From Arctopsyche grandis (taxonomy: Eukaryota > Arthropoda > Insecta > Trichoptera > Hydropsychidae), in NCBI RefSeq assembly GCF_051622035.1, contig NC_135360.1, positions 6,944,001 through 7,008,000 of the forward strand: a DNA stretch of 64,000 nt, in the 5' to 3' direction. Positions within the stretch are counted from its first letter, which is position 1. Each line of letters begins with the position of its first letter. Below the pieces are notes generated by a model that was given only the letters and a program-made list of their open reading frames with translations, was not told where the DNA came from and did no database searches. The position numbers and the translations under genes are program-made. This document shows, piece after piece, positions 1 to 64,000 of the stretch.

Positions 1-712
1 AACACTCTAGGGGCTGAGTTTTGAGAAGATGGCGACGAGACAGACTAAGCATGCTAGCGTTTTTTTTTTGTATGCAAAACTATCTAGAAAATAATGAAGA
101 TTTCTCGATTCGATCAATATGATCCATTTCTGACAGTTCTATAGAATGGTGGTACGAGCTGCATTTTGCGATGAAAATTCAACATGGTTTGTATTGTTGA
201 CGTTTCGTGAATATAATCCTCTGTGGGTTTTCATCGTATAGTTGTAGCGTGTTTGACCATTTGGCCTCTAGCTGTTATCGTTACGAAATTGATAGAATTT
301 TATATAGGAATATTAAAAACGAAATGAGGTGAATTTATTAATTGATTATATTGATACAGGCATGTCATTGGTATTTATATCACACCGTTGTAAATTATGC
401 TTGTGCACGTTTCCGTGCGTCGCATCCTCTTGAATCACGGCTAAAAATGTCGATTTCATTAAGAAAACGATCATCATATAATATTATAATAACGGCTTGT
501 CTCGTAAAACGATTTCAATTTAATCCGAAGGCCGGAATATATATTTTATTTTAACCTTTTGCGTGGGGCCGTTCCGCGATTTGAATACTGAGCGCCCCTC
601 ACTTTTTCACCTTTTTCGCGCTCGTTTAAACCTGTTGATGAAACGAATGTGCTCAAGATAAATATATATCACACCAGAATTAACGCACATTTTTTTACCG
701 TTTCATCTGTAA
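1..712. other. AT-rich spacer without a recognised gene
   Basis: A 70-codon ORF at 342-554 has no Met start and no family resemblance. I see nothing functional. Confidence 0.6.
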
Positions 713-857
713 CTACTGTTGTGCCCGTTGAAATTTCAACGGGTGATTTCGGAAACTCATTGATACATGATTTAAAATGAAGCTACAATACGTATAATAA
801 TAATTAATCGAAATCGGAACTGAAACAGAGATCGGTGAATGGAACTGAAATAGGAAA
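713..857 (-). mobile_element. Helitron-like 3' end with 25-nt units
   Basis: It has the perfect 20-nt palindrome CCCGTTGAAATTTCAACGGG at 723-742. Two 25-nt GGAACTGAAA units follow near 817-860; the same unit forms an array at 41286. Related ends occur at 22889 and 28265. Confidence 0.45.
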
Positions 858-1146
858 CTGAGTTTCCGAGATCGGAGTGAAAGACGCAGCGCGGTGGTAG
901 AGTTAGTTGATTGTTGTTCCGTCGACGATCCGCCTCCGAATGAAGCACGGGCCAAAACCGCCTAATATTTATAGCGTGTACACTCAACACAGAGAGATCA
1001 TTGGTCAATGGATCGCGCGACCTTATTGGGTGTTTTAGGCAGCTTTTTCATACGTCGAGGCCTTTTTGGCGCGAACGCGCGATAAGACGATTAGTGATGG
1101 TAAACTGACAGTCCACGAGCACCAATTACGTAATATCTACGCTACA
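858..1146. mobile_element. Solo LTR relic
   Basis: It aligns along its length with the complete LTR at 49275-49589, sharing GAAAGACGCA, CATACGT-GAGGC, TTTTGGCGCGAACG and a 3' end of the form CTACG(C/T)TACA. The 5' end is lost against the repeat to the left. Confidence 0.6.
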
Positions 1147-1227
1147 TTATCAACAAACTCGACATACTATAAGCTAGAATTTGCGAGAGACAGTTTAGGT
1201 TACAAATTTTGGTGGAATCGGACAATT

Positions 1228-1370
1228 TGGCAAACTATGATTGGAAACGATCGACCTGGAGTCACATATATCCAAAGTATATATATACATATATGACCAG
1301 CAACACCGGGTCAAAGATTGAATCCATGACCCCTCAGTTAAAAGCATTACATTCTGAGCTATGCTGACGG
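1228..1370 (-). mobile_element. SINE fragment, antisense
   Basis: It carries the shared domain motif GAAACGATCGACCTGGAG and then an antisense tRNA-like head (GAGCTATGCTGAC end), as in 26886-27055. Confidence 0.6.
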
Positions 1371-1371
1371 G

Positions 1372-1772
1372 TCTACGTGGCGAGACAGAATGTTAAATTA
1401 CAGAAAACACAAATATCGGAAGGCAAAGATCGAAAATCGAAAGATCTTAAGTCGAAAGATCAAAAAAAAATTATGCATGGTAAACGGTACATACTCACTT
1501 AATTTGCGCGAGCAGGATACAACAGGAACAAGAGGAACATGCTTTTCCTCCCGTATTCTGCGCGCGCACATTAATACGGGAGGAAAAGCCTGTTCCTCTT
1601 GTTCCTGTTGTATCCTGCTCGCGCAAATTAAGTGAGTATGTACGTGAGTATGTGCCGTTTACCATGCACCATTTTTTTTTTGTTTTTTCGATTTAAGATC
1701 TTTCGATTGTCGATCTTTGCCTTCCGATATTTCCGTTTTCGGTAATTTAACATTCTGTCTCGTCACGGAGAC
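1372..1772. repeat. Foldback (palindromic) element, copy 1
   Basis: About 400 nt of inverted repeat centred near 1560. Arms include GACAGAATGTTAAATTA, CGAAAGATC runs, CATGGTAAACGG and GCGCGAGCAGGATACAAC. A second copy sits at the core of the 40301-41683 palindrome. Confidence 0.85.
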
Positions 1773-2321
1773 CGGTTGCTGATATAACAGGTCGAAATCT
1801 TTGTTTTTTCTTTATATGCTGATAGAATATTTAATTTTGGTGGTTGAAATTTTTTGAAAGATGGGAATTGTTTGGTGGCAGTTTCGTGTTTTTTACCGGA
1901 AGAATTTCTAAGAAATTATAAAAAAGAAGCCGTAAGCTGAAGTAAGCTGTTCCGTGCGGCATTTGGCTCCGATTCCTTTTTATTATCTAATATATAATTT
2001 GGCAAGAGACTTTGCATATATGTATGTATGTATGTATACATATATGTATGCATGTAACCTTCGTTCGTAGACGACAAATTCGTTTTTTTTTTTCGATTCA
2101 TTGGCGACGATTCGATTTTTTTCGATTCAAACGATTCGAAGCCCTAGGGGGCGAAGGCTCCGGGGGCGCAGGCACCGGATTCTGGTATACATATAATTTT
2201 GAATGAGACAGTATATGTTTTTTTTGTTCGTGACAGTCAATTTAATAAAAAAAAATAAATGAGTATGCAAATAAATTTATGTAAAATAAAACTATTCAAA
2301 TAAATTTAATAAAATGTTTAC

Positions 2322-2818
2322 TATTAGATTAGTCATGTTTAAGCGGTTTATATTACAAATACTGAGCGAAGCCGGGTAAAACCACTAGTTATTTATAATT
2401 AATAGTTTTACGGTATGCGTCAACTAGAGACTCCAATTTCATTAAAGTAAATCCACTAATAAATTGAAATTTATGAAGTTCTTTATAAAAATCATGAATT
2501 AAAATTACATTATAAATAAACGTATTTTAATGTATTGTGGCCAAAACCGATTGTTTCCTCCGTCTCATACATTTTATATATACTTACATATTTCATTACC
2601 AATAATTCTATAAATTGGGTGACATGTCAATTTTTAGTGTTTTTTTAGTTTTTTTATATTTTGAAAATCTTTATTATTTTTATAGCTATCAATTTTATAC
2701 GATGGCTAAAAAAAGTCGACCTTACTAAAATCGCTCAAGTTGGAGTCGGATAAGAATCATAAGATAAAGTCGGAGTGGGAGTAAACTTTCAAGCAACTCC
2801 ATATCCCTAGGATAAAAG
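2322..2818. mobile_element. Helitron-like end (2322-2388) and fragment of a hAT-like element
   Basis: 2322-2388 ends GAAGCCGGGTAAAACCACTAG followed by T and recurs inverted at 41189. 2390-2818 matches the 9557-10309 element in opposite orientation (GGTGACATGTCAATTTT, GGCCAAAACCGA, GACGCATACCGTAAAA relatives). Confidence 0.5.
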
Positions 2819-4763
2819 GCAATCGTATATGCATTTGTTCACTCTTCGCGGAAAAAACGCGGTGTTAAATAAATATTATTTTTATTCCATTTTAATAGGC
2901 AGGTGCGTATTGAATTCCATTCACGTTTTCGTGATTTATTTTTTGTGCCTTTATATTAAAATGTAAAATGAAAAAGGGATGTTTGCGCGATGGGAGTATT
3001 CCCTCCCTGGCGAACGTTTAAAAAAACGATTTAATATAATTATATTTCCGTCCGTGTTTTTTTTTTCGTTTCTTTTTTTGTTCGATTCGATTTTCCGGCT
3101 TTTCGTGCGTGAATTTCGACTTGGTGGAATTGCCATGTCATTCCAGGGCCGGTAGAAAGTTAGTTACATACCTTTTGATTTGGGAAAACTATTTGTAAAG
3201 TTTTCCTTTTGAAGCGGTTCTTGTTCGGTTTCCGGACTCGGTTCTAGTTTCACCCCTTATACTTTGGATACTAATTACCGGGGTGGTTTGATCGTCGTTT
3301 GTGTGACGTTATTATTAATTATATCGATTTATGTACACTTCGAAGTGACGTGACGTGATTTCTTTTGGTTTGTGTGTATATATGTATGCATGTGTCAATG
3401 CGTCTATGCAGTTGTGTGTTAACAATATTGCCATTTTTATCGCCTGTCATAACTAATTTCTGTATGGAATTATTCAACAATCCATAATGGAATAATTATC
3501 TATGGGTTTTGTTCGAATGCGTTATTTAAAACGTGTTATTGTTATACATATTTTAATACGTTCAGTATTTATTGGTTCCTTTTTTTATAAGGCAGTTGAT
3601 TGATATAAATGTTTATTTGATTCGATCTTTTTACTTCGATTTTTTTACTGATTCGAACTCAGAATCGATTACTGATCACGTTTTCATGATCCAGAAAAAA
3701 TGTGTGTGTGTCTGTGTATTTTGGGGATGTTTTGAACACCGTTAATCCTATCGAACTGCCACTTAGTATCGGTTACTGAAATTCTTATCGACACGACGTA
3801 ATTTTTTTTTTCAAATTTTTAAGTTGACTGGTTTTATTTTAATTAAATTAATAACACTGCCGATAGTGAAATTTAAATCAATTTTCAGTATTCGATTAGT
3901 CTGACGATTGAAAAATATATTTTCTTGAAATACTCTTTCTATGTATATACAAATGTGTAATGGGGTTCACAGACGATTCGATTAGTCGTCAGATTTGTCT
4001 GTTGTAGAGACTGCTGCCTATGATAATTGTATCGCAACTATCTATTTTACCATTACAATGAACAATGCACATTTTGAAGAAAAAAAAATTAACCCTAATA
4101 CTGCAATTTTTTACATTATTTAATTATAATGTAGTATATAAATATTTGATGATAGTGCAATGCTGCAATAAATTGCCCAAATGGTTGCCCGATAGATCGC
4201 CATGTTTATGGGAACCAAGATACGTAACTATCATGCACATTTTAATTATTTAAGTATTTGTTTTTAGTGCTTCGGTGATTATTGGTCACAAGGCGCTCGC
4301 CCAATAGTCACTAAAATCTCTATAACGGAACATCTGGTAGCCGAAAAGTCCATCATACTAACGAGAACTCAAGTGCCAAATATTCCGTACTCGCGATTTT
4401 CATTGAAAAATTGTCTTTTGAAATCCAATTACCATCATTTATGTACCTACATACATATGTATACTGTATTAAATGTTTGATTATTTTTATAAAAAAAATT
4501 TGAATTGTACTTCATTCCAAGCATGCTTCATCTTGAATTATTTTCTATTTTCATACTGAAAAAATATATATAAAGAGCACCACTCTGAGTGTGCTGCCTT
4601 CCACTTATTAAAGTGGTTACATTTCATATAATCAGATCATCGGTTTTTTTTCATCATTTCCTTCGGTTTTTTAAAGGATGCTTCGAAAGTTTATCAAAAA
4701 TTTATCCTTAAAAATTAATCTTGTTTCCCTGTTAAAATTAACCTATAAGTTGTATATCGATGT
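2819..4763. other. AT-rich spacer with one dispersed-repeat copy
   Basis: 3640-3840 is a copy of the GATTCGAACTCAGAATCGAT...CATGATC(C/T)(A/G)GAAAAAATGTG repeat that also occurs at 30717, 48060 (inverted) and 57210. The rest shows no gene. Confidence 0.5.
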
Positions 4764-4830
4764 TTTGTAATCGGCCAGGAAGGCGCATTGGGGTTTATCT
4801 GTTAGGCCTTCCTGGCATATAATAAAATAT
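4764..4830 (+). mobile_element. SINE 3' tail fragment
   Basis: GCCAGGAAGGCGCATTGGGG...TTAGGCCTTCCTGG and an ATAATAAAAT tail match the SINE ends at 23495 and, inverted, 55290. Confidence 0.6.
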
Positions 4831-6831
4831 AAGTCAAATATTAAATATAAGTCGATTTTTTTTAGATTTAATTTCGACCATTAAATACTCCCTTCTCTTA
4901 TCGAGATATTTTACAACCGTGTTGATAGGAAGATGACAGTGATCAATACCGGTATGACATTAGTCTTATGTTTGGATGTACACGTGCAATTTGACTGACT
5001 CGGATAGTGTCTTACGCATGCACACCCGGTTAACCCCCTACGGTGACTTCATGTCAAGTTGGTTTGCACCTTAATTCTATGATTCTTTTTCGAACAAACA
5101 TCCCGTTCTGCCCTCGAGGTTCAAATATCATACGTAGACAATGTTGATCATATTTCAGCGTGTCGACTTTGTTCGTTTGACTATCCCGTTCTTCGGCGGA
5201 CGATCATCATTACCCAAACTATAAACAGCCGATAAGTGTAAACGTGCACTATATAATAATCTTCGAAAGTAGAGTGCACGACAATAGAGTCAAAGCAGTG
5301 CACATTAGCGTCGAGATAATACAGTAATGGATTATTATTACTATACTTACTGCGGCGCATTCAGCTTCCAACAAAGAATCCGGCCGGCCTTCGGCATTTA
5401 CACATCATCGGGTCACGTCAGTGCTTCCATTTTTCTTCGACGAACATACACAGTATGCATATTTCGCAATGCATACAGTATATGTATCTCCGAAAAAAGC
5501 GACGAAATAGGTGTGTATTTCGCAATTTGGGCTAATTGGATCGCGGTGCACGTCTTCGATGACGATATTACGGTTATTTTGCTCTGTAGAAGCGGTGTTT
5601 GCCGGAAAAATTCGATTATTTCCCCGAGAGGGTCGGAGAGACAGAGGCTGGGCTTAACAGGGTTAACGCGCGCCCGAAACTCGCGTTAAATATTGACGGG
5701 TGAATTAAGGTAGTTTACCAGCTCTGTATTAATATTGTATGTACATATGTGTATGTTGTGTCGTTCACCTCTTCTATGTGGTATTATATATAAATTTTCC
5801 GAATGTGTATTTGTGGAAAATTTGATCGATTCGGAACGTGTAGTGCGAAAATGCGTCGCTTCCGTTTTCTTTTGTATGTATTATATTTTTTTTTGTATTG
5901 AATTTATATTATTTTCTATTGGTCTGTATTACATTTCATTGAATGGTTATTTGATACGTGTGAATTTCGAGGTTTTTTTTTATAATACATATACAGGATG
6001 TAAAACTGAAATCGGACCATTCACGTTAAAAGTTGAACTTATGCATTTGTTAATGTCGACGAAAAAACTGAAACATTGGCATTAACAACATTGGCGTGGT
6101 TAGCCACGCCAATGTTGTTTATCAATGTAAAATAATCATTATATTTATATATGTACCATATAACTTTATGTATTAATTCTTTTTCCGAAACCATCGATTA
6201 AAATATCAACGGGGACAACACTAGTAACAATATAAGTATAAGGCAGTAGGAACGTTTATCTATTTTTCGGCTTCTTAAGGAAAAGTTCACTATTCGTCTC
6301 GAACGAGTAAAAATTATACAACCGTGACATAAAAAGTTTCACTTAAAATGAACCATTTTTTTGTTACACAATTTAGTATTGCGATTGCCATTTAGGTGAT
6401 CAGAAAGTTTGTATAGGCAAATTTAGCTATCGATCAATCGTCTTTCTGTCCGTTTGATTTTATTCATGTACATATTTGATCCGATAGATTAATATTTTAT
6501 TTTACGCGATTAGTGTCTGCTCGAGATTTTTTTCATTTCTCGTTTCTCACGAAATCATAAAATTTCTCGAGGATTCTCGAAAAATCGGTAATAAGGGATC
6601 GACAAGGTACACAATTTGATCGAAAATCCTCTCGTGTAAAGGTTCATCAACAACGGTTCTTCATAGACACCTTGAAGGTGTGAATGGATACAAGAGAGTT
6701 GAATTTGATAAATATTCTAGTTCCGGGAGCAATTTTCCGCATAGGAAAAAAAGTAAAATTGAGAATGAAACAGTAACCAAATTTGTAACGCGGCCGACTA
6801 TGGGTGAATTAATAGCTACATTGGAAGCAGT
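4831..6831. other. Spacer; one perfect short hairpin
   Basis: A 120-codon ORF at 5327-5689 lacks family resemblance. At 6084-6119 a perfect 16-bp stem (AACAACATTGGCGTGG) closes on a TTAG loop. I see no other feature. Confidence 0.5.
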
Positions 6832-7628
6832 CGATGCGGTGCAAACGATCGAAAAGCGCCAGACAGACTGAACCACAGATTAACGACACGTGTACCTTAT
6901 TCGTGCGTACTGCTCGCACTTAGGGCGGTTTCAGACTAGCGTTTTATACGCGCGTATAATCTCGTTTTTTGAAGTGCATGTAGGCGCGTATAGGCGCGTC
7001 GTTTTCCATACGCGCAACTCGTACGAGCGTAGACGCGCTTATAAGCTCGTATTATCCATGTTGATACTAAATCACCACTACCGGTTCGAACGAAAACGCC
7101 GGAATAAGCCCGTGTATGCGCGTCCGGTTCTTTGAAGCGCGAAAAGTAGCGCGTGTAAGCGCGTATGCCGAAACGACGGTATACGCGCAGAAAAATACGC
7201 TAGTCTGAAACCGCCCTTACACAAAGCGAAATCTACCCGAAGTCCCGACATACCTACCCTGTATACGTTATGTGCTTCTGATACTTTAGTTCCGAATTTT
7301 TTCTTATTAAATTATTAAAGACTCGCCAGAAAGATCCAACTCAATTTTAATAATTACCATTTTAATAATTGCATCTGTGCACATCGAAAGGTTACTCGTC
7401 ATCTGATGTGCAATTTTTCATTCGTGAAGTCGAGAATTGCGTTTAAAGCAGCCATCCAGTTAATCTGTGGTTCAATCTGTCTGGCGCTTTTCGATCGTTT
7501 GCACCAAACCCACTTCAAAAGTGTCTTAAACGATATTTTATCTGTATCGTAATGGCGGAGGATCCATTTACTTATATTAATGACCAAAATGAGCAATATG
7601 GCAAAGTATGAAAACGATCGGATAAGAG
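6832..7628. repeat. Inverted-repeat element, copy 1, split by a MITE
   Basis: About 500 nt (MITE removed) shared with 58105-58583. It has internal arms near 6836-6885 and 7460-7508. The - strand open frame of 65 codons (7399-7596) is part of the repeat and recurs in copy 2. Confidence 0.8.
6923..7216. mobile_element. PIF/Harbinger-like MITE with TTA target duplication
   Basis: 294 nt with terminal inverted repeats GGGCGGTTTCAGACTAGCG, flanked by TTA on both sides. The interior is built of GCGCGTATA/TACGCGC words. The empty site is seen in the other repeat copy at 58189 (GCTCGCACTTACAC). Confidence 0.9.
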
Positions 7629-9556
7629 ATTTTTATTCAATAGAATTGCACACAGGGATTTCATCAGACGAAGTATGAGCGACAGAGGATTTCATCCCCC
7701 ACGTAATCCGGCGGATATCATGAAGTTATTAGATTAACTCGGTGACATATGTATGTATAATTTCGATCTTTTTTACATGACGGATTATATGACATGGTTC
7801 GGATTTGTTAGTTGCTATGGGATAGGAAAGGGTATCTTTAATAACATTTTTTTAGATACAATGGTGGATTTAAAATGTATTAGCTGTCTTGTCTTATGAA
7901 TGAAAAGTAAAATAAAGAGCAGACAAAAGTTTGTTTTATTAATATTTAACCTTTTACTTAATTTAAAGCACATTCTTCACGAGCCGCAATAATAAATTGT
8001 GACTGCGATCAATTAGTGTCATCGAATTCAATTAAAATTAAATTAAAAGACGTTGCCCATTTCGAACATCCTCTTTTTACGTCTGAAAAGAATAAAATTA
8101 AACCCACATTGTGCTTTTTTGCCTAAAATATATAAATATTATATTGTGATCTCATTTTTTTTCTTTATCTATGTATGTATGTACTAGGGTTCTCAATCGA
8201 ATATTCGCCCGATTTTCGTCTATACGAATATTCGAATAATCCATCGAAAATTCGTAAAATATTCATTTATATGTACTATTTCGAATGAAATTTGAAAAAT
8301 ATCTTAGAATGAAAAATGTTGTACACTTGAACAATATAGGTAGTCATTTTTTCATACAGTTCTAAATAGTATGCTAGAAAGCATTGAAACTGAACTGAAA
8401 TAAGTTGAATAACTCATAACTAAAGCCCGGATAACCAGCGTGCCGTTCATTGTTCAAATGTTGTAAATGCATTGTTAAAGGTTTGCCGAACCTTTTTTAC
8501 AAAGAATTTACAACAATTGAACAATGAGCGGCGCGCTTTGGGTCCGTACTCTACTCATAACTTATAACTGAGTTATTTCACTTGGGGGTTCATTGTCAGG
8601 TTTTGAAGGGATCCATTGGCATAATAAGTTTAGGAACCACTGGTTTGAACGAACATTAACTTGAGGAATTATAAATTTGGACCGTTCATAGATTAGTCGA
8701 ATTGTCTATGAAATAGTAACCTTCACTTTAAGATAAAATTTTGTTTTTCATACTAATATGTACATATGTATATGTATGCATGTGGATTTAACCGCAAAAA
8801 AACATGTTTTGATATTTTTATAGATACCTATAAATTACATACATATAAAAACAACGAATAGTATTGCAAATATTTCGTCTCGCCAAATATCCAAAATAAT
8901 TTTAAAGTTTCAAAATTAATGAGAACGTTCTCATATTCAGTTTTTTTTCGTGTACTTCAACGTTTTTGTTCAGTCGTACAATAAAAACGTTGCGTTTTCT
9001 ATTACCTTTTTTATCAAGATTTTTCTCTTGTCTTAAATTAAATTAGATACGCGACGTCATATCTCAAGATTGTACAAGTTTTTACAGACATGGGAGCGAT
9101 TTGATAAGTCGGTTAGGTTAACTTTTCGTGAAAATCGCGTGTAAAATCGTTACGGGGATTTTCTCTGGCGCACGCGACCGCCGTTATAACGGCGTTATCG
9201 TTCCGTTTACGTACAAATTTGTACGTCGAAATATTCCGAACTACTCGGGTACCAGTGCCTAATAATACTTATAAGTTATGGGAGCGCTTCACAGGCATCC
9301 AAAGGGTTAACGATTATGTATTGTGTGACGTTGTCGGATGTTAAAGCACACCCATCTATCGCATACTCTCAATATTGTAAACATGCCGTTTATGCATGTT
9401 TCTCGATTCTGTTATAATATTTTATACTTATGTACGCATGAACCATAAAAGGGATGGAAAGTCGAAATTCGGTCAGATTGAATTACTCGTTGAATTTGTC
9501 TGCGTTCATATACATACATACACATGTAGGTAGGTACATATGTACATATGTATAAA
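7629..9556. other. AT-rich spacer with a small MITE and possible hAT remnant
   Basis: 8426-8547 is a palindromic MITE (CATTGTTCAA...TTGAACAATG, outer GGGTCCG) with relatives at 19400-19545 and 25350-25477. It may sit inside a hAT-like remnant from AGGGTTCTCAA (8185) to GGAACCACTGG (8632). No genes. Confidence 0.45.
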
Positions 9557-10309
9557 GCAGGGCTGTGGAGTCAACCAAAATTTACAGATTCCGACTACGA
9601 ATTTATTTTATTATTTGACTCCGACTCCAACTTTAACGATTTTAGCAAGATGGATTTTTCTTGTCAACGTATAAAATTAGTAGTAATAAAAATAATAGCG
9701 ATTTTCAAAATATAAAAAATTGACATGTAACCCAATTATTTATTGAATTATTGATAATGAAATAAGTATAAATAAAAATTAAGTACTTCCATAGTATATG
9801 TATGTATGTACCTACATATGTATATACTAATTTCATTTTCAAATAAATTAATAAAATAATGAGAAAAGTATGAGACGGCGAAGACATCGTTTTGGCCAGA
9901 ACACTTCAAAATATCATGATTTTTATATAAAAAGAAATTTAACTTCAATTTGTTAGCCGATTTACTTCAATAAAATTATAGACTAGTTGACGCATACCGT
10001 AAAATACTATTAATTAAAAAATAATAAAAAAGAGTCCGAGTCGTTTAATTTTTTGCAAGGCTCTTCGTAAACGATTCAGCTGAAATTCCTATATTTTTCC
10101 GATTGTTTTGAAACTTTGCCATTTTGCGAGGTTTGGTCAACGTTGGAAATTTAAATCTATCTTGATACTTGGTGGTAAAAAATAATCGTATTAAACACGT
10201 CTAAGATTGAAGAAGGTGACGTTTGATAGCTAGTAATCTTTGGTTTTCCGCCACCCGCTCGTCTTGTCATATTTTAACTGTTTAAACTCCAACTCTAACG
10301 TCACAGCTC
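9557..10309 (+). mobile_element. Non-autonomous hAT-like element
   Basis: It starts CAGGGCTGTGGAGTC and ends GTCACAGCTCTG, flanked by GTATAAAG and ATATAAAG (7 of 8 match). Fragments recur at 2390-2818 and about 32750-32850. No ORF. Confidence 0.65.
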
Positions 10310-12700
10310 TGATATAAAGTTATATTGTTGTGTAAATGTTTTTTAAATAATGCTGCTTTTCTTGTATGATTATCCTTTTTGTTTTCCGGATTTTAATTTG
10401 TGTCACTAATCGTCTAAATTAAATATATTGAAATTTAGTGAGTAGCTGATAGGATAAGCTTGGATGGTCGAATGTTAAAATGTTACCATAATGATATTGG
10501 AAGGTCCTTTTCTGAGTATAATCAATTTTTGACACTTTCATTTTATACCTTTCGTGGATTTTTAGCATATATTTTTTTTATTATTTTTAAACGTTCATAA
10601 ATTATGTTCACAATACTTCTTCTGATTATTCTAATAACTACTGATCTAGTGCTCATTATCTATGTTCTTACATAACTCTTATTAAGTCGATTATATTGTT
10701 TAATATCGGTTATATTGTAATATGTAATTGATAGACAAAATACTTTTTACTCGACTTAGACCACTTTTATAATTATGGGCACATCATATGTACTATGTAC
10801 ATATAAAGCGTAGTAGGAAAAAACTTAACATATTTGCAATTCTTTTGAATGTTCATAATATACATACATATGTACATATTAACTAAAGAGTGATAAGTCG
10901 ATGATCTAACCGTTTAATGTATTAAGAAAAGTGTGTAAACGTGATCTGTGTTTTTTTATCTATATATTTAATCCATTTTTGCAATTCAATGTTTAATTTT
11001 AACATATGAGACAATTTTAGAAACAAGGATCAACCTCAGTACAATCTATAAAATACATATAATACAATTTAAACTATGGCTTTTTTTAAATTATCTTCCC
11101 TATTATGAAAAAAAAGAGCATTATAATAACATAATATTAACAAATAAAGAAGTAAAAAATTGTAACAATAAGAAATAAACCAAGATGTATTATGAACATA
11201 ATTTACAAACAATTCAACGAATTTCAAAATAATAAAAAAAAATATTTTATATCTGAAAATAACGTATAAAATAATATAATACGCAAACTACATATTACGA
11301 AATAGTAACATGAAAAAAATCACACAATTTAGCATCTGTTGTGACTTTTTAGCACATGTATGTATTTTAGTATATCGCAAAATGTTAAAAATTCGTAGAA
11401 AATTGACTTAAATGTCAATAGGTTTGCGAACTTGATATACTCATAAAATGCTCAATTTTAACTTAAAATGTCTTAATCTTTCGTAAGAACATCTTAGAAA
11501 CACATTCCTAGTTTTATAGTTAATTTTTAAATTAAATTATTGATTAAATGGTTCAAATGGTGTTGACCTTTTTATTATTTGACTAATTTTAAAAGCGCAT
11601 TAACGATGTAAATATACCATTTATCTTATTAGATTGTTGCTTACCTGTCATGACTACCATTCGATTTATGATGTCTGAAACAAATCTAAACCACCTTTTA
11701 CACGATTGCGTATTACTTTCGTTGTCTTTGACACCGTTGCCTATATATATTATTAAAACGGAAAATTTTGAATCATTTTTAGTTTTTCCAGATAGTATAA
11801 CATTGAATCTATGTATGTATATACATATGTACATATTATAAATACAAACTTTTCTTTTTCTTACTATTATCTACCTCCTTCAATAGGCAACCGAAAACTT
11901 CAAAGCATGACTCATTAAATATATGTCACGATGCAGTAGCGAAGTTCCAAGTACGTACGTGCAATAAAAATGCAGTTGCAAACTTTCACCAAATTTTGTA
12001 ACACCGTTTTCACGAAACTGAATACTTGCCTCATTGTTTCTTAGGAATGAACCAACCAGTCGTACTTAGTTTCAAATCTGACAAATTTACACAAAAAAAA
12101 TCGCTTTGAGATTGCGCGCAATGTCAATGTCAACAAACACGTAATACAAACGACCGAATATTATTACATACCACACTGTGAGATTTTTTTTCCCCAATCT
12201 CCATGGGGTTTATCATCTGTGTGAGAAAGCACTGACTGTGCGTTTATTTTTAGTGTCGTGTTTACACGCCGACGAATCTTTGTTTCTCAAATTGAAAACC
12301 ATATCACTTAAGTCGGTTTGCGACAGACAAGCAACATACGCTCAGTTATCAAATGTCCAAACACACACCTGTATATCGAATCTACTGGTTGCGCAACAGT
12401 TGCGGTTTGTCGACACACGAAATGCGTAAATCGTAACTCTCGCCGACAGGTTAGACCGGATAGTCGTCTTCGTTGCTTAATTAAATAATTAATTGGAATA
12501 TTTTATCAATTATTATTCACTTGCTTTTATAATCCTAGAAAATTCCCAAGAAGCGATTCAATGTCAGTCGATTTGTAAATGTGTTTGTTTGTATCGTACA
12601 ATATTGTATAATCAACATGAAATGTCAATTATTTTATATCGGTGCGGGCGTTCATAAAGTTCCCGGTAAATTTAAATATAAAGATTGGCGCCAATTTCAC
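10310..12700. other. AT-rich spacer
   Basis: Long A/T runs and TACA/TATG tracts. Short ORFs only, with no recognisable protein. Confidence 0.6.
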
Positions 12701-12885
12701 AATATCCATATTTATTTCTTTATTTTTATTCAACTAATCATGTACACTCGTCTTACAGATCGCTCCAAAGCGACGAATGTACTATACAGATCAAGAAACA
12801 TAAACTACATATAATAAATAATCATATATAATATCGCTGTTCTGTCTGTCTGAGATAACGCTCGCCGTACTATAATAGTCGTTTC
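12701..12885 (-). mobile_element. SINE 3' end plus block repeated inverted at 22040
   Basis: TTACAGATCGCTCCAAAGCGACGA is a SINE tail also seen at 48897. The block TCTGTCTGAGATAACG...CGCCGTA at 12845-12880 recurs inverted at 22064-22087. Confidence 0.55.
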
Positions 12886-15540
12886 TGTGTACGTCACTGC
12901 TAAAACGTATACGAAGATATAATAACAAAATAAAAAATCTTCTATATATACTAATTGATGTCAATCTTTCCGCTTGGTTGAGAATTTATCGTCATTGAAA
13001 ATTTATTTTATTAATTAATTTTTCTATTAGTGTTTTATATTGATTACATGTAGGTAGTTTTTACCTCTTTTTTCGTATTAAACAATTAAATATATAAATA
13101 TAACCGCTGGTTGTTTATAAAATCACCTCAGTGTGCGTAGGTTATTGGAGATTATTTTAACCTACACATTTGTCTGGTAGTCTGCGCTCATAATTATATT
13201 CATAATTGAATGTGATGTGTGAGTGGAATTTTGATCTTCTCTCTCCCATTTGGACCTCTTGCGAGAATAAAGAATTGTAGACGAACGGTTTGAATAAAAA
13301 ATAATGATTTATTATAATATTCAGTACAAGAGCTGATTACGGACTAACTTAAATTCTGACAGTGTCGAGTTTATTTTCTCTTATTTAAAACAATGAATGT
13401 GTTGAAGACACGTGTCGTACTATTTCGGTTAGTCAGTGCTTAATCAATGGCGTTATTTATTAAATTAGGTGTGCTACAAATCAATGGTACTACTTATTAA
13501 ATTAGGTGTGTTTTATCTCTACTGGTTAGTCTTTTTATTGTTAATATTAATTCATCATGTGACAATGAAGGAATCATACATGATGGTGTCATACAAGTGA
13601 CGAACTGGTGATATTTGAATATAATGGCAGATGGTTGTCCTCAGCCCTTAACTCAAGCATGCTTGCGAGTCTATATTCAAAATATACACTTAAATGTGCG
13701 GCACAGCACGCCTATGTTGGACTCCAGCTGTGATAGGCTTGTCTTCATGTCACTGTTAATTCGTAAGTTTCTGCTATCTAAAAAAAACACTTGCCACGTG
13801 CGTGCCCATAGCCCAGCTGATCTGCGCCCTTTTTTTCTGTTAGCGTTTTGCCCGTTGACATTCAATTAGTGGGTATGGAAAGGAATTGATATGCAATTTT
13901 GATTGATTGATTGATCAAAGTTAAAACTTTTCATCGCATTGATAATCAAAAAAACTTTCTTTTAAAAAGTTTCAAATTTGGTCTGGTAAAATATGAAAAT
14001 GTGATGCACATTTGCGTTTAAACGACGCTATATGTTTCATTTTTTATCCGTTGTTGAGATATACATATATGTTGTTGAAGAGGGATGTTTCAAATCCCCT
14101 GGACATCAAGAAAAACTAATGCTTCTATTCTACGATGGCTGAAAGTTGTTGACATTTCACACCCATCTACTTATATTTACTACTATACTTTAGTTCTTTA
14201 AGCACACTGTGAGTTGAGGCAAGGACTGTCTGGAAAAACTGGTCTCCGTGGGTAGTGTTTTAAAGGACGAGGAAGATCACCGACAAGATGAAGTAACCAG
14301 ATAGAGAAGCTGCTACTGAAACAGCTGTGTTGTCGAATGTCGTGGAGAACCATAACTAAGAAATAAATGCTAGCTCACACTTCAAATTTAGCTAAAAGGT
14401 TATTCGAAGATACTTGTATTGTCAAATTAACATAAGACAAGTCTTTCTAAATTTTTCAGAAACTTTTTGACCATGTATATAGGATTCAGACCGTGGATAA
14501 TTCGATATCATTTATTTATTTGCATCATTTCATATATAAATAAGAATTTTTCCCAAATTATTGCAATCTTTTAACAGATCGAATGGAATTAAATTAGTTT
14601 TTTTTTTATAATTGACGAGGGTTTTGACCCGTTTTATTTTTGACTGTCGTCGATTCATTGTAACCGATTGAAATTTGTGTTTGAACTTTGATCACATTGC
14701 GTGCGTACTGAAAATCAATTAATTTTATTGTTTGTTCTCGTTGCAGATCTGTGAAGATGTCGAAGTACGCCGAACGACACCGATAACAGATAGCTTTTAA
14801 ATGGTATGTATTGTTTTTATTTATTAAATTTAATTTAGGTCGGCTTTTTGTGTCTTCGCTCCCTATTTATACAATACATATGTATGGAGCAATCTTCGAT
14901 TGCTATATAAATAATTTTCCGTTACCTTTGTGAAGGTCATCTCATCATCCAATGTTGTTAGTTGTTTTATTAATTCACTATCTGAGTGTGTTGCCGATAA
15001 GGTGACCCAAATCCACAACTTGCTATAAAGTGTCAAATTGTTTTGGGTCGTAAAATTTAATATCCATGTACGTATCATGTGTTGACATTTTATTTGTGGC
15101 AAATACATAATTCAACTGTAGAACTTTTCTAAATTTGACATGACATTTTTCGCTTGAAACCACACCTGACCCGCAATGGATCAAGTGTCTTTACACTAGT
15201 TTTGGTATTATACATAAGTAGATGTGTGTGTATGTATGTAAATATGTAGTAGGTGAGTAATATTATCTCAAAACTCTTTGACAGTATCTTCGAAAATATC
15301 GGGAAAAGCGGAAAATGCCGGAAGTATAATTTTCCCTACCCCAAATGCGTAACGGATATACTTCAACGTATCACATATTGTATCACTCTATCTAAGATTC
15401 TCTAAGAATATATTTTAAATGCTTTGTTGCAGTGTTTTGTTTTTTTTTTGTAAATCTTTTAAAATTTTATAAATTTTATATTTGCTGTCTTGTCAAAAAT
15501 TAATCAATAGATAAATTCGCATCTATGATAAGGTAGTGTA
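12886..15540. other. Spacer with LINE fragment
   Basis: 14210-14350 (GGACTGTCTGGAAAAACTGG, AGGACGAGGAAGATCACC) resembles the LINE 3' coding end at 50521-50690. A 27-nt direct repeat (TATTAAATTAGGTGTG) lies at 13460-13510. The rest holds no gene apart from the exon-like 14747-14803. Confidence 0.5.
14747..14803 (+). other. Candidate small 5' untranslated exon
   Basis: 57 nt between a strong polypyrimidine acceptor (GTTCTCGTTGCAG) and the donor ATG|GTATGT, again less AT-rich than the flanks. It holds a nine-codon upstream ORF (14757-14786). It could be a distal 5' exon of tty. There is no protein homology. Confidence 0.3.
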
Positions 15541-15825
15541 TTAATGTCAGGAACGTGTGGCTTCGAAGTCGCATGCGGCTCTTTGTATGATAAGTGCGGC
15601 TCTCAAACTATTCTTTACTTCATCATCATCATACACAGCCATTCGGCATCCACTGCTGGATGATGATCTCCCCAACACGATTCCATTCATCTCTGTTTTG
15701 ATCAACTCTCATCCATCTCATCCCACACATTTTTCTGGTTTTGCGGACCAACTATAATGGGGTTTTTCTTATTTGGCCTTTGTTCGAAAAGGGTTCCTGA
15801 CCACTGCCCTAGATATATAATTTTT
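15541..15825. mobile_element. hAT-like remnant with inserted LINE 3' end
   Basis: GCATGCGGCTCTTTG and GTGCGGCTCTCAAA on the left and GGGTTCCTGACCACTGCCC on the right look like a degraded hAT element. 15618-15745 is the CATCATCATCATAC...CCACTGCTGGA LINE 3' end also present at 52526. Confidence 0.5.
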
Positions 15826-15953
15826 ATTATATTATCTGGTGCAAAGTAGTTAAACAAACGTCTCGTTCTTCGACAGAAATGTCTTTCAGATTATATTCGT
15901 TAGAGGGGTGGGAGCCTTAGGTTGAGGGCTGTATGAGTTGGTATATTTTTTAA

Positions 15954-17192
15954 CCCTTTGAGTGCTGACGACTTTTCTGTTGAAAACCCGCCACACTGAA
16001 AATTTCGCCAACATATCCAACTAGAATCATTTAGAAATCCACTAGAAAGCAGGTATAAAAATTGTAGCTAATCAAAACAACCCTAGATCACTATCTTAGA
16101 TACGTACCGCCGAGGATTTCGAGTTTTGTAAAGCTGTGTTTAGACTAATATATCTTGCAACAATATATGTAAAATAAACAAAAGAAATCTATTAATTTTT
16201 ATTTTTATTTTATTTTATTTATTGAAAAATCAACAGACAACAGGATGTACATAGATATGTATAAAAAACAAATAGTAAATATATAATATATGTAACATCT
16301 GAGTCCAATAACAGATTTTTACAAAGATTATAAAAAAAATGAAAAAGAATAAGGAAAACAAATGAAAAAGAAAAGAATAAAGGCTATAACATGACAAAGT
16401 ATGTAGAACATTGCATAATTAAACTATAGTATTAAAATATTGGAAAAAGGTTATAAAATATAATATAAGAAGAAATTGAAATTTACAAATATAAAACAAA
16501 TGAAAAAGGTAAATACAAAATAAACAAATGAAAAGGAAAAGAATGAAAGCTATAAGATGATTAAATAGCACATTACATAACTAAACTAAAGTATAAAAAT
16601 ATTGGACATATTGGAAAAAGGTTATAAAATATAATAGAATAGGAGAAGAAATGAATCAATCGGTCAAGATTCTCTTGATGTTAGACCTGAATTGATGTAG
16701 GGAAATACCAAATAGATCAACCCCATTCAGCTCTCCGTTAAACATACGATAAACGCGCTGCAGATAAGAATATTTTTGGGAATTAGTATTGAAAGTATCA
16801 AGTGAAAAGAGTGCGACGTGTCTAGAGTACCGAACTGAATTAATGAATGTATTTTTCCAAAACTAGTTCCATCTTCTTCATTGTTGTTAAAACGTAATGC
16901 TCACAATCTAAATGCCAAGTCAAAATCTAAAATACTCAACAGCTATGGATTTCCATCGGGAAATTCTGCCATGGTTATAAATTCAGAAATTTCGGTGTAA
17001 ACCAGTCTTAATAAACGTTGACAAGTGAATGACACGGATTGCACGACCCATGTTCAATGCTACCTGGAAAGGATTAGCGGGTAGTATTCTTGTTTACTTT
17101 GTACATGCTCAAAATACAACGCCTATCGGCGTTTTTCAGTTCCGTGGACTTGTTGGCAAAACGCCGATTGGCGTTGGTCAGCATTCGAAGGG
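15954..17192. mobile_element. piggyBac-like MITE with nested insertion
   Basis: TTAA flanks both ends (15950-15953, 17193-17196). Terminal repeats are CCCTTTGAGTGCTGACG and CGTTGGTCAGCATTCGAAGGG. Against the 33621-34163 copy it holds an extra segment of about 640 nt (16197-16838), which starts T-rich as an antisense retroelement tail and contains an internal tandem duplication (AAAGAATAAAGGCTATAA and AAAGAATGAAAGCTATAA). Confidence 0.8.
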
Positions 17193-18600
17193 TTAAACGA
17201 CTTTTATAATAACAAAATTAGTATCTTGCAATAGAATGAGATCTTAATTTTTCCAAGAGAATGTTTTTCTAAGAAAAATTTTTTTTTTCCAAATTGAAAC
17301 GAATTCTGTATATAATATTTATAATATATTTAGATTTCCTTATCAGAATTTTCAAATTCCATTACTATATTTGTATGCAAATCAGTCAAATTATAACCGG
17401 ACAGTCAGTGAAATCAAACTAAAAGGGCTTAGAGATATCATGCGATTCCGTCTTTATTGTTGGTCATTCGCGAGTATTGACCCGAGTGCATTCAGTCAGA
17501 TCGCACACTTAACGAACTGCTGATATTAAGCTATTATATAATTGGAACCAAAACGTTCGTAATATTACGTACAAAATGGAGTCTTTTTATGACTTCAATT
17601 AAATCTAATCGTACTAAACGACCTCCCACTATGCATTTAAGCATTTAGCAGCTTTATAGAATCGATCGACTCTCAGATTGTAGGAAAATTTTGTGACCTT
17701 TTCGCGTATTGAAATCCTCCCATTTTCCAGAGCAATTAACAGCGGCCTTTCTATCCACCCACCCACCCACCTTAGTGTAGGAAGAGAACCCACGGGACCC
17801 TCGCTTTGACCTCTTTGCGATGCTAACGAGAGGAAACGATCACAAAGACCACTCACATATAGTACATTCTCGGAACGAAATCGTTTGTTTCCTTCAACGC
17901 GCTAACTTTCCAACTTTGATAGAAGCGTTAAAATTACGCGCTCTCTCTCTCTCTCTCTCTCTTATCTACTTATTTATTAAAATTTGATTTCGAATTTGAA
18001 GTTGAAATTATACTTCGCGCCGCCACCCCACAGCCACCCACTCAAATTTAATTATGCGAAGTGCGAGACGAGCGGGGGATTAGAGGTTCATTATGTGACG
18101 CAAACGAACCCCTTCCCGACCGCCGTTAATTATTCGAGCAGGTGCCAACCTCTTCTCCATCTCCCCTCCCCCTTTTCCGCCTACCCGTCAAACTCTGCGA
18201 GAGGTGTTCTGTAAAAAAAAGTTTTTTTCTTTCGTTTTTATCGTCACTTTACGGTAATAATTGCCCCGAACACTTTCCGCTTCGTTCGTTCTCCCAGTGG
18301 CAGTTTACATCTTAAAGTAAAATTAATTTTTTACTTAAGTATAATGAGGGTATTAAGGCTTGTCTTTTGTATGCTTTTTAATCCGCTTTTATAAGATCAA
18401 AAGGCGTTTTGGGTAATTTATTTATGATTTTAAAAATGCGCAGTGTCATATTTTGGTACTATAGTAATGAAGCGCTGTTACGAAGTTTGTTAGTGTAATG
18501 TTTATCCAATTTCTCCGTTGGATTATTTGTTATCTTATTTACCTTCGATTTGTTTTGTTAATCGATTAAATTTTTATTTACGATTGAAGTTAATTTATTG
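17193..18600. other. Spacer with CT microsatellite and a GC-richer patch
   Basis: A pure CT run at 17939-17961. 17990-18215 is GC-richer than its surroundings and C-rich on this strand, with no splice or family signal. It could be regulatory, but nothing shows this. Confidence 0.4.
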
Positions 18601-19299
18601 TAGTGAAATTATATTTTCACTGGCGTTTTAGGGAATTCATATTCCGAATATGTACTTTACATATCTTAAAGTGATTTGATACTAGCAGTGAAAGTATACT
18701 TTCACTGCTATGAAAGAATTCATATTCCGAAAACTTTCAATTTAATTCTGATACTTATATTAATGATGTGTCTTCTCTTTACCTTTACCTCCAGCAAAAG
18801 TTTTTCAGTTTTTTCGACATATTCAGTGTATAAATGTTTAATTACATCAGAAGGCGAATTTTATGATGTTTGACTGACTTTTGTAGTTTGTCCAAATACA
18901 GTTTCATGTGGGGACCGTTTGATTTCCTGAATCGAATGCCTTGTTTTTCACAAATTATGAACAGTTCTCAGTCGTACAATTGGTGCTGACGCCATGTTTT
19001 CAATGTCCTGATTTGTGTGATATGCTTTCACCGACTGAGTTGGCGAAAGTATACTTTTACTAGTGAAAGTATAATTTCATTGATAAATACAGATTCACTG
19101 TAAACAAATTTTAATTATAGTTGGTCGCTTTCGCTAACTATATTTCATAATTTACAATTTAAATTATAACATCTGGAATATACTATGTATAAAAATGTAG
19201 ATATGTTCGTAAACTGTACAAATTTACAGTTTTTCACTTAGGACCACCATATTTTGTATAATCTTATGGTATCATAAAGCGTAATATTATCATAGATGT
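18601..19299. repeat. Repeat with CACTTTC palindromes
   Basis: The 28-nt perfect palindrome TAGCAGTGAAAGTA|TACTTTCACTGCTA lies at 18683-18710. ACTGGCGTTTTAGG and TTCATATTCCGAA flanks resemble the outer arms of the 40301 palindrome. Confidence 0.5.
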
Positions 19300-19843
19300 A
19301 GGACCGGAAGCGTACTTTTTCCAGGAAACAGTGCGTTTTGGGTCTATTTTCCAGGAAACAAGGCAAACTACAAAGCTAGAGTGCAAAAAAAGGGTTCATC
19401 ATAAAAATGAACAGTGCACGGCGAACAATGAACAATGAACGGCGCAAACTTGGTCCGCTCTTTAGTTATCATTAGACACCGGACCCACAGCGCGCCGTCC
19501 ATTGTTCAATTGTTGTAAATAATTTGTTAAAGGTTCACCGAACTTTTTTTTGCAATCTAGCTTTGTAAATAGAGCCAAACCGCCCCGATCCCTGGAAAAA
19601 GCACGCTATATATCCGTAGCCTAGTTATTATAAAGCATAAAGGTGTTCAAAGCAAGATAGGAAAAAATAATGCTTTTTCTTAGAAATTAGCAATAATGGC
19701 CTTTTTTGTGCAAATACCAACTAGCGTTAGCCGAAGTCTAACTAAGTAGACTTCGGCTAACGCTAGTTGGTATTATTACAAAAAAGGTCAGTATCGATAA
19801 TTTCTAAGAAAAAGCATTATTTTTTGCTATCTTGCTTTGAACA
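19300..19843. repeat. Nested foldback MITE and 201-nt hairpin
   Basis: 19300-19622 has outer arms (GTACTTTTTCCAGG against CCTGGAAAAAGCACGC) around head-to-head CATTGTTCA MITE ends. 19643-19843 is a near-perfect inverted repeat from GTGTTCAAAGCAAG to CTTGCTTTGAACAC, with the turn at CCGAAGTCTAACTAAGTAGACTTCGG. Confidence 0.8.
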
Positions 19844-19959
19844 CTGATAGAACGGTCTATTGTTATTTGCAAATGCAACTACAACTAGCCGTCCTTTAAT
19901 CATTAGACGGGTTTCGGTTCTGGTTTTGTGTGATTCGATAGTGATTCATATTCTAAGAC

Positions 19960-20075
19960 ACTTCATCGCAGGTCATTACATCGCTGCAACTTCATCGCAC
20001 TTAAATTTCATAGCAACGAACTTCTCATCGCAGTAGCTTTTCATTGCAACGACTATTTCATCGCAAGCACAACTC
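19960..20075. repeat. Degenerate short tandem array (CTTCATCGCA words)
   Basis: At least seven spaced copies of TTCAT(C/T)GCA or close variants, about 15-20 nt apart. It is similar in build to the foldback elements at 28935, 30980 and 34498. Confidence 0.6.
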
Positions 20076-21162
20076 GCTGATAGATTTCATGCAAATATTT
20101 TTCAATTATATTACAAGCAATATAAATTTTCAAACAGATTCTAATTTATTATTTTGTTGATTTCAGAAGGAAGCTTAAAAATTTTCAATTATTTTTTATT
20201 AAAAAATAAATTTTCACGGTGATTCAACAATACCCAATATATGCAGATCTGTGACGCAGTGTTTTCTATCTCTGTCTTTTTATCTTAACTTACTTTAGAG
20301 ATGATACCAACAAGTGTTGAAATCCTCATTAAAGTGTTGAGGTATGGATTTGAATGAGCCTGACAAATCAAATTTGAAAATGGCGGCAAATAACTGTAAT
20401 ATGTACTTAGTATGTAAAAAATATTAAAAAATTGGGCCATTTGTCGCATTGGTTGTCGAAATTAGGATTGTATTTATGTACCTGGAAATATTCTTTCATA
20501 TTATATTGGAAAATAATTCAATTCGAAATTTTTAAATCGTGAGTCGGAGAATGTAGTGTGAGTCGCGTTTTTTTAACGACTCGCCTTGGTTTCAACGCTA
20601 ACTTTAATTTCTTTTCGTTTATGTAACAATATAAGTACCCGTCAGTCATAATGAATAGCGTAAACTGTACATTAGTAAAAAGTCACGCTGTGTATATTTT
20701 TGTGCGAATGCAAATTTCAAACGCTAATGATGTTATGAATTCGGTTTAATTTGACAAATGACATAGTTGGTGTCGCGTTTATCATATTTATTTTATAAAT
20801 ACACAGTTCAATCGATTAAACCGCCGTATTGTATTTATTTATATTTCGCGCGGCTATTGTAGTACGCCACTGTGCATGCACACGCGTACATAATTCAGTA
20901 TATAAATATTTATCCGCTTTAATTAATCAATGCAAACATCGAACGTCGAGCGAGGTGTATTTAATGCTCGATTTATTCGCTTCGATTTTGATTAATCGTC
21001 GCGTTTATTAGCGGTTTATATAATTCGCACTGTCAATTTTATTTTTGCAAATCAAATCACAACATTAACATATGTACATATGTATGTATGTTCGGTATCT
21101 ATTCGGTGCGAATGTCAGTTCGCTTTAATTGTTGAATCACATCATTGTTCATTTATAACTTA
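20076..21162. other. AT-rich spacer
   Basis: No recognisable gene or repeat beyond short A/T tracts. Confidence 0.5.
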
Positions 21163-21690
21163 CTAGTGTTGTACCCGATGACATATTATTATCCAGCAGT
21201 TTGGCTTAGTGGTAGCGTATATATTTAGCACCACTGAGGTCAAAGGTTCGAGTCCTCGCCACTGCTGGTTAGATTTGGGGGTTTTGTGACTCCAAATCAT
21301 TGCTGAAACGGTTCCTGAAAATTGGTATATTAGATCTAATCCTGTTGTCACAAAAATCTGCCTGTGTATAATTTGTAATAATTATACACAGTAATCTGAA
21401 ATCTATAGATATCTCTATAGACATCTCTATAATTTCGTATTTATTATATGTATAAAAATTGTATACAAAAAAAAAATCTAAAAATAATCCATAGATGTCT
21501 CTATGATTATTATTTCTGATTAATTGTTATATTCTACATATATATTCTGATTGTATATGTATGTATTACTGTATTTCTGATTTCTGATTGTTTACGTATT
21601 CTGTATTTCGTTAACGTACACCCGTCGCATTGGAGCAAATCTGTAATGGCGAGTGTATATTGATTTGTAACAATAAAATAAAATAAAATA
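21163..21690 (+). mobile_element. SINE with tRNA-like head (and short Helitron-like end)
   Basis: 21163-21189 begins ACTAGTGTTGTACCCG. The SINE head at 21196-21270 has box A-like TGGCTTAGTGGTAGCG and box B-like GGTTCGAGTCC. It is followed by the shared domain, CGTCGCATTGGAGC, and an AATAAAATAAAATAAAAT tail. The antisense copy at 36310-36775 has the same layout. Confidence 0.85.
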
Positions 21691-21952
21691 TCATCGCATG
21701 GGTGTTGGCATATTAAGTTACTAAATAAAAATAAAATTAAAAGAAATTGGTCGTCGATCATGTGGTCGATCCCCACGTGGTCGAATTTTTTTGAAATACC
21801 TTTTAAATATATTTAATTAATTTATGTTTAATTGTTTAAAATCTACCTACCTACCTAAATATAAACAATATAAAAATTAATTAATTAAATAAATACATTT
21901 TCAATAAATAGCGGTAAATTCTCTGCTAAGCGGAAACATTAGTAGCGATCAG

Positions 21953-21974
21953 TATATATATATATATATATATA
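21953..21974. repeat. TA microsatellite
   Basis: An uninterrupted TA run. Confidence 0.9.
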
Positions 21975-22039
21975 AGTTTTTTTTCTTGTTGTATTCGTAT
22001 ACACGTTTTGGCAGTGGTTTAGCTGTCATATGTATGTCG

Positions 22040-22888
22040 AATCGAAACGCCTATTATTATACGGCGAGCGTTATCTCAGACAGACAGACAGACATACGGA
22101 ATAGCGATATTATATATGTATATAATTAGTTTTTAGTATGGTTTTATGTTATGGTACTTATTGCATTGTATTACATACACTAAGGCCGGAGAATCGTTTG
22201 TAACATGCTCGCGAACATTTCGCCGAACCGCTCTGACTTTGTACAAGTGTCACAGTGATCGTCTCATGTCAGTGCTCATATTTGCTGAAATCGGCTATTC
22301 GGCGAATGCTCGCGAGCATTTAACGCAAACCTTCCCAAAACTCACCCCATATCGTGTTTTCGGTGATATTTTATTCTTGTGTTGAAATAGGTTTGACAGT
22401 GATGGATAACGGTGATTCCCATATTTAAATAAATGTATGTTAGGAGAAACTTACGAATTGAAAATGACATGAAGACAGCTGGAGTCTAACCTAGGCGTGC
22501 CGTGCCGCACTTTTGAGCGTGTTATTACTATAAGTCTATGAGTATTTTGAATATGAATCGATATTCTGATTAGCATGTTACATACAGTCTGTAATTACTT
22601 TTGATTTAACACTGCTTCTTTCCGTATGCAGATAGTCGAGTGTTGGTCACACTATATTTTATACGATAATAGTGACTAATATGTACACCGGAAATGGCCA
22701 CTTTCTTCCAAATTTATCGAACACATAACATAAATATTTCAATAAACATTTGCATACGTATTCATTCGCCCACGTTCATTATTACGATATACGCTCAAAT
22801 TCGTTTCGATTTGTATTTTTTTTTCAATACTTTAATTTGTTAATAGCAGCAACAAATTACTGTTGTTTAATATACATGCGTATATATA
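22040..22888. other. Spacer beginning with inverted copy of the 12.8-kb block
   Basis: 22064-22125 repeats, inverted, the 12821-12885 segment, including CGGCGAGCGTTATCTCAGACAGACAGA. An ORF at 22750-23127 is repeat-derived. No gene. Confidence 0.5.
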
Positions 22889-23125
22889 CTAGTATTGTGC
22901 TCGTTGATGTTTCAACGGGTAGTTTTGGAAAGGAATTAATACACGAACCACTTACGAGGCTTTTTCCGCTAATATATTTTTTTAATTCGCATCGCCCTTT
23001 CATTCTACGCCAGCGCTCCTCTCATTCCATCCCCGCACGCTCGACCGGCTGTCCACCTACAAATGAGCTTGTATATGTATCTTCGTCAATGGTGCCCGGC
23101 CGTCTACGTACGTATTTTTTCATAT
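22889..23125 (-). mobile_element. Helitron-like 3' end, copy
   Basis: On the - strand, hairpin CCCGTTGAAACATCAACGAG, a short spacer, then CTAG next to T. The body (GCATCGCCC, ACAAATGAGC, TCTTCGTCA) matches 28265-28530. Confidence 0.5.
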
Positions 23126-23159
23126 AAGAGGGGGTTATTATTAATATACCAATAATAAA

Positions 23160-23600
23160 TCAGCAGAATAGACCAGTGGTTAGTGTATAATGCTTTGAAC
23201 AACGTGGTCACGGGTTCAAACCCCCCTGGTTTCTGCTAGCCAGACCCTGGATTTGTGACCCCAGGTCGATCATTTCCTATCAGAGTTTGCCAATTTATCT
23301 GATTTTCATTCCAACAAATTGGCAACCTTACCCATTTTCCCGCAAGTTTCGAGTTTTTAGCAATCGAATTTCGCTGAATTTTATACAATGCTGCAAATTT
23401 AAAAATTTGATTATAAATATCTCTGTGAAAGTTAATTGATATGTATTTACTTTGTATAATACTAATAATACTATATCAAATGTACAATGTTTCTGGCTAG
23501 GAAGGCGTATTGGGGTTACCTGTTAGGCATTCCTGGTATAAATAAAAAATAAATTATAGCAGACTCGTCGCGTTGGAGCAATCTGTTAAATAAATATTAT
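23160..23600 (+). mobile_element. SINE with second type of tRNA-like head
   Basis: CAGAATAGACCAGTGGTTAG and GGGTTCAAACCCCCC boxes, then the shared domain (GTTTGCCAATTTATCTGA), the GGAAGGCGTATTGGGG tail motif and an ATAAATAAAAAATAAA end. Confidence 0.8.
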
Positions 23601-24539
23601 CATCGGAAATGCGAATGTGTGGACATTTTCAAGAAAATCAAAAAATTGTAAGCGACTACAAATTTGAAACTTCGCAAAGGGAATTCACCCCCAGTTGGTT
23701 CCATTCTAAAAATAACATCCAAAGAGCTTATCAACATTTAAAGATAACGATTACATGCCTTGCACTTGCACCGATACGTTGAACTTTCACACGCTCGTTA
23801 TCTGACAATTGAGGCGTCAACCAATGGTACCGGTGTTCGCTTGCAATGTGCTCGTATTCGCAAAAGTTTAACGGTGTACAGTTGCATATTGCACGCTCGA
23901 AAGTGCATTAAAACTTTTTGATTGCTTTGCATACGAATCCTTCCCCAAAGACGTGTGTCATCGTCGAGCTGTTTGTTATAATTTAATGAGTTATGTTTAT
24001 GCACTTGGCACTTGTGTCGATGCAGGTCTAGATATGTGACCTTAGTTCGTTATCAATTTTTACGAACGCCAGTCACGAATCGTTAAATCATCATCCGATT
24101 ATGATGCTGATGATGCAGTTACACATCTATGGGTGTATTATGATATCATCTGCTCTTGTGGAACATGTGCAATCGTGCGTACGAACATGTGTTTAAAAGG
24201 TCGTTTAGATAAATAATACAAATGGTGTTTGTACTTATTTTGTTTTCGTTGTTAGTGGGTAATTTGGCGGTTTTATTTTTATACATTTTTTGCATTAGTT
24301 TTCAGTTTATGTAGATTGTAACGGTAATAAGTTCTCGAGATAGTGGGAAACTTTCTTATTGTCTTGTTATGATTAAGTTATAATTTTCGGGTCACAATAT
24401 AGTAGAGTTGTAAACCTGGTGGTCTACATATCTTCAAATATATTGAAAAAGGCATCAATAAGCTATGTATGTCTCCAATTGTTCATTTTGTGCGCAACTT
24501 GATTCGCATGCGCTTATCGGATGTAGTGCTTGCGCTTTA
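23601..24539. other. Spacer, no recognised feature
   Basis: Mixed composition, short ORFs only. Confidence 0.5.
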
Positions 24540-24664
24540 GGGCGAAAACGCACGTACTTGTATATACAGTCGATATATACCGATGTATATCGATAACGGT
24601 AATTCCCATATTTGGAGAAAAAATAAGAAAAAACGGGTGCCTGCCTCTCCGTGTGTTTTCGCCC
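24540..24664. mobile_element. Small MITE with TTA duplication
   Basis: 125 nt with ends GGGCGAAAACGCAC and GTGTGTTTTCGCCC, flanked by TTA on both sides. It is PIF/Harbinger-like and shares the GGGCG start with 6923-7216. A related single end, AGGGCGAAAACACAC, is at 49788. Confidence 0.8.
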
Positions 24665-25579
24665 TTAGAGTTGAACGGACGCGGTTTGACGGATTGCACG
24701 GAAAGCGCACTCACTCCCGAACCAGTCAGGTATCTTGCAACTTTTCGTGCGTCATGCCACACTGAAATCAGTGGAAATAATACATTTTATAGAAGATTAT
24801 CGCAATTTTACGCGATGGGACTGAAAATAACGCTTTAGAAACTTTTGGGAAAACAATATAATATGAACCCTGAGGAAGTGAAGAAAAAAGTGTTTTCAGT
24901 CATATTATTGTAAAGAGAAAAACAGTCAGTAAACATAGAGAGTGGCGCTGGCACTGATGAAACATCAATTTTCAGTCAACGGAATTGAACAAGTGTGGTC
25001 GGTTGATTGCTTGCGTCACGCACACGCCGTAAGGCATGCATCATATTGAATGTTGAAATGAAAATTGAAAGCGAACGTTGAAGACGAAGTGGAGACATGG
25101 GTAAAAGGAATCCTAAACGCCTAACAGGTACCTCCACGCGTGAGTGTCAATGAGTTTTTAGAACCTATTGGTTTTCGTCTAGTAGTTTTCTCAGATTTGG
25201 TTCGAAAGATTTAATAAAACGAAGCCATCGCGTCAGAATATCATTGACAATTGTAAGTTCAGTCGAAACTAAAATACATTGTAAAGTAATAGTAAAGGAC
25301 CCGTGTGTCTCCGTGTGCACAAATACATCTTTGTCTTTATGTCTAGACACCGGATAGTCACAGTGCTATCCATTGTTCCATTGTTGTAAATCCTTTGTAA
25401 AAAAGGTTCGGCAAACCTTTAACAATGCATTTACAACCTTTGAACAATACGCGGCACGGTACCTTCTGGGTCCGGTGACTACTTATGTCTTCGTGTGACA
25501 TAAGTTTTGTTGTTTGACGTTTGTCTTTAGCGCCTTATGTCTCCATGTGACGTTTTTTAACCAGTACTTTATCTACATA
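24665..25579. other. Spacer with MITE 25350-25477
   Basis: 25350-25477 is a palindromic MITE (CCGGATAGTCACAG...CTGGGTCCGG) with an AAGGTTCGGCAAACCTT core, kin to 8426 and 19400. Otherwise no feature. Confidence 0.5.
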
Positions 25580-25905
25580 ATTTGAGCAACACCTATGGTA
25601 TTAAACTTGTATATATTTATATAAATGTACAGATTATAAATTTGAAGTCATATTCAAATAGTGGTGACAGAGTAGGTAGGATGGCTTGGCTCATTTGATG
25701 AGGAACCGTTTCAACAATGAAATGAGATAAATGGCAAACTCTGATGGTCATAAATGGAGTTACAAATATCCAAGTATGACCAGCAGTACTATAAAAAATT
25801 CCGAATAAGTTATTTTCAATAGAGGTCAACCCAGGGCTTGAACCCGGGAACCTCTCGATGGTTAGCATTAACGCAACCACCGAGCTATATGCACTTTATG
25901 TTTGC
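25580..25905 (-). mobile_element. SINE, antisense, third type of head
   Basis: The antisense head holds CTTGAACCCGGGAACC (box B complement) and CAACCACCGAGCTAT. It includes the shared domain (GGCAAACTCTGAT) and a body also present at 31822-32510. Confidence 0.75.
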
Positions 25906-26885
25906 TGGGAGCTATATTGCAATATGCACTAAATAGCTCCATCTAAATTTTGATTTCATATCAGCAATAATGAACATTTGATTTAAAACCGAATAAATCA
26001 TTGAAATTTTTCGACAGTCTAACCGCAGACCGTATTTTTTATATGCACGTTGAAAGCAAAATTCAAGTTCTGTCCTTTGGAAACCGAACCAACCGCTGGG
26101 TTATAAAATCGACCATTTGAACCCGGCTTTGGTTTTAAGGTTTCGCACTTAGTACTTAAAAGTTTCTGCAATTAGGTCTGTGCGACCGCAGGCTAAGGTC
26201 GTTATGTGTGAAGTTTGCTCAAGTTGGAGTAAAATTTGAATGTCGGTAAGTTGCTAGGGATGCGCGAAAAGTGTTAATATTAATTATATCGTGGGTGTAT
26301 AATGTGCTTGTTAAAACTCCAGAGAAGCATTCGAGCAACAAGTGTCAACATTTATGGATGTACATATGTATGTATGTATGTTTCATTTAGTCTGAAGAAG
26401 TTGTCTATATATGTACAGCATGTATGTAAACAGCATATTTTTCTTGTATATTCCTATTTGTCGAATTTGTTAAAAATATAATTGCAAACTATCAAAATAA
26501 GAGACAAATGTAATAATCTGCGGTCAGCTCGCCTCATCGTCACATTCAATATCTACCATACATCCGGTTTGTGTTATTTACGTCAAATATTAAGTTAAAT
26601 CCCAATTCAATATACAGATTAATTATATAATAGTATGTATGTAGACGGGTGCTATCGCTAGAGTTAGTTATGACTAAGAATTTAGGGGGTCGAACTAGGC
26701 GATTGCTTTACATATAATATTTTAGGGAATTGCTATCTATATATAAAAAAAATCGATTTTTATTTGTCTCTTTCTCTGTGTCGTTTGCGTTCTTATACCA
26801 TTCAACCGATTGCGATGAAACTTACATGCATTATTGTTAGCATTTTATATCATGAACCAGCAAATTCGAAATGCTACAAAACGGA
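25906..26885. other. Spacer with a dispersed element end
   Basis: 26740-26840 (ACCATTCAACCGATTGCGATGAAAC) recurs inverted at 60830-60880. No gene. Confidence 0.4.
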
Positions 26886-27175
26886 AAGTTTACCGTTTCA
26901 ATGAAGTCAGATAAATTGGCAATATCTGATAAGGAAACGATCGACCTGGAGTCACATATCCAAATTCTGGCCAGCAAGCAATGGGCCAGGAGCGAACCCA
27001 TGACCATTCAGATGAAAGCATTACACGCTGACAACTGAGCTATATTGCTAGTATAGACGCAATGAACGAAACCAATTCAATAGTTTGATTAGCCAGCAGC
27101 GTGGCTCGGTGGTTGCGATGATATAAAGCACCGAGATGTCGCCTGGTTCGATCCCGTGAGCTGACCTCGATTAAA
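26886..27175. mobile_element. Two SINE fragments in opposite orientation
   Basis: 26886-27055 is antisense (CGATCGACCTGGAGTCAC, antisense head GCGAACCCATGACC). 27085-27175 is sense (CGTGGCTCGGTGGTTGCG, GGTTCGATCCC). Confidence 0.7.
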
Positions 27176-27961
27176 AAGAATTTATTTGACCGAAAATTGA
27201 CCCAATTCGGGACAGATAAACTTATACGATTTCACTCTGTGTATTATTTTCGATATTTCGCAAATTCGACGCACGCTATCGTGTCCTTTTGATTACATTG
27301 TTCGACGATCCTTTGTTTCCCGTTACGGGATATTTCATTTTTACTTTATTTAAAAGCTTTTTGCCCTCTTTGATCCCAAATGGAACGCAATTTTCTCTCC
27401 CGTTTTGTGCTTTATTTTTTCTGTTCCCACTTGATTCTCTTTTCGCGTGTAGTATATTGCATTATATACAAATGTGCTTTTCATCTGAACTGATGCAAAG
27501 CAACAGTTTTTAAAGTGCTTCAATCGTATACATACATAATTTAGCAATATTAATAATTAATCGTTACTGTATTGTGTGAAAGCATAATGAATGTTTTCAT
27601 ACATACATTTTATTCGCATTGTGGAAAACAAGTGCAAATATTATTTGAAGTAAAAGTTTTGATGCTTTCGTGTGTGTTGAAATTTCCCTTCGAATAGGTG
27701 CATTTCTACAAATTCCTCTCGGTTCAATAACGAACCAGCGCTCGTCAAAGTTTGTGTCGATTTTGCAAACTTGCACTTTCAACGTTTCAATGTATTTAAA
27801 CGGTAAACGTTTTCAATGAACTCGAATGCTTTTGGTATGTGTGATTTTGCACAGGTTTGTGACCTTTTAGTTCGTAATGTCGTGCTCAATGGTCTCATCT
27901 TTAATGGAGACTTTTATATGTTCTTTTTTATGCTTAAGTAGATAAACTAAATGGGTTGTAT
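27176..27961. other. Spacer, no recognised feature
   Basis: Short ORFs without family resemblance. Confidence 0.5.
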
Positions 27962-28225
27962 GTAAACCAACAGAATAGACTAATAATATAATAGCATATA
28001 ATGCTTTGAACAAAGTGGTCACCTGTTCAAATCCCACTGGTATCTGCTGGCCAGACCTTGGATTTGTGGATCCAGGTCGATTGTATTCTATCAGAGTTTA
28101 CCAATTTATCTGATTTTCAATGAAATGGTTCCAACAAATTTGCAACCTCAACTATTTTCTCGCAAATCTTGAATTTCGCTGAATTGTATAGAATGCTGCA
28201 AATTTACAAATAGACATTATATTAA
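27962..28225 (+). mobile_element. SINE with second type of head
   Basis: CAACAGAATAGAC, GTTCAAATCCCACTGG and the shared domain parallel 23160. It is interrupted at 28225 just before the Helitron-like end. Confidence 0.7.
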
Positions 28226-28264
28226 CTAAAAGCATGCACATGTATTTTCGTTCATATAATGTCA

Positions 28265-28530
28265 CTAGTATTACGCACGTTGATATTTCAGCGGGTGGTT
28301 TTGGAATTAAATTGATACGTGAACCACACCCGAGGCTATTGTCGCTACGGTTTCAGCATGCACAGCCAGATAATTTTATAACATTTATCTGTGCACAGCC
28401 CTTTGCCGTCAATTCGCATCGCCCCCTCACTCCACCCCCGGCGCTGCCCCTTCACGCGCTCATCCTGCCATCCGCGCACAAATGAGCATATATGTACATA
28501 AATTTGTCTTCGTCAGTGATCACGGTGCTA
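28265..28530 (-). mobile_element. Helitron-like 3' end, copy
   Basis: CTAG preceded by A at 28264. The hairpin relative CACGTTGATATTTCAGCGGG and body match 22889-23125. Confidence 0.5.
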
Positions 28531-28934
28531 TCTCCTACATTCTTATGAACTTCTGATAATTGTAATATTTATTTTTTGAAATCTGTATACATACATATGC
28601 CTGTGCAAAAAAACACATGCATGCTTCCTTTCTGTTTATATAAACATATATCATAGATTTACCACTATTTTTATTCATCTTTTATTTTTTTAACCATTAT
28701 GGGCTTAATAATTACATCTGCTATTCAACCTCGTTGGATTCATTGCCTCAATTTTACAAAAAAATTATACATATGTACATTCGATGCTTTCGATATTTTA
28801 AACTTGATAAAAAAAAGAAGCGAAATTTATAAAAACTTTGCCGCATAGCATTTGTAAAATTCATTCCAAATTCTGATAAATTTGTTATTTATTTAATTTC
28901 TTTAAAAAATGGAACTTAGATGTTAACAAACAAA

Positions 28935-29405
28935 CGTTCACCGGCAAAACGCTCACCGACATAATGTACCCGATAGAAGTTTCACGCGTCAGAACGTTCA
29001 CGGATAAAACATTCACACAAAAGTACGTTTACGGTACAAAACGAACACCCACAAAATGTTCACCCGTAAAACTTTATTTCTTCCAAAAACGAATTTTTTT
29101 TATAAAAATAAAAAAAAAAAACGGTCAAGAATGCGATGAAACGCGTAGTAACGAAGATTTGCACATTATCCTTTCACAGATTAATCAACATTTGCAAATT
29201 AAATAAGCCAGTCTAGTCGGAATTTATTCACTAAATACAAACTTTATCATACGAATTTTTGATTTCTACATATTATCGTCTTGTAGATGAACATTTTGTC
29301 GCGAAAATATTTTGTGGGTGTTCGTTTTATCGCGTGAACCTTTTATCGAGTCCATTATGTCGGTGAGCATTTTTCCTGTGAACGTTTGCTCGCTAAGCCG
29401 TTAAA
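28935..29405. repeat. Foldback element made of short words (type CGTTCAC..AAAAC)
   Basis: The left side repeats variants of CGTTCACNGACAAAAC. The right side carries the complementary words (GTGAACGTTTGC, GTGGGTGTTCGTTTT), giving a long imperfect hairpin with a loop of about 200 nt. Confidence 0.7.
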
Positions 29406-30979
29406 TTTCGTATCGTACAAAATCCAACAATGTATTCGAAATGTCAATAAATAAATCATCGAAGAACTGTTTTGTCACTAATGTATAATGTCACAATCAG
29501 TTTGAGAATGTGTGGCCACTCATATGATTCATCGTAAAACCCCATGTCACTTGCATGAGGGTGGTGGTAATTCCCCTTCACTCAATACTCACCACCTCTA
29601 CGGTCAAGCATATGATTTTCCGTATCAAATATTTAACCAGAAATCACATTACTACGGTTTCCCCCTCCTACAAATTGGACACACATTGCATTACATATAA
29701 TACGTATGTTCACATACATGTCGTTACACTCATTTGTAAACTTCCTAAATCCATTTTTGGTCAAAAACAATATTATTGTATTATCTTTAAAAAAATTACA
29801 GACAGTATTCGTTCTATTCTGAACAACGAATTCTTTCATATTTCACGAAATCGGCAGCTACTTTTTACAAATTCATGAAATATGCAATGGTCTTGTGTTT
29901 TTTTTGACAATTTCATGAAATGAGCAATTCCACAAATCGACTATTCTCATATAGAGACATGTAGTATACCATGACAAAAACCGAAATTTGACCTATCAAT
30001 CTGAGTCGATTCAATGTGTCTGACAGGAAACTTGCTCGCTCGTCCTTACTTTTTGCCGGATGATTAATGCTAATATCATCAAAGTTCTGACAGGATATAA
30101 TAGTGTACATATAATTTTTTTACAATCGGAAATTCGATAGTGTTTATAATACGCACGTATTAATTTTCCTGTTTTTAAAATGTTTTCTATATAATTAACA
30201 TATGGGGGGTTTTATATTGTATGAATTTATCTAAACACTATCATTTTATTAGAAATGTCCACCGTCATATCCGTCTGTGACTACATTAATTATCGTTTTG
30301 TTCCGATTTACACTCATCAGTTAGTTGTCCACGGTCATTGCAGTAGTCCTGGAATATATTCCAATCATCATGTGAGTTTTTCAATACGTATGCACATATG
30401 TATTGAATTGAATTTTCATCAATGGACCTAGTTGAAAAATTTCGTCGTATCAAGGGATCGTTAAATAAAAAATAATCATTGATTTTGAACGCCTACTTTT
30501 TCAAAATTATTGTTGAGTAAATCGATCGATCGGAGGTACAGGAAATTATTTAAAATCAATGATTTTTCATCTAACATTCCCTTCATACGATGAAAGTTTT
30601 CTGTTACATATGTATGTATGTACATACATACATATCATAGTATGTATGTTCATACATTATCATTTTTTATTTTATCTATGTACGTAGTAACACTATATGA
30701 AGTTTTGTGATCATGAAAAAATTCGAACTCGAGATTTTGACTTATTCTAACTCAGAATCGATCCACTGATCACGTTTTCATGATCTGGAAAAAATGTGTG
30801 CGTCTGTGAATTTTGGGGATTTTTTTACTAACCTCTTATTGAACACCGTTAGTCCTATAGTATTTTTATATACACCATTATGTCAAGTAGATCAAAAGTA
30901 ATTTTTGTCTAGGCTAAAGAGGTGATCTACGATGTTAAGAAATTCTGTAAATAGTATGTATGTATGTATGATAGGTTCG
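29406..30979. other. AT-rich spacer with one dispersed-repeat copy
   Basis: 30717-30860 is a copy of the GATTCGAACTC...CATGATCTGG repeat. TATG microsatellite at 30608-30660. No gene. Confidence 0.5.
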
Positions 30980-31225
30980 GTGATTAATAGTCAAATGTGA
31001 ACCGGTCACAGGACAACTGGTCGCTCTAGATCGGTCACACGTGATCACCCTTCACACTAAAACTGGTCACGAGAAAACTGGTCACACCCTAAAATCGGTC
31101 AACCAGTTTTCTCGTGACCGTTTTTAGGGTGTGACCAGTTTTAGTGTGACGGGTGATCACGTGTGACCGATCCTCAGCGACCGGTTGTCCTGTGACTGGT
31201 TCACATATGACTAGTAGTCCGTTTA
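30980..31225. repeat. Foldback element made of GGTCAC words
   Basis: Arms repeat CTGGTCAC/GTGACCAG words at intervals of about 15-20 nt and fold end to end around 31092, from GTGAACCGGTCACAGGAC to its complement near 31205. Confidence 0.8.
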
Positions 31226-31564
31226 CCGTATGATAATTTATTATAATCTAAATTATTATTTTTATTTTACCGTCATATAAGTTTTCCATTCTCGGATGTA
31301 TTATGAATTTAAGTTGACATATGTTTATGTAATGTGACGTTACTGTGATATAAAATTCATAGACAAAGTTGAGGCTGTCGCCTCGTTACATAGCATGTGA
31401 AGCATCGTTGCCTGTAATTATCTGAAATTAATCCTCTTATTCGCCCCTTGAAAAGCACTCGCTCTCCCAGGTGACGTTATTCCCACGTCAAAATTGTCAC
31501 TCGTTGACGTCAAAGCTGAAATATAATGCAAAATAATTTATATACGTATGTATTTTTGTTTCAG

Positions 31565-31699
31565 ACCTCCCATTATTCTTGAACCCCGACGTGTAATCTC
31601 CACATTAGGATTTATGGGATTGAAAAAGTGCACCGGGATACCTTCGATTGGTGACCGTTTGAGCAGAGGGAATCAGAATTTCCCAAAAAAAGTTCATAG
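31565..31699 (+). other. Candidate 5' untranslated exon of tty
   Basis: 135 nt between a good acceptor (TTTTTGTTTCAG|ACC) and a good donor (CATAG|GTATAT), less AT-rich than its surroundings. Joined to the 32931 exon, the open frame through it meets UAG at once, so it would be untranslated. It lies 1.2 kb upstream of the start exon. Support is splice-site pattern only. Confidence 0.35.
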
Positions 31700-31821
31700 G
31701 TATATTTCATATCTTTTATTTATGTGTACATATCGTCGGCATACTATGAAAACTCATTATCTTTATGTTTTTTTGATTTATATTTTACCATTATGCCATT
31801 ACGTGTTCAAACCCTTAGCGA

Positions 31822-32510
31822 CACATGTGGTATTAAACTTGTAGATACATACATATGTAAATTATAAATTTGAAATCATATTCAAATTGTAGGTCGCATA
31901 GTTTTGTCAATTTGATGAGGGACTGTTCGGACCCGGGGCGTCATTTGGGGAGGGGCTGGAGTAGGCTGCCCCCCCCCCCAGATTTGAACGGAACTATCCA
32001 CGTTCTCTAATGTTTTATTATGAATTTGAATTAAAATAGAATATTGAAATTCTTTAGAACACTTTCAGGTATAAACACGTCGATTTTTCCCAGAAAAAAA
32101 ATGTTAACTCCCAAATATATTTTTTTGTTTGTCTTGCTTTGAAAGATTTTTAAAAATTATTTTATTATTAATTTTATTGATATTAATTATATAAATAAAA
32201 AAACGATTAAAAGAAATAGTTAAAATTCATATACATTAATTTTTTAAATATATAATACAACCCCCCCTAGAAAGTAATTTCTTACTATTTCAAAATTTTG
32301 CCCCCCCCCCTGAGAAAAGCTGAAATGACGCCCCTGGTTCGGACCGTGGAGGGAAGTCACAAATATCCAAAGCTGGCCAGCAGCACTGCATAATTACTCC
32401 AAATAAATTCTTTTCAATTAAGGTCAACCCAGGGATTGGACCTGGGAACCTCTCGGTAGTTGGCATTAACACAACCACCAAGCTATAATGCTGGTTATGA
32501 ATGCCATTAA
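31822..32510 (-). mobile_element. SINE, antisense, split by a hAT-like MITE
   Basis: 31822-31933 and 32337-32510 together match 25580-25905. The antisense head has GGATTGGACCTGGGAACC. Confidence 0.75.
31934..32336. mobile_element. hAT-like MITE with 8-9 bp target duplication
   Basis: The right end read inward is CAGGGGCGTCATTTCAGC and the left end CGGGGCGTCATTTGGGG. GTTCGGACC flanks both sides. C-runs lie near each end. It sits inside a SINE, whose uninterrupted relative is at 25700. Confidence 0.85.
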
Positions 32511-32930
32511 ATACATATAGACCCTATTTTCTTCTATTGTTAAGTTGATGTTTTGAAATGCAACTTGGTCAGCAACATCTTTCATTCGGAGGCTTTAAGT
32601 GCTTCAAAAGCTATTTTTCAGTAGAATTTCATTCATCATATCAGTCATCAATAATGTTTTGAAAAAAAATAGCAGGTTTTTGGGATATGTAGGGTTATCT
32701 TCCGTATAGTCCAGATCCGATGACATCTAATTTTCATTTAAGATTATAGTTACATGTCAATTTTTTGTGATTTTTTTAATTCCTTTACCTTTTTTATATT
32801 TTGAAAATCGCTGTTATTTTTAATACTAACAATTTCATACGAACAATGGTTGATATAGTTAATGTGTTTTCGTTGTATGCTGACTATATAATGCGTGAGT
32901 ATGTAGAAATTATTGTATGTTTAATCTTAG

Positions 32931-33092
32931 GTAGGTGGAATTGGGGCCTTTGGTGCTGGTATGGCCCCACCACCTGACGAGGAGTACAGGCCTCCAGTAT
33001 TGGCACGGCTTCTTCACGCTTTGCCTCACGTCAACGTCACACTGCATCGAGTCAACTCTTCATTTGCACCCCATTCCGAGCTCTACCTTGAG
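32931..33092 (+). CDS. tty: tty coding exon 1 (start codon exon)
   Basis: The acceptor is TTAATCTTAG|GTAGG and the donor GAG|GTGAGT. The 30 nt before the ATG at 32961 are also open in frame (ten codons, Gly-rich), but the likely upstream exon would bring an in-frame UAG, so I take the ATG as the start. It encodes the extracellular N-terminus (44 residues), with Asn-Val-Thr and Asn-Ser-Ser glycosylation sequons. Confidence 0.88.
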
Positions 33093-36000
33093 GTGAGTAT
33101 CATTTTCATTTATCAAAAATACACTCACAACTACATATATTTCAAAGTATTAATGTGTTTTGTTATGATGTTTCAGAGCCTTGGCATCCTGGGTTCAGTG
33201 CCAGCAGCCTGGCTTATTCTTACTCTTCTTGTGTTGTTAATCTATCTACTGACAAGATGTTGCGACCGGAAGCCTCGTCCCTCCAAAAGCATATCGGCTC
33301 TGAAGGTGTGCAAACGATGCTGCTCCCGATGAGATTCGCATTAGTTTATAGAGTTCGTTGAATTGAGTGGTCGTTGTACTGTGTTAATTGTGCAATTTGT
33401 CATTTCAGGTCACTTTATGTATTGTGGCAGTTCTTTGTTGTGGTGCTATAGGTATGGGATTATATGGCAATGACGACTTGCACAATGCTTTGCTGCAGGC
33501 GCTTGATGCAGCTCGCTCCATCAACAACATCGTTGGAGCTATTAGAAATCAAGTATATATTTGTTCATTTAATACTAATGGATATCGCAGATGTCGAGTT
33601 AAAATTTTAATTGCTGGTAACCCTTTGAGTGCTGACGTTTTTTCTGTTGAAAGCCCGCCACGTTGAAAATTTCACCAAAATTTTCAATCAGAATTATTTA
33701 GAAATCCAATAAGAAAGCAGGTAAAAAAAATTGTAGCTAATCCAAACAAACCCTAGATAACTACCGCTGAGGATTTCGAATTTTATAAAGGTGTGTTTAG
33801 ACTCTAATATATCTTGCAACAATAGAAAATAAACAAAATAAGTCTATTAATGTATTTTTCCAAAACCAGTTCCATCTTTTGTATTGTTGTTAAAATTTAA
33901 TGCTCACAATCTAAAATACTAAGCAGTTAGGGATTTCCATTGGGAAATTCTGCTATGGTCTGAAATTCCGGTGTAAACCAGTCTTTATAAATGTTGAAAA
34001 ATGAATGACACGGATTACACGACCCATGATGTTCAATGTTACCTGAAAAGGCTTAGCGGGTAGTATTCTTGTTTACTTTGTACATGCTTAAAATACAACG
34101 CCTATAAGCGTTTTTCAGGCTCATGGACTTGTTGGCCGATAGGCGTTGGTCAGCATTAAAAGGTTAATAAGTTTAAAATACGTTTTTAACAATTTAAAAT
34201 GCGTTGACTTGTTGACTCGTCATTTCCACATACATACCTCGATCAATGGAGTCAAACTTGGATTTATTTTCTAGGCAGTTGTATTGTGTATGATGGTGCG
34301 ACACACTATAAATAAATAGTTTTTATGACAATGACATATTGTGAAATAAATGATTGAGATAGCATTGACAACACTGTTACATAGGTCTGCAGAGTCAATT
34401 TGCATGTAGCTTTGCTCTATTACAGTTGATTGTATCGTATAGTGTCAGTGTTCACATTGAAATGACTTCCTATAAGTTTTTACCGCATCAAAACTGGTTC
34501 CACGACGAAACGTTTACGGACAAAACGTCTAACGACATAACATCCACGACAAAATGATTACGCGAGATAATGTTCACGGACAAAATGAGTTCAGGACATA
34601 ATGTTCATACATTATTTGTACATAGCTTTGATGGTGTTATGACGAAACGTTAAAAGACAAAACGTCTAACGACACAAAGATCACGACAAAATGCTTACGC
34701 TGATTATATAATGTTCATTAATGATTCAAGTGATTACATAATGTTCATACCTTATGTGTATGAACATTATGTAATCATGTTGTGGACTTTGTGTCGTTAG
34801 ACGTTTTGTCGTGACACCATCAAAATTATATGTACATAGACATTTCTGAATCATCTTTGGAGTGTGCCTATCATGAGTCTTCTATGATCTTCCACGATTC
34901 TTTGAGTTTGAATTCCAGTTTAAATATTTTAATAATCACACCATTTTCTTTAGCACATTTTAAAATTCTCATAATTTTGCTTTCAGACAAATTCAATTGA
35001 ACTGGCTCTAACGCAAAAAGTCAAACCTCAATTGACTGACCTGTCAGATATTTTCGATTCTCCGGTCACGAATCAAACCGCTTTAGGTGTCCTGCTAAAC
35101 ACCTTATCGGCTGTAAGGAACAACACGACAATGGCAGTAAGTGCCGCAGCTGACATCAAACGTCCCTTGGCCGGCATCAACATGGACCAGTCATTAGAAG
35201 TACATTTCAGTCTCGCACTTTCCACACTGCAAAGTTTAATGACAAAGTAATTATTATCGAATTTATAATTTAGCGTTGCCGACGCTGGGAATGGATTCGT
35301 TGGATCGGCGCCATCGGAGCTTGGTCAGCTCTCGTAGTGGCTTGCGCCGTGCTGCTGATTGGAGTAGCTCGTCACTCCCGACGAGCTCTAATTGCTTTCA
35401 GCGTGTGTGCGCTAGCCGCTCTCGTAGCTTGCTGGTTAGCTGCCGGTGCTGCTCTGGCAGCTGCCGTAGCTCTGGCGGATGCGTGCCAAGATCCGGCCGC
35501 CGCTCTTGCCCAACGAGCACCACCCGATCTACCACAAGAGGTTACCTTTGGTTTTTATCTTTGATTGAAGACTATTTGATTAGAAACTGTGATTTACATA
35601 TATTGTGTCGGCTTTTTTAGGTTGTACGCTATTATTTGGTGTGCGAGGTGGCACGCGCTAATCCGTTCACCCAACGCTTACGAGAATCCCAACGTGCCGT
35701 GCTGGCCGTACGCCAAGGACTCACTTCGCTTGATCGCATCGCCTCGTCTATGTTCAATAATCCAAGTATGCAATTCGTTATACTTTCATTGATAACACGA
35801 AAAATGGTTCAGAGACGAGATATGATTTTTCTTATAGATCTATGCCCAGTGCACACGAATCTGGTAATAAAAAATGTTGATTGGCTCGAGATTCGAAGAT
35901 ATGTGTTTTTTTAAATCGCACGATTTTTCTATATGTTGGTGTGTTCAGTCGATGTCTCAAAATCTGTCAATTTCCTGTTCAAAATGAATATTTGAATCTA

Positions 36001-39000
36001 TAGTCGGGTATTTTATCTTTCATTTGTAGAACTTTTCAGCTTTCAAATCTCTCTAAGTAGTCGTCCAGTTCAAATCAAAAGTCAAAAGTACGTATTTTCA
36101 CTTGGGATTTTTTCCCACTGTTAATACTATTTTATATTGAGTATTTTCTATTGAAACATGTTTATTGGGATAGTATTCTGGCCACACTATTTTTTATTTT
36201 CGTTTAAAAGGGTTAATTGGAAGTGTGCTGAATTTTAAATCGGTAAAATTGCGAGCTAAAATCTCGTATTTACACGAATCTGAATTGAATTAATAGGGAT
36301 AATATATTAAATTGTCTTTATATTTTATTTTATTTTATTGTCACAAATCAATACACACTCGCCATTACAGATTTGCTCCAATGCGACGGGTATACGTTAA
36401 TGAAATACATAAACAATCAGAAATACAGTAATACATACATATACAATCAGAATATATAGAATATAACAATTAATCAGAAATAATAATCATAGTGACATCT
36501 ATGGATTTCAGATTACTGTGTATAATTAATACAAATTATACACAGGCAGATTTTTGTGACAACAGGATTAGATTTTTTAATACCAATTTTCAGGAACCGT
36601 TTCAGCAATGATCAGATAAAATTGGCAAACTCTGATAGAGAAACGATCGATTTGGAGTCACAAAACCCCCAAATCTAACCAGCAGTGGCGAGGACACGAA
36701 CCTATGACCTCAGTGATGCTAAATATATACTAAATATATATCACTAAGCCAAACTGCTGGCTATTATATGAGAATTAAATAAAATTCCACTTCGAAAAAT
36801 CATATTTGGTCTCTCCCATACTATAAACTTTCATTTAGCATTTATTTATTTATTTATACAATTTTAGCTAGCTAATTTTAATACATACTTAATTACTTAA
36901 CTCCAAAATTGTATATATACCTATATACTAAACTTATATGCACTGTCCTTCACAGAGGTGTCTCCTCGCACCTCGCAAGAATGCATCCATGGTCTTAGAA
37001 GACCTGACGCACTCAGGGAGGGCATTGTACATGAGCACACCCCTGTGAAAGACACCACCAGCTGTCTTCTTTATCCTTACTGTAACCTAGTAGTTGAAAT
37101 GAACATTAATATTTTTATTTATTTTTCATGAAGATTTACAACCGACTATAAAATCGCTGACGGCCGAAACGAACGCTGCGGAGCGCGTATTGAACAGTCT
37201 GACCGCTCTGGTCGACTGCCGAGCGGTGCGAGCTCACTACCTGGCTGGAGCACGAGCGCTCTGCGATGCCGGCCTTCTAGGACTTGCGTTACTACTGCTG
37301 GCGTCCGCCCTCGCCGGACTACTCTTCACCATCCTGGTGTGGGTGGACAGCCACACCTGGATATACATCAGGAAAAAGTCAGTCGCGTCAGTCCATTATT
37401 TGTGCGATGTTTCATATGTCATGCTAAAAATCGTCTCCGTCAATGTTTCAGGCGAGACTACGCCGGTGATGAGCACGCGCCGTTCTTGCCGCCGTCCTCT
37501 TCAAGCGGTGGTGGCACCCTTCTTGCGAGCGCTTCGGCTGGATCTCGCACCCTGCCTCGGAGCCAAGGGTCGTACTACCCTTCCGTTTCTCCACGCGCCT
37601 CCCCGCCGCTGCCTCCCTCCTATGGCTCCGCCGTTGCCATGACAACCATGCCCTCCGCCCCGCTGCATTCTTTACACAGGCATGATGCGAACCTCGCTTT
37701 TTATTAGTTTTATTTTTTTTTCAATTATAATTTTTTGCATTTTCTAATTTAAGTCTATTTAAGTTCAATACAAAGTACTTTAAGTCTATTTGAATTGCAG
37801 ATTTGGACTTCGGCAATAATACTCTAACTTGCAAACCTTGTATGCGGCACTCACTATTGGTTAAAAACCATATTTTTCTTTCAACCACTCGCCATAAGCG
37901 CATCAGTGCGCGCTCTTTCGTGTTTATGACTCGAAATTAATTTTGGTTCTTTCTAATGAAATTGAAAAAGTCAATATTTTTCCTTGGTTTCTTATGTATA
38001 TTCAAGAGGTATAGTTAGTGTCAAGGGTTGGCACTAAACACAAACATAAAATAATCGAATCGGTTTCTAAAAACGCGTGGCGATTAAGTGGTTAAAACTA
38101 TTCATGTAAAAATAATTCAAAAAAGTTTTCATTTAAAAATGTACAAGATTTACAAGTTAGTGTAACGATTTACATATCGATGTTTTTATATTGCCAAATT
38201 CTATTTGTACAAAATCGTTTTCGATTATTTGATTAAATTGCATGTTATTTTCAACTGATATTCTCAGTTTCTCATAACAAAATTACATGTTAAATTTGAT
38301 CAATAGACTTTAATTCATCGTGGTAAGTAAATTGTGTACAAACAAATAATTAAAATATTAATTGAAAAATTTCAATTTTAAAAACAGTTATTATGTTGAG
38401 AACTTGGTAAGTTCAATATTCAATATTTGAATTAAAAGATACATATTTTTTCCGATATTCTATTTTTTTGCAATTGCTTGCATATTTGGTATATTTTTTT
38501 CGTTTGGTGTTTTGTGAACTTAGCTTTCCGAAGAGTTTCAACTATCTACTTATTACATTATATTTACTTACTCTTACTAGATAACTGTATAAGTGTATAT
38601 CTATTGTATCAATATTTTGACCTCTTCCGTATTTGCATAAGGTATTTTTAGCAATACTGCTGTCTATATTGTGTTGGTACGAGGCTATCGCGATAGAATG
38701 CCAGTATGTATCCGATACTCGGCTTAATTATATACTAAAACACATGATACGTCGGATTCAACTGCTTCATCAATTACTATCGACCATCGGCTGGAAGTTT
38801 GAATCCGAATTACCATGTTTTCTAACTGGCCTGCTTTTGCTGACACTATCGTGATGGTCTCATTTAGTACAATTCGTTGTTCTATGCCTAATGAGTCAGA
38901 TTGTGAATGGTTATACATTCCATTTAATCGATCGATGAATCTAGCATGTTTTTGTGTTGTCTTTGGTTATAGAATTCCGCATTTAAACGATGAATACAAA

Positions 39001-42000
39001 TTGCGAAATATTGTATAAATGGATTTTTGTTTTATTTATTTTTTCTAATTGGGAATATGATTATTAGAGCATGTATGTTCGCATACTTATTTTTATACTA
39101 TAGTTTTTAAAAAGTAAAACTTCTCTTTTCCTACCAAAAATTTATGTTTATGTTTAAAATTTTTGATTGTTAATTGTTTTTTTTTCTCTACAAACATGGC
39201 AACACAATTTCATATCCAAAACAATCCCACTTCCTTTTAAGTTGTTTTTTTTTTGTTTTCGTCTGTATCAATATTATCATTGTCAATGCAAATAAAATTA
39301 TACTTTTATATTACATCGTGTAGGCTTTTATTTTACGGTATTATTGGAACGTATAGAATGTTTGGCCGCTGAAAGTTCTTATTGAATTTAAATTTAACAT
39401 ATAATACTATCAAAAACTTTATATGTATATATGTATGTACATTTATATATGATTGCAGAAATGAAAGTTATGGCCAAAAGTATGAAAATGTTTCTACATT
39501 AAAGGAACAGTAGATTTTACATCCAAAATGCATTTTTAAGAAATACATTTATTTGATTGTCTTCATAAGTAACTTAAATACAAACTTGTTAACCTAGTTA
39601 ACGGAATAACATCTAATAAAACTATCATAACACTTGCCTTGCTGTGCTAAAAAATCCCCGAGCCACTGTGCTGGACTCCTAGCGTCCAGTTAAAAATGTA
39701 TGTTTTAAGCAAAAATCTGCGAGGTTAGTTATTGTAATTAGTTATAAAAATCATTTTGTCGTGTATTAAACGTCGAATAATGTAAAATAAGCGCAAGAAA
39801 TGAAAAAAAAAGATCATTCCAAGGCGGATATCATTCTCACACTGACCGTTGAGCGCCGTGTACTGAAAATAATTATTTCTGTTAATATTGGATCAATGTT
39901 TTTATTTCGTAATGAAATAATTCGAATCATAGAGGTTTTGATGAGGAATACATAAAATATGAAGTGTATTTGAATAAAATATAAGTCCTGGTCTCTCGCT
40001 ACCCATTACAGTGCGGCAAGTGTTAAAACATAATAATGTTTGGATTTTTTAACTTGGCAGAAAATTATCATCGGCAAAAAGAGGAGATGCTTTTACAAAC
40101 GTGACTCATTGTCGTTTTTTGTTTTGCTTTGAACAAAAGTTTTTGTATTGTCATTACTCATTAACAGAGACCCTTATTTTTTAACATTTTGCTATAGATG
40201 ATGCGATTTTTGCATTATATTCTCATTCTATTATTTTTTGTTAGTTTTAAATTGTATGTATTTTATAAATTTTGTTTCAATGTATTGAAATGGAGTCTAC
40301 TCCGTTCGACCGATCCTCGTTTGACTGAAAAGGATTTTCAAAATTTCTCATCTGCTTGAACAGGAGTTTTTATATATGTATGTTACAGTCGAGGTATATT
40401 CCAACTGGCGTTTTAGGTCATTCATATTCAAAAAGCCACTAGTCTTTAACCACTTCATCGCCATAAGCGCACCGGTGCGCGCTCCTTCGTTTTTAAGCCT
40501 ATGACTCGAAATTAATTTTGGTTTCTTCACAGTGACATCTAAAAATATCCTGTGATACTAATGAAATTGAAAGGAGTCAATATTTTTCGTTAGTTTGTGA
40601 TATATTCAAGAGGTAGTGTCAAGGGTTGGCACAAAAAACGGGTCTACGTGACGAGCCAGAACGTTAAATTACAGAAAACGCAAAGATCGAAAATCGAAAG
40701 ATCAAAAAAAAAAGGGTGCATGGTAAACGGTACATACTCACTTAATTTGCGCGAGCAGGGTACAACAGGAACAAGAGGAACAGGCTTTTCCTCCCGTATT
40801 CTGCGCGCGCACATTAATACGGGAGGAAAAGCCTGTTCCTCTTGTTCCTGTTGTATCCTGCTCGCGCAAATTAAGTAAGTACCGTACCGTTTACCATGCA
40901 CCCTTTTTTTTTGATCTTTCGACTTAGGATCTTTCGATTTTCGATCTTTGCGTTTTCTGTAATTTAACATTCTGGCTCGTCACGTAGACCCGTTTTTTGT
41001 GCCAACCCTTGACACTACCTCTTGAATATATCACAAACTAACGAAAAATATTGACTCCTTACAATTTCATTAGTATCACAGGATATTTTTAGATGTCACT
41101 GTGAAGAAACCAAAATTAATTTCGAGTCATAGGCTTAAATACGAAGGAGCGCGCAACGGTGCGCTTATGGCGATGAAGTGGTTAAAGACTAGTGGCTTTA
41201 CCCGGCTTCGCTCGGTATTTATAATATAAACCGCTTAAACATGACTAATCCAATCGAATCTAACATTAATTTGTTTTTTTATTCCGGAACTGAAAAAATA
41301 ATCGGGAGCTGGAACTGTAAAAGGAATCCGGATCCGGAACTGAAAAAGGAATCCGGAACCGGGACTGAACAAATAATCGGGATCTGAAACTGAAACAGGA
41401 ATCGGGATCCGGAACTGAAACAGGAATCCGGATTCAGAACTGAAACAAGAATCCGGAACCGGAACTGAAAAAGTATTTACGTTTGTAGAGATATAATTTA
41501 CTAGTTGAATTTTATTCGAATATGAATGACCTAAAACGCCAGTTGGAATATATAAAAACTGAAAATATACCTTGACTGTAACTGTGACATACATATATAA
41601 AAACTCCTGTTCAAGCAGATGAGAAATTTTGAAAATACTTTTCAGATGAGGAATTTATAAATTCCGAGAGCTTCGGTCGAACGGGGCGCCCCGTTTGATG
41701 CTCAAACTGAATATTGAAAAGATACGGGTCTCTACACTCATTAGGATGTTGCAATGTGTATGTGGGTTGTATGTTCAAAGGCTTTTTGTATTGACAGTGA
41801 TGATATATGATGCACGTTGAACGGCCACGGAGCTTTCCGCTGCGGCTTTACACTGCGTATATTGACTGCATAAAGGTATTTGCAACGGAGTGTTTTTTTG
41901 TATGTTTACAGAAATGAGGCTAGCGGACAGTATGGTGTTGGAGGGGGGCGAGGGGGCGGTGGTGGGCCTGGAGGAGGTGGAGGCGGGCGTGGCAGTCATC

Positions 42001-42140
42001 TGCCTGGGGCGGGCGCCGGTGCCTGCCACACGCTCGGTCGTCTGCCCTCGCACGCCCCCACCATGCTCGGACCGAACAATGGCAAGTACGCGACTCTAAG
42101 CAAGCAATGCAAGACCTTGGAGAGTTCGGACTTTTACTGA
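32961..42140 (+). CDS. tty: Protein tweety (TTYH family), nine coding exons, up to the first stop
   Basis: Multi-pass membrane protein of the tweety/TTYH family, which is linked to chloride or organic-anion currents and volume regulation. Coding exons: 32961-33092, 33177-33305, 33409-33552, 34987-35199, 35274-35540, 35621-35765, 37134-37377, 37452-37679, 41912-42140. They join in frame into 576 codons plus UGA, close to the length of animal TTYH proteins. Recognised family motifs are LLHALPH near the N-terminus, SLGILGS and TRCCDRKPRP around the first membrane segment, GLYGNDDLHN after the second, GVARHSRRALIAFSV between the third and fourth, and ANPFTQRLRESQ in the second extracellular loop. 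Five hydrophobic segments lie in exons 2, 3, 5 (two) and 7. Introns are GT-AG except the last, which needs a GC donor. The ATG has G at -3 and +4. The weakest junction is the exon 4 donor (GAA|GTACAT), chosen because exon 5 must start in phase 0. Identity is near certain from motif order. Confidence 0.93.
33177..33305 (+). CDS. tty: tty coding exon 2 (membrane segment 1)
   Basis: 43 codons. TTTCAG|AGC acceptor and AAG|GTGTGC donor. It encodes SLGILGS, a Leu-rich membrane segment, then the basic TRCCDRKPRP turn typical of tweety proteins. Confidence 0.95.
33409..33552 (+). CDS. tty: tty coding exon 3 (membrane segment 2)
   Basis: 48 codons. CATTTCAG acceptor and CAA|GTATAT donor. It encodes the second membrane segment with CCGAIGMGLYG and the GNDDLHN motif that opens the first extracellular loop. 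The next intron (33553-34986) holds a piggyBac-like MITE and a foldback element. Confidence 0.95.
33621..34163. mobile_element. piggyBac-like MITE in tty intron 3
   Basis: It starts CCCTTTGAGTGCTGACG after GTAA and ends before TTAA (34164-34167). It is colinear with 15954-17192 but lacks the nested insertion. Confidence 0.8.
34498..34830. repeat. Foldback element in tty intron 3 (ACGACAAAAC words)
   Basis: Repeated words ACGACAAAA(C/T)G and GTCTAACGACA on the left, with complements GTCGTTAGACGTTTTGTCGTG on the right. ATAATGTTCATAC repeats around the turn. Confidence 0.8.
34987..35199 (+). CDS. tty: tty coding exon 4 (first extracellular loop)
   Basis: 71 codons, helical loop with NQT and NNT sequons and DIKRPLAGI. 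The acceptor GCTTTCAG is clear. The donor is placed at GAA|GTACAT because exon 5 starts in phase 0 just after an in-frame TAG. Reading on leads to VHFSLAL and a UAA at 35248, which does not resemble the family. A GTAAGT inside the exon (35136) is in good coding context and is not used as a donor in this model. Confidence 0.8.
35274..35540 (+). CDS. tty: tty coding exon 5 (membrane segments 3 and 4)
   Basis: 89 codons from ATTTAG|CGT to GAG|GTTACC. It encodes two hydrophobic segments joined by GVARHSRRALIAFSV, a tweety hallmark, then an Ala-rich stretch and a Cys/Asp loop (ADACQDP). It is markedly GC-rich against its introns. Confidence 0.93.
35621..35765 (+). CDS. tty: tty coding exon 6 (second extracellular loop)
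   Basis: 145 nt, ending in phase 1 (CCA A|GTATGC). It encodes YYLVCE and ANPFTQRLRESQ, which match the conserved YYxxC and NPFxQRL block of TTYH proteins. The next intron (35766-37133) holds an antisense SINE and a second retroelement fragment. Confidence 0.93.
36310..36775 (-). mobile_element. SINE, antisense, in tty intron 6
   Basis: The T-rich end (TTTTATTTTATTTTATTG) is the complement of the tail. Then come GCTCCAATGCGACGGG, the shared domain and an antisense type-one head ending CACTAAGCCAAACTGCTGG. Confidence 0.85.
36838..37090 (-). mobile_element. Retroelement 3' fragment in tty intron 6
   Basis: It begins with an ATTTATTTATTTAT run (antisense tail) followed by GC-richer sequence (CTCAGGGAGGGCATTGTAC). 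No ORF. Family not recognised. Confidence 0.4.
37134..37377 (+). CDS. tty: tty coding exon 7 (membrane segment 5)
   Basis: 244 nt with phase 1 entry and phase 2 exit (AGG AA|GTCAGT). It encodes TALVDCRAVRAHYLAGARALCDAG in two family-conserved blocks, the fifth membrane segment (LGLALLLLASALAGLLF) and HTWIYIRK at the cytoplasmic side. Confidence 0.92.
37452..37679 (+). CDS. tty: tty coding exon 8 (cytoplasmic tail), GC donor
   Basis: 228 nt from TTTCAG|GCGAGA. It encodes KRDYAGDEHAPFLPP, a Ser/Gly/Pro-rich tail and MTTMPSAPLHSLH. To join exon 9 in frame the exon must end CACAG|GCATGA, a GC donor. Unspliced, the frame runs ten residues further to TAG at 37705-37707 with no nearby AATAAA. A weak GT alternative in the right phase is AAGG|GTCGTA. 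Confidence 0.8.
37708..40300. other. tty intron 8, proximal part
   Basis: Mostly AT-rich. 37860-38095 is a diverged single arm of the 40301 palindrome family (CATAAGCGCATCAGTGCGCGCTC, TCAAGGGTTGGCAC). No gene. Confidence 0.5.
40301..41683. repeat. Near-perfect palindrome of about 1.4 kb in the last tty intron
   Basis: The left arm from CCGTTCGACCGAT (40302) pairs with the right arm ending TCGGTCGAACGG (41684); the turn is at 40800-40815 (GCGCGCGCAC). The inner part (about 40636-40991) is the foldback copy of 1372-1772. Outer segments pair at GCCATAAGCGCACCG, TGACATCTAAAAATATCC, AACTGGCGTTTTAGG and CTGTTCAAGCAGATGAG complements. The right arm has an extra insertion of about 290 nt (41200-41500). 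Confidence 0.9.
41286..41473. repeat. Tandem array with exact 25-nt period
   Basis: Seven and a half units of the form GGAACTGAAACAGGAATCCG plus five bases, each 25 nt apart. It lies inside the extra segment of the palindrome's right arm, behind an ACTAGTGGCTTTACCCGG end. Confidence 0.9.
41912..42140 (+). CDS. tty: tty coding exon 9 to the UGA stop
   Basis: The acceptor is TGTTTACAG|AAATGAG. It encodes a Gly-rich stretch, CHTLGRLPSHAPTMLGP, NGKYATLSKQCKTLE and SSDFY, then UGA followed by GGU. The conserved-looking peptide right up to the UGA says the stop itself is real. The same exon continues in frame into the 305-codon extension. Confidence 0.88.
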
Positions 42141-43058
42141 GGTCGCGCGGGCGGCGCCGGGCCGCAGCCCCTGGACCCTCGAGGTCTGGCGCCTCCCGAC
42201 CCGCGCGATATCACCCCCACCAATCAAATCAACCGCTTCGATCCCAAATACGCATCGTTCGGACCCAAACACCTCAAAACTTCCACTATTTCAGTCTGCC
42301 GACCCCAGCCGCTGAGCAGCATCGGTGAAACTCCGCCGCGGCTCGAGCCTGCACCGCTCTCCACATTCGCCCGACCCCCGCCTGACAAATACGCCACAAT
42401 ACGCACGGGCGGCAAGTACGACAAGAGTCACAAATACGCTCAACAAATGGAACAAGAAGAAACCGCTCCTCAACCGCCGCCACCACAGCATCAGCCGCAA
42501 CATCCGCAACAACAGATCGGAGGCACTTTGGACCGACGGGCCGGGACCGGAGGCCGACGCACCACTCCTAATCAAAGAGGCCCTCAGGAGAAGACCGGCA
42601 ACGGCACATCAATTGTACACCAACCGTTGCCGGATCCTCCGACACTCGCTCCGCAACCGTTGAGCGCTGCTCATTTCACCCAGTACCGATCTCCGGCACC
42701 GCCTACGCTACCGTGCTGCAACCAAGCCAACCCGCAGTCTCAGCATCGGTCTCAGAATCGATCCAGTCGCACGCCTGAAAAGTTCTTTTCAACCAGCAGC
42801 CAGTCGATCAGACCTCCCGGAGAACAGCAGAGGGGTACGTCTCGTCAGTCGCACTCGCACACGTTAGACCGCCGACACGGGTACTCCAACCAGAGTAGTC
42901 AGGGTGGGCAGAGTGCTCAACAGAACGCCCGCGCCGGCAGTCAGACCCTCGACAGACGCGGCCGGCAAGCGTTGAATCCTCGATCGACGTCGCTGGCACC
43001 GCTCGATAACCACCAGTCGGACGCTAATAGAGATCAATACGCCGTCACCGAATTGTAA
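42141..43058 (+). CDS. tty: In-frame 305-codon extension of tweety beyond its UGA (candidate readthrough)
   Basis: Directly after the UGA at 42138-42140 the same frame stays open for 305 codons to UAA at 43056-43058. It is GC-rich, unlike the AT-rich DNA on both sides. The predicted peptide is Pro/Gln/Ser/Arg-rich and cytoplasmic by topology. It has three TLDRR motifs (codons near 42527, 42863 and 42946) and several KYA motifs; KYATLSK occurs just before the stop and KYASFG, KYATIRT and KYAQQ after it, so the repeat pattern crosses the stop. It ends in AVTEL, which fits a class I PDZ ligand. Translation would give an 882-residue protein. The first Met (codon 42447) is far inside, so independent initiation explains it poorly. 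Alternatives are a splice that removes the stop, UGA-to-UGG editing, or 3' UTR with chance openness. Confidence 0.72.
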   Translation, partial: GRAGGAGPQPLDPRGLAPPDPRDITPTNQINRFDPKYASFGPKHLKTSTISVCRPQPLSSIGETPPRLEPAPLSTFARPPPDKYATIRTGGKYDKSHKYAQQMEQEETAPQPPPPQHQPQHPQQQIGGTLDRRAGTGGRRTTPNQRGPQEKTGNGTSIVHQPLPDPPTLAPQPLSAAHFTQYRSPAPPTLPCCNQANPQSQHRSQNRSSRTPEKFFSTSSQSIRPPGEQQRGTSRQSHSHTLDRRHGYSNQSSQGGQSAQQNARAGSQTLDRRGRQALNPRSTSLAPLDNHQSDANRDQYAVTEL

Positions 43059-46000
43059 TGATAACTTCAAAGTGGAGCACGCTGTTAAACCAACAGAGTG
43101 CTTCACTTACACCAAAAGCAATAAAAAATCAAAATGATCGACTTCCACCAACAGTACTATATAATCCGAGTAATTCGTAACAATGAATCTAATTAAGTGA
43201 ACCGAGTGGCAAAAAAAAATTAAAAAAAAAATGATACGTGTAGATTTTTTGGAATTAGATTATTACATATAAAATTCAATCGTTTTAGATTATTCTATTT
43301 TATAAACAACTAAACGACAAAAATCTTTTGTATACTAATCTTTTCATCCGACAACAATGAGGAAGAGTAAATTTGTCATCAATTATAATTGTATGTTTGT
43401 ATATGTCTAAACATACGCATGTATTTATTATATGTTAAGTATGATTCGTAAGAGATTTGTAAATATGAAACTAAAAACACCCAGCACTGAGTGATATATA
43501 TATTATATATATATGTATGTATGTATTTAAAAAATATACATTTTCCATTTGTATTCTGGAATACATATTTACTATAGTGATATTCCTATAAGACTATTCA
43601 ATTTTAATATTTTACATGTCTCGTACAGATAAATAGCATTTTTTATGAACAATCGAATAATAAATTAAATGAATTTAAATAAAATATTAAAAAAAAAAAA
43701 CAGTCATAGTGACAAATGGGAACAATTTTTTCACAATTCTTTTGTTTTTTGTTTCCTTTTTTTTAGAACGACATCGTCTCCCGTAAACTATCGCACTTTT
43801 TACAAGTTTTGTAATTTTAATACGTATATAAATTGCACAAAAAAACATTTATAAAGTTTACTTTATTGAAAGAAAAACGCCTATGATAACCTCAATTGTG
43901 TGAATTCGTATGTATTTTCTACTTTACTAATATAAATGCAGGTCTTATAAGAAAAATTTTGTACCCATCGTATTCCATTATTTTTTAACAATTCAAATAT
44001 AAAATAAATTAGAGTACTTGTATAATGAAAGTAATGAAAAAAAAAATCGGTCAATCACATAACAGTTTCTTTGACACACGGTATGTAAAGAAAAGCGTGT
44101 CTTTTGTTAGCGTTTTTTGGAATATTCGTAATCCATTACTATAAAGTAAAATATTATATTTATATATATATACATAGACATTTTAATGGTAGATTATTTG
44201 TCTGGAGGTTAAATTAAATAAATTTAAAGGAAAGTAATAAGAAATTAATCCGTTGTACGATCGATTTAAGCTCACAAACTTTCATTGTTATTCACCGCAT
44301 TTAACTGGTGTTCAAACGTAACGTCACATAATTAAAGGTTAGGTATTATAAATAAATAAAAGATGATAAAAAAAAAACCGTAGGTGTATAAAAAAGAAGA
44401 GGACGAAAACTTTATAAAACAACAATAATTTTGTAAAATTAAACTAATCAATTTTCTCTAGAAGATTTATTCGTATTTTGGGTGTTTGAAAAAAACCTGG
44501 AAATCTGTACATAGGCTGTTCGAATGTGAGCCGCCATTTTGAATCCATACAAATATCGCATGATTTTTACAAGCTTTTTAAGACTGATTTTATTAATATA
44601 ATAATCCGGCACTGTTAAGCGTTGCTGAACATTTTCGATTTTTTTTTGTTTAATGTATATTTAATGTATTATTTTGCAGCTTACATTCGAACACCCCTAG
44701 TGATAACTTTTAGCAATCAGCTCAAATTTTACTGCCACATTAGTCTAAATAAATAAAATTTTGTAAAATGAATTTTCGATTTTCATACGTGCTTATATTC
44801 CAATACTTTATATTGTTTTTTTTTAATTATTATATTACATTTTTATTTATTTTTCAATTAGAGGCCATAATAGGGTTAGTACAAATATTGAGTGAAAAAT
44901 AAAAATGTATATCTCGCAATCGGCACTACTGTGAAGGTCCGGTTGCGAGAGCGCAATGATATAAATATTAGTTATTATTATTATATTCATTAAATTTTAC
45001 TATTTATCATATAATGTGAAAAAATTACTGTAAATATAATTAAAAAAAAAAATTTTGTAATAATGTTGAATGTAGTACTGAATTATTTATATAGTGTAAC
45101 TAAAATATTAATTCACATATATGTTTTACTGTATATGTGAATGCGATTTTATATTAGGTGTCTCTTATATGAGGTTGTCAGCTGTACAAGTTCCTGTTTC
45201 ATTTTCGTTTCCGTAATGCAATATTACGCATTATTATATTATATTATATCGAGGGTTCCGCACGGCTCGTCATCACTTCTACGGCATGTTCACGCTATGC
45301 CAGAAACCCTACTAATAATGACGATATTGGTTACCATGATTAATAATTGCACAGATACTCGTGTGTAAATATTTCAAATATACCCCCTACCCCCCCTCAT
45401 TTATATATTATACATATATATATATATATTGAAATTAAATGCATATTATGTCGTGTAATTTTTGTATTCTGTGCACTATAATCGGTGTATAGAAAATGCT
45501 CAATAAGAATTATTCAAGTGTGAACGTCGTCTACTTGTAATGTTCACGCGTGTACTTGACAAAGTATGCTCGCGCACATTGCAATCTATATATATATTAC
45601 ATATATATAAAATATTAGTTACATTTTTAAATAATTGTTAACTTTTTTTGAAGTTTAATCAAATAAGCTTTATACATATACACACAATAATAATTCCGTA
45701 GCTTTCGCAAGGAACTTAAGTTTTTGTTTTATTATTATTTTTTTTTTGTGTATAAAATGAATTCATATATTGAAGTGCTTTTGTTTTAATTTGATATTCA
45801 AATTTGTAATACGACTAGTCATTATTTTCGTTGCAACAAAAATGAAATGTGGATAATATTATATGTTCGCGTGCACAAAACTTGCGGATATTTATATTTT
45901 GCGTTTTAAAAATAGCGGTTTGAGAATTATTACTACTTTAAATACTGTATGTATGTATTATTATTATACAATAAACGATCTGTTTCGTGAGTTTCGTTTT

Positions 46001-46589
46001 TAAATTATCCCAGATGCGCGCGTTCCATATTACGATGGTGCTGTCGAAGAGAATAAACAAAAAAAAAGCAAGATCGGCCATTATTTTGCCAAAGATAATT
46101 TAATCAGTAAACTTGCATGCATTTTTTTCTTCCAACTGTTTTATATATATTTTATATTCGTCTACTTTTATAATGAAAATTATATAAATTGGAATTTTTT
46201 CGTTTTGAAACTTTTGATTTTTTTTTTCTTCAAATTGGTAACATGTATTATATTTATATACTTTGATAAAACATTGTTGATTTTATACAAAACAATATAG
46301 CTATAAACATGTAAGTAGATAAATCCATGCTAAATATGTATTCTTTAATTAATGGAACTCTGTACAAGATACAATAAATAAATCACTAGAATTCTTCACA
46401 CCGACTGTTATTTATTGTATTAATCATCGGTACACGTTTTTATGTACAAACTTATTCAATTCAAAGGAAGTCACAAATTGAAAATATAATACATTTTTTA
46501 AATAACACAACATACATTACAATTAAAATTGCAAACACATTTTATTGTACTTATTATACATAAAATATTTACTTAAATAAAAATTCCTT
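43059..46589. other. Convergent spacer: likely tty 3' UTR and intergenic DNA
   Basis: No credible ORF. AT-rich DNA with many poly-A and TATA runs. On the + strand AATAAA occurs at 43120-43125 and again at 46373-46378, so the tty transcript could end close to the coding region or run more than 3 kb. Transcripts of the two genes would lie about 200 nt apart at the distal site. Confidence 0.6.
46541..46546 (-). terminator. ATR: Polyadenylation signal of ATR
   Basis: AATAAA on the - strand, about 45 nt after the ATR stop codon. It implies a very short 3' UTR. Confidence 0.6.
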
Positions 46590-46718
46590 CTACAAAAAGG
46601 GACCCCATCCCATGTACATTTGGCATAGATTTACAACACTGATCGCCTCGAGGATGAGATGGTTAGTTTGACCCTCGGGCGAGAGAGACAAAGTGAACTG
46701 CTTATCCTTCGTACGAAC
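46590..46718 (-). CDS. ATR: ATR last exon, FATC domain
   Basis: 42 codons and TAG. It encodes SPEGQTNHLILEA and ends NLCQMYMGWGPFL, the FATC signature. The acceptor is TTGTTTCAG|GTTCG. Confidence 0.97.
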   Translation of the reverse strand, partial: VRTKDKQFTLSLSPEGQTNHLILEAISVVNLCQMYMGWGPFL

Positions 46719-49700
46719 CTGAAACAACCACTCAATACAATTATAAAGAAAAACGACAACGCTGTTCGGGTGTGTAGACGACCATCTACACATTCGAGTT
46801 TGGGCATGTGGAAACAGAACGGACCATTCCTTGGAGTCGGTGTTCGATATGCGTGAGGTGCTCTTTGGCTGATTGGTTCGTCCTCTCGGCAATGACGGTC
46901 GAACGATCGAGACACTTCTGCCACGTGACGAGGGGATCGTATACGAACGGGCGTATTATGGCCATCAGCGTCGGAGTCTGCGCTCTCAGCACGCGCATCG
47001 TCACCTCGCAACACTTCCTAAAACATCACACAATTAAAAAAATTCGGATGAGACCAACCCATGACTGTATCTATGTATTTGAGGAATATAACAAGGTCAC
47101 AAAACAAAATTTTATGATGAAACATACATACACATTCACACATACCGGTTACGAGAGCATTTTCGATGCAAATGTAGGGAAATTTACCGAAGATAAAAGT
47201 TCTACTTGCGGTTGTCAGATTTTGTTCGAAATTTTTTTATTACTTAACATCACTAATTATTTTATACGCATTTAAAAATGAAGAAAATAAAAATGGTTTA
47301 AAAGGTCGAAATAAAATAATGAAATATTGTTTAAAAAAAAAATACTACTTCCAGTTTACGAATTATGACCAAAACCTTATCAGCTTTAAGTTAGTACATA
47401 AAGGATACAAATATAAATTTTCAGCTTGATACGTTCAGGGGTGTGGAAAGAATCGTGGTCACAACATTTTTGACTTTTCTAAGAGGAAAAAATCCCATTT
47501 CCGGTTTATTTAATTTAGTGATTTTTTTTATTTTCATCACATTGATAAAAGAATAATACTTGAATGTTTTCGTGAAGAGCACACGTGTCGAAAGGGGTCG
47601 AAAAAAATAGTGTAAGAAAAATCGAACAAGAGTAAACTGCCACTTCCGGTTGACGGATGCTTACCAAATTTTATACATAACTTAGTATTAAGCTTAAACT
47701 TCTATATATGAAATATCAGTTCAATAAACCAAAAAAAATCTGAGAAAAACATAAAAAACCTCGATTCTATAGAGCAAAAGTACTACTTCCGGTTCAGATA
47801 AAAATATTCAAAATATATAAGGGCATAAAATTTATAATTTCTATTACATGTAAAAAAAATTCATTCTAATTCGGTAAACCGTTTGGGAGATAATTGAATT
47901 GAAAAACTTAAAAAAAAAGGTCACTTATAAGGAGAGGTACCATTTCCGGTCAACTTAAAAATTTACGTCATATCGATAAGAATTTCAGCAACCGATACTA
48001 AGTTTCAGTTCGATAGGATGAACGGTGTTCAAAAATATACAGCTACACAAACACACAGTTTTTCTAGATCATGAAAACGAACCAGTGATCGATTCTGAGT
48101 TCGAATCAGTCAAAATCTCAAGATCGAATTTTCGCATGATCACAAAACTTCATCTATTGTCACTAAGTAAAAATGTATAAAATTTGAAATCATACTAAAA
48201 ACCCACACGTACCTATACATGCCCTCGTGAGCGAGCGGACCCATGGCCGATTGCATATTGTGCGTGAGACGAAACGGGACCGTCTCCGGACGTAGAAACC
48301 CTTCGCCCTTGTTAAACAGGCAGTTGAAATCCACGTGCATGGTATCGCCGTTGGTCGAATCGTATAGTATGTTTTCACCGTGACGATCTCCTAAACCTAT
48401 GGTGTATATTTTTATTATTATGATCATATATTATGTATGTATGTATTATATTATAGAAAGTAGAATGGGTACCTAAAATGTATCCAACCATAGACATGAC
48501 GGCCGTGGTCCTCGTGTAGGCAGATCTTGCTTGATACCTGATTATTATTAATAGTGTTTTTGTATATGTCTGTTTGATTTTCGATATATTATTGTGTGTT
48601 TTATCAGTTTATTACCAACTGTGAGGATCCGGAAATGTGGATCGGAACCATTCGCCGAAGACTGGCGGGTGACGTGGTATTAGTTCCGTTTCGAATGTTT
48701 TCTTCTTCTTTGATATGGGATCATTCACATCACAGTCCCATGAACGTAATTGTTTAGTATTGATTGCTAAGCCTTTTTACAAAGAAAACATAAGTTTTAG
48801 CAACGTAATTTTTTTTTTTAATATTTCATTTTTGCTATAGTGCCCCGACAGGTTGTCAAATATTTTTATTTTATTTTATTTCATAGAACATGCCTTTACA
48901 GATCGCTCCAAAGCGACGAGTGCACTTAAACAGATACAATACAATCAATATACATAAGCATTTTATACAATGCGAATTCATACAAACATCCATAGTAGAG
49001 ACATTTTTGCAGCATTTTATAATCAAATTGGCGAACCTCAAGACGCTGAATAGCTTGAGATTAGCGAGAGAGATAGGAAAGGAGATGTCAATTTTAGAAA
49101 AATTGGCAAACTCTGATAAGAAACGATCAACCTGGAGTCACAAACCAAGGTCTGGCCAGCAGTGGGACTCGAACTCGTGACCACACTGCTCGAGAGCATA
49201 ATATGCTAACCATTAGTCCACGACGCTGGTTAAAATTAAAGTTATTAATTGAAATCATAATCAGGTGATAATAATGTTGCGTGGACGCAAAGAGGGGGCT
49301 TCCAGGATCAGAGAGAAAGACGCAAGAGGGTTGTAGAAGCGGTTTATTCGTCTGCTCCCGTCGGCGCTCCAGGTCGGAATTATTTCCAATTCGAGAGCGC
49401 CCCTTATTTATATGTATACACATTTGGGCTCAAACACCTATTGGTCGATGAGTCAGACGATCCCATTGGCCGTTGCATACGGCTCATTCATACGTAGAGG
49501 CCATTTTGGCGGGAACGAGAGATCAGGTGATTTGCGCTAGTAAACCATCGAAAAACCACGAGCGCCACTCACCTAATCTCTACGTTACAATAACATTTAG
49601 GTATGAGCCAATTTCTGAAGTACCGTTTCAATTGAAGTCTAGCTGGGGTTAGGATTTGAAACGCCTCGAAGAACTATAACCTAAATCATTATTTTCGTAC

Positions 49701-52700
49701 AGAAATTGTTTAAACTTTTGATTTAAACCTTTGTACGCCAGCGAGTCGCATCGATTTCTCTTTAGAAACGTACACTATGTAACGTTTAAGGGCGAAAACA
49801 CACTGTGTGTATCCTCGATGCTCGGATGCGCCCATATAACCGATAAGTACCTCATTTTTTTGCATGTGTAGGAATATAGCACAGCTTGTACTATCCCAAA
49901 TCGAGGTCAATGATCTCATCTACATATTTCTCCATAAAACACAAGTCGCACGATAGCATCATCGCGTTCCTGTTCGAGCATGCAGAGCTGAACTTGTCTG
50001 AAATATCTCTGTTCACACAGGGGCAAAGACACAATTCGACTCGGTCTACATTAACAACATTGAGCCTATAGGAACCCCCGAGAGCATCATCTCATCATAC
50101 AGCTACGCACTAAACAACCTCAAGCCCATAGGAATCTTCGAGAGTATGATCTCACCTATCAAGCTACACATTGAATAACTAACCAGGATATACATATACT
50201 ATCGCACTAGACGACAGTGTGAGCCTCTGGAGTTCAGCCAGCCCGATTCCGAATTAAAGCAACTACCTCCTCAATAAATAAACTTCTTCCAAACACAAAC
50301 GTGTTTCCAAAGGTTTCCTAGGACACTGGTCAACACACCTACCTGCTTAAACACGTTCAACTAATTTAAAAATTGCTAGCGTATAGACAAAGATCAAATA
50401 TTTCGCGATCTTAAATGTATTTATTGATTATAGTGCTTTTGGGTGCTGGAGATGGAAAGAACCAATGCCTCTGAACTCAATGAGCTGAGATTTGGCGATA
50501 GCACATCATCCACCTGTCTTAGGCGTATCCTCCAGTTCTTTGGGCACATCGCGAGGCAAGACCAGGACAGCCTGGAAAAACAGATAGTTCTGGGAAGCGT
50601 TGACATAAGTAGAGGAAGAGGAAGATCCCCAAGATGGAGCGACCAGTTGAGTTGCAAGCTGCCGAGTGTCGAGAGAACTGGAGGACCATGACCGTGGAAG
50701 TCAGAGGACGGGAAAGTCACCACTCTCAGGCATAAGGAAAGCGACGACAAAGAAGAAGAATGCTTTTATATACAAGACTAGGATATACCTTTATATAGCA
50801 AGACTAGGATATACCTTTATATAGCAAGACTAGGATATACCTTTATAAAGCAAGACTAGGATATACCTTTTCGTTTGTAAATCGACGACAGTATGGGTCT
50901 AAGCCCCACCAAATTTGGAACCCATTCAATGAGTCCACACTCTTCATTCAATGGCAACACTGTATAAGTTCTAATATACAATCTACGCTCCCTAGCATCG
51001 GGATGGTCTTGGAGATAACGATTGACTACAGCGTTGAATTCCATCAGACGGAAATCTTTACGCAGATCATCTTTTGGCTTCAACATTATAATATAACGAT
51101 TACCATCAGAACCTAAAGTAAAATACATACATATATAAACGATTTAATACAAACAAAGACATATTCAAATATTTACAATATCAATATTGACCTAAAAATG
51201 TAACTTTTCTCGGTTTTTGTAAGGACTGCAATACAACAACCTTTTCTTCAATTCCTGCTATGTAAACAGGCGGTGTAAACGGATTGAAATTTCGATCCTA
51301 AAACACACTTTCTTATTATACATGCATATATATGTATATAATAAACACCAAATTTACAGAATCGTACATTTCTAGCTGCAGTAACGGGAAGTGAAAGTTT
51401 GACGAAACGTTCGTGCGGCATAACTATTTCGCTAAAATCAGAAGTAGTCAAAATCCTAGGCAAATTTCTGACGAGGCTGCTGACGGTGAACGTCTGGAAA
51501 AGATCAATCTTTGTAATTAAAAATATGACTAAAGTACCATAAGAACAGATAGATAGTAATTACTTGAAGATCTTTATTGACAGGTGAATTGCAAAGGTCG
51601 ATCAAATTCGTCGCCAACAAGTTAAAGTGGCTGATGAACTTTTGCATTTCTGGATCTTTCAATCGATGGTCATTCAATATGTCTTGGCAACGTTTCATTC
51701 TCTGCGAATATCCAGACTTGATCACACACATCATCATCCACAAGGAGTGTTGCGGATAGGCCAAAATCAATTTTATAATCACCGACTTCAGTTGATTGTA
51801 AACCTAGGATACGTTTGAATGACTCTACTGTACTGTATTTCGATAGTAAGCGAATTAAATTGAACTATTTTTTTTAATATAAACCTGGTTGATGGGATGG
51901 CAAATTCTCGATATGATCTGCGAAAACGCAGACAGGAATAAATACAGAGGCAAGCGTTCAGTAAAGGTTTCGATCAATGTGCATATGTTCGTCAATGCTG
52001 CAAGTGCAGTCGATTTGTTTTCAGAAGTGATTTCAGTTTCATAAGTGAAGTCCAACCTGTAATTTATATATGTACACTACAATTAGTATTGATTGTTTTG
52101 TCTTTCCATTACTTATTATGATAATTATATTATCCAGCACCGCATGTCAACAATTCGCAACAACAATGCACGGAAAATACTCCATTCATACTACATATAC
52201 AGCATCGTCCATCTTCAGCACAGTGCAAAGCAAAATCGGCTTATATAGATACGACGAAATATTGCTTGTGTTGTATCGTCGAGTCAATATTGTCATAAAT
52301 ATTCATATGCGCATGCGCACTTTCGTTAGTACGGGTGCACTCGCCATTATGACGTCACGCCATGCGTGATTTTTTTTGAACATTTCCACAGTAGGTAAAG
52401 AAAAACTGTTCTGCTTGATACGTTTTGGTGACATGTTCTGCTGTATAATATTAATAGATCGTATTGGTTGCTGCTCTTTTAGATACGCCACGTACACATT
52501 ACGGATTATATTAATGTGTCCATATCATCACCATCTACAGCCACTCACCATCAACTGCTGGATGAAGGCCTCTTCCACTCGTCTGTGTTTTGCGCAATAG
52601 TCATCCATCTCACCCCACACATTTTCCTAATTTCGTCTACCCATTTCCCTGCAGTCTTCTTTTTACCTTTTTGCATTCTCTCGGGTACCATTCTAGCACT

Positions 52701-55700
52701 TCTTTTGTCCAACTTTCGTCCATTCTTCTAGCCACGTGACCAGCCTATTGACATTTCAATCTATTTACTCTATCCACTATGTCCACTACCCTTATCATAC
52801 TTCTCATCCAAGTACTCCGCTTCCTATATTTCCTTGTTATGCGGAGCATACAGCGTTCAGTACATTGAACTTTGTGTAGCATCTTGGCGTTCAATATCCA
52901 AGTTTCACATCCATACGTCATCACTGGCAAAACGCATTAATTGAAGATCTTTTTCTTCAGGCAGTGGCATTTTTGATTTAAAAACTACATTCATTCGTCC
53001 AAATGCACTCCATCCTAATTTCATACGTATCTTTATTTCTTCTTCTTTACTACTGGACATGTCTATTATGTGTCCATATATAATGTACTAAAGAATACTT
53101 TTAGTACTGTTGTTTACATGCAGTTCCCGGCTTGAGCTTTACTGTTATAAACGAACCTTCACACATAACTTTTCAAACAAATTATTAAAAAGAGGATCAG
53201 ACAAAGACCGATCAAGCTCAAATATGAACCATTGAACATATGCAGTAATGAAAAAATAATCCAACTCTAACTTTTATATGTATTATCAAAAATTATAAGC
53301 TTTTCTTCATGTTGAAGTTGGAGTTGTTGCAGTATTACTTATATGGGTTGGATTCTTTTTGCAGAACTACGCCTGTAAATGAGTGAAATTACCAAATGGA
53401 AAGCATACGAGGCATGCTCTGATACAACTTTTTATGTCCGTATTGTAAAGATCGGCCGTAATAGTCAAGAGCCTGAGTCCGTGCGGCAAAACCGGAGCCT
53501 CCGAGTTTTTCGCTGGGAGTCAAAGCAGAATAGATTTTTTCGTAGTATTCACCCAAACAAATCTGGAAATGAATATAAAAGATTATTAATTATACAAACA
53601 CACACATATATAATATAATATATGTATATTAGACTAACCAAACTCTTTTCCCATTCTCTATACGTCAACATGGCATCTTTATAATGCTTGATATTCACAT
53701 CCATATCGACATTTGTAGTCTCATCGTTGTATATAGCTATTAGTAATTTAGCTTTAGCGCACAATTTTCTGAAATAATTAGAAGTTATTCACACGTATAA
53801 ATGATTGGTTTATTTATTTAGCTTACTTATCATCTTCGGCGAGATTTTTCGTATCCATAAAATGTTCCTCTAATCCGCGTTTTAGCGTGCAAAAGGCAGG
53901 CTCTTGTTGATTACGCATCCAATACAATTTTGCCTTTTCAATGAATAGTTCTTTCGGACTGTATTTTTCACTATTTAATATGTAAATATATGCCTAGAAA
54001 CGTTTAATCACATTACTTTCATAACAATTTTTTTATACTATTATATTATACATGTAATTGAAATAAAAACCTGTTGAAAGACTCCAGCTTTTCTAGCAAA
54101 CTTTGCACTCTGTAACCACAGCTTTCCGATGTGTATGTCAAGCAACGGAATAATTCTCGGGTGTGTATTTTGAAGAAGTTCCTGTAATTATAATCATAAT
54201 TGGCATTAAATTAAAATTAAAATATTGTAACGTGAGAACACGAGAGATAATATCCGCTGTCTACGGGATCCCCGAATTGGCCTAACGGGACTCAGTAAGT
54301 GGCCACACTAGAATTCTCAGAATCCGAGAGCGTGAGACTCACTTAAAACTACGTGCCTAGACAATAGATACATAACCAGATCGGGGAAGCTGTGGTGAGC
54401 TACTTGTCCTTTATAAGGAGGTACTTATCATACCATATCAGATTGACCTCCTGTATCATTCAATAAATGCTGTGAAGCGACTTTGGCCTTTCATTGGGAT
54501 CCTGAACTCACCCCTACGCAACAATATAATATAAAATCAAACCTTTGATTGTTCCAAAAGAATCCTCCGCAATCTCAAAACAGGTTCGACGATGTTTTTA
54601 GACGATTGCAATAAATTAAACCTCAAATTCCAATCATTAATCAAATTATTTACAGTCAGAACGCAATCGGTATCACCGTCGTGAAGATCTTTGATCCTAA
54701 AATTCAATAAAGTATCATACATATAAAATATACGCACTCGCTATTTTAATGTCGGACATACTTAAATATAATATCTTCGATGTCCTCAATTTCAGATATC
54801 ATATGCAGATCAAATGCAGACGTGTATGCTCGATCGTAAACATTTTCCTCTAAAGACATGTAACTAGCACCACTGTCTAATCTACGCAAGAGGGCTTTCC
54901 GAGCCGAACTCAACTTCTCTTGGAGAGTCTCTCGTACTCCGCTGCGTAGAGCCAAGAGACAGTGCCCAATATTTACTCCCCATGTGTCATTATTTACAAC
55001 CTGTAATCAAACATTCAATTAACCAACATAAATATCTAAAAAAATATATATTTGTTTATACAAAAACTAACATCAGGACGGGAGAGCATTTTGTCTAGGT
55101 CTTCAAACATTCCCAATCTCCAAAAAGATTCAGCAGCTAATCCATAACTGTTGAACTCAACATCGGCATCTTGCAAAAGCTTCAAAGCAGTAAAAGGCTG
55201 ATCTAATCCGAGATATACTTTGACCATACCCTATAACATTTTTATAAAGTATTAAAACTACATTAATACACATTTATAATTTATAACAGGAAGGCCTAAC
55301 AGGTAAGCCCAATGCACCTTCCAGGCCAGAAACATTGTACATTTGATACAAATATTATTAGTATTATAAAAAGTACATATCAATTAATATCCACAGAGAC
55401 ATCTATGGTCAAATTTGTAAATTTGCAGCATTTTATACAATTCAGCGAAATTCGAGATTGGTGAAAACTCGAGATTTTGCGATAAAATCGGTAAGGTTGC
55501 CAATTTGTTGGAACCGTTTCAATGAAAATCAGATAAATTGGCAAACTTTGATAGAAAACGATCGACCTGGAGTCACAAATCCAGCAGAAACCAGTGGGAT
55601 TTGAACTCGTGACGACTCTGTTCAAACCATTGTATGCTAACCACTAATCTATTCTGCTAGTTATATACATAAATTTAACTTTTTTTATCTACCTGTAATT

Positions 55701-58700
55701 TTTCCCCACCAAAATTTCCCTGTTGAGCCAACTTTTCATAGCACGTTGCTGCGTCTTGCAACTGTCCCATTACTTCATGAGCAAGAATTGACTCCGATAA
55801 AGTGGGTTCATTCTGCTTTATACTCATAATACCTTAAAAATTAAATTTTAAATATTAATTCATGTATTTTAAGATTATAATGGACAGTTTTGAATAATTC
55901 GAACCTGCAATGGAATCAGGTTCATTTAGGACCGAGTATATTTCAGCCAAAAAACCGAGCTGTGATTGAAATCGTTCAGGAGATTCTTCCATATACAATT
56001 CAAGGTATTGTAGTGATCTTTCGTATTCACTGCATAGGAAGTTTCCACGAGCGATAGTCAATTTACAAAATTCATTAGTGAAGCTTTTAATTTTTCTACA
56101 AACAAAACATTAAATTTAGATATATACATAGATGAACAATATGGAACAAATTCAAAGATCTATTTTCAAATCTTACACATAATCGTTATCTTGTAATGAA
56201 TTATTTTTATTATAACACCATTCCATAAGCCAGCGATTGAAAAAGTCCAACAAATTATAAATCATTTTACAACACTTTTTCTATAACAAAAGTACAAATA
56301 AATACTTTAAGTATTAAAATATTATTTTATAATAAAAAAATAAATAAAATAAAACCAACATGAGTTCCTTCTTCGGAAACAATATGCGTGATTGAAGGTG
56401 TTGTATTAACATATCGCATTATTTTAAAATCAGGTAGCTTTTTCATATTTATAGATTCGACACTGAAAGAATTCAAACCTGAAAATATTAAAAATATGTA
56501 AATATTTCTATCAATCAAAACAAATGACATAAAATATTATAAAAACTTACCGATGACACTCATAATCTCTTCATTGATAAATTCAACATTACTGTTTGTC
56601 GTCACGGTATGAAGAACAATGTACGGTAAAAACAAGACTAAAGTTCGAAGGTCTCTCTTCAGTGCCGGATGTACCATACGTAGCATATAACTAATGTCAT
56701 CTTGTTTTATGTGCGAGATGAGTTTTCCTGCCCAACTAAATACAACATAAAATTAAAATGGAGTACTATCTTTGAAAGGCTGATACTTTATTAGCATTCA
56801 ATTACTTAAAACCCCATTCGCTGAACGTAGTCGCAGAGGGAGAGCCGAATATAGGATGATTACTTTCAGGATTAGACGGAAACGCTAGAGTGTATCTGAA
56901 ACACAATTGGAATTATATAAAAATTGGAATGATTTAATTTATGTATAATATTGAAGAAATACCTGGACAAGAGTAAAGGAACGATAATTTCCAGCAAATT
57001 CTTCGGAAGGCTATCCCACACATCTTTATTTTCACCTTCTGGTCGAATATTAAATGAATTTAATATTTCTTGTATTGCAAGTGAATAACAATCCATGTTC
57101 TGAAATAAAATATAATTATCTATGTATGTACATATATAATAATAAAAATGGCCGACAGCATTTTTTGTGTTCAAATAATTTTTTTTTACAATTCATGCAA
57201 AAATTCGAATTCGAGATTTTTTGACTGATTCGAACTCAGAATGACGTTTTCATGATCTAGAAAAAATGTGTGTCTGTGTATTTTTTAAACACCGTTAATA
57301 CCAATCGATACGACTTTAATTCTTAAGTTGACCGGAAATGGTACAATTCCTTATAGGTGTCCTCTTTTTTTTTTTTTATCTGCTTTAGGTCATCGACTTT
57401 AGAGAGTCTTTAATTAATATTATGTATTAGATGTATTATGAGCATTTATAAGGATTGTAAATAGGTTTTTGAGCTGTTTTTCCTATTATGCTGTAGATTA
57501 ACATTAGAACAATATAATACTATGATTACTAACCAAAGTAAATTAAATTGTAAAATAGAAAATGATCAGTAGATCAGTAGCTATTAAAATAGATATAAGA
57601 TGTATTGTGAACATAATTTCGTAATAATAAAAAGCATTTGAAAATCAAAATCAAATCTTTTTTTAGGTGGGATTTTTTCCTCTTAGAAAGGTCAAAAATG
57701 TTGTGACCACGATTCTGTCCACACCCCTGAACATATCAAGCTGAAAATTTATATATTTGTATCCTTTATGTACTAACTTGGAGCTGATAGGGTTTTGGTC
57801 AGAATTCGTAAACCGGAAGTAGTATTTTTTTTTAAAACAATGTCAGTATTTTATTTTGACCTTTTAAATTATTTTTATTTTCTTGATATTTAATGTGTAT
57901 AATAATTACGGTGATTTTAAGTAAAAAAAAAACTTTTTTTCAGTCATACTATAAAGATAAATTTAGTTTTGTATATAATATTAAGATATATAAATTATTA
58001 TTTTGAATAAAAATACCAATAATTTTATTTAACTACCGCCATCTATGTATAAAACTAAAGACTACATAGACGTCACCCAGATTTCAAATTTACAAACTTC
58101 AAACCGATGCGGTGCAAACGATCGACAAGCGCCAGACAGACTGAAGCACAGATTAACGGCACGTGTACCTTATGCGTGCGCACTGCTCGCACTTACACTA
58201 AGCGAAATCTACCCGAAGTCCCGACATACATACCTACCCTGTATACGTTATGTGCTTCTGATACTTTAGTTCCGAATTTTGCCTTATTAAACTCGCAAGA
58301 AAGATCCAACTCAATTTTAATAATTGCATCTGTGCACATCGAAAGGTTACTCGTCATCTGATGTGCAATCTATCATTCGTGAAGTCGAGAATTGCGTTTA
58401 AAGCAGCCATCCAGTTAATCTGTGCTTCAGTCTGTCTGGCGCTTGTCGATCGTTTGCACCAAACCCACTTCAAAAGTGTCTTAAACGATATTTTATCTGT
58501 ATCGTAATGGCGGAGGATCCATTTACTTATATTAATGACCAAAATGAGCAATATGGCAAAGTATGAAAACGATCGGATAAGAGGCAAATTTTTTCCTGAA
58601 TTGTAATCGTAAGTGAAACACAAAGGAGGTTTATAATAATTCAATATAAAATTATAAAGCTTTTGCAATACCTTTGGATTCTTCTCGAACTGAAACGCTT

Positions 58701-61700
58701 TAGCGAGTTCAATTAGAGCCATCTTAGCAAAAGACACATCTCCCATATTGAACGCAAATTGCGACTTGGCAGACGTCGAAGCCAATTTCCTCGGCAACAG
58801 AGACGGTTGCAAAGCACCTATTTGACCGAGACAGCGACTACTCCATTCGGCCAAATTACTATCTTTATTTCGACAACCTAAAATAAACTTAAAATCATAA
58901 ACAATTCCTTCAAAACATCCAAATTCACATCGCTACTATTACACTCACCGACAATTAAAATCTCTAGCAGCTCGACAATCACAGTAATATGATTGTTATT
59001 TCCATACAATATCAAATCTAATTCTCGACGTTGACTCTTAATCAACTCGTTCAAATACTTCAAAGCGTACACTTTGATCTCGGGCGTATCCTGATTCAAA
59101 TATTTCATATACCATTTCATTTTATTTATGAAACTCATACACTGATATTTGTCCACGTATCGCACGACGGTGCTTTTGATACATTTCAACACATCAGTCG
59201 TTTCCAAGAAATACAAATCAGCTATATGGGTCGATAGAATATTCTCATTCTTAACAATGAGATATTCGAATATCTTGTTCAGCTTCTTCGACGAGTGCGA
59301 CATCAACGGCAAAAGCGACACCACTATAGTAGTGAGTAACGAACCGAGTAATATTGTATCAATATTGCGTATGAAAGCATCCCAAGCTTCGATATTCAAT
59401 TCGGGAAACTCTTTCATCAGCGTCGACGCTGTCCTGAGCGTGGCTAAGATTTTGAACCGCAACGGTGTGATATGCTTCGTACCCATCAAGTTCAATATGT
59501 ACGGAAAGCTTTGAAGAGCTTTCCTCTTCACAGATATGGCTATTTTAGTATGAATCAACTTGCTATCGAAATACGCCAAAACTCCAAGTATCTTCGGTTG
59601 AATATAATCAGCGACTTGCGTCAGAGGAATCGTACAATTGACACTGGTCTCGTTATCACTATCGATGCTGGCTAATTGTCGGCACGCTTTTATAACCCTC
59701 TCTGGGTTGCAGCAATATTGGAATAGAAGTTCAGTGAGTATGACGCGAGAGTGTTTCTTTATCAACGTCGGCAACGGAGTTCTGATGATTTCCACTAAAT
59801 ACTCGTAGCACTGATTAGCAATTTCGTCTGTGCTGAAAATATAAACGTGGGCATAGATGTGTGGAAATCTGTCGTATAAGAAGTCTGAAGGATTGCATGA
59901 GATCAATTCGCTGATTTCTGGAATGATCCGTCTGAGTCTTCGCTCCCGTAAAATCAACGGAATCAGAAAAGGCAGTGCGTGATGCATTTCTTTCGATAGA
60001 AACTCTTTGTAGTTGATGAAACCAAATACACGTACGACCTGAAAGTTATACAGCACATACTCATATTATAAATATGATCGTTACAAGCATTATTAAGTTA
60101 TGTTTATATGGACTGGTAAATTTTTATACACTATTAGCGACACAGTCCATGCAAACGCAAAGGGAAATTACAAACTCTTAGTATCGACGGTACAAATTCT
60201 TGCTTCAAAGAGTAGTTCCAAGCCAACAGTCCCATCATAATTCGACAAAAATCCTTTTTGTACATATGATATACTAAATTAGGCGTTAGCGAGTGAGATT
60301 CGCAGATGTCCTTCGTGTAAAAGTTTGCCATGAAGCCAAACGGGGTATTGGGATTCATCAAAAAGTAAAGGAGTATTTTAACACTCGGCAGGAGGACTGT
60401 TTTCGAACGGCTCATACCAAATTGTCTGACGGCATTCAGACAGATTAACTGCTGGTCCGCGTTATTTTCATACAATGAAGATTTGACATTTTTCAACAGT
60501 GACGTGAGAAAAGTATCCAATATATCGTTCTTGACCGAGTCGTCTACTTTGGGATCAGTCTGTAAATCAAAACATTTATCATATAAATATATTATTCTGG
60601 TAATATTATCTACTATAGAGATGATTGTTTGTATATTTATTCACTACACAAATCTACACTTTTCGATTTAGAACCACCAAATTTAGTATACTGTCACAAT
60701 TTATGTAGGCCAGAGACTATAAAACTATCTGACAAAGTTTAATTTTTTAATTTTTATTCAAAACTACCTGAATCTGCATGGCGATTTTTTTACAGAAACC
60801 ATAGCGGACGTGTACACAATAACTCATGTAAGTTTCATCGCAATCGGTTGAATGGTATAGGAACGTATATGTGACAGACAAACAAACATTGATTTCATCT
60901 GCCCGAGCAACATTGAGTAATTTAGTAAAGTGAAATATAAAAGAAGGCATTGAGCGGCTATCTGAGAATTTGGAAGACCAAAAATTACAGATCTGGCAAA
61001 TAGATGACACCGAGAAACAATAAAAATTACCGGAACGGAGACTAATCACTCTTTACTAAGTTCTTCTTCTTGTTAATGCCTTGTCTGCATCCGGACGTTG
61101 GCGACCACCTCGTCGATTATTTGAATATTATTATTTGATTATTTACTAAGTTGGATTCACTGAATTCAAATATGACAATGATTTTTGTTGGTATTCTCTC
61201 GTTAATGAGATATGAACGTTTCAAAAATGGGCAATTTTTACAGACTTTTGGTTTTTCCGTCTTTAACTCCAAATCTAGTATTGCTGTGCCAAAAGTGAGT
61301 ATTGGATTCAATAGTCAGATGTTTTTTCTTCTATTGAGTGTGATTTTTTATTACATTAAAATATGTATAATTAATTATCTAGCGAATTTTTAAAGTCAAA
61401 AATATTTTAATACACATTTTTTTTCTTGAGTATTTTTTCTGTAATATTACGAGTTAATTCGCAAATTTTTCACTTGATCTCGGTTATAAGGATTGGTTTT
61501 ATATATCTCAATCTTTTTCTGTTATCTAAATATATGTACTTGAAGAAAAAAAATATTTTTGACTTTTTAAATTCGCTAGATAATTAATTATACGTATTTT
61601 AAAGCAATAAAAAATTACAATCAATAGAAAAACAATTCAACTATTGATTCCAATACTCACTTTTGCCACAGCAATACTAGATTTTGAGTTTAAGACTGAA

Positions 61701-64000
61701 AAAGCAAAAAATCTGTAAAAATTGCACATTTTTTTAAACGCTAACAAGAGGACACCAATAATTCCATTGTCATATTCGAATTCAGTGGGTCGAGCTTAGT
61801 AAAGATTGATTAGTCTCGGCTCCCGTAAGTAAAAAACTTAATTTTTTGTTGCTTAGTCTAATCAGTGCTGTTACGTACACCGCCGAGTAAGGCCGGACCA
61901 CCAGATTAGGCCGAGTAACATCCCAGAGACAGTGTGACCGTTATAATTGGTTTCAAAGATTATCTACAAGGCTTAAGTGCAAGTCGGCTAAACAATGAAT
62001 GCACTTAGCGGCGATAGCGGTACTCGGTCGCATTCCCGTGGAGTTCTTAGAACTAACAGCGGTAGCGTGGGACCGACTTCCGTGGCACATCTAGTACGTG
62101 ACCATAACAATAGGTAAACAAACCGGACGTTGAAGATGCCTTGAGCGACCGACCCGTTAAAAGGGGGTACTTAGGCGATATCAAGACATTCTGGACGTAG
62201 CACTGCCAGTGCGTGTATCTCCTTAATCACCAATAAATGCTGTGACACGACTTTAGCCTTTTACTTGGATCCTCCACCCACCCCTACGCAACAGTACTAT
62301 GCAAATATAATCACAAAATACTATGTTCATATGCATGATTTGTTATAACACGGAATCTATCTACTGGGCTATACAGATAAAGACTTTATAACATGTTTAT
62401 AATTACCAAAACGATACTGAAGAATGGTTTCAATCCGGCAGAAATATTCGGTAGATTCCTTTCTGCGAGTATATAATCAATAATTGGTGGAATAATCAAA
62501 GAATGTTGAGACAAAGTAACAACAAATTTATACAGTTTCAATACATCAACGCTTTCGTAAAATTCCTCAGAAGATAATCTTCTGAATAACGCCACCATAT
62601 TGCACGTTGAATCATTGCTCTCTGAATAATTCAAGCGAGATTTATTCAGCAAGAGCATTGTTCTGTTATTTTTTAGATTATTTTCAAGACTTCTCTGAAT
62701 AGATTTGTCATCGTTGCAATTGTAACAGTGGAGACATATCAATGATAAGTGCACCCCGTCTACGGAGGGAAGTTCAAATCCGACACTTTCTTTAAAGTCC
62801 CCGTGTTTTGACTTCATTACGGCGTAATGACCGTATAGAATGCACACCATGATCGGCAGAACTGTAATTACAACGTCTAATATATTTTTATCGTTCAAAT
62901 ATAAGGCAGAGAATAGGTAGTCCGATATGATTTTTTCTGGCGTTAATATTTCATTTATGATTAACAAAGGTGATAGCCTCAAGATCTGAAAAAAGAAAAT
63001 GTAAATGAAACTTTTTTTGGATTGATATCTTAGCATAGATATAGAATACCATAGATACGCCCTTACGCTCTAAGCCGATCACCCTGTTGGACCATGCACA
63101 CACAAAAAAAAAGTACAGACCATGCACACTCTCTCAGTAGCTAGTTAGCTTCTAAGTAGGAAGGTCGATTGACATTTTTCGAAAATGCCAACGTATTCAG
63201 TGAAATCGTGTTACAGTTACTCAAGAAAACATAAAAAGGCGGATGGCGTCACATATCATATGTAAGAATTAATATATAATGTCTTCAATTATAGTAGTAT
63301 TTTAACATTAATGAAATATCGGCGCGATTCTATGCACTGATGGAACAGCGGTCGACAACCTCTGCCACAGGTATCTTGTTGGCACTGAAGGAAATTCAGA
63401 AATCGACATTAAGTTTAAAACTACAAACAATGAACTAAATATTAAAGTGTCAGCTTTAAAATTGATCCTTGTGGAAGTTACTAATGTTTAAATATTGTAA
63501 TAGTTAATGATGGTTTTATTATAGTAACATACATTTGTAGTTTAATATAGTGTGTATAGCTAAATATTCTTTTCTTAATATGGCTTTATTAGTTTGGTTT
63601 ACTGTCACGCGGAGTGTCCAATAAAATAAAGTTATAAATAAAATAAAACTTCAGTGCATGTACATATGTACATAAACTGGTTGCTGACCACTGCCGACCG
63701 CTGCGTCGACCTTTTTTTTCACCACTTCCCCGCTAGTTAAACCCCCCGCACCCCTCAGTTAGTGGCGACAAGATCTCCAACGAAATTTGTATGTAATGGC
63801 ATATCTAGGTTATTCTACATCTATGTATCTTAGCAATTAGCTAATATTTTACCTTGGCATGTATTTCCGGATTATTCAAATCGAACACTTCCAAACGTTC
63901 TATAGTATTTTTTTTCATTTCTTCATAGTTTAATATACTTTGAACTGAGATTATATTCAACGAGTGCAGGTGTAACATCTCGTGAAATTTAGCAGAAAAT
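46590..64000 (-). CDS. ATR: ATR checkpoint kinase (mei-41 orthologue), 5' end beyond window
   Basis: PI3K-related Ser/Thr kinase that, with ATRIP, senses RPA-coated single-stranded DNA and phosphorylates CHK1 and other S/T-Q targets. Exons, 5' to 3' of the gene: 63853->64000, 62407-62985, 60176-60559 (3' end uncertain), 58949-60038, 58672-58877, 56963-57099, 56806-56895, 56551-56735, 56360-56478, 56177-56280, 55905-56095, 55693-55832, 55072-55230, 54762-55000, 54543-54696, 54071-54181, 53827-53993, 53639-53768, 53393-53562, 51885-52056, 51564-51803, 51368-51493, 51192-51297, 50867-51112, 48616-48772, 48473-48537, 48213-48396, 46825-47017, 46590-46718. All phases agree and give about 2,039 residues, against roughly 2,640 in human ATR, so the N-terminal fifth is missing. 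Order: HEAT repeats, UME, FAT, kinase (GLGDRHGEN, VDFN), FATC. The key kinase residues are intact, so the gene looks functional. Confidence 0.95.
46825..47017 (-). CDS. ATR: ATR exon, kinase C-lobe and PIKK regulatory domain
   Basis: 64 codons after a completed Arg. CCEVTMRVLR, FVYDPLVTW and IEHRLQGM match human ACEVTMRLMR, FLHDPLVEW and IEQRLQGV. The donor is GGAATG|GTCCGT. Confidence 0.96.
47335..48160. repeat. Tandem of degenerate units of about 150 nt in an ATR intron
   Basis: ACTTCCGGTT-like boundaries recur at 47345, 47498, 47640, 47783 and 47941 (spacing 142-158). The right end has CATGATCACAAAACTTCAT, shared with the copy at 30700. 57180-57845 has inverted copies. Confidence 0.7.
48213..48772 (-). 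CDS. ATR: ATR exons, PRD link and catalytic core (three exons)
   Basis: Exons 48616-48772, 48473-48537 and 48213-48396. PRHPPVFGEWF and TFPDPHSW precede AVMSMVGYIL. The last exon has the catalytic loop GLGDRHGEN, the metal-binding VDFN (DFN, as in ATR orthologues), LFNKGE and PFRLTHNM. Confidence 0.97.
48863..49230 (-). mobile_element. SINE, antisense, in an ATR intron
   Basis: TTTTATTTTATTTTATTT tail complement, CAGATCGCTCCAAAGCGACG, the shared domain, and an antisense head with GACTCGAACTCGTGACC. Confidence 0.8.
49275..49589. mobile_element. Solo LTR with 4-bp target duplication
   Basis: It runs TGTTGCGTGG to ACGTTACA (TG...CA) with ATAA on both sides. It is kin to 858-1146. No internal coding region lies nearby. 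Confidence 0.85.
49880..50345 (+). mobile_element. LTR-like segment, boundaries unclear
   Basis: Less AT-rich than the intron, with imperfect internal duplication (AGCCTATAGGAACCCCCGAGAG and AGCCCATAGGAATCTTCGAGAG). An AATAAATAAACTTCTTCC signal lies near its end. No target duplication found. Confidence 0.35.
50440..50750 (+). pseudogene. LINE ORF2 C-terminal fragment
   Basis: The frame reads RILQFFGHIARQDQDSLEK and GRGRSPRWSDQL, the typical tail of insect RTE/CR1-like reverse-transcriptase ORFs, ending in an AAGAAGAAG tail. It is truncated at the 5' side. Confidence 0.75.
50763..50866 (-). repeat. 26-nt tandem repeat carrying four copies of the ATR 5' splice site
   Basis: On the - strand each 26-nt unit starts GTATATCCTAGTCTTG and ends TATAAAG, so AAAG|GTATAT recurs with the GT at 50865-50866, 50839-50840, 50813-50814 and 50787-50788. 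The first is the donor of exon 50867-51112. Confidence 0.92.
50867..51493 (-). CDS. ATR: ATR exons, kinase N-lobe (three exons)
   Basis: Exons 51368-51493, 51192-51297 and 50867-51112. SDFSEIVMP, the glycine-rich loop region KVTFLGSDGNRY, the ATP-binding block LKPKDDLRKD, RLMEFNAVVN and LNEECGLIEWV are all present. The 50867 donor is the first of four tandem copies (see 50763-50866). Confidence 0.96.
51564..52056 (-). CDS. ATR: ATR exons, C-terminal FAT (two exons)
   Basis: Exons 51885-52056 and 51564-51803. FLSAFSQIISRICHP and LILAYPQHSLWMM match human FLTAFSQLISRICHS and FLAYPQQAMWMM. The exon-exon joint HPINQ|VYNQL is in phase 0. Confidence 0.95.
52519..52965 (-). pseudogene. LINE fragment in an ATR intron
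   Basis: On the - strand, a frame with YGCETWILNAK and CTERCMLRITRKYR, the conserved region after reverse transcriptase in RTE/jockey-like ORFs, runs to the CACTGCTGG-type 3' end (complement of CATCATCACCATC). 5' truncated. Confidence 0.8.
53393..55230 (-). CDS. ATR: ATR exons, middle of FAT domain (seven exons)
   Basis: Exons 55072-55230, 54762-55000, 54543-54696, 54071-54181, 53827-53993, 53639-53768 and 53393-53562. Landmarks: GMVKVYLGL, LWLQSAKFARKAG, IEKAKLYW, EYYEKIY and GRSLQYG plus YQSMPRML, the last two near identical to human. The intron 54182-54542 is almost all solo LTR. Confidence 0.94.
54226..54523 (+). mobile_element. Solo LTR filling a short ATR intron
   Basis: TGTAACGTGAG to CCCTACGCAACA, 298 nt, with ATAT on both sides. 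The polyadenylation-like CAATAAATGCTGTGA is on the + strand, antisense to ATR. Its 3' half matches 61869-62293. Confidence 0.88.
55263..55670 (-). mobile_element. SINE, antisense, in an ATR intron
   Basis: GGAAGGCCTAACAGG...CCTTCCAGGCC tail, the shared domain (GATCGACCTGGAGTCAC) and an antisense second-type head (GGATTTGAACTCGTGACG). Confidence 0.85.
55693..57099 (-). CDS. ATR: ATR exons, start of FAT domain (seven exons)
   Basis: Exons 56963-57099, 56806-56895, 56551-56735, 56360-56478, 56177-56280, 55905-56095 and 55693-55832. Landmarks against human ATR: SLAIQEILN (AIQELL), FSEWGFNWAGKLI (FAEWSASWAGYLI), RGNFLCSEYERSL, and NEPDSIAG followed by NEPTL (HEPDGVAG, AEPSL). Introns here are short, about 70-170 nt. 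Confidence 0.93.
57180..57845. repeat. Inverted copies of the 47335-48160 repeat
   Basis: 57200-57350 and 57660-57835 match, in opposite orientation, the right and left parts of the 47.3-48.2 kb array (CTGATTCGAACTCAGAA, TTGACCGGAAATGGTA, CATATCAAGCTGAAAATTTATA, AACCGGAAGTAGTA). Confidence 0.75.
58105..58583. repeat. Inverted-repeat element, copy 2, in an ATR intron
   Basis: It matches 6832-7628 without the MITE. A 39-nt arm at about 58117-58155 is perfectly complementary to 58411-58449. It lies just downstream of the ATR donor at 58671. Confidence 0.85.
58672..58877 (-). CDS. ATR: ATR exon between UME and FAT
   Basis: It starts by completing a Gly (GCRNKDSN against human GCQDANSQ) and includes RCLGQIGAL and ALIELAKAF. 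The donor is CCAAAG|GTATTG. The frame stays open past this donor into a dispersed repeat (58105-58583), which is intronic. Confidence 0.92.
58949..60038 (-). CDS. ATR: ATR exon, HEAT repeats and UME domain
   Basis: The largest exon, 1090 nt. VADYIQPKILGVLAYF and the run FKILATLRTAS, FPELNIEAWDAF, LLGSLLTTIVVSLLPLM match the UME domain closely in order and spacing. The donor is GTCG|GTGAGT in phase 1. Confidence 0.95.
60176..60559 (-). CDS. ATR: ATR exon, HEAT-repeat region
   Basis: The acceptor is TTTACAG|ACTGAT. The donor is uncertain: AGA|GTTTGT (exon low end 60176) or TTT|GTACCG (60194). Both are phase 0 and agree with the next exon. The peptide matches the human block upstream of UME (VKILLYFLMN against ALLHLLHCLL). 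Confidence 0.8.
60560..62406. other. ATR intron with inverted repeat, retro insertion and solo LTR
   Basis: 61037-61410 and 61555-61835 are inverted copies of each other (GAGACTAATCA, TTCAAATATGACAATG, AGTATTGCTGTG). 61061-61150 is an insertion with TTTACTAAG on both sides and CTTCTTCTTGTTAATGCC, a LINE/SINE-type 3' sequence. 60775-60900 has the AACCGATTGCGATGAAAC-type end. Confidence 0.7.
61869..62293 (+). mobile_element. Solo LTR in an ATR intron
   Basis: TGTTACGTACACC to CCCCTACGCAACA, 425 nt, flanked by GTGC and GTAC. CAATAAATGCTGTGACACGA and TTGGATCCT near the 3' end match 54226-54523. Confidence 0.82.
62407..62985 (-). CDS. ATR: ATR exon, HEAT-repeat region
   Basis: 193 codons from TTTTTTCAG|ATC to TTG|GTAATT, phase 0 at both ends. 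It is helical and Leu-rich, and divergent from vertebrate ATR at this level. I assign it by phase continuity and position. Confidence 0.85.
62986..63852. other. ATR intron, no recognised feature
   Basis: A GACCATGCACAC repeat at 63090-63130. No ORF or known repeat identified. Confidence 0.5.
63853..64000 (-). CDS. ATR: ATR exon, N-terminal HEAT region, cut by window edge
   Basis: Open from the window edge to GCC AAG|GTAAAA. It encodes FHEMLHLHSLNII and NTIERLEVFDLNNPEIHAK. The phase 0 donor matches the next exon. Confidence 0.8.

Follow-up and report, generated by a model that had tools for sequence, protein, structure and literature searches.

The window analysed here is a 64,000-nucleotide stretch of DNA from the caddisfly Arctopsyche grandis (contig NC_135360.1). 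It contains a tweety gene of nine exons, and the product of the model is identical to the NCBI A. grandis protein P0003 (576 aa). This gene and all features described below are located on the + strand. Exons 1-8 (32961..37679) lie at 32961-33092, 33177-33305, 33409-33552, 34987-35199, 35274-35540, 35621-35765, 37134-37377 and 37452-37679, and encode the Tweety domain PF04906 and the beginning of the C-terminal tail. PF04906 was found in two exon ORFs (E 1.3e-20 and 2.4e-21) as well as in P0003, and the gene belongs to the Tweety family. The splice model includes a GC donor at 37680. The last exon (41912..42137) encodes the canonical C-terminus ending GPNNGKYATLSKQCKTLESSDFY; the annotated protein ends with ..ESSDFY and terminates at the UGA at 42138-42140. 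The 18 residues of the canonical end recur, little substituted, in 85/86 tweety matches listed (514-639 aa among these matches), and an end of the type D[FY]Y, not TEL, is present in 85/86 of the listed proteins.

The open frame behind the stop codon

The UGA (42138..42140), proposed as the readthrough codon, stands in the context UAC-UGA-GGU (42135-42143) and is followed by 305 open in-frame codons (42141..43055), the proposed readthrough extension, and by a second stop, TAA (43056..43058). The sequence thus agrees with the first-pass annotation, which had pointed out this arrangement. In a motif scan the first AATAAA past the canonical stop was located at 43120..43125, and A[AT]TAAA is absent between the two stops, so that, judged by motif, both frames lie on the mRNAs that include the canonical stop. 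The tail is GC-rich, as had been noted (GC 0.61), compared with 0.37-0.43 in 500-base windows starting at 41000-41500, immediately upstream, and 0.22-0.30 in those starting at 43000-44500, immediately downstream. The KYA motifs described on either side of the stop are also present: KYATLSKQ before it; PKYAS, DKYATI and HKYAQ after it. In first-order Markov simulations of the same composition the frame stayed open in 123 of 20,000 runs, with a mean of 5.1 stops. The earlier caution that GC-rich sequence lessens the surprise was therefore justified; the length of the open frame is by itself moderately surprising and weak evidence.

The encoded tail is rich in Pro, Gln, Ser, Arg and Thr and looks disordered. 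No Pfam domain was found in the window tail at E up to 1, or in the tails of seven relatives at E up to 0.01. Several short motifs (KYA, TLDRR, QPLP, QYRS) recur along it, and each of the named blocks was found in 40-70 of 74 sequences. Block A (DPRDITPTNQINRFDPKYASFGPK, 42198..42269) is represented by NRFDPK[YF] in 62/74. Block B (KYATIRTGGKY, 42387..42419; KCATLRHGGRY in P0005) fits [KN][CY]AT[LI][RK] in 70/74, a pattern that the KYATLS of the canonical side fails. Block C/D (TSIVHQPLPDPP...TQYRS, 42606..42692) matches QPLP[DE][IP]P in 58/74 and [NQ]YRS in 40/74. The tail ends with YAVTEL (43038..43055). A TEL end is found in 38/74 sequences, all of which fit Y[SA][VAMI]TEL; the other 36/74 end otherwise. 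Class I PDZ ligands are defined by a C-terminal [ST]-x-hydrophobic, the form to which T-E-L conforms, and the end of the tail may act as such a ligand.

Homologues of the tail in other insects

The tail profile search returned at least 73 proteins, three of which are the query rows (129-800 aa among the matches listed); since the searches were length-limited and only listed matches were covered, a long joined isoform may have been missed. Caddisfly-like proteins and a lepidopteran-like ORF are among the homologues, and so are proteins of named Diptera, one of them SD02285p (P0121) of D. melanogaster. Two close relatives, P0001 and P0002, show 93% and 74% identity and have the C-terminus in common with the window. 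P0157 shares AGPQPLDxRxLAPP-DPRD with the window. P0157 (tail) and P0004 (canonical) each come from a contig of 2627 bases, a match that is only suggestive, since equal lengths also occur by chance: P0010 and P0129 have 2308 in common but are incompatible with each other.

In four relatives (P0005, P0103, P0120 and P0132) one frame leads from KYATLSKQCKTLES[NS]DFY into the tail, reading W at the position of the stop, an agreement that partly reflects selection, as these four were picked up because they are open. The W may stand for a UGA translated under genetic code 4 or for a genuine UGG, and the UGA codon itself was seen in the window alone. The residues right after the stop are ESPAC, ESPAC, DPLAC and ESSAC, respectively, and RFDPK follows the stop after 38, 53, 45 and 52 codons (31 in the window). 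The partial models P0093 and P0091 begin with ESPAC and PAC. P0132 differs in 2/43 pre-stop residues from Contarinia P0069, which terminates at the stop. For Aedes, Ceratitis, Lutzomyia, Topomyia and Musca vetustissima the annotations list the tails as proteins of their own or as partial ones. No beetle, bee or orthopteroid protein was found among the named tail matches listed, though the canonical ends of these insects are alike.

At the protein level, homologues, blocks and C-terminus show that the in-frame ORF following the stop is under protein-coding constraint. It is conservation, not length, that raises the frame above chance. The comparison with related insects proposed by the first-pass annotation, carried out on proteins, was thus favourable to its candidate, with the tail conserved and the canonical end retained in 85/86.

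Proposed readthrough and alternative explanations

We consider with good confidence that the best explanation is an ancient programmed UGA readthrough exchanging the C-terminus of tweety. The candidate put forward at first pass gains support from a tail that is conserved in caddisfly-like, lepidopteran-like and dipteran proteins. The majority of ribosomes would terminate at the UGA and produce the membrane protein of 576 aa that ends in ..SDFY; in a minority a near-cognate tRNA would decode the UGA and translation would go on for 305 codons, which would give an isoform of 882 residues. The tail ending in YAVTEL could then alter the choice of scaffold or trafficking partners of the protein. Actual reading of the UGA by ribosomes, its frequency and where it takes place are inferred. 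The +4 base is G rather than the favoured C and was counted against readthrough; the first reading was right that UGA-G is not the leakiest context. E or D codons point to a +4 G in five relatives as well, P0093 being one of them only if the first residue of its partial model directly follows the stop.

A compound RNA hairpin, predicted at 42138..42213 with a basal stem including TCGCGCGGG/CCCGCGCGA, is a candidate stimulator and may assist readthrough. The 100-nt fold starting at the UGA has a z of -2.63 (1/200 shuffles equally stable). In a scan of 53 distinct 100-nt windows the hairpin at the stop had the lowest z; its z in 100 nt ranges from -2.6 to -3.1. At 60 nt the fold is unremarkable (z -0.52), as is a 100-nt window spanning the stop (z 0.02), and a separate stretch of the tail at 42578 reaches z -2.87. 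Selenocysteine at the UGA was considered and rejected: an Rfam search of the window at gathering score returned no SECIS and no other family.

An exitron-like splicing event would also give both ends. In this case a short intron with KYATLSKQCKTLESSDFY and the UGA is removed in some mRNAs, joining GPNN-G in frame to the tail, and the intron-retaining form has the canonical end. A frame-keeping option of 60 nt exists, with a GC donor (ATG|GCAAGT) at 42082 and an acceptor TTTTACTGAG ending at 42141, and the gene uses another GC donor, at 37680. The G after the UGA, in the window and as deduced for the five relatives, is what this acceptor needs, and the annotated model of Pseudolycoriella P0104 has a splice that crosses the stop, after GPNNG. 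According to the main text of PMC8273234, D. melanogaster Tty, a paralogue, carries 520 additional hydrophilic residues at its C-terminus (205 in CG3638), and the Tty extension might be the tail joined by splicing. However, the window would have to combine a GC donor with a GAG acceptor, both poor. The better-looking acceptor at 42294 would remove the conserved block A, the frame-keeping GT donors are weak (42086 CAA|GTACGC, 42124 AGA|GTTCGG), and the acceptors in frame with exon 8, searched over the first 119 codons, fall at codons 59, 60 and 96, beyond block A. A joined isoform is absent among the matches listed for this species (514-639 aa), and in Aedes, Ceratitis and other species the annotation keeps the tail separate from tweety. 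Splicing out of the UGA appears unattractive in the window, and this explanation is considered unlikely.

The separate annotation in Aedes, Ceratitis and other flies rather favours a protein of its own, made by internal initiation, by re-initiation or from a separate gene as NCBI annotates in several of them, and some relatives (P0157, P0121) have an early AUG in the tail. In the window the sole in-frame ATG is codon 103; blocks A and B precede it, so that re-initiation at AUG cannot make them. Near-cognate codons (CTG at 11, 16 and 58; ACG at 89) leave room for non-AUG starts, but conservation starts a few codons after the stop and in the frame of the channel itself, and a separate protein is very improbable. 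Even less credit is given to A-to-I editing of UGA to UGG (Trp), with the long form made from edited mRNA. It would account for the W at the stop in 4/4 of the through-reading relatives, but gene callers also write W for UGA under genetic code 4; P0120, with its JGI source and intron-like start, is probably DNA, and ADAR disfavours a 5' G neighbour such as the one present here. An open frame arising by chance in a GC-rich 3' UTR, or a UGA created by assembly error, has the least to recommend it and is dismissed almost entirely: openness of 0.6% is not negligible in a 64-kb scan, but many insects have a homologous tail protein and tweety ends at the same position in 85/86 matches listed.

Beyond programmed readthrough as such, a wider reading is held tentatively, with its parts taken jointly, and is somewhat closer to doubtful than to probable. 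It assumes a translational isoform switch on tweety that Diptera and Amphiesmenoptera have retained from their common ancestor, in which termination would leave KYATLSKQCKTLES[SN]DFY and readthrough would bury that end and expose a disordered tail with a class I PDZ ligand (YxVTEL), directing the protein to different scaffolds in certain tissues, with the non-leaky UGA-G context itself conserved. If readthrough is true, stopping versus reading on would exchange one conserved C-terminus for another, and the tail pieces that annotations of several flies list as uncharacterised or kinase-like would be explained.

Relation to known systems

Stop-codon readthrough is known as a kind; the tweety case was found in no main text searched. 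Conserved readthrough in Drosophila and Anopheles, with UGA enriched among the ancient cases, is described in the main text of PMC5100048. The window is like these cases in its UGA stop and conserved in-frame second ORF, and differs in its +4 G rather than C and in its caddisfly host. The published comparative work consulted used Drosophila and Anopheles alignments; the tweety candidate extends to a caddisfly and a lepidopteran-like species, and its tail is long, has recognisable motifs and belongs to a family of membrane proteins. The first-pass annotation had stated that insects are known for stop-codon readthrough, which holds, and that such a length is rare, which is amended: in the main text of PMC4999894 Drosophila extensions sometimes reach several hundred residues, so the length of the window tail is not unprecedented. 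As described there, the long fly extensions share with the window tail a disorder-type composition, richness in motifs and lack of a Pfam domain, and some validated extensions contain PDZ sites. In dfr/vvl (PMC13170385, main text) a stem-loop lies 3' of the stop; a stable hairpin just downstream of the stop is common to both, but that of dfr spans +10 to +58 behind a UAG, whereas that of the window is predicted only and begins at or beside the UGA.

The main texts of PMC5100048 and PMC4999894 do not contain CG3638, and that of the former does not contain tweety either. The passages on CG3638 searched in PMC8273234 and PMC11175612 mention neither readthrough nor a stop codon. The literature search found no report of readthrough for tweety or CG3638 in the texts covered, and an earlier supplementary listing of CG3638 is possible. 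CG3638, a tweety paralogue named Motor in PMC11175612 (main text), resembles the window gene in its canonical end LESNDFY (P0070) and in the tail homologue SD02285p, which is probably located at CG3638. The main text of PMC8273234 describes the function of the C-terminus in the tweety family as unknown. In the work reported in the main text of PMC11175612, the embryonic movement phenotype of a Drosophila miR-2b-1 mutant was rescued when CG3638 was lowered.

The annotated end of tweety and the open frame behind it

The nine-exon model upstream of the UGA at 42138-42140 is identical, letter for letter, to the 576-aa NCBI 'tweety' protein of the caddisfly Arctopsyche grandis, which terminates at this UGA. 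Pfam Tweety was matched by two of the exon ORFs. The last intron before the UGA follows a GC donor (CAG/GCATGA) at the end of exon 8. Left unspliced, exon 8 has a frame that ends HRHDANLAFY-TAG soon after this donor (37674-37707), a possible alternative short end. A 25/75-bp tandem repeat (41283-41473) is located within the last intron.

The first-pass annotation had reported a long open frame behind the UGA, and the window sequence confirms it: 305 in-frame sense codons (42141-43055, here the tail) followed by UAA (43056-43058). The tail contains no in-frame stops; the other forward frames contain 4 and 8, and the reverse strand 5, 15 and 10. The frame stays open in 123 of 20,000 composition-matched Markov sequences, and its openness is only moderately surprising as a product of chance. 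Homology argues strongly that the tail exceeds chance.

Homologues and conserved motifs of the tail

The tail alone, used as query at E up to 0.001, matched two proteins, P0001 (93%) and P0002 (74%), both of which start at the window's Met103 and end in YAVTEL. With the joined protein as query and residues 425-882 as the scored region, at least 86 proteins were matched. Among the matches listed, 85 of 86 carry the D[FY]Y end in the window's 18-residue motif; judging by their names, these presumably span Orthoptera to Diptera. The remaining match, P0005, reads ..KYATLSKQCKTLESNDFY-W-ESPAC..NRFDPKYISIGPK..DLYSVTEL, with the canonical end followed by W in place of the stop and by a stretch homologous to the window's tail.

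A four-row profile (E up to 0.01) matched at least 73 proteins, three of them query rows; 60 of 73 among the matches listed were without a name. The named matches include SD02285p of D. melanogaster. Separate or partial proteins, uncharacterised or named as kinases, were found in Lutzomyia, Topomyia, Aedes aegypti, Ceratitis capitata and Musca vetustissima, and 'tweety' proteins in Pseudolycoriella, Anopheles maculatus and Sergentomyia, plus two JGI records. The kinase names are 'probable serine/threonine-protein kinase yakA' (P0115, Ceratitis) and 'alpha-protein kinase 1-like' (P0124, Musca vetustissima); no Pfam domain was found in P0115 at E up to 0.01. The canonical-end ORF P0004 has lepidopteran proteins as its best eight matches besides itself (64-67%), followed by the window's protein (57%), among the best 10 listed.

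Motifs were counted in the window and the 73 profile matches, 74 sequences among the matches listed. [KN][CY]AT[LI][RK] is present in 70 of these, NRFDPK[YF] in 62, LPPK in 61 (absent from the window itself), QPLP[DE][IP]P in 58 and [NQ]YRS in 40. The TEL end is present in 38 (YSVTEL 17, YSATEL 13, YAVTEL 5, YSMTEL 2, YSITEL 1); many of the other 36 look like ORFs that run into an intron or a contig end.

Probable passage through the stop

Readthrough of the UGA probably adds the tail to a fraction of tweety proteins. In four homologues (P0005, P0103, P0120, P0132) the frame continues across the stop position, which is occupied by W. Gene callers write W for UGA under code 4, and the W may represent either a UGA read in this way or a true UGG. 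Since their open frame is what led to the detection of these proteins, their in-frame passage counts as supportive, not independent. Over the 43 residues that precede the stop, P0132 shows two differences from the Contarinia protein P0069, which ends there. Coding constraint appears to begin directly behind the stop. The residues that follow it are ESPAC, ESPAC, DPLAC and ESSAC in the four proteins, respectively, partial models start with ESPAC in Topomyia and PAC in Lutzomyia, and AGPQPLD.R.LAPP-DPRD is common to the window and P0157, a lepidopteran-like tail ORF. The distance from stop to RFDPK is 38, 53, 45 and 52 codons in the four proteins and 31 in the window. The sole in-frame ATG of the window's tail is codon 103, behind the NRFDPK region (42198-42269) and KYATIRTGGKY (42387-42419), so AUG re-initiation cannot produce these two blocks. 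No A[AT]TAAA was found between the two stops; its first instance is at 43120, after the second.

The stop context in the window is UGA-G and not the favoured UGA-C, as had been remarked from the sequence. TGA-C is described as the leakiest of three contexts tested in yeast (PMC3609751), and a 3' C as commoner among ancient readthrough cases (PMC5100048). The codon after the stop encodes G, E or D in 6 of 6 sequences seen (window, P0005, P0093, P0103, P0120 and P0132, taking the partial model P0093 to start directly after the stop). This makes G the probable +4 base throughout, although UGA-C is leakier.

The 100 nt from the UGA have a fold z of -2.63 (1 of 200 shuffles equally stable) and the 150 nt one of -2.83 (2 of 200); a 60-nt stretch following the stop (z -0.52) and a window across it (z 0.02) are unremarkable. 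When 53 distinct 100-nt windows were compared, the minimum z belonged to that which begins at the UGA (-3.08; repeat -2.84); the next lowest, -2.87, was at 42578. Readthrough of Drosophila dfr is described as stimulated by a stem-loop whose stability outweighs its sequence (PMC13170385). The predicted hairpin at the UGA is a plausible but unproven candidate for a readthrough element.

Splicing could instead join the tail to tweety. Between 42060 and the stop, two GT donors, both weak, could remove the UGA in frame, and the four acceptors up to 42320 that match them in frame either look poor or lose the NRFDPK region (42294, 42316, 42319). Within the first 119 tail codons, the sites at which a splice from exon 8 could keep the frame are limited to codons 59, 60 and 96. 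The rival taken most seriously, though we consider it improbable, is a 60-nt in-frame intron from a GC donor at 42082 to an AG ending at 42141, which would remove exactly KYATLSKQCKTLESSDFY and the stop. A GC donor is already in use elsewhere in the gene, and a G follows the UGA in the window and probably in five relatives; yet this intron needs a GAG acceptor together with its GC donor. Splicing is also favoured by the model P0104 (tweety-2 of Pseudolycoriella hygida, 800 aa), which skips from GPNNG past the conserved end and the stop into the tail, either as a real exitron or because the predictor avoided the stop. Among the D. melanogaster paralogues, 205 extra C-terminal residues are reported for CG3638 and 520 for Tty (PMC8273234); the long end of Tty may be related to this tail and may be joined by splicing. 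Against splicing, tails are annotated as separate proteins in several flies, and no joined isoform is among the matches listed, where search length limits could hide long isoforms.

Both Drosophila and Anopheles are known for conserved readthrough, which is believed to be abundant across Pancrustacea (PMC5100048). Readthrough of tweety or CG3638 was not found mentioned in the main texts of the literature searched. The probable tweety case shows an unusual depth of conservation and has a long tail.

Tail properties and other features of the window

No Pfam domain was found in the window's tail (E up to 1) or in seven relatives (E up to 0.01). By simple composition, 85% of its residues are of disorder type, and it lacks W. 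The C-terminus, T-E-L, has the form of a class I PDZ ligand and is a candidate for such a ligand. PDZ sites are reported in validated readthrough extensions (PMC4999894). Because the canonical end is itself conserved, reading on would swap one conserved C-terminus for another.

Downstream of tweety, on the minus strand, ORFs with a FATC domain (46590-46955) and a UME domain (58881-60065) were found, which we take to belong to one ATR-type kinase gene (46590-63069, minus strand). A 62-nt inverted repeat (58111-58172 / 58399-58460; 89% complementary, 226 nt apart) is perhaps a small mobile element.
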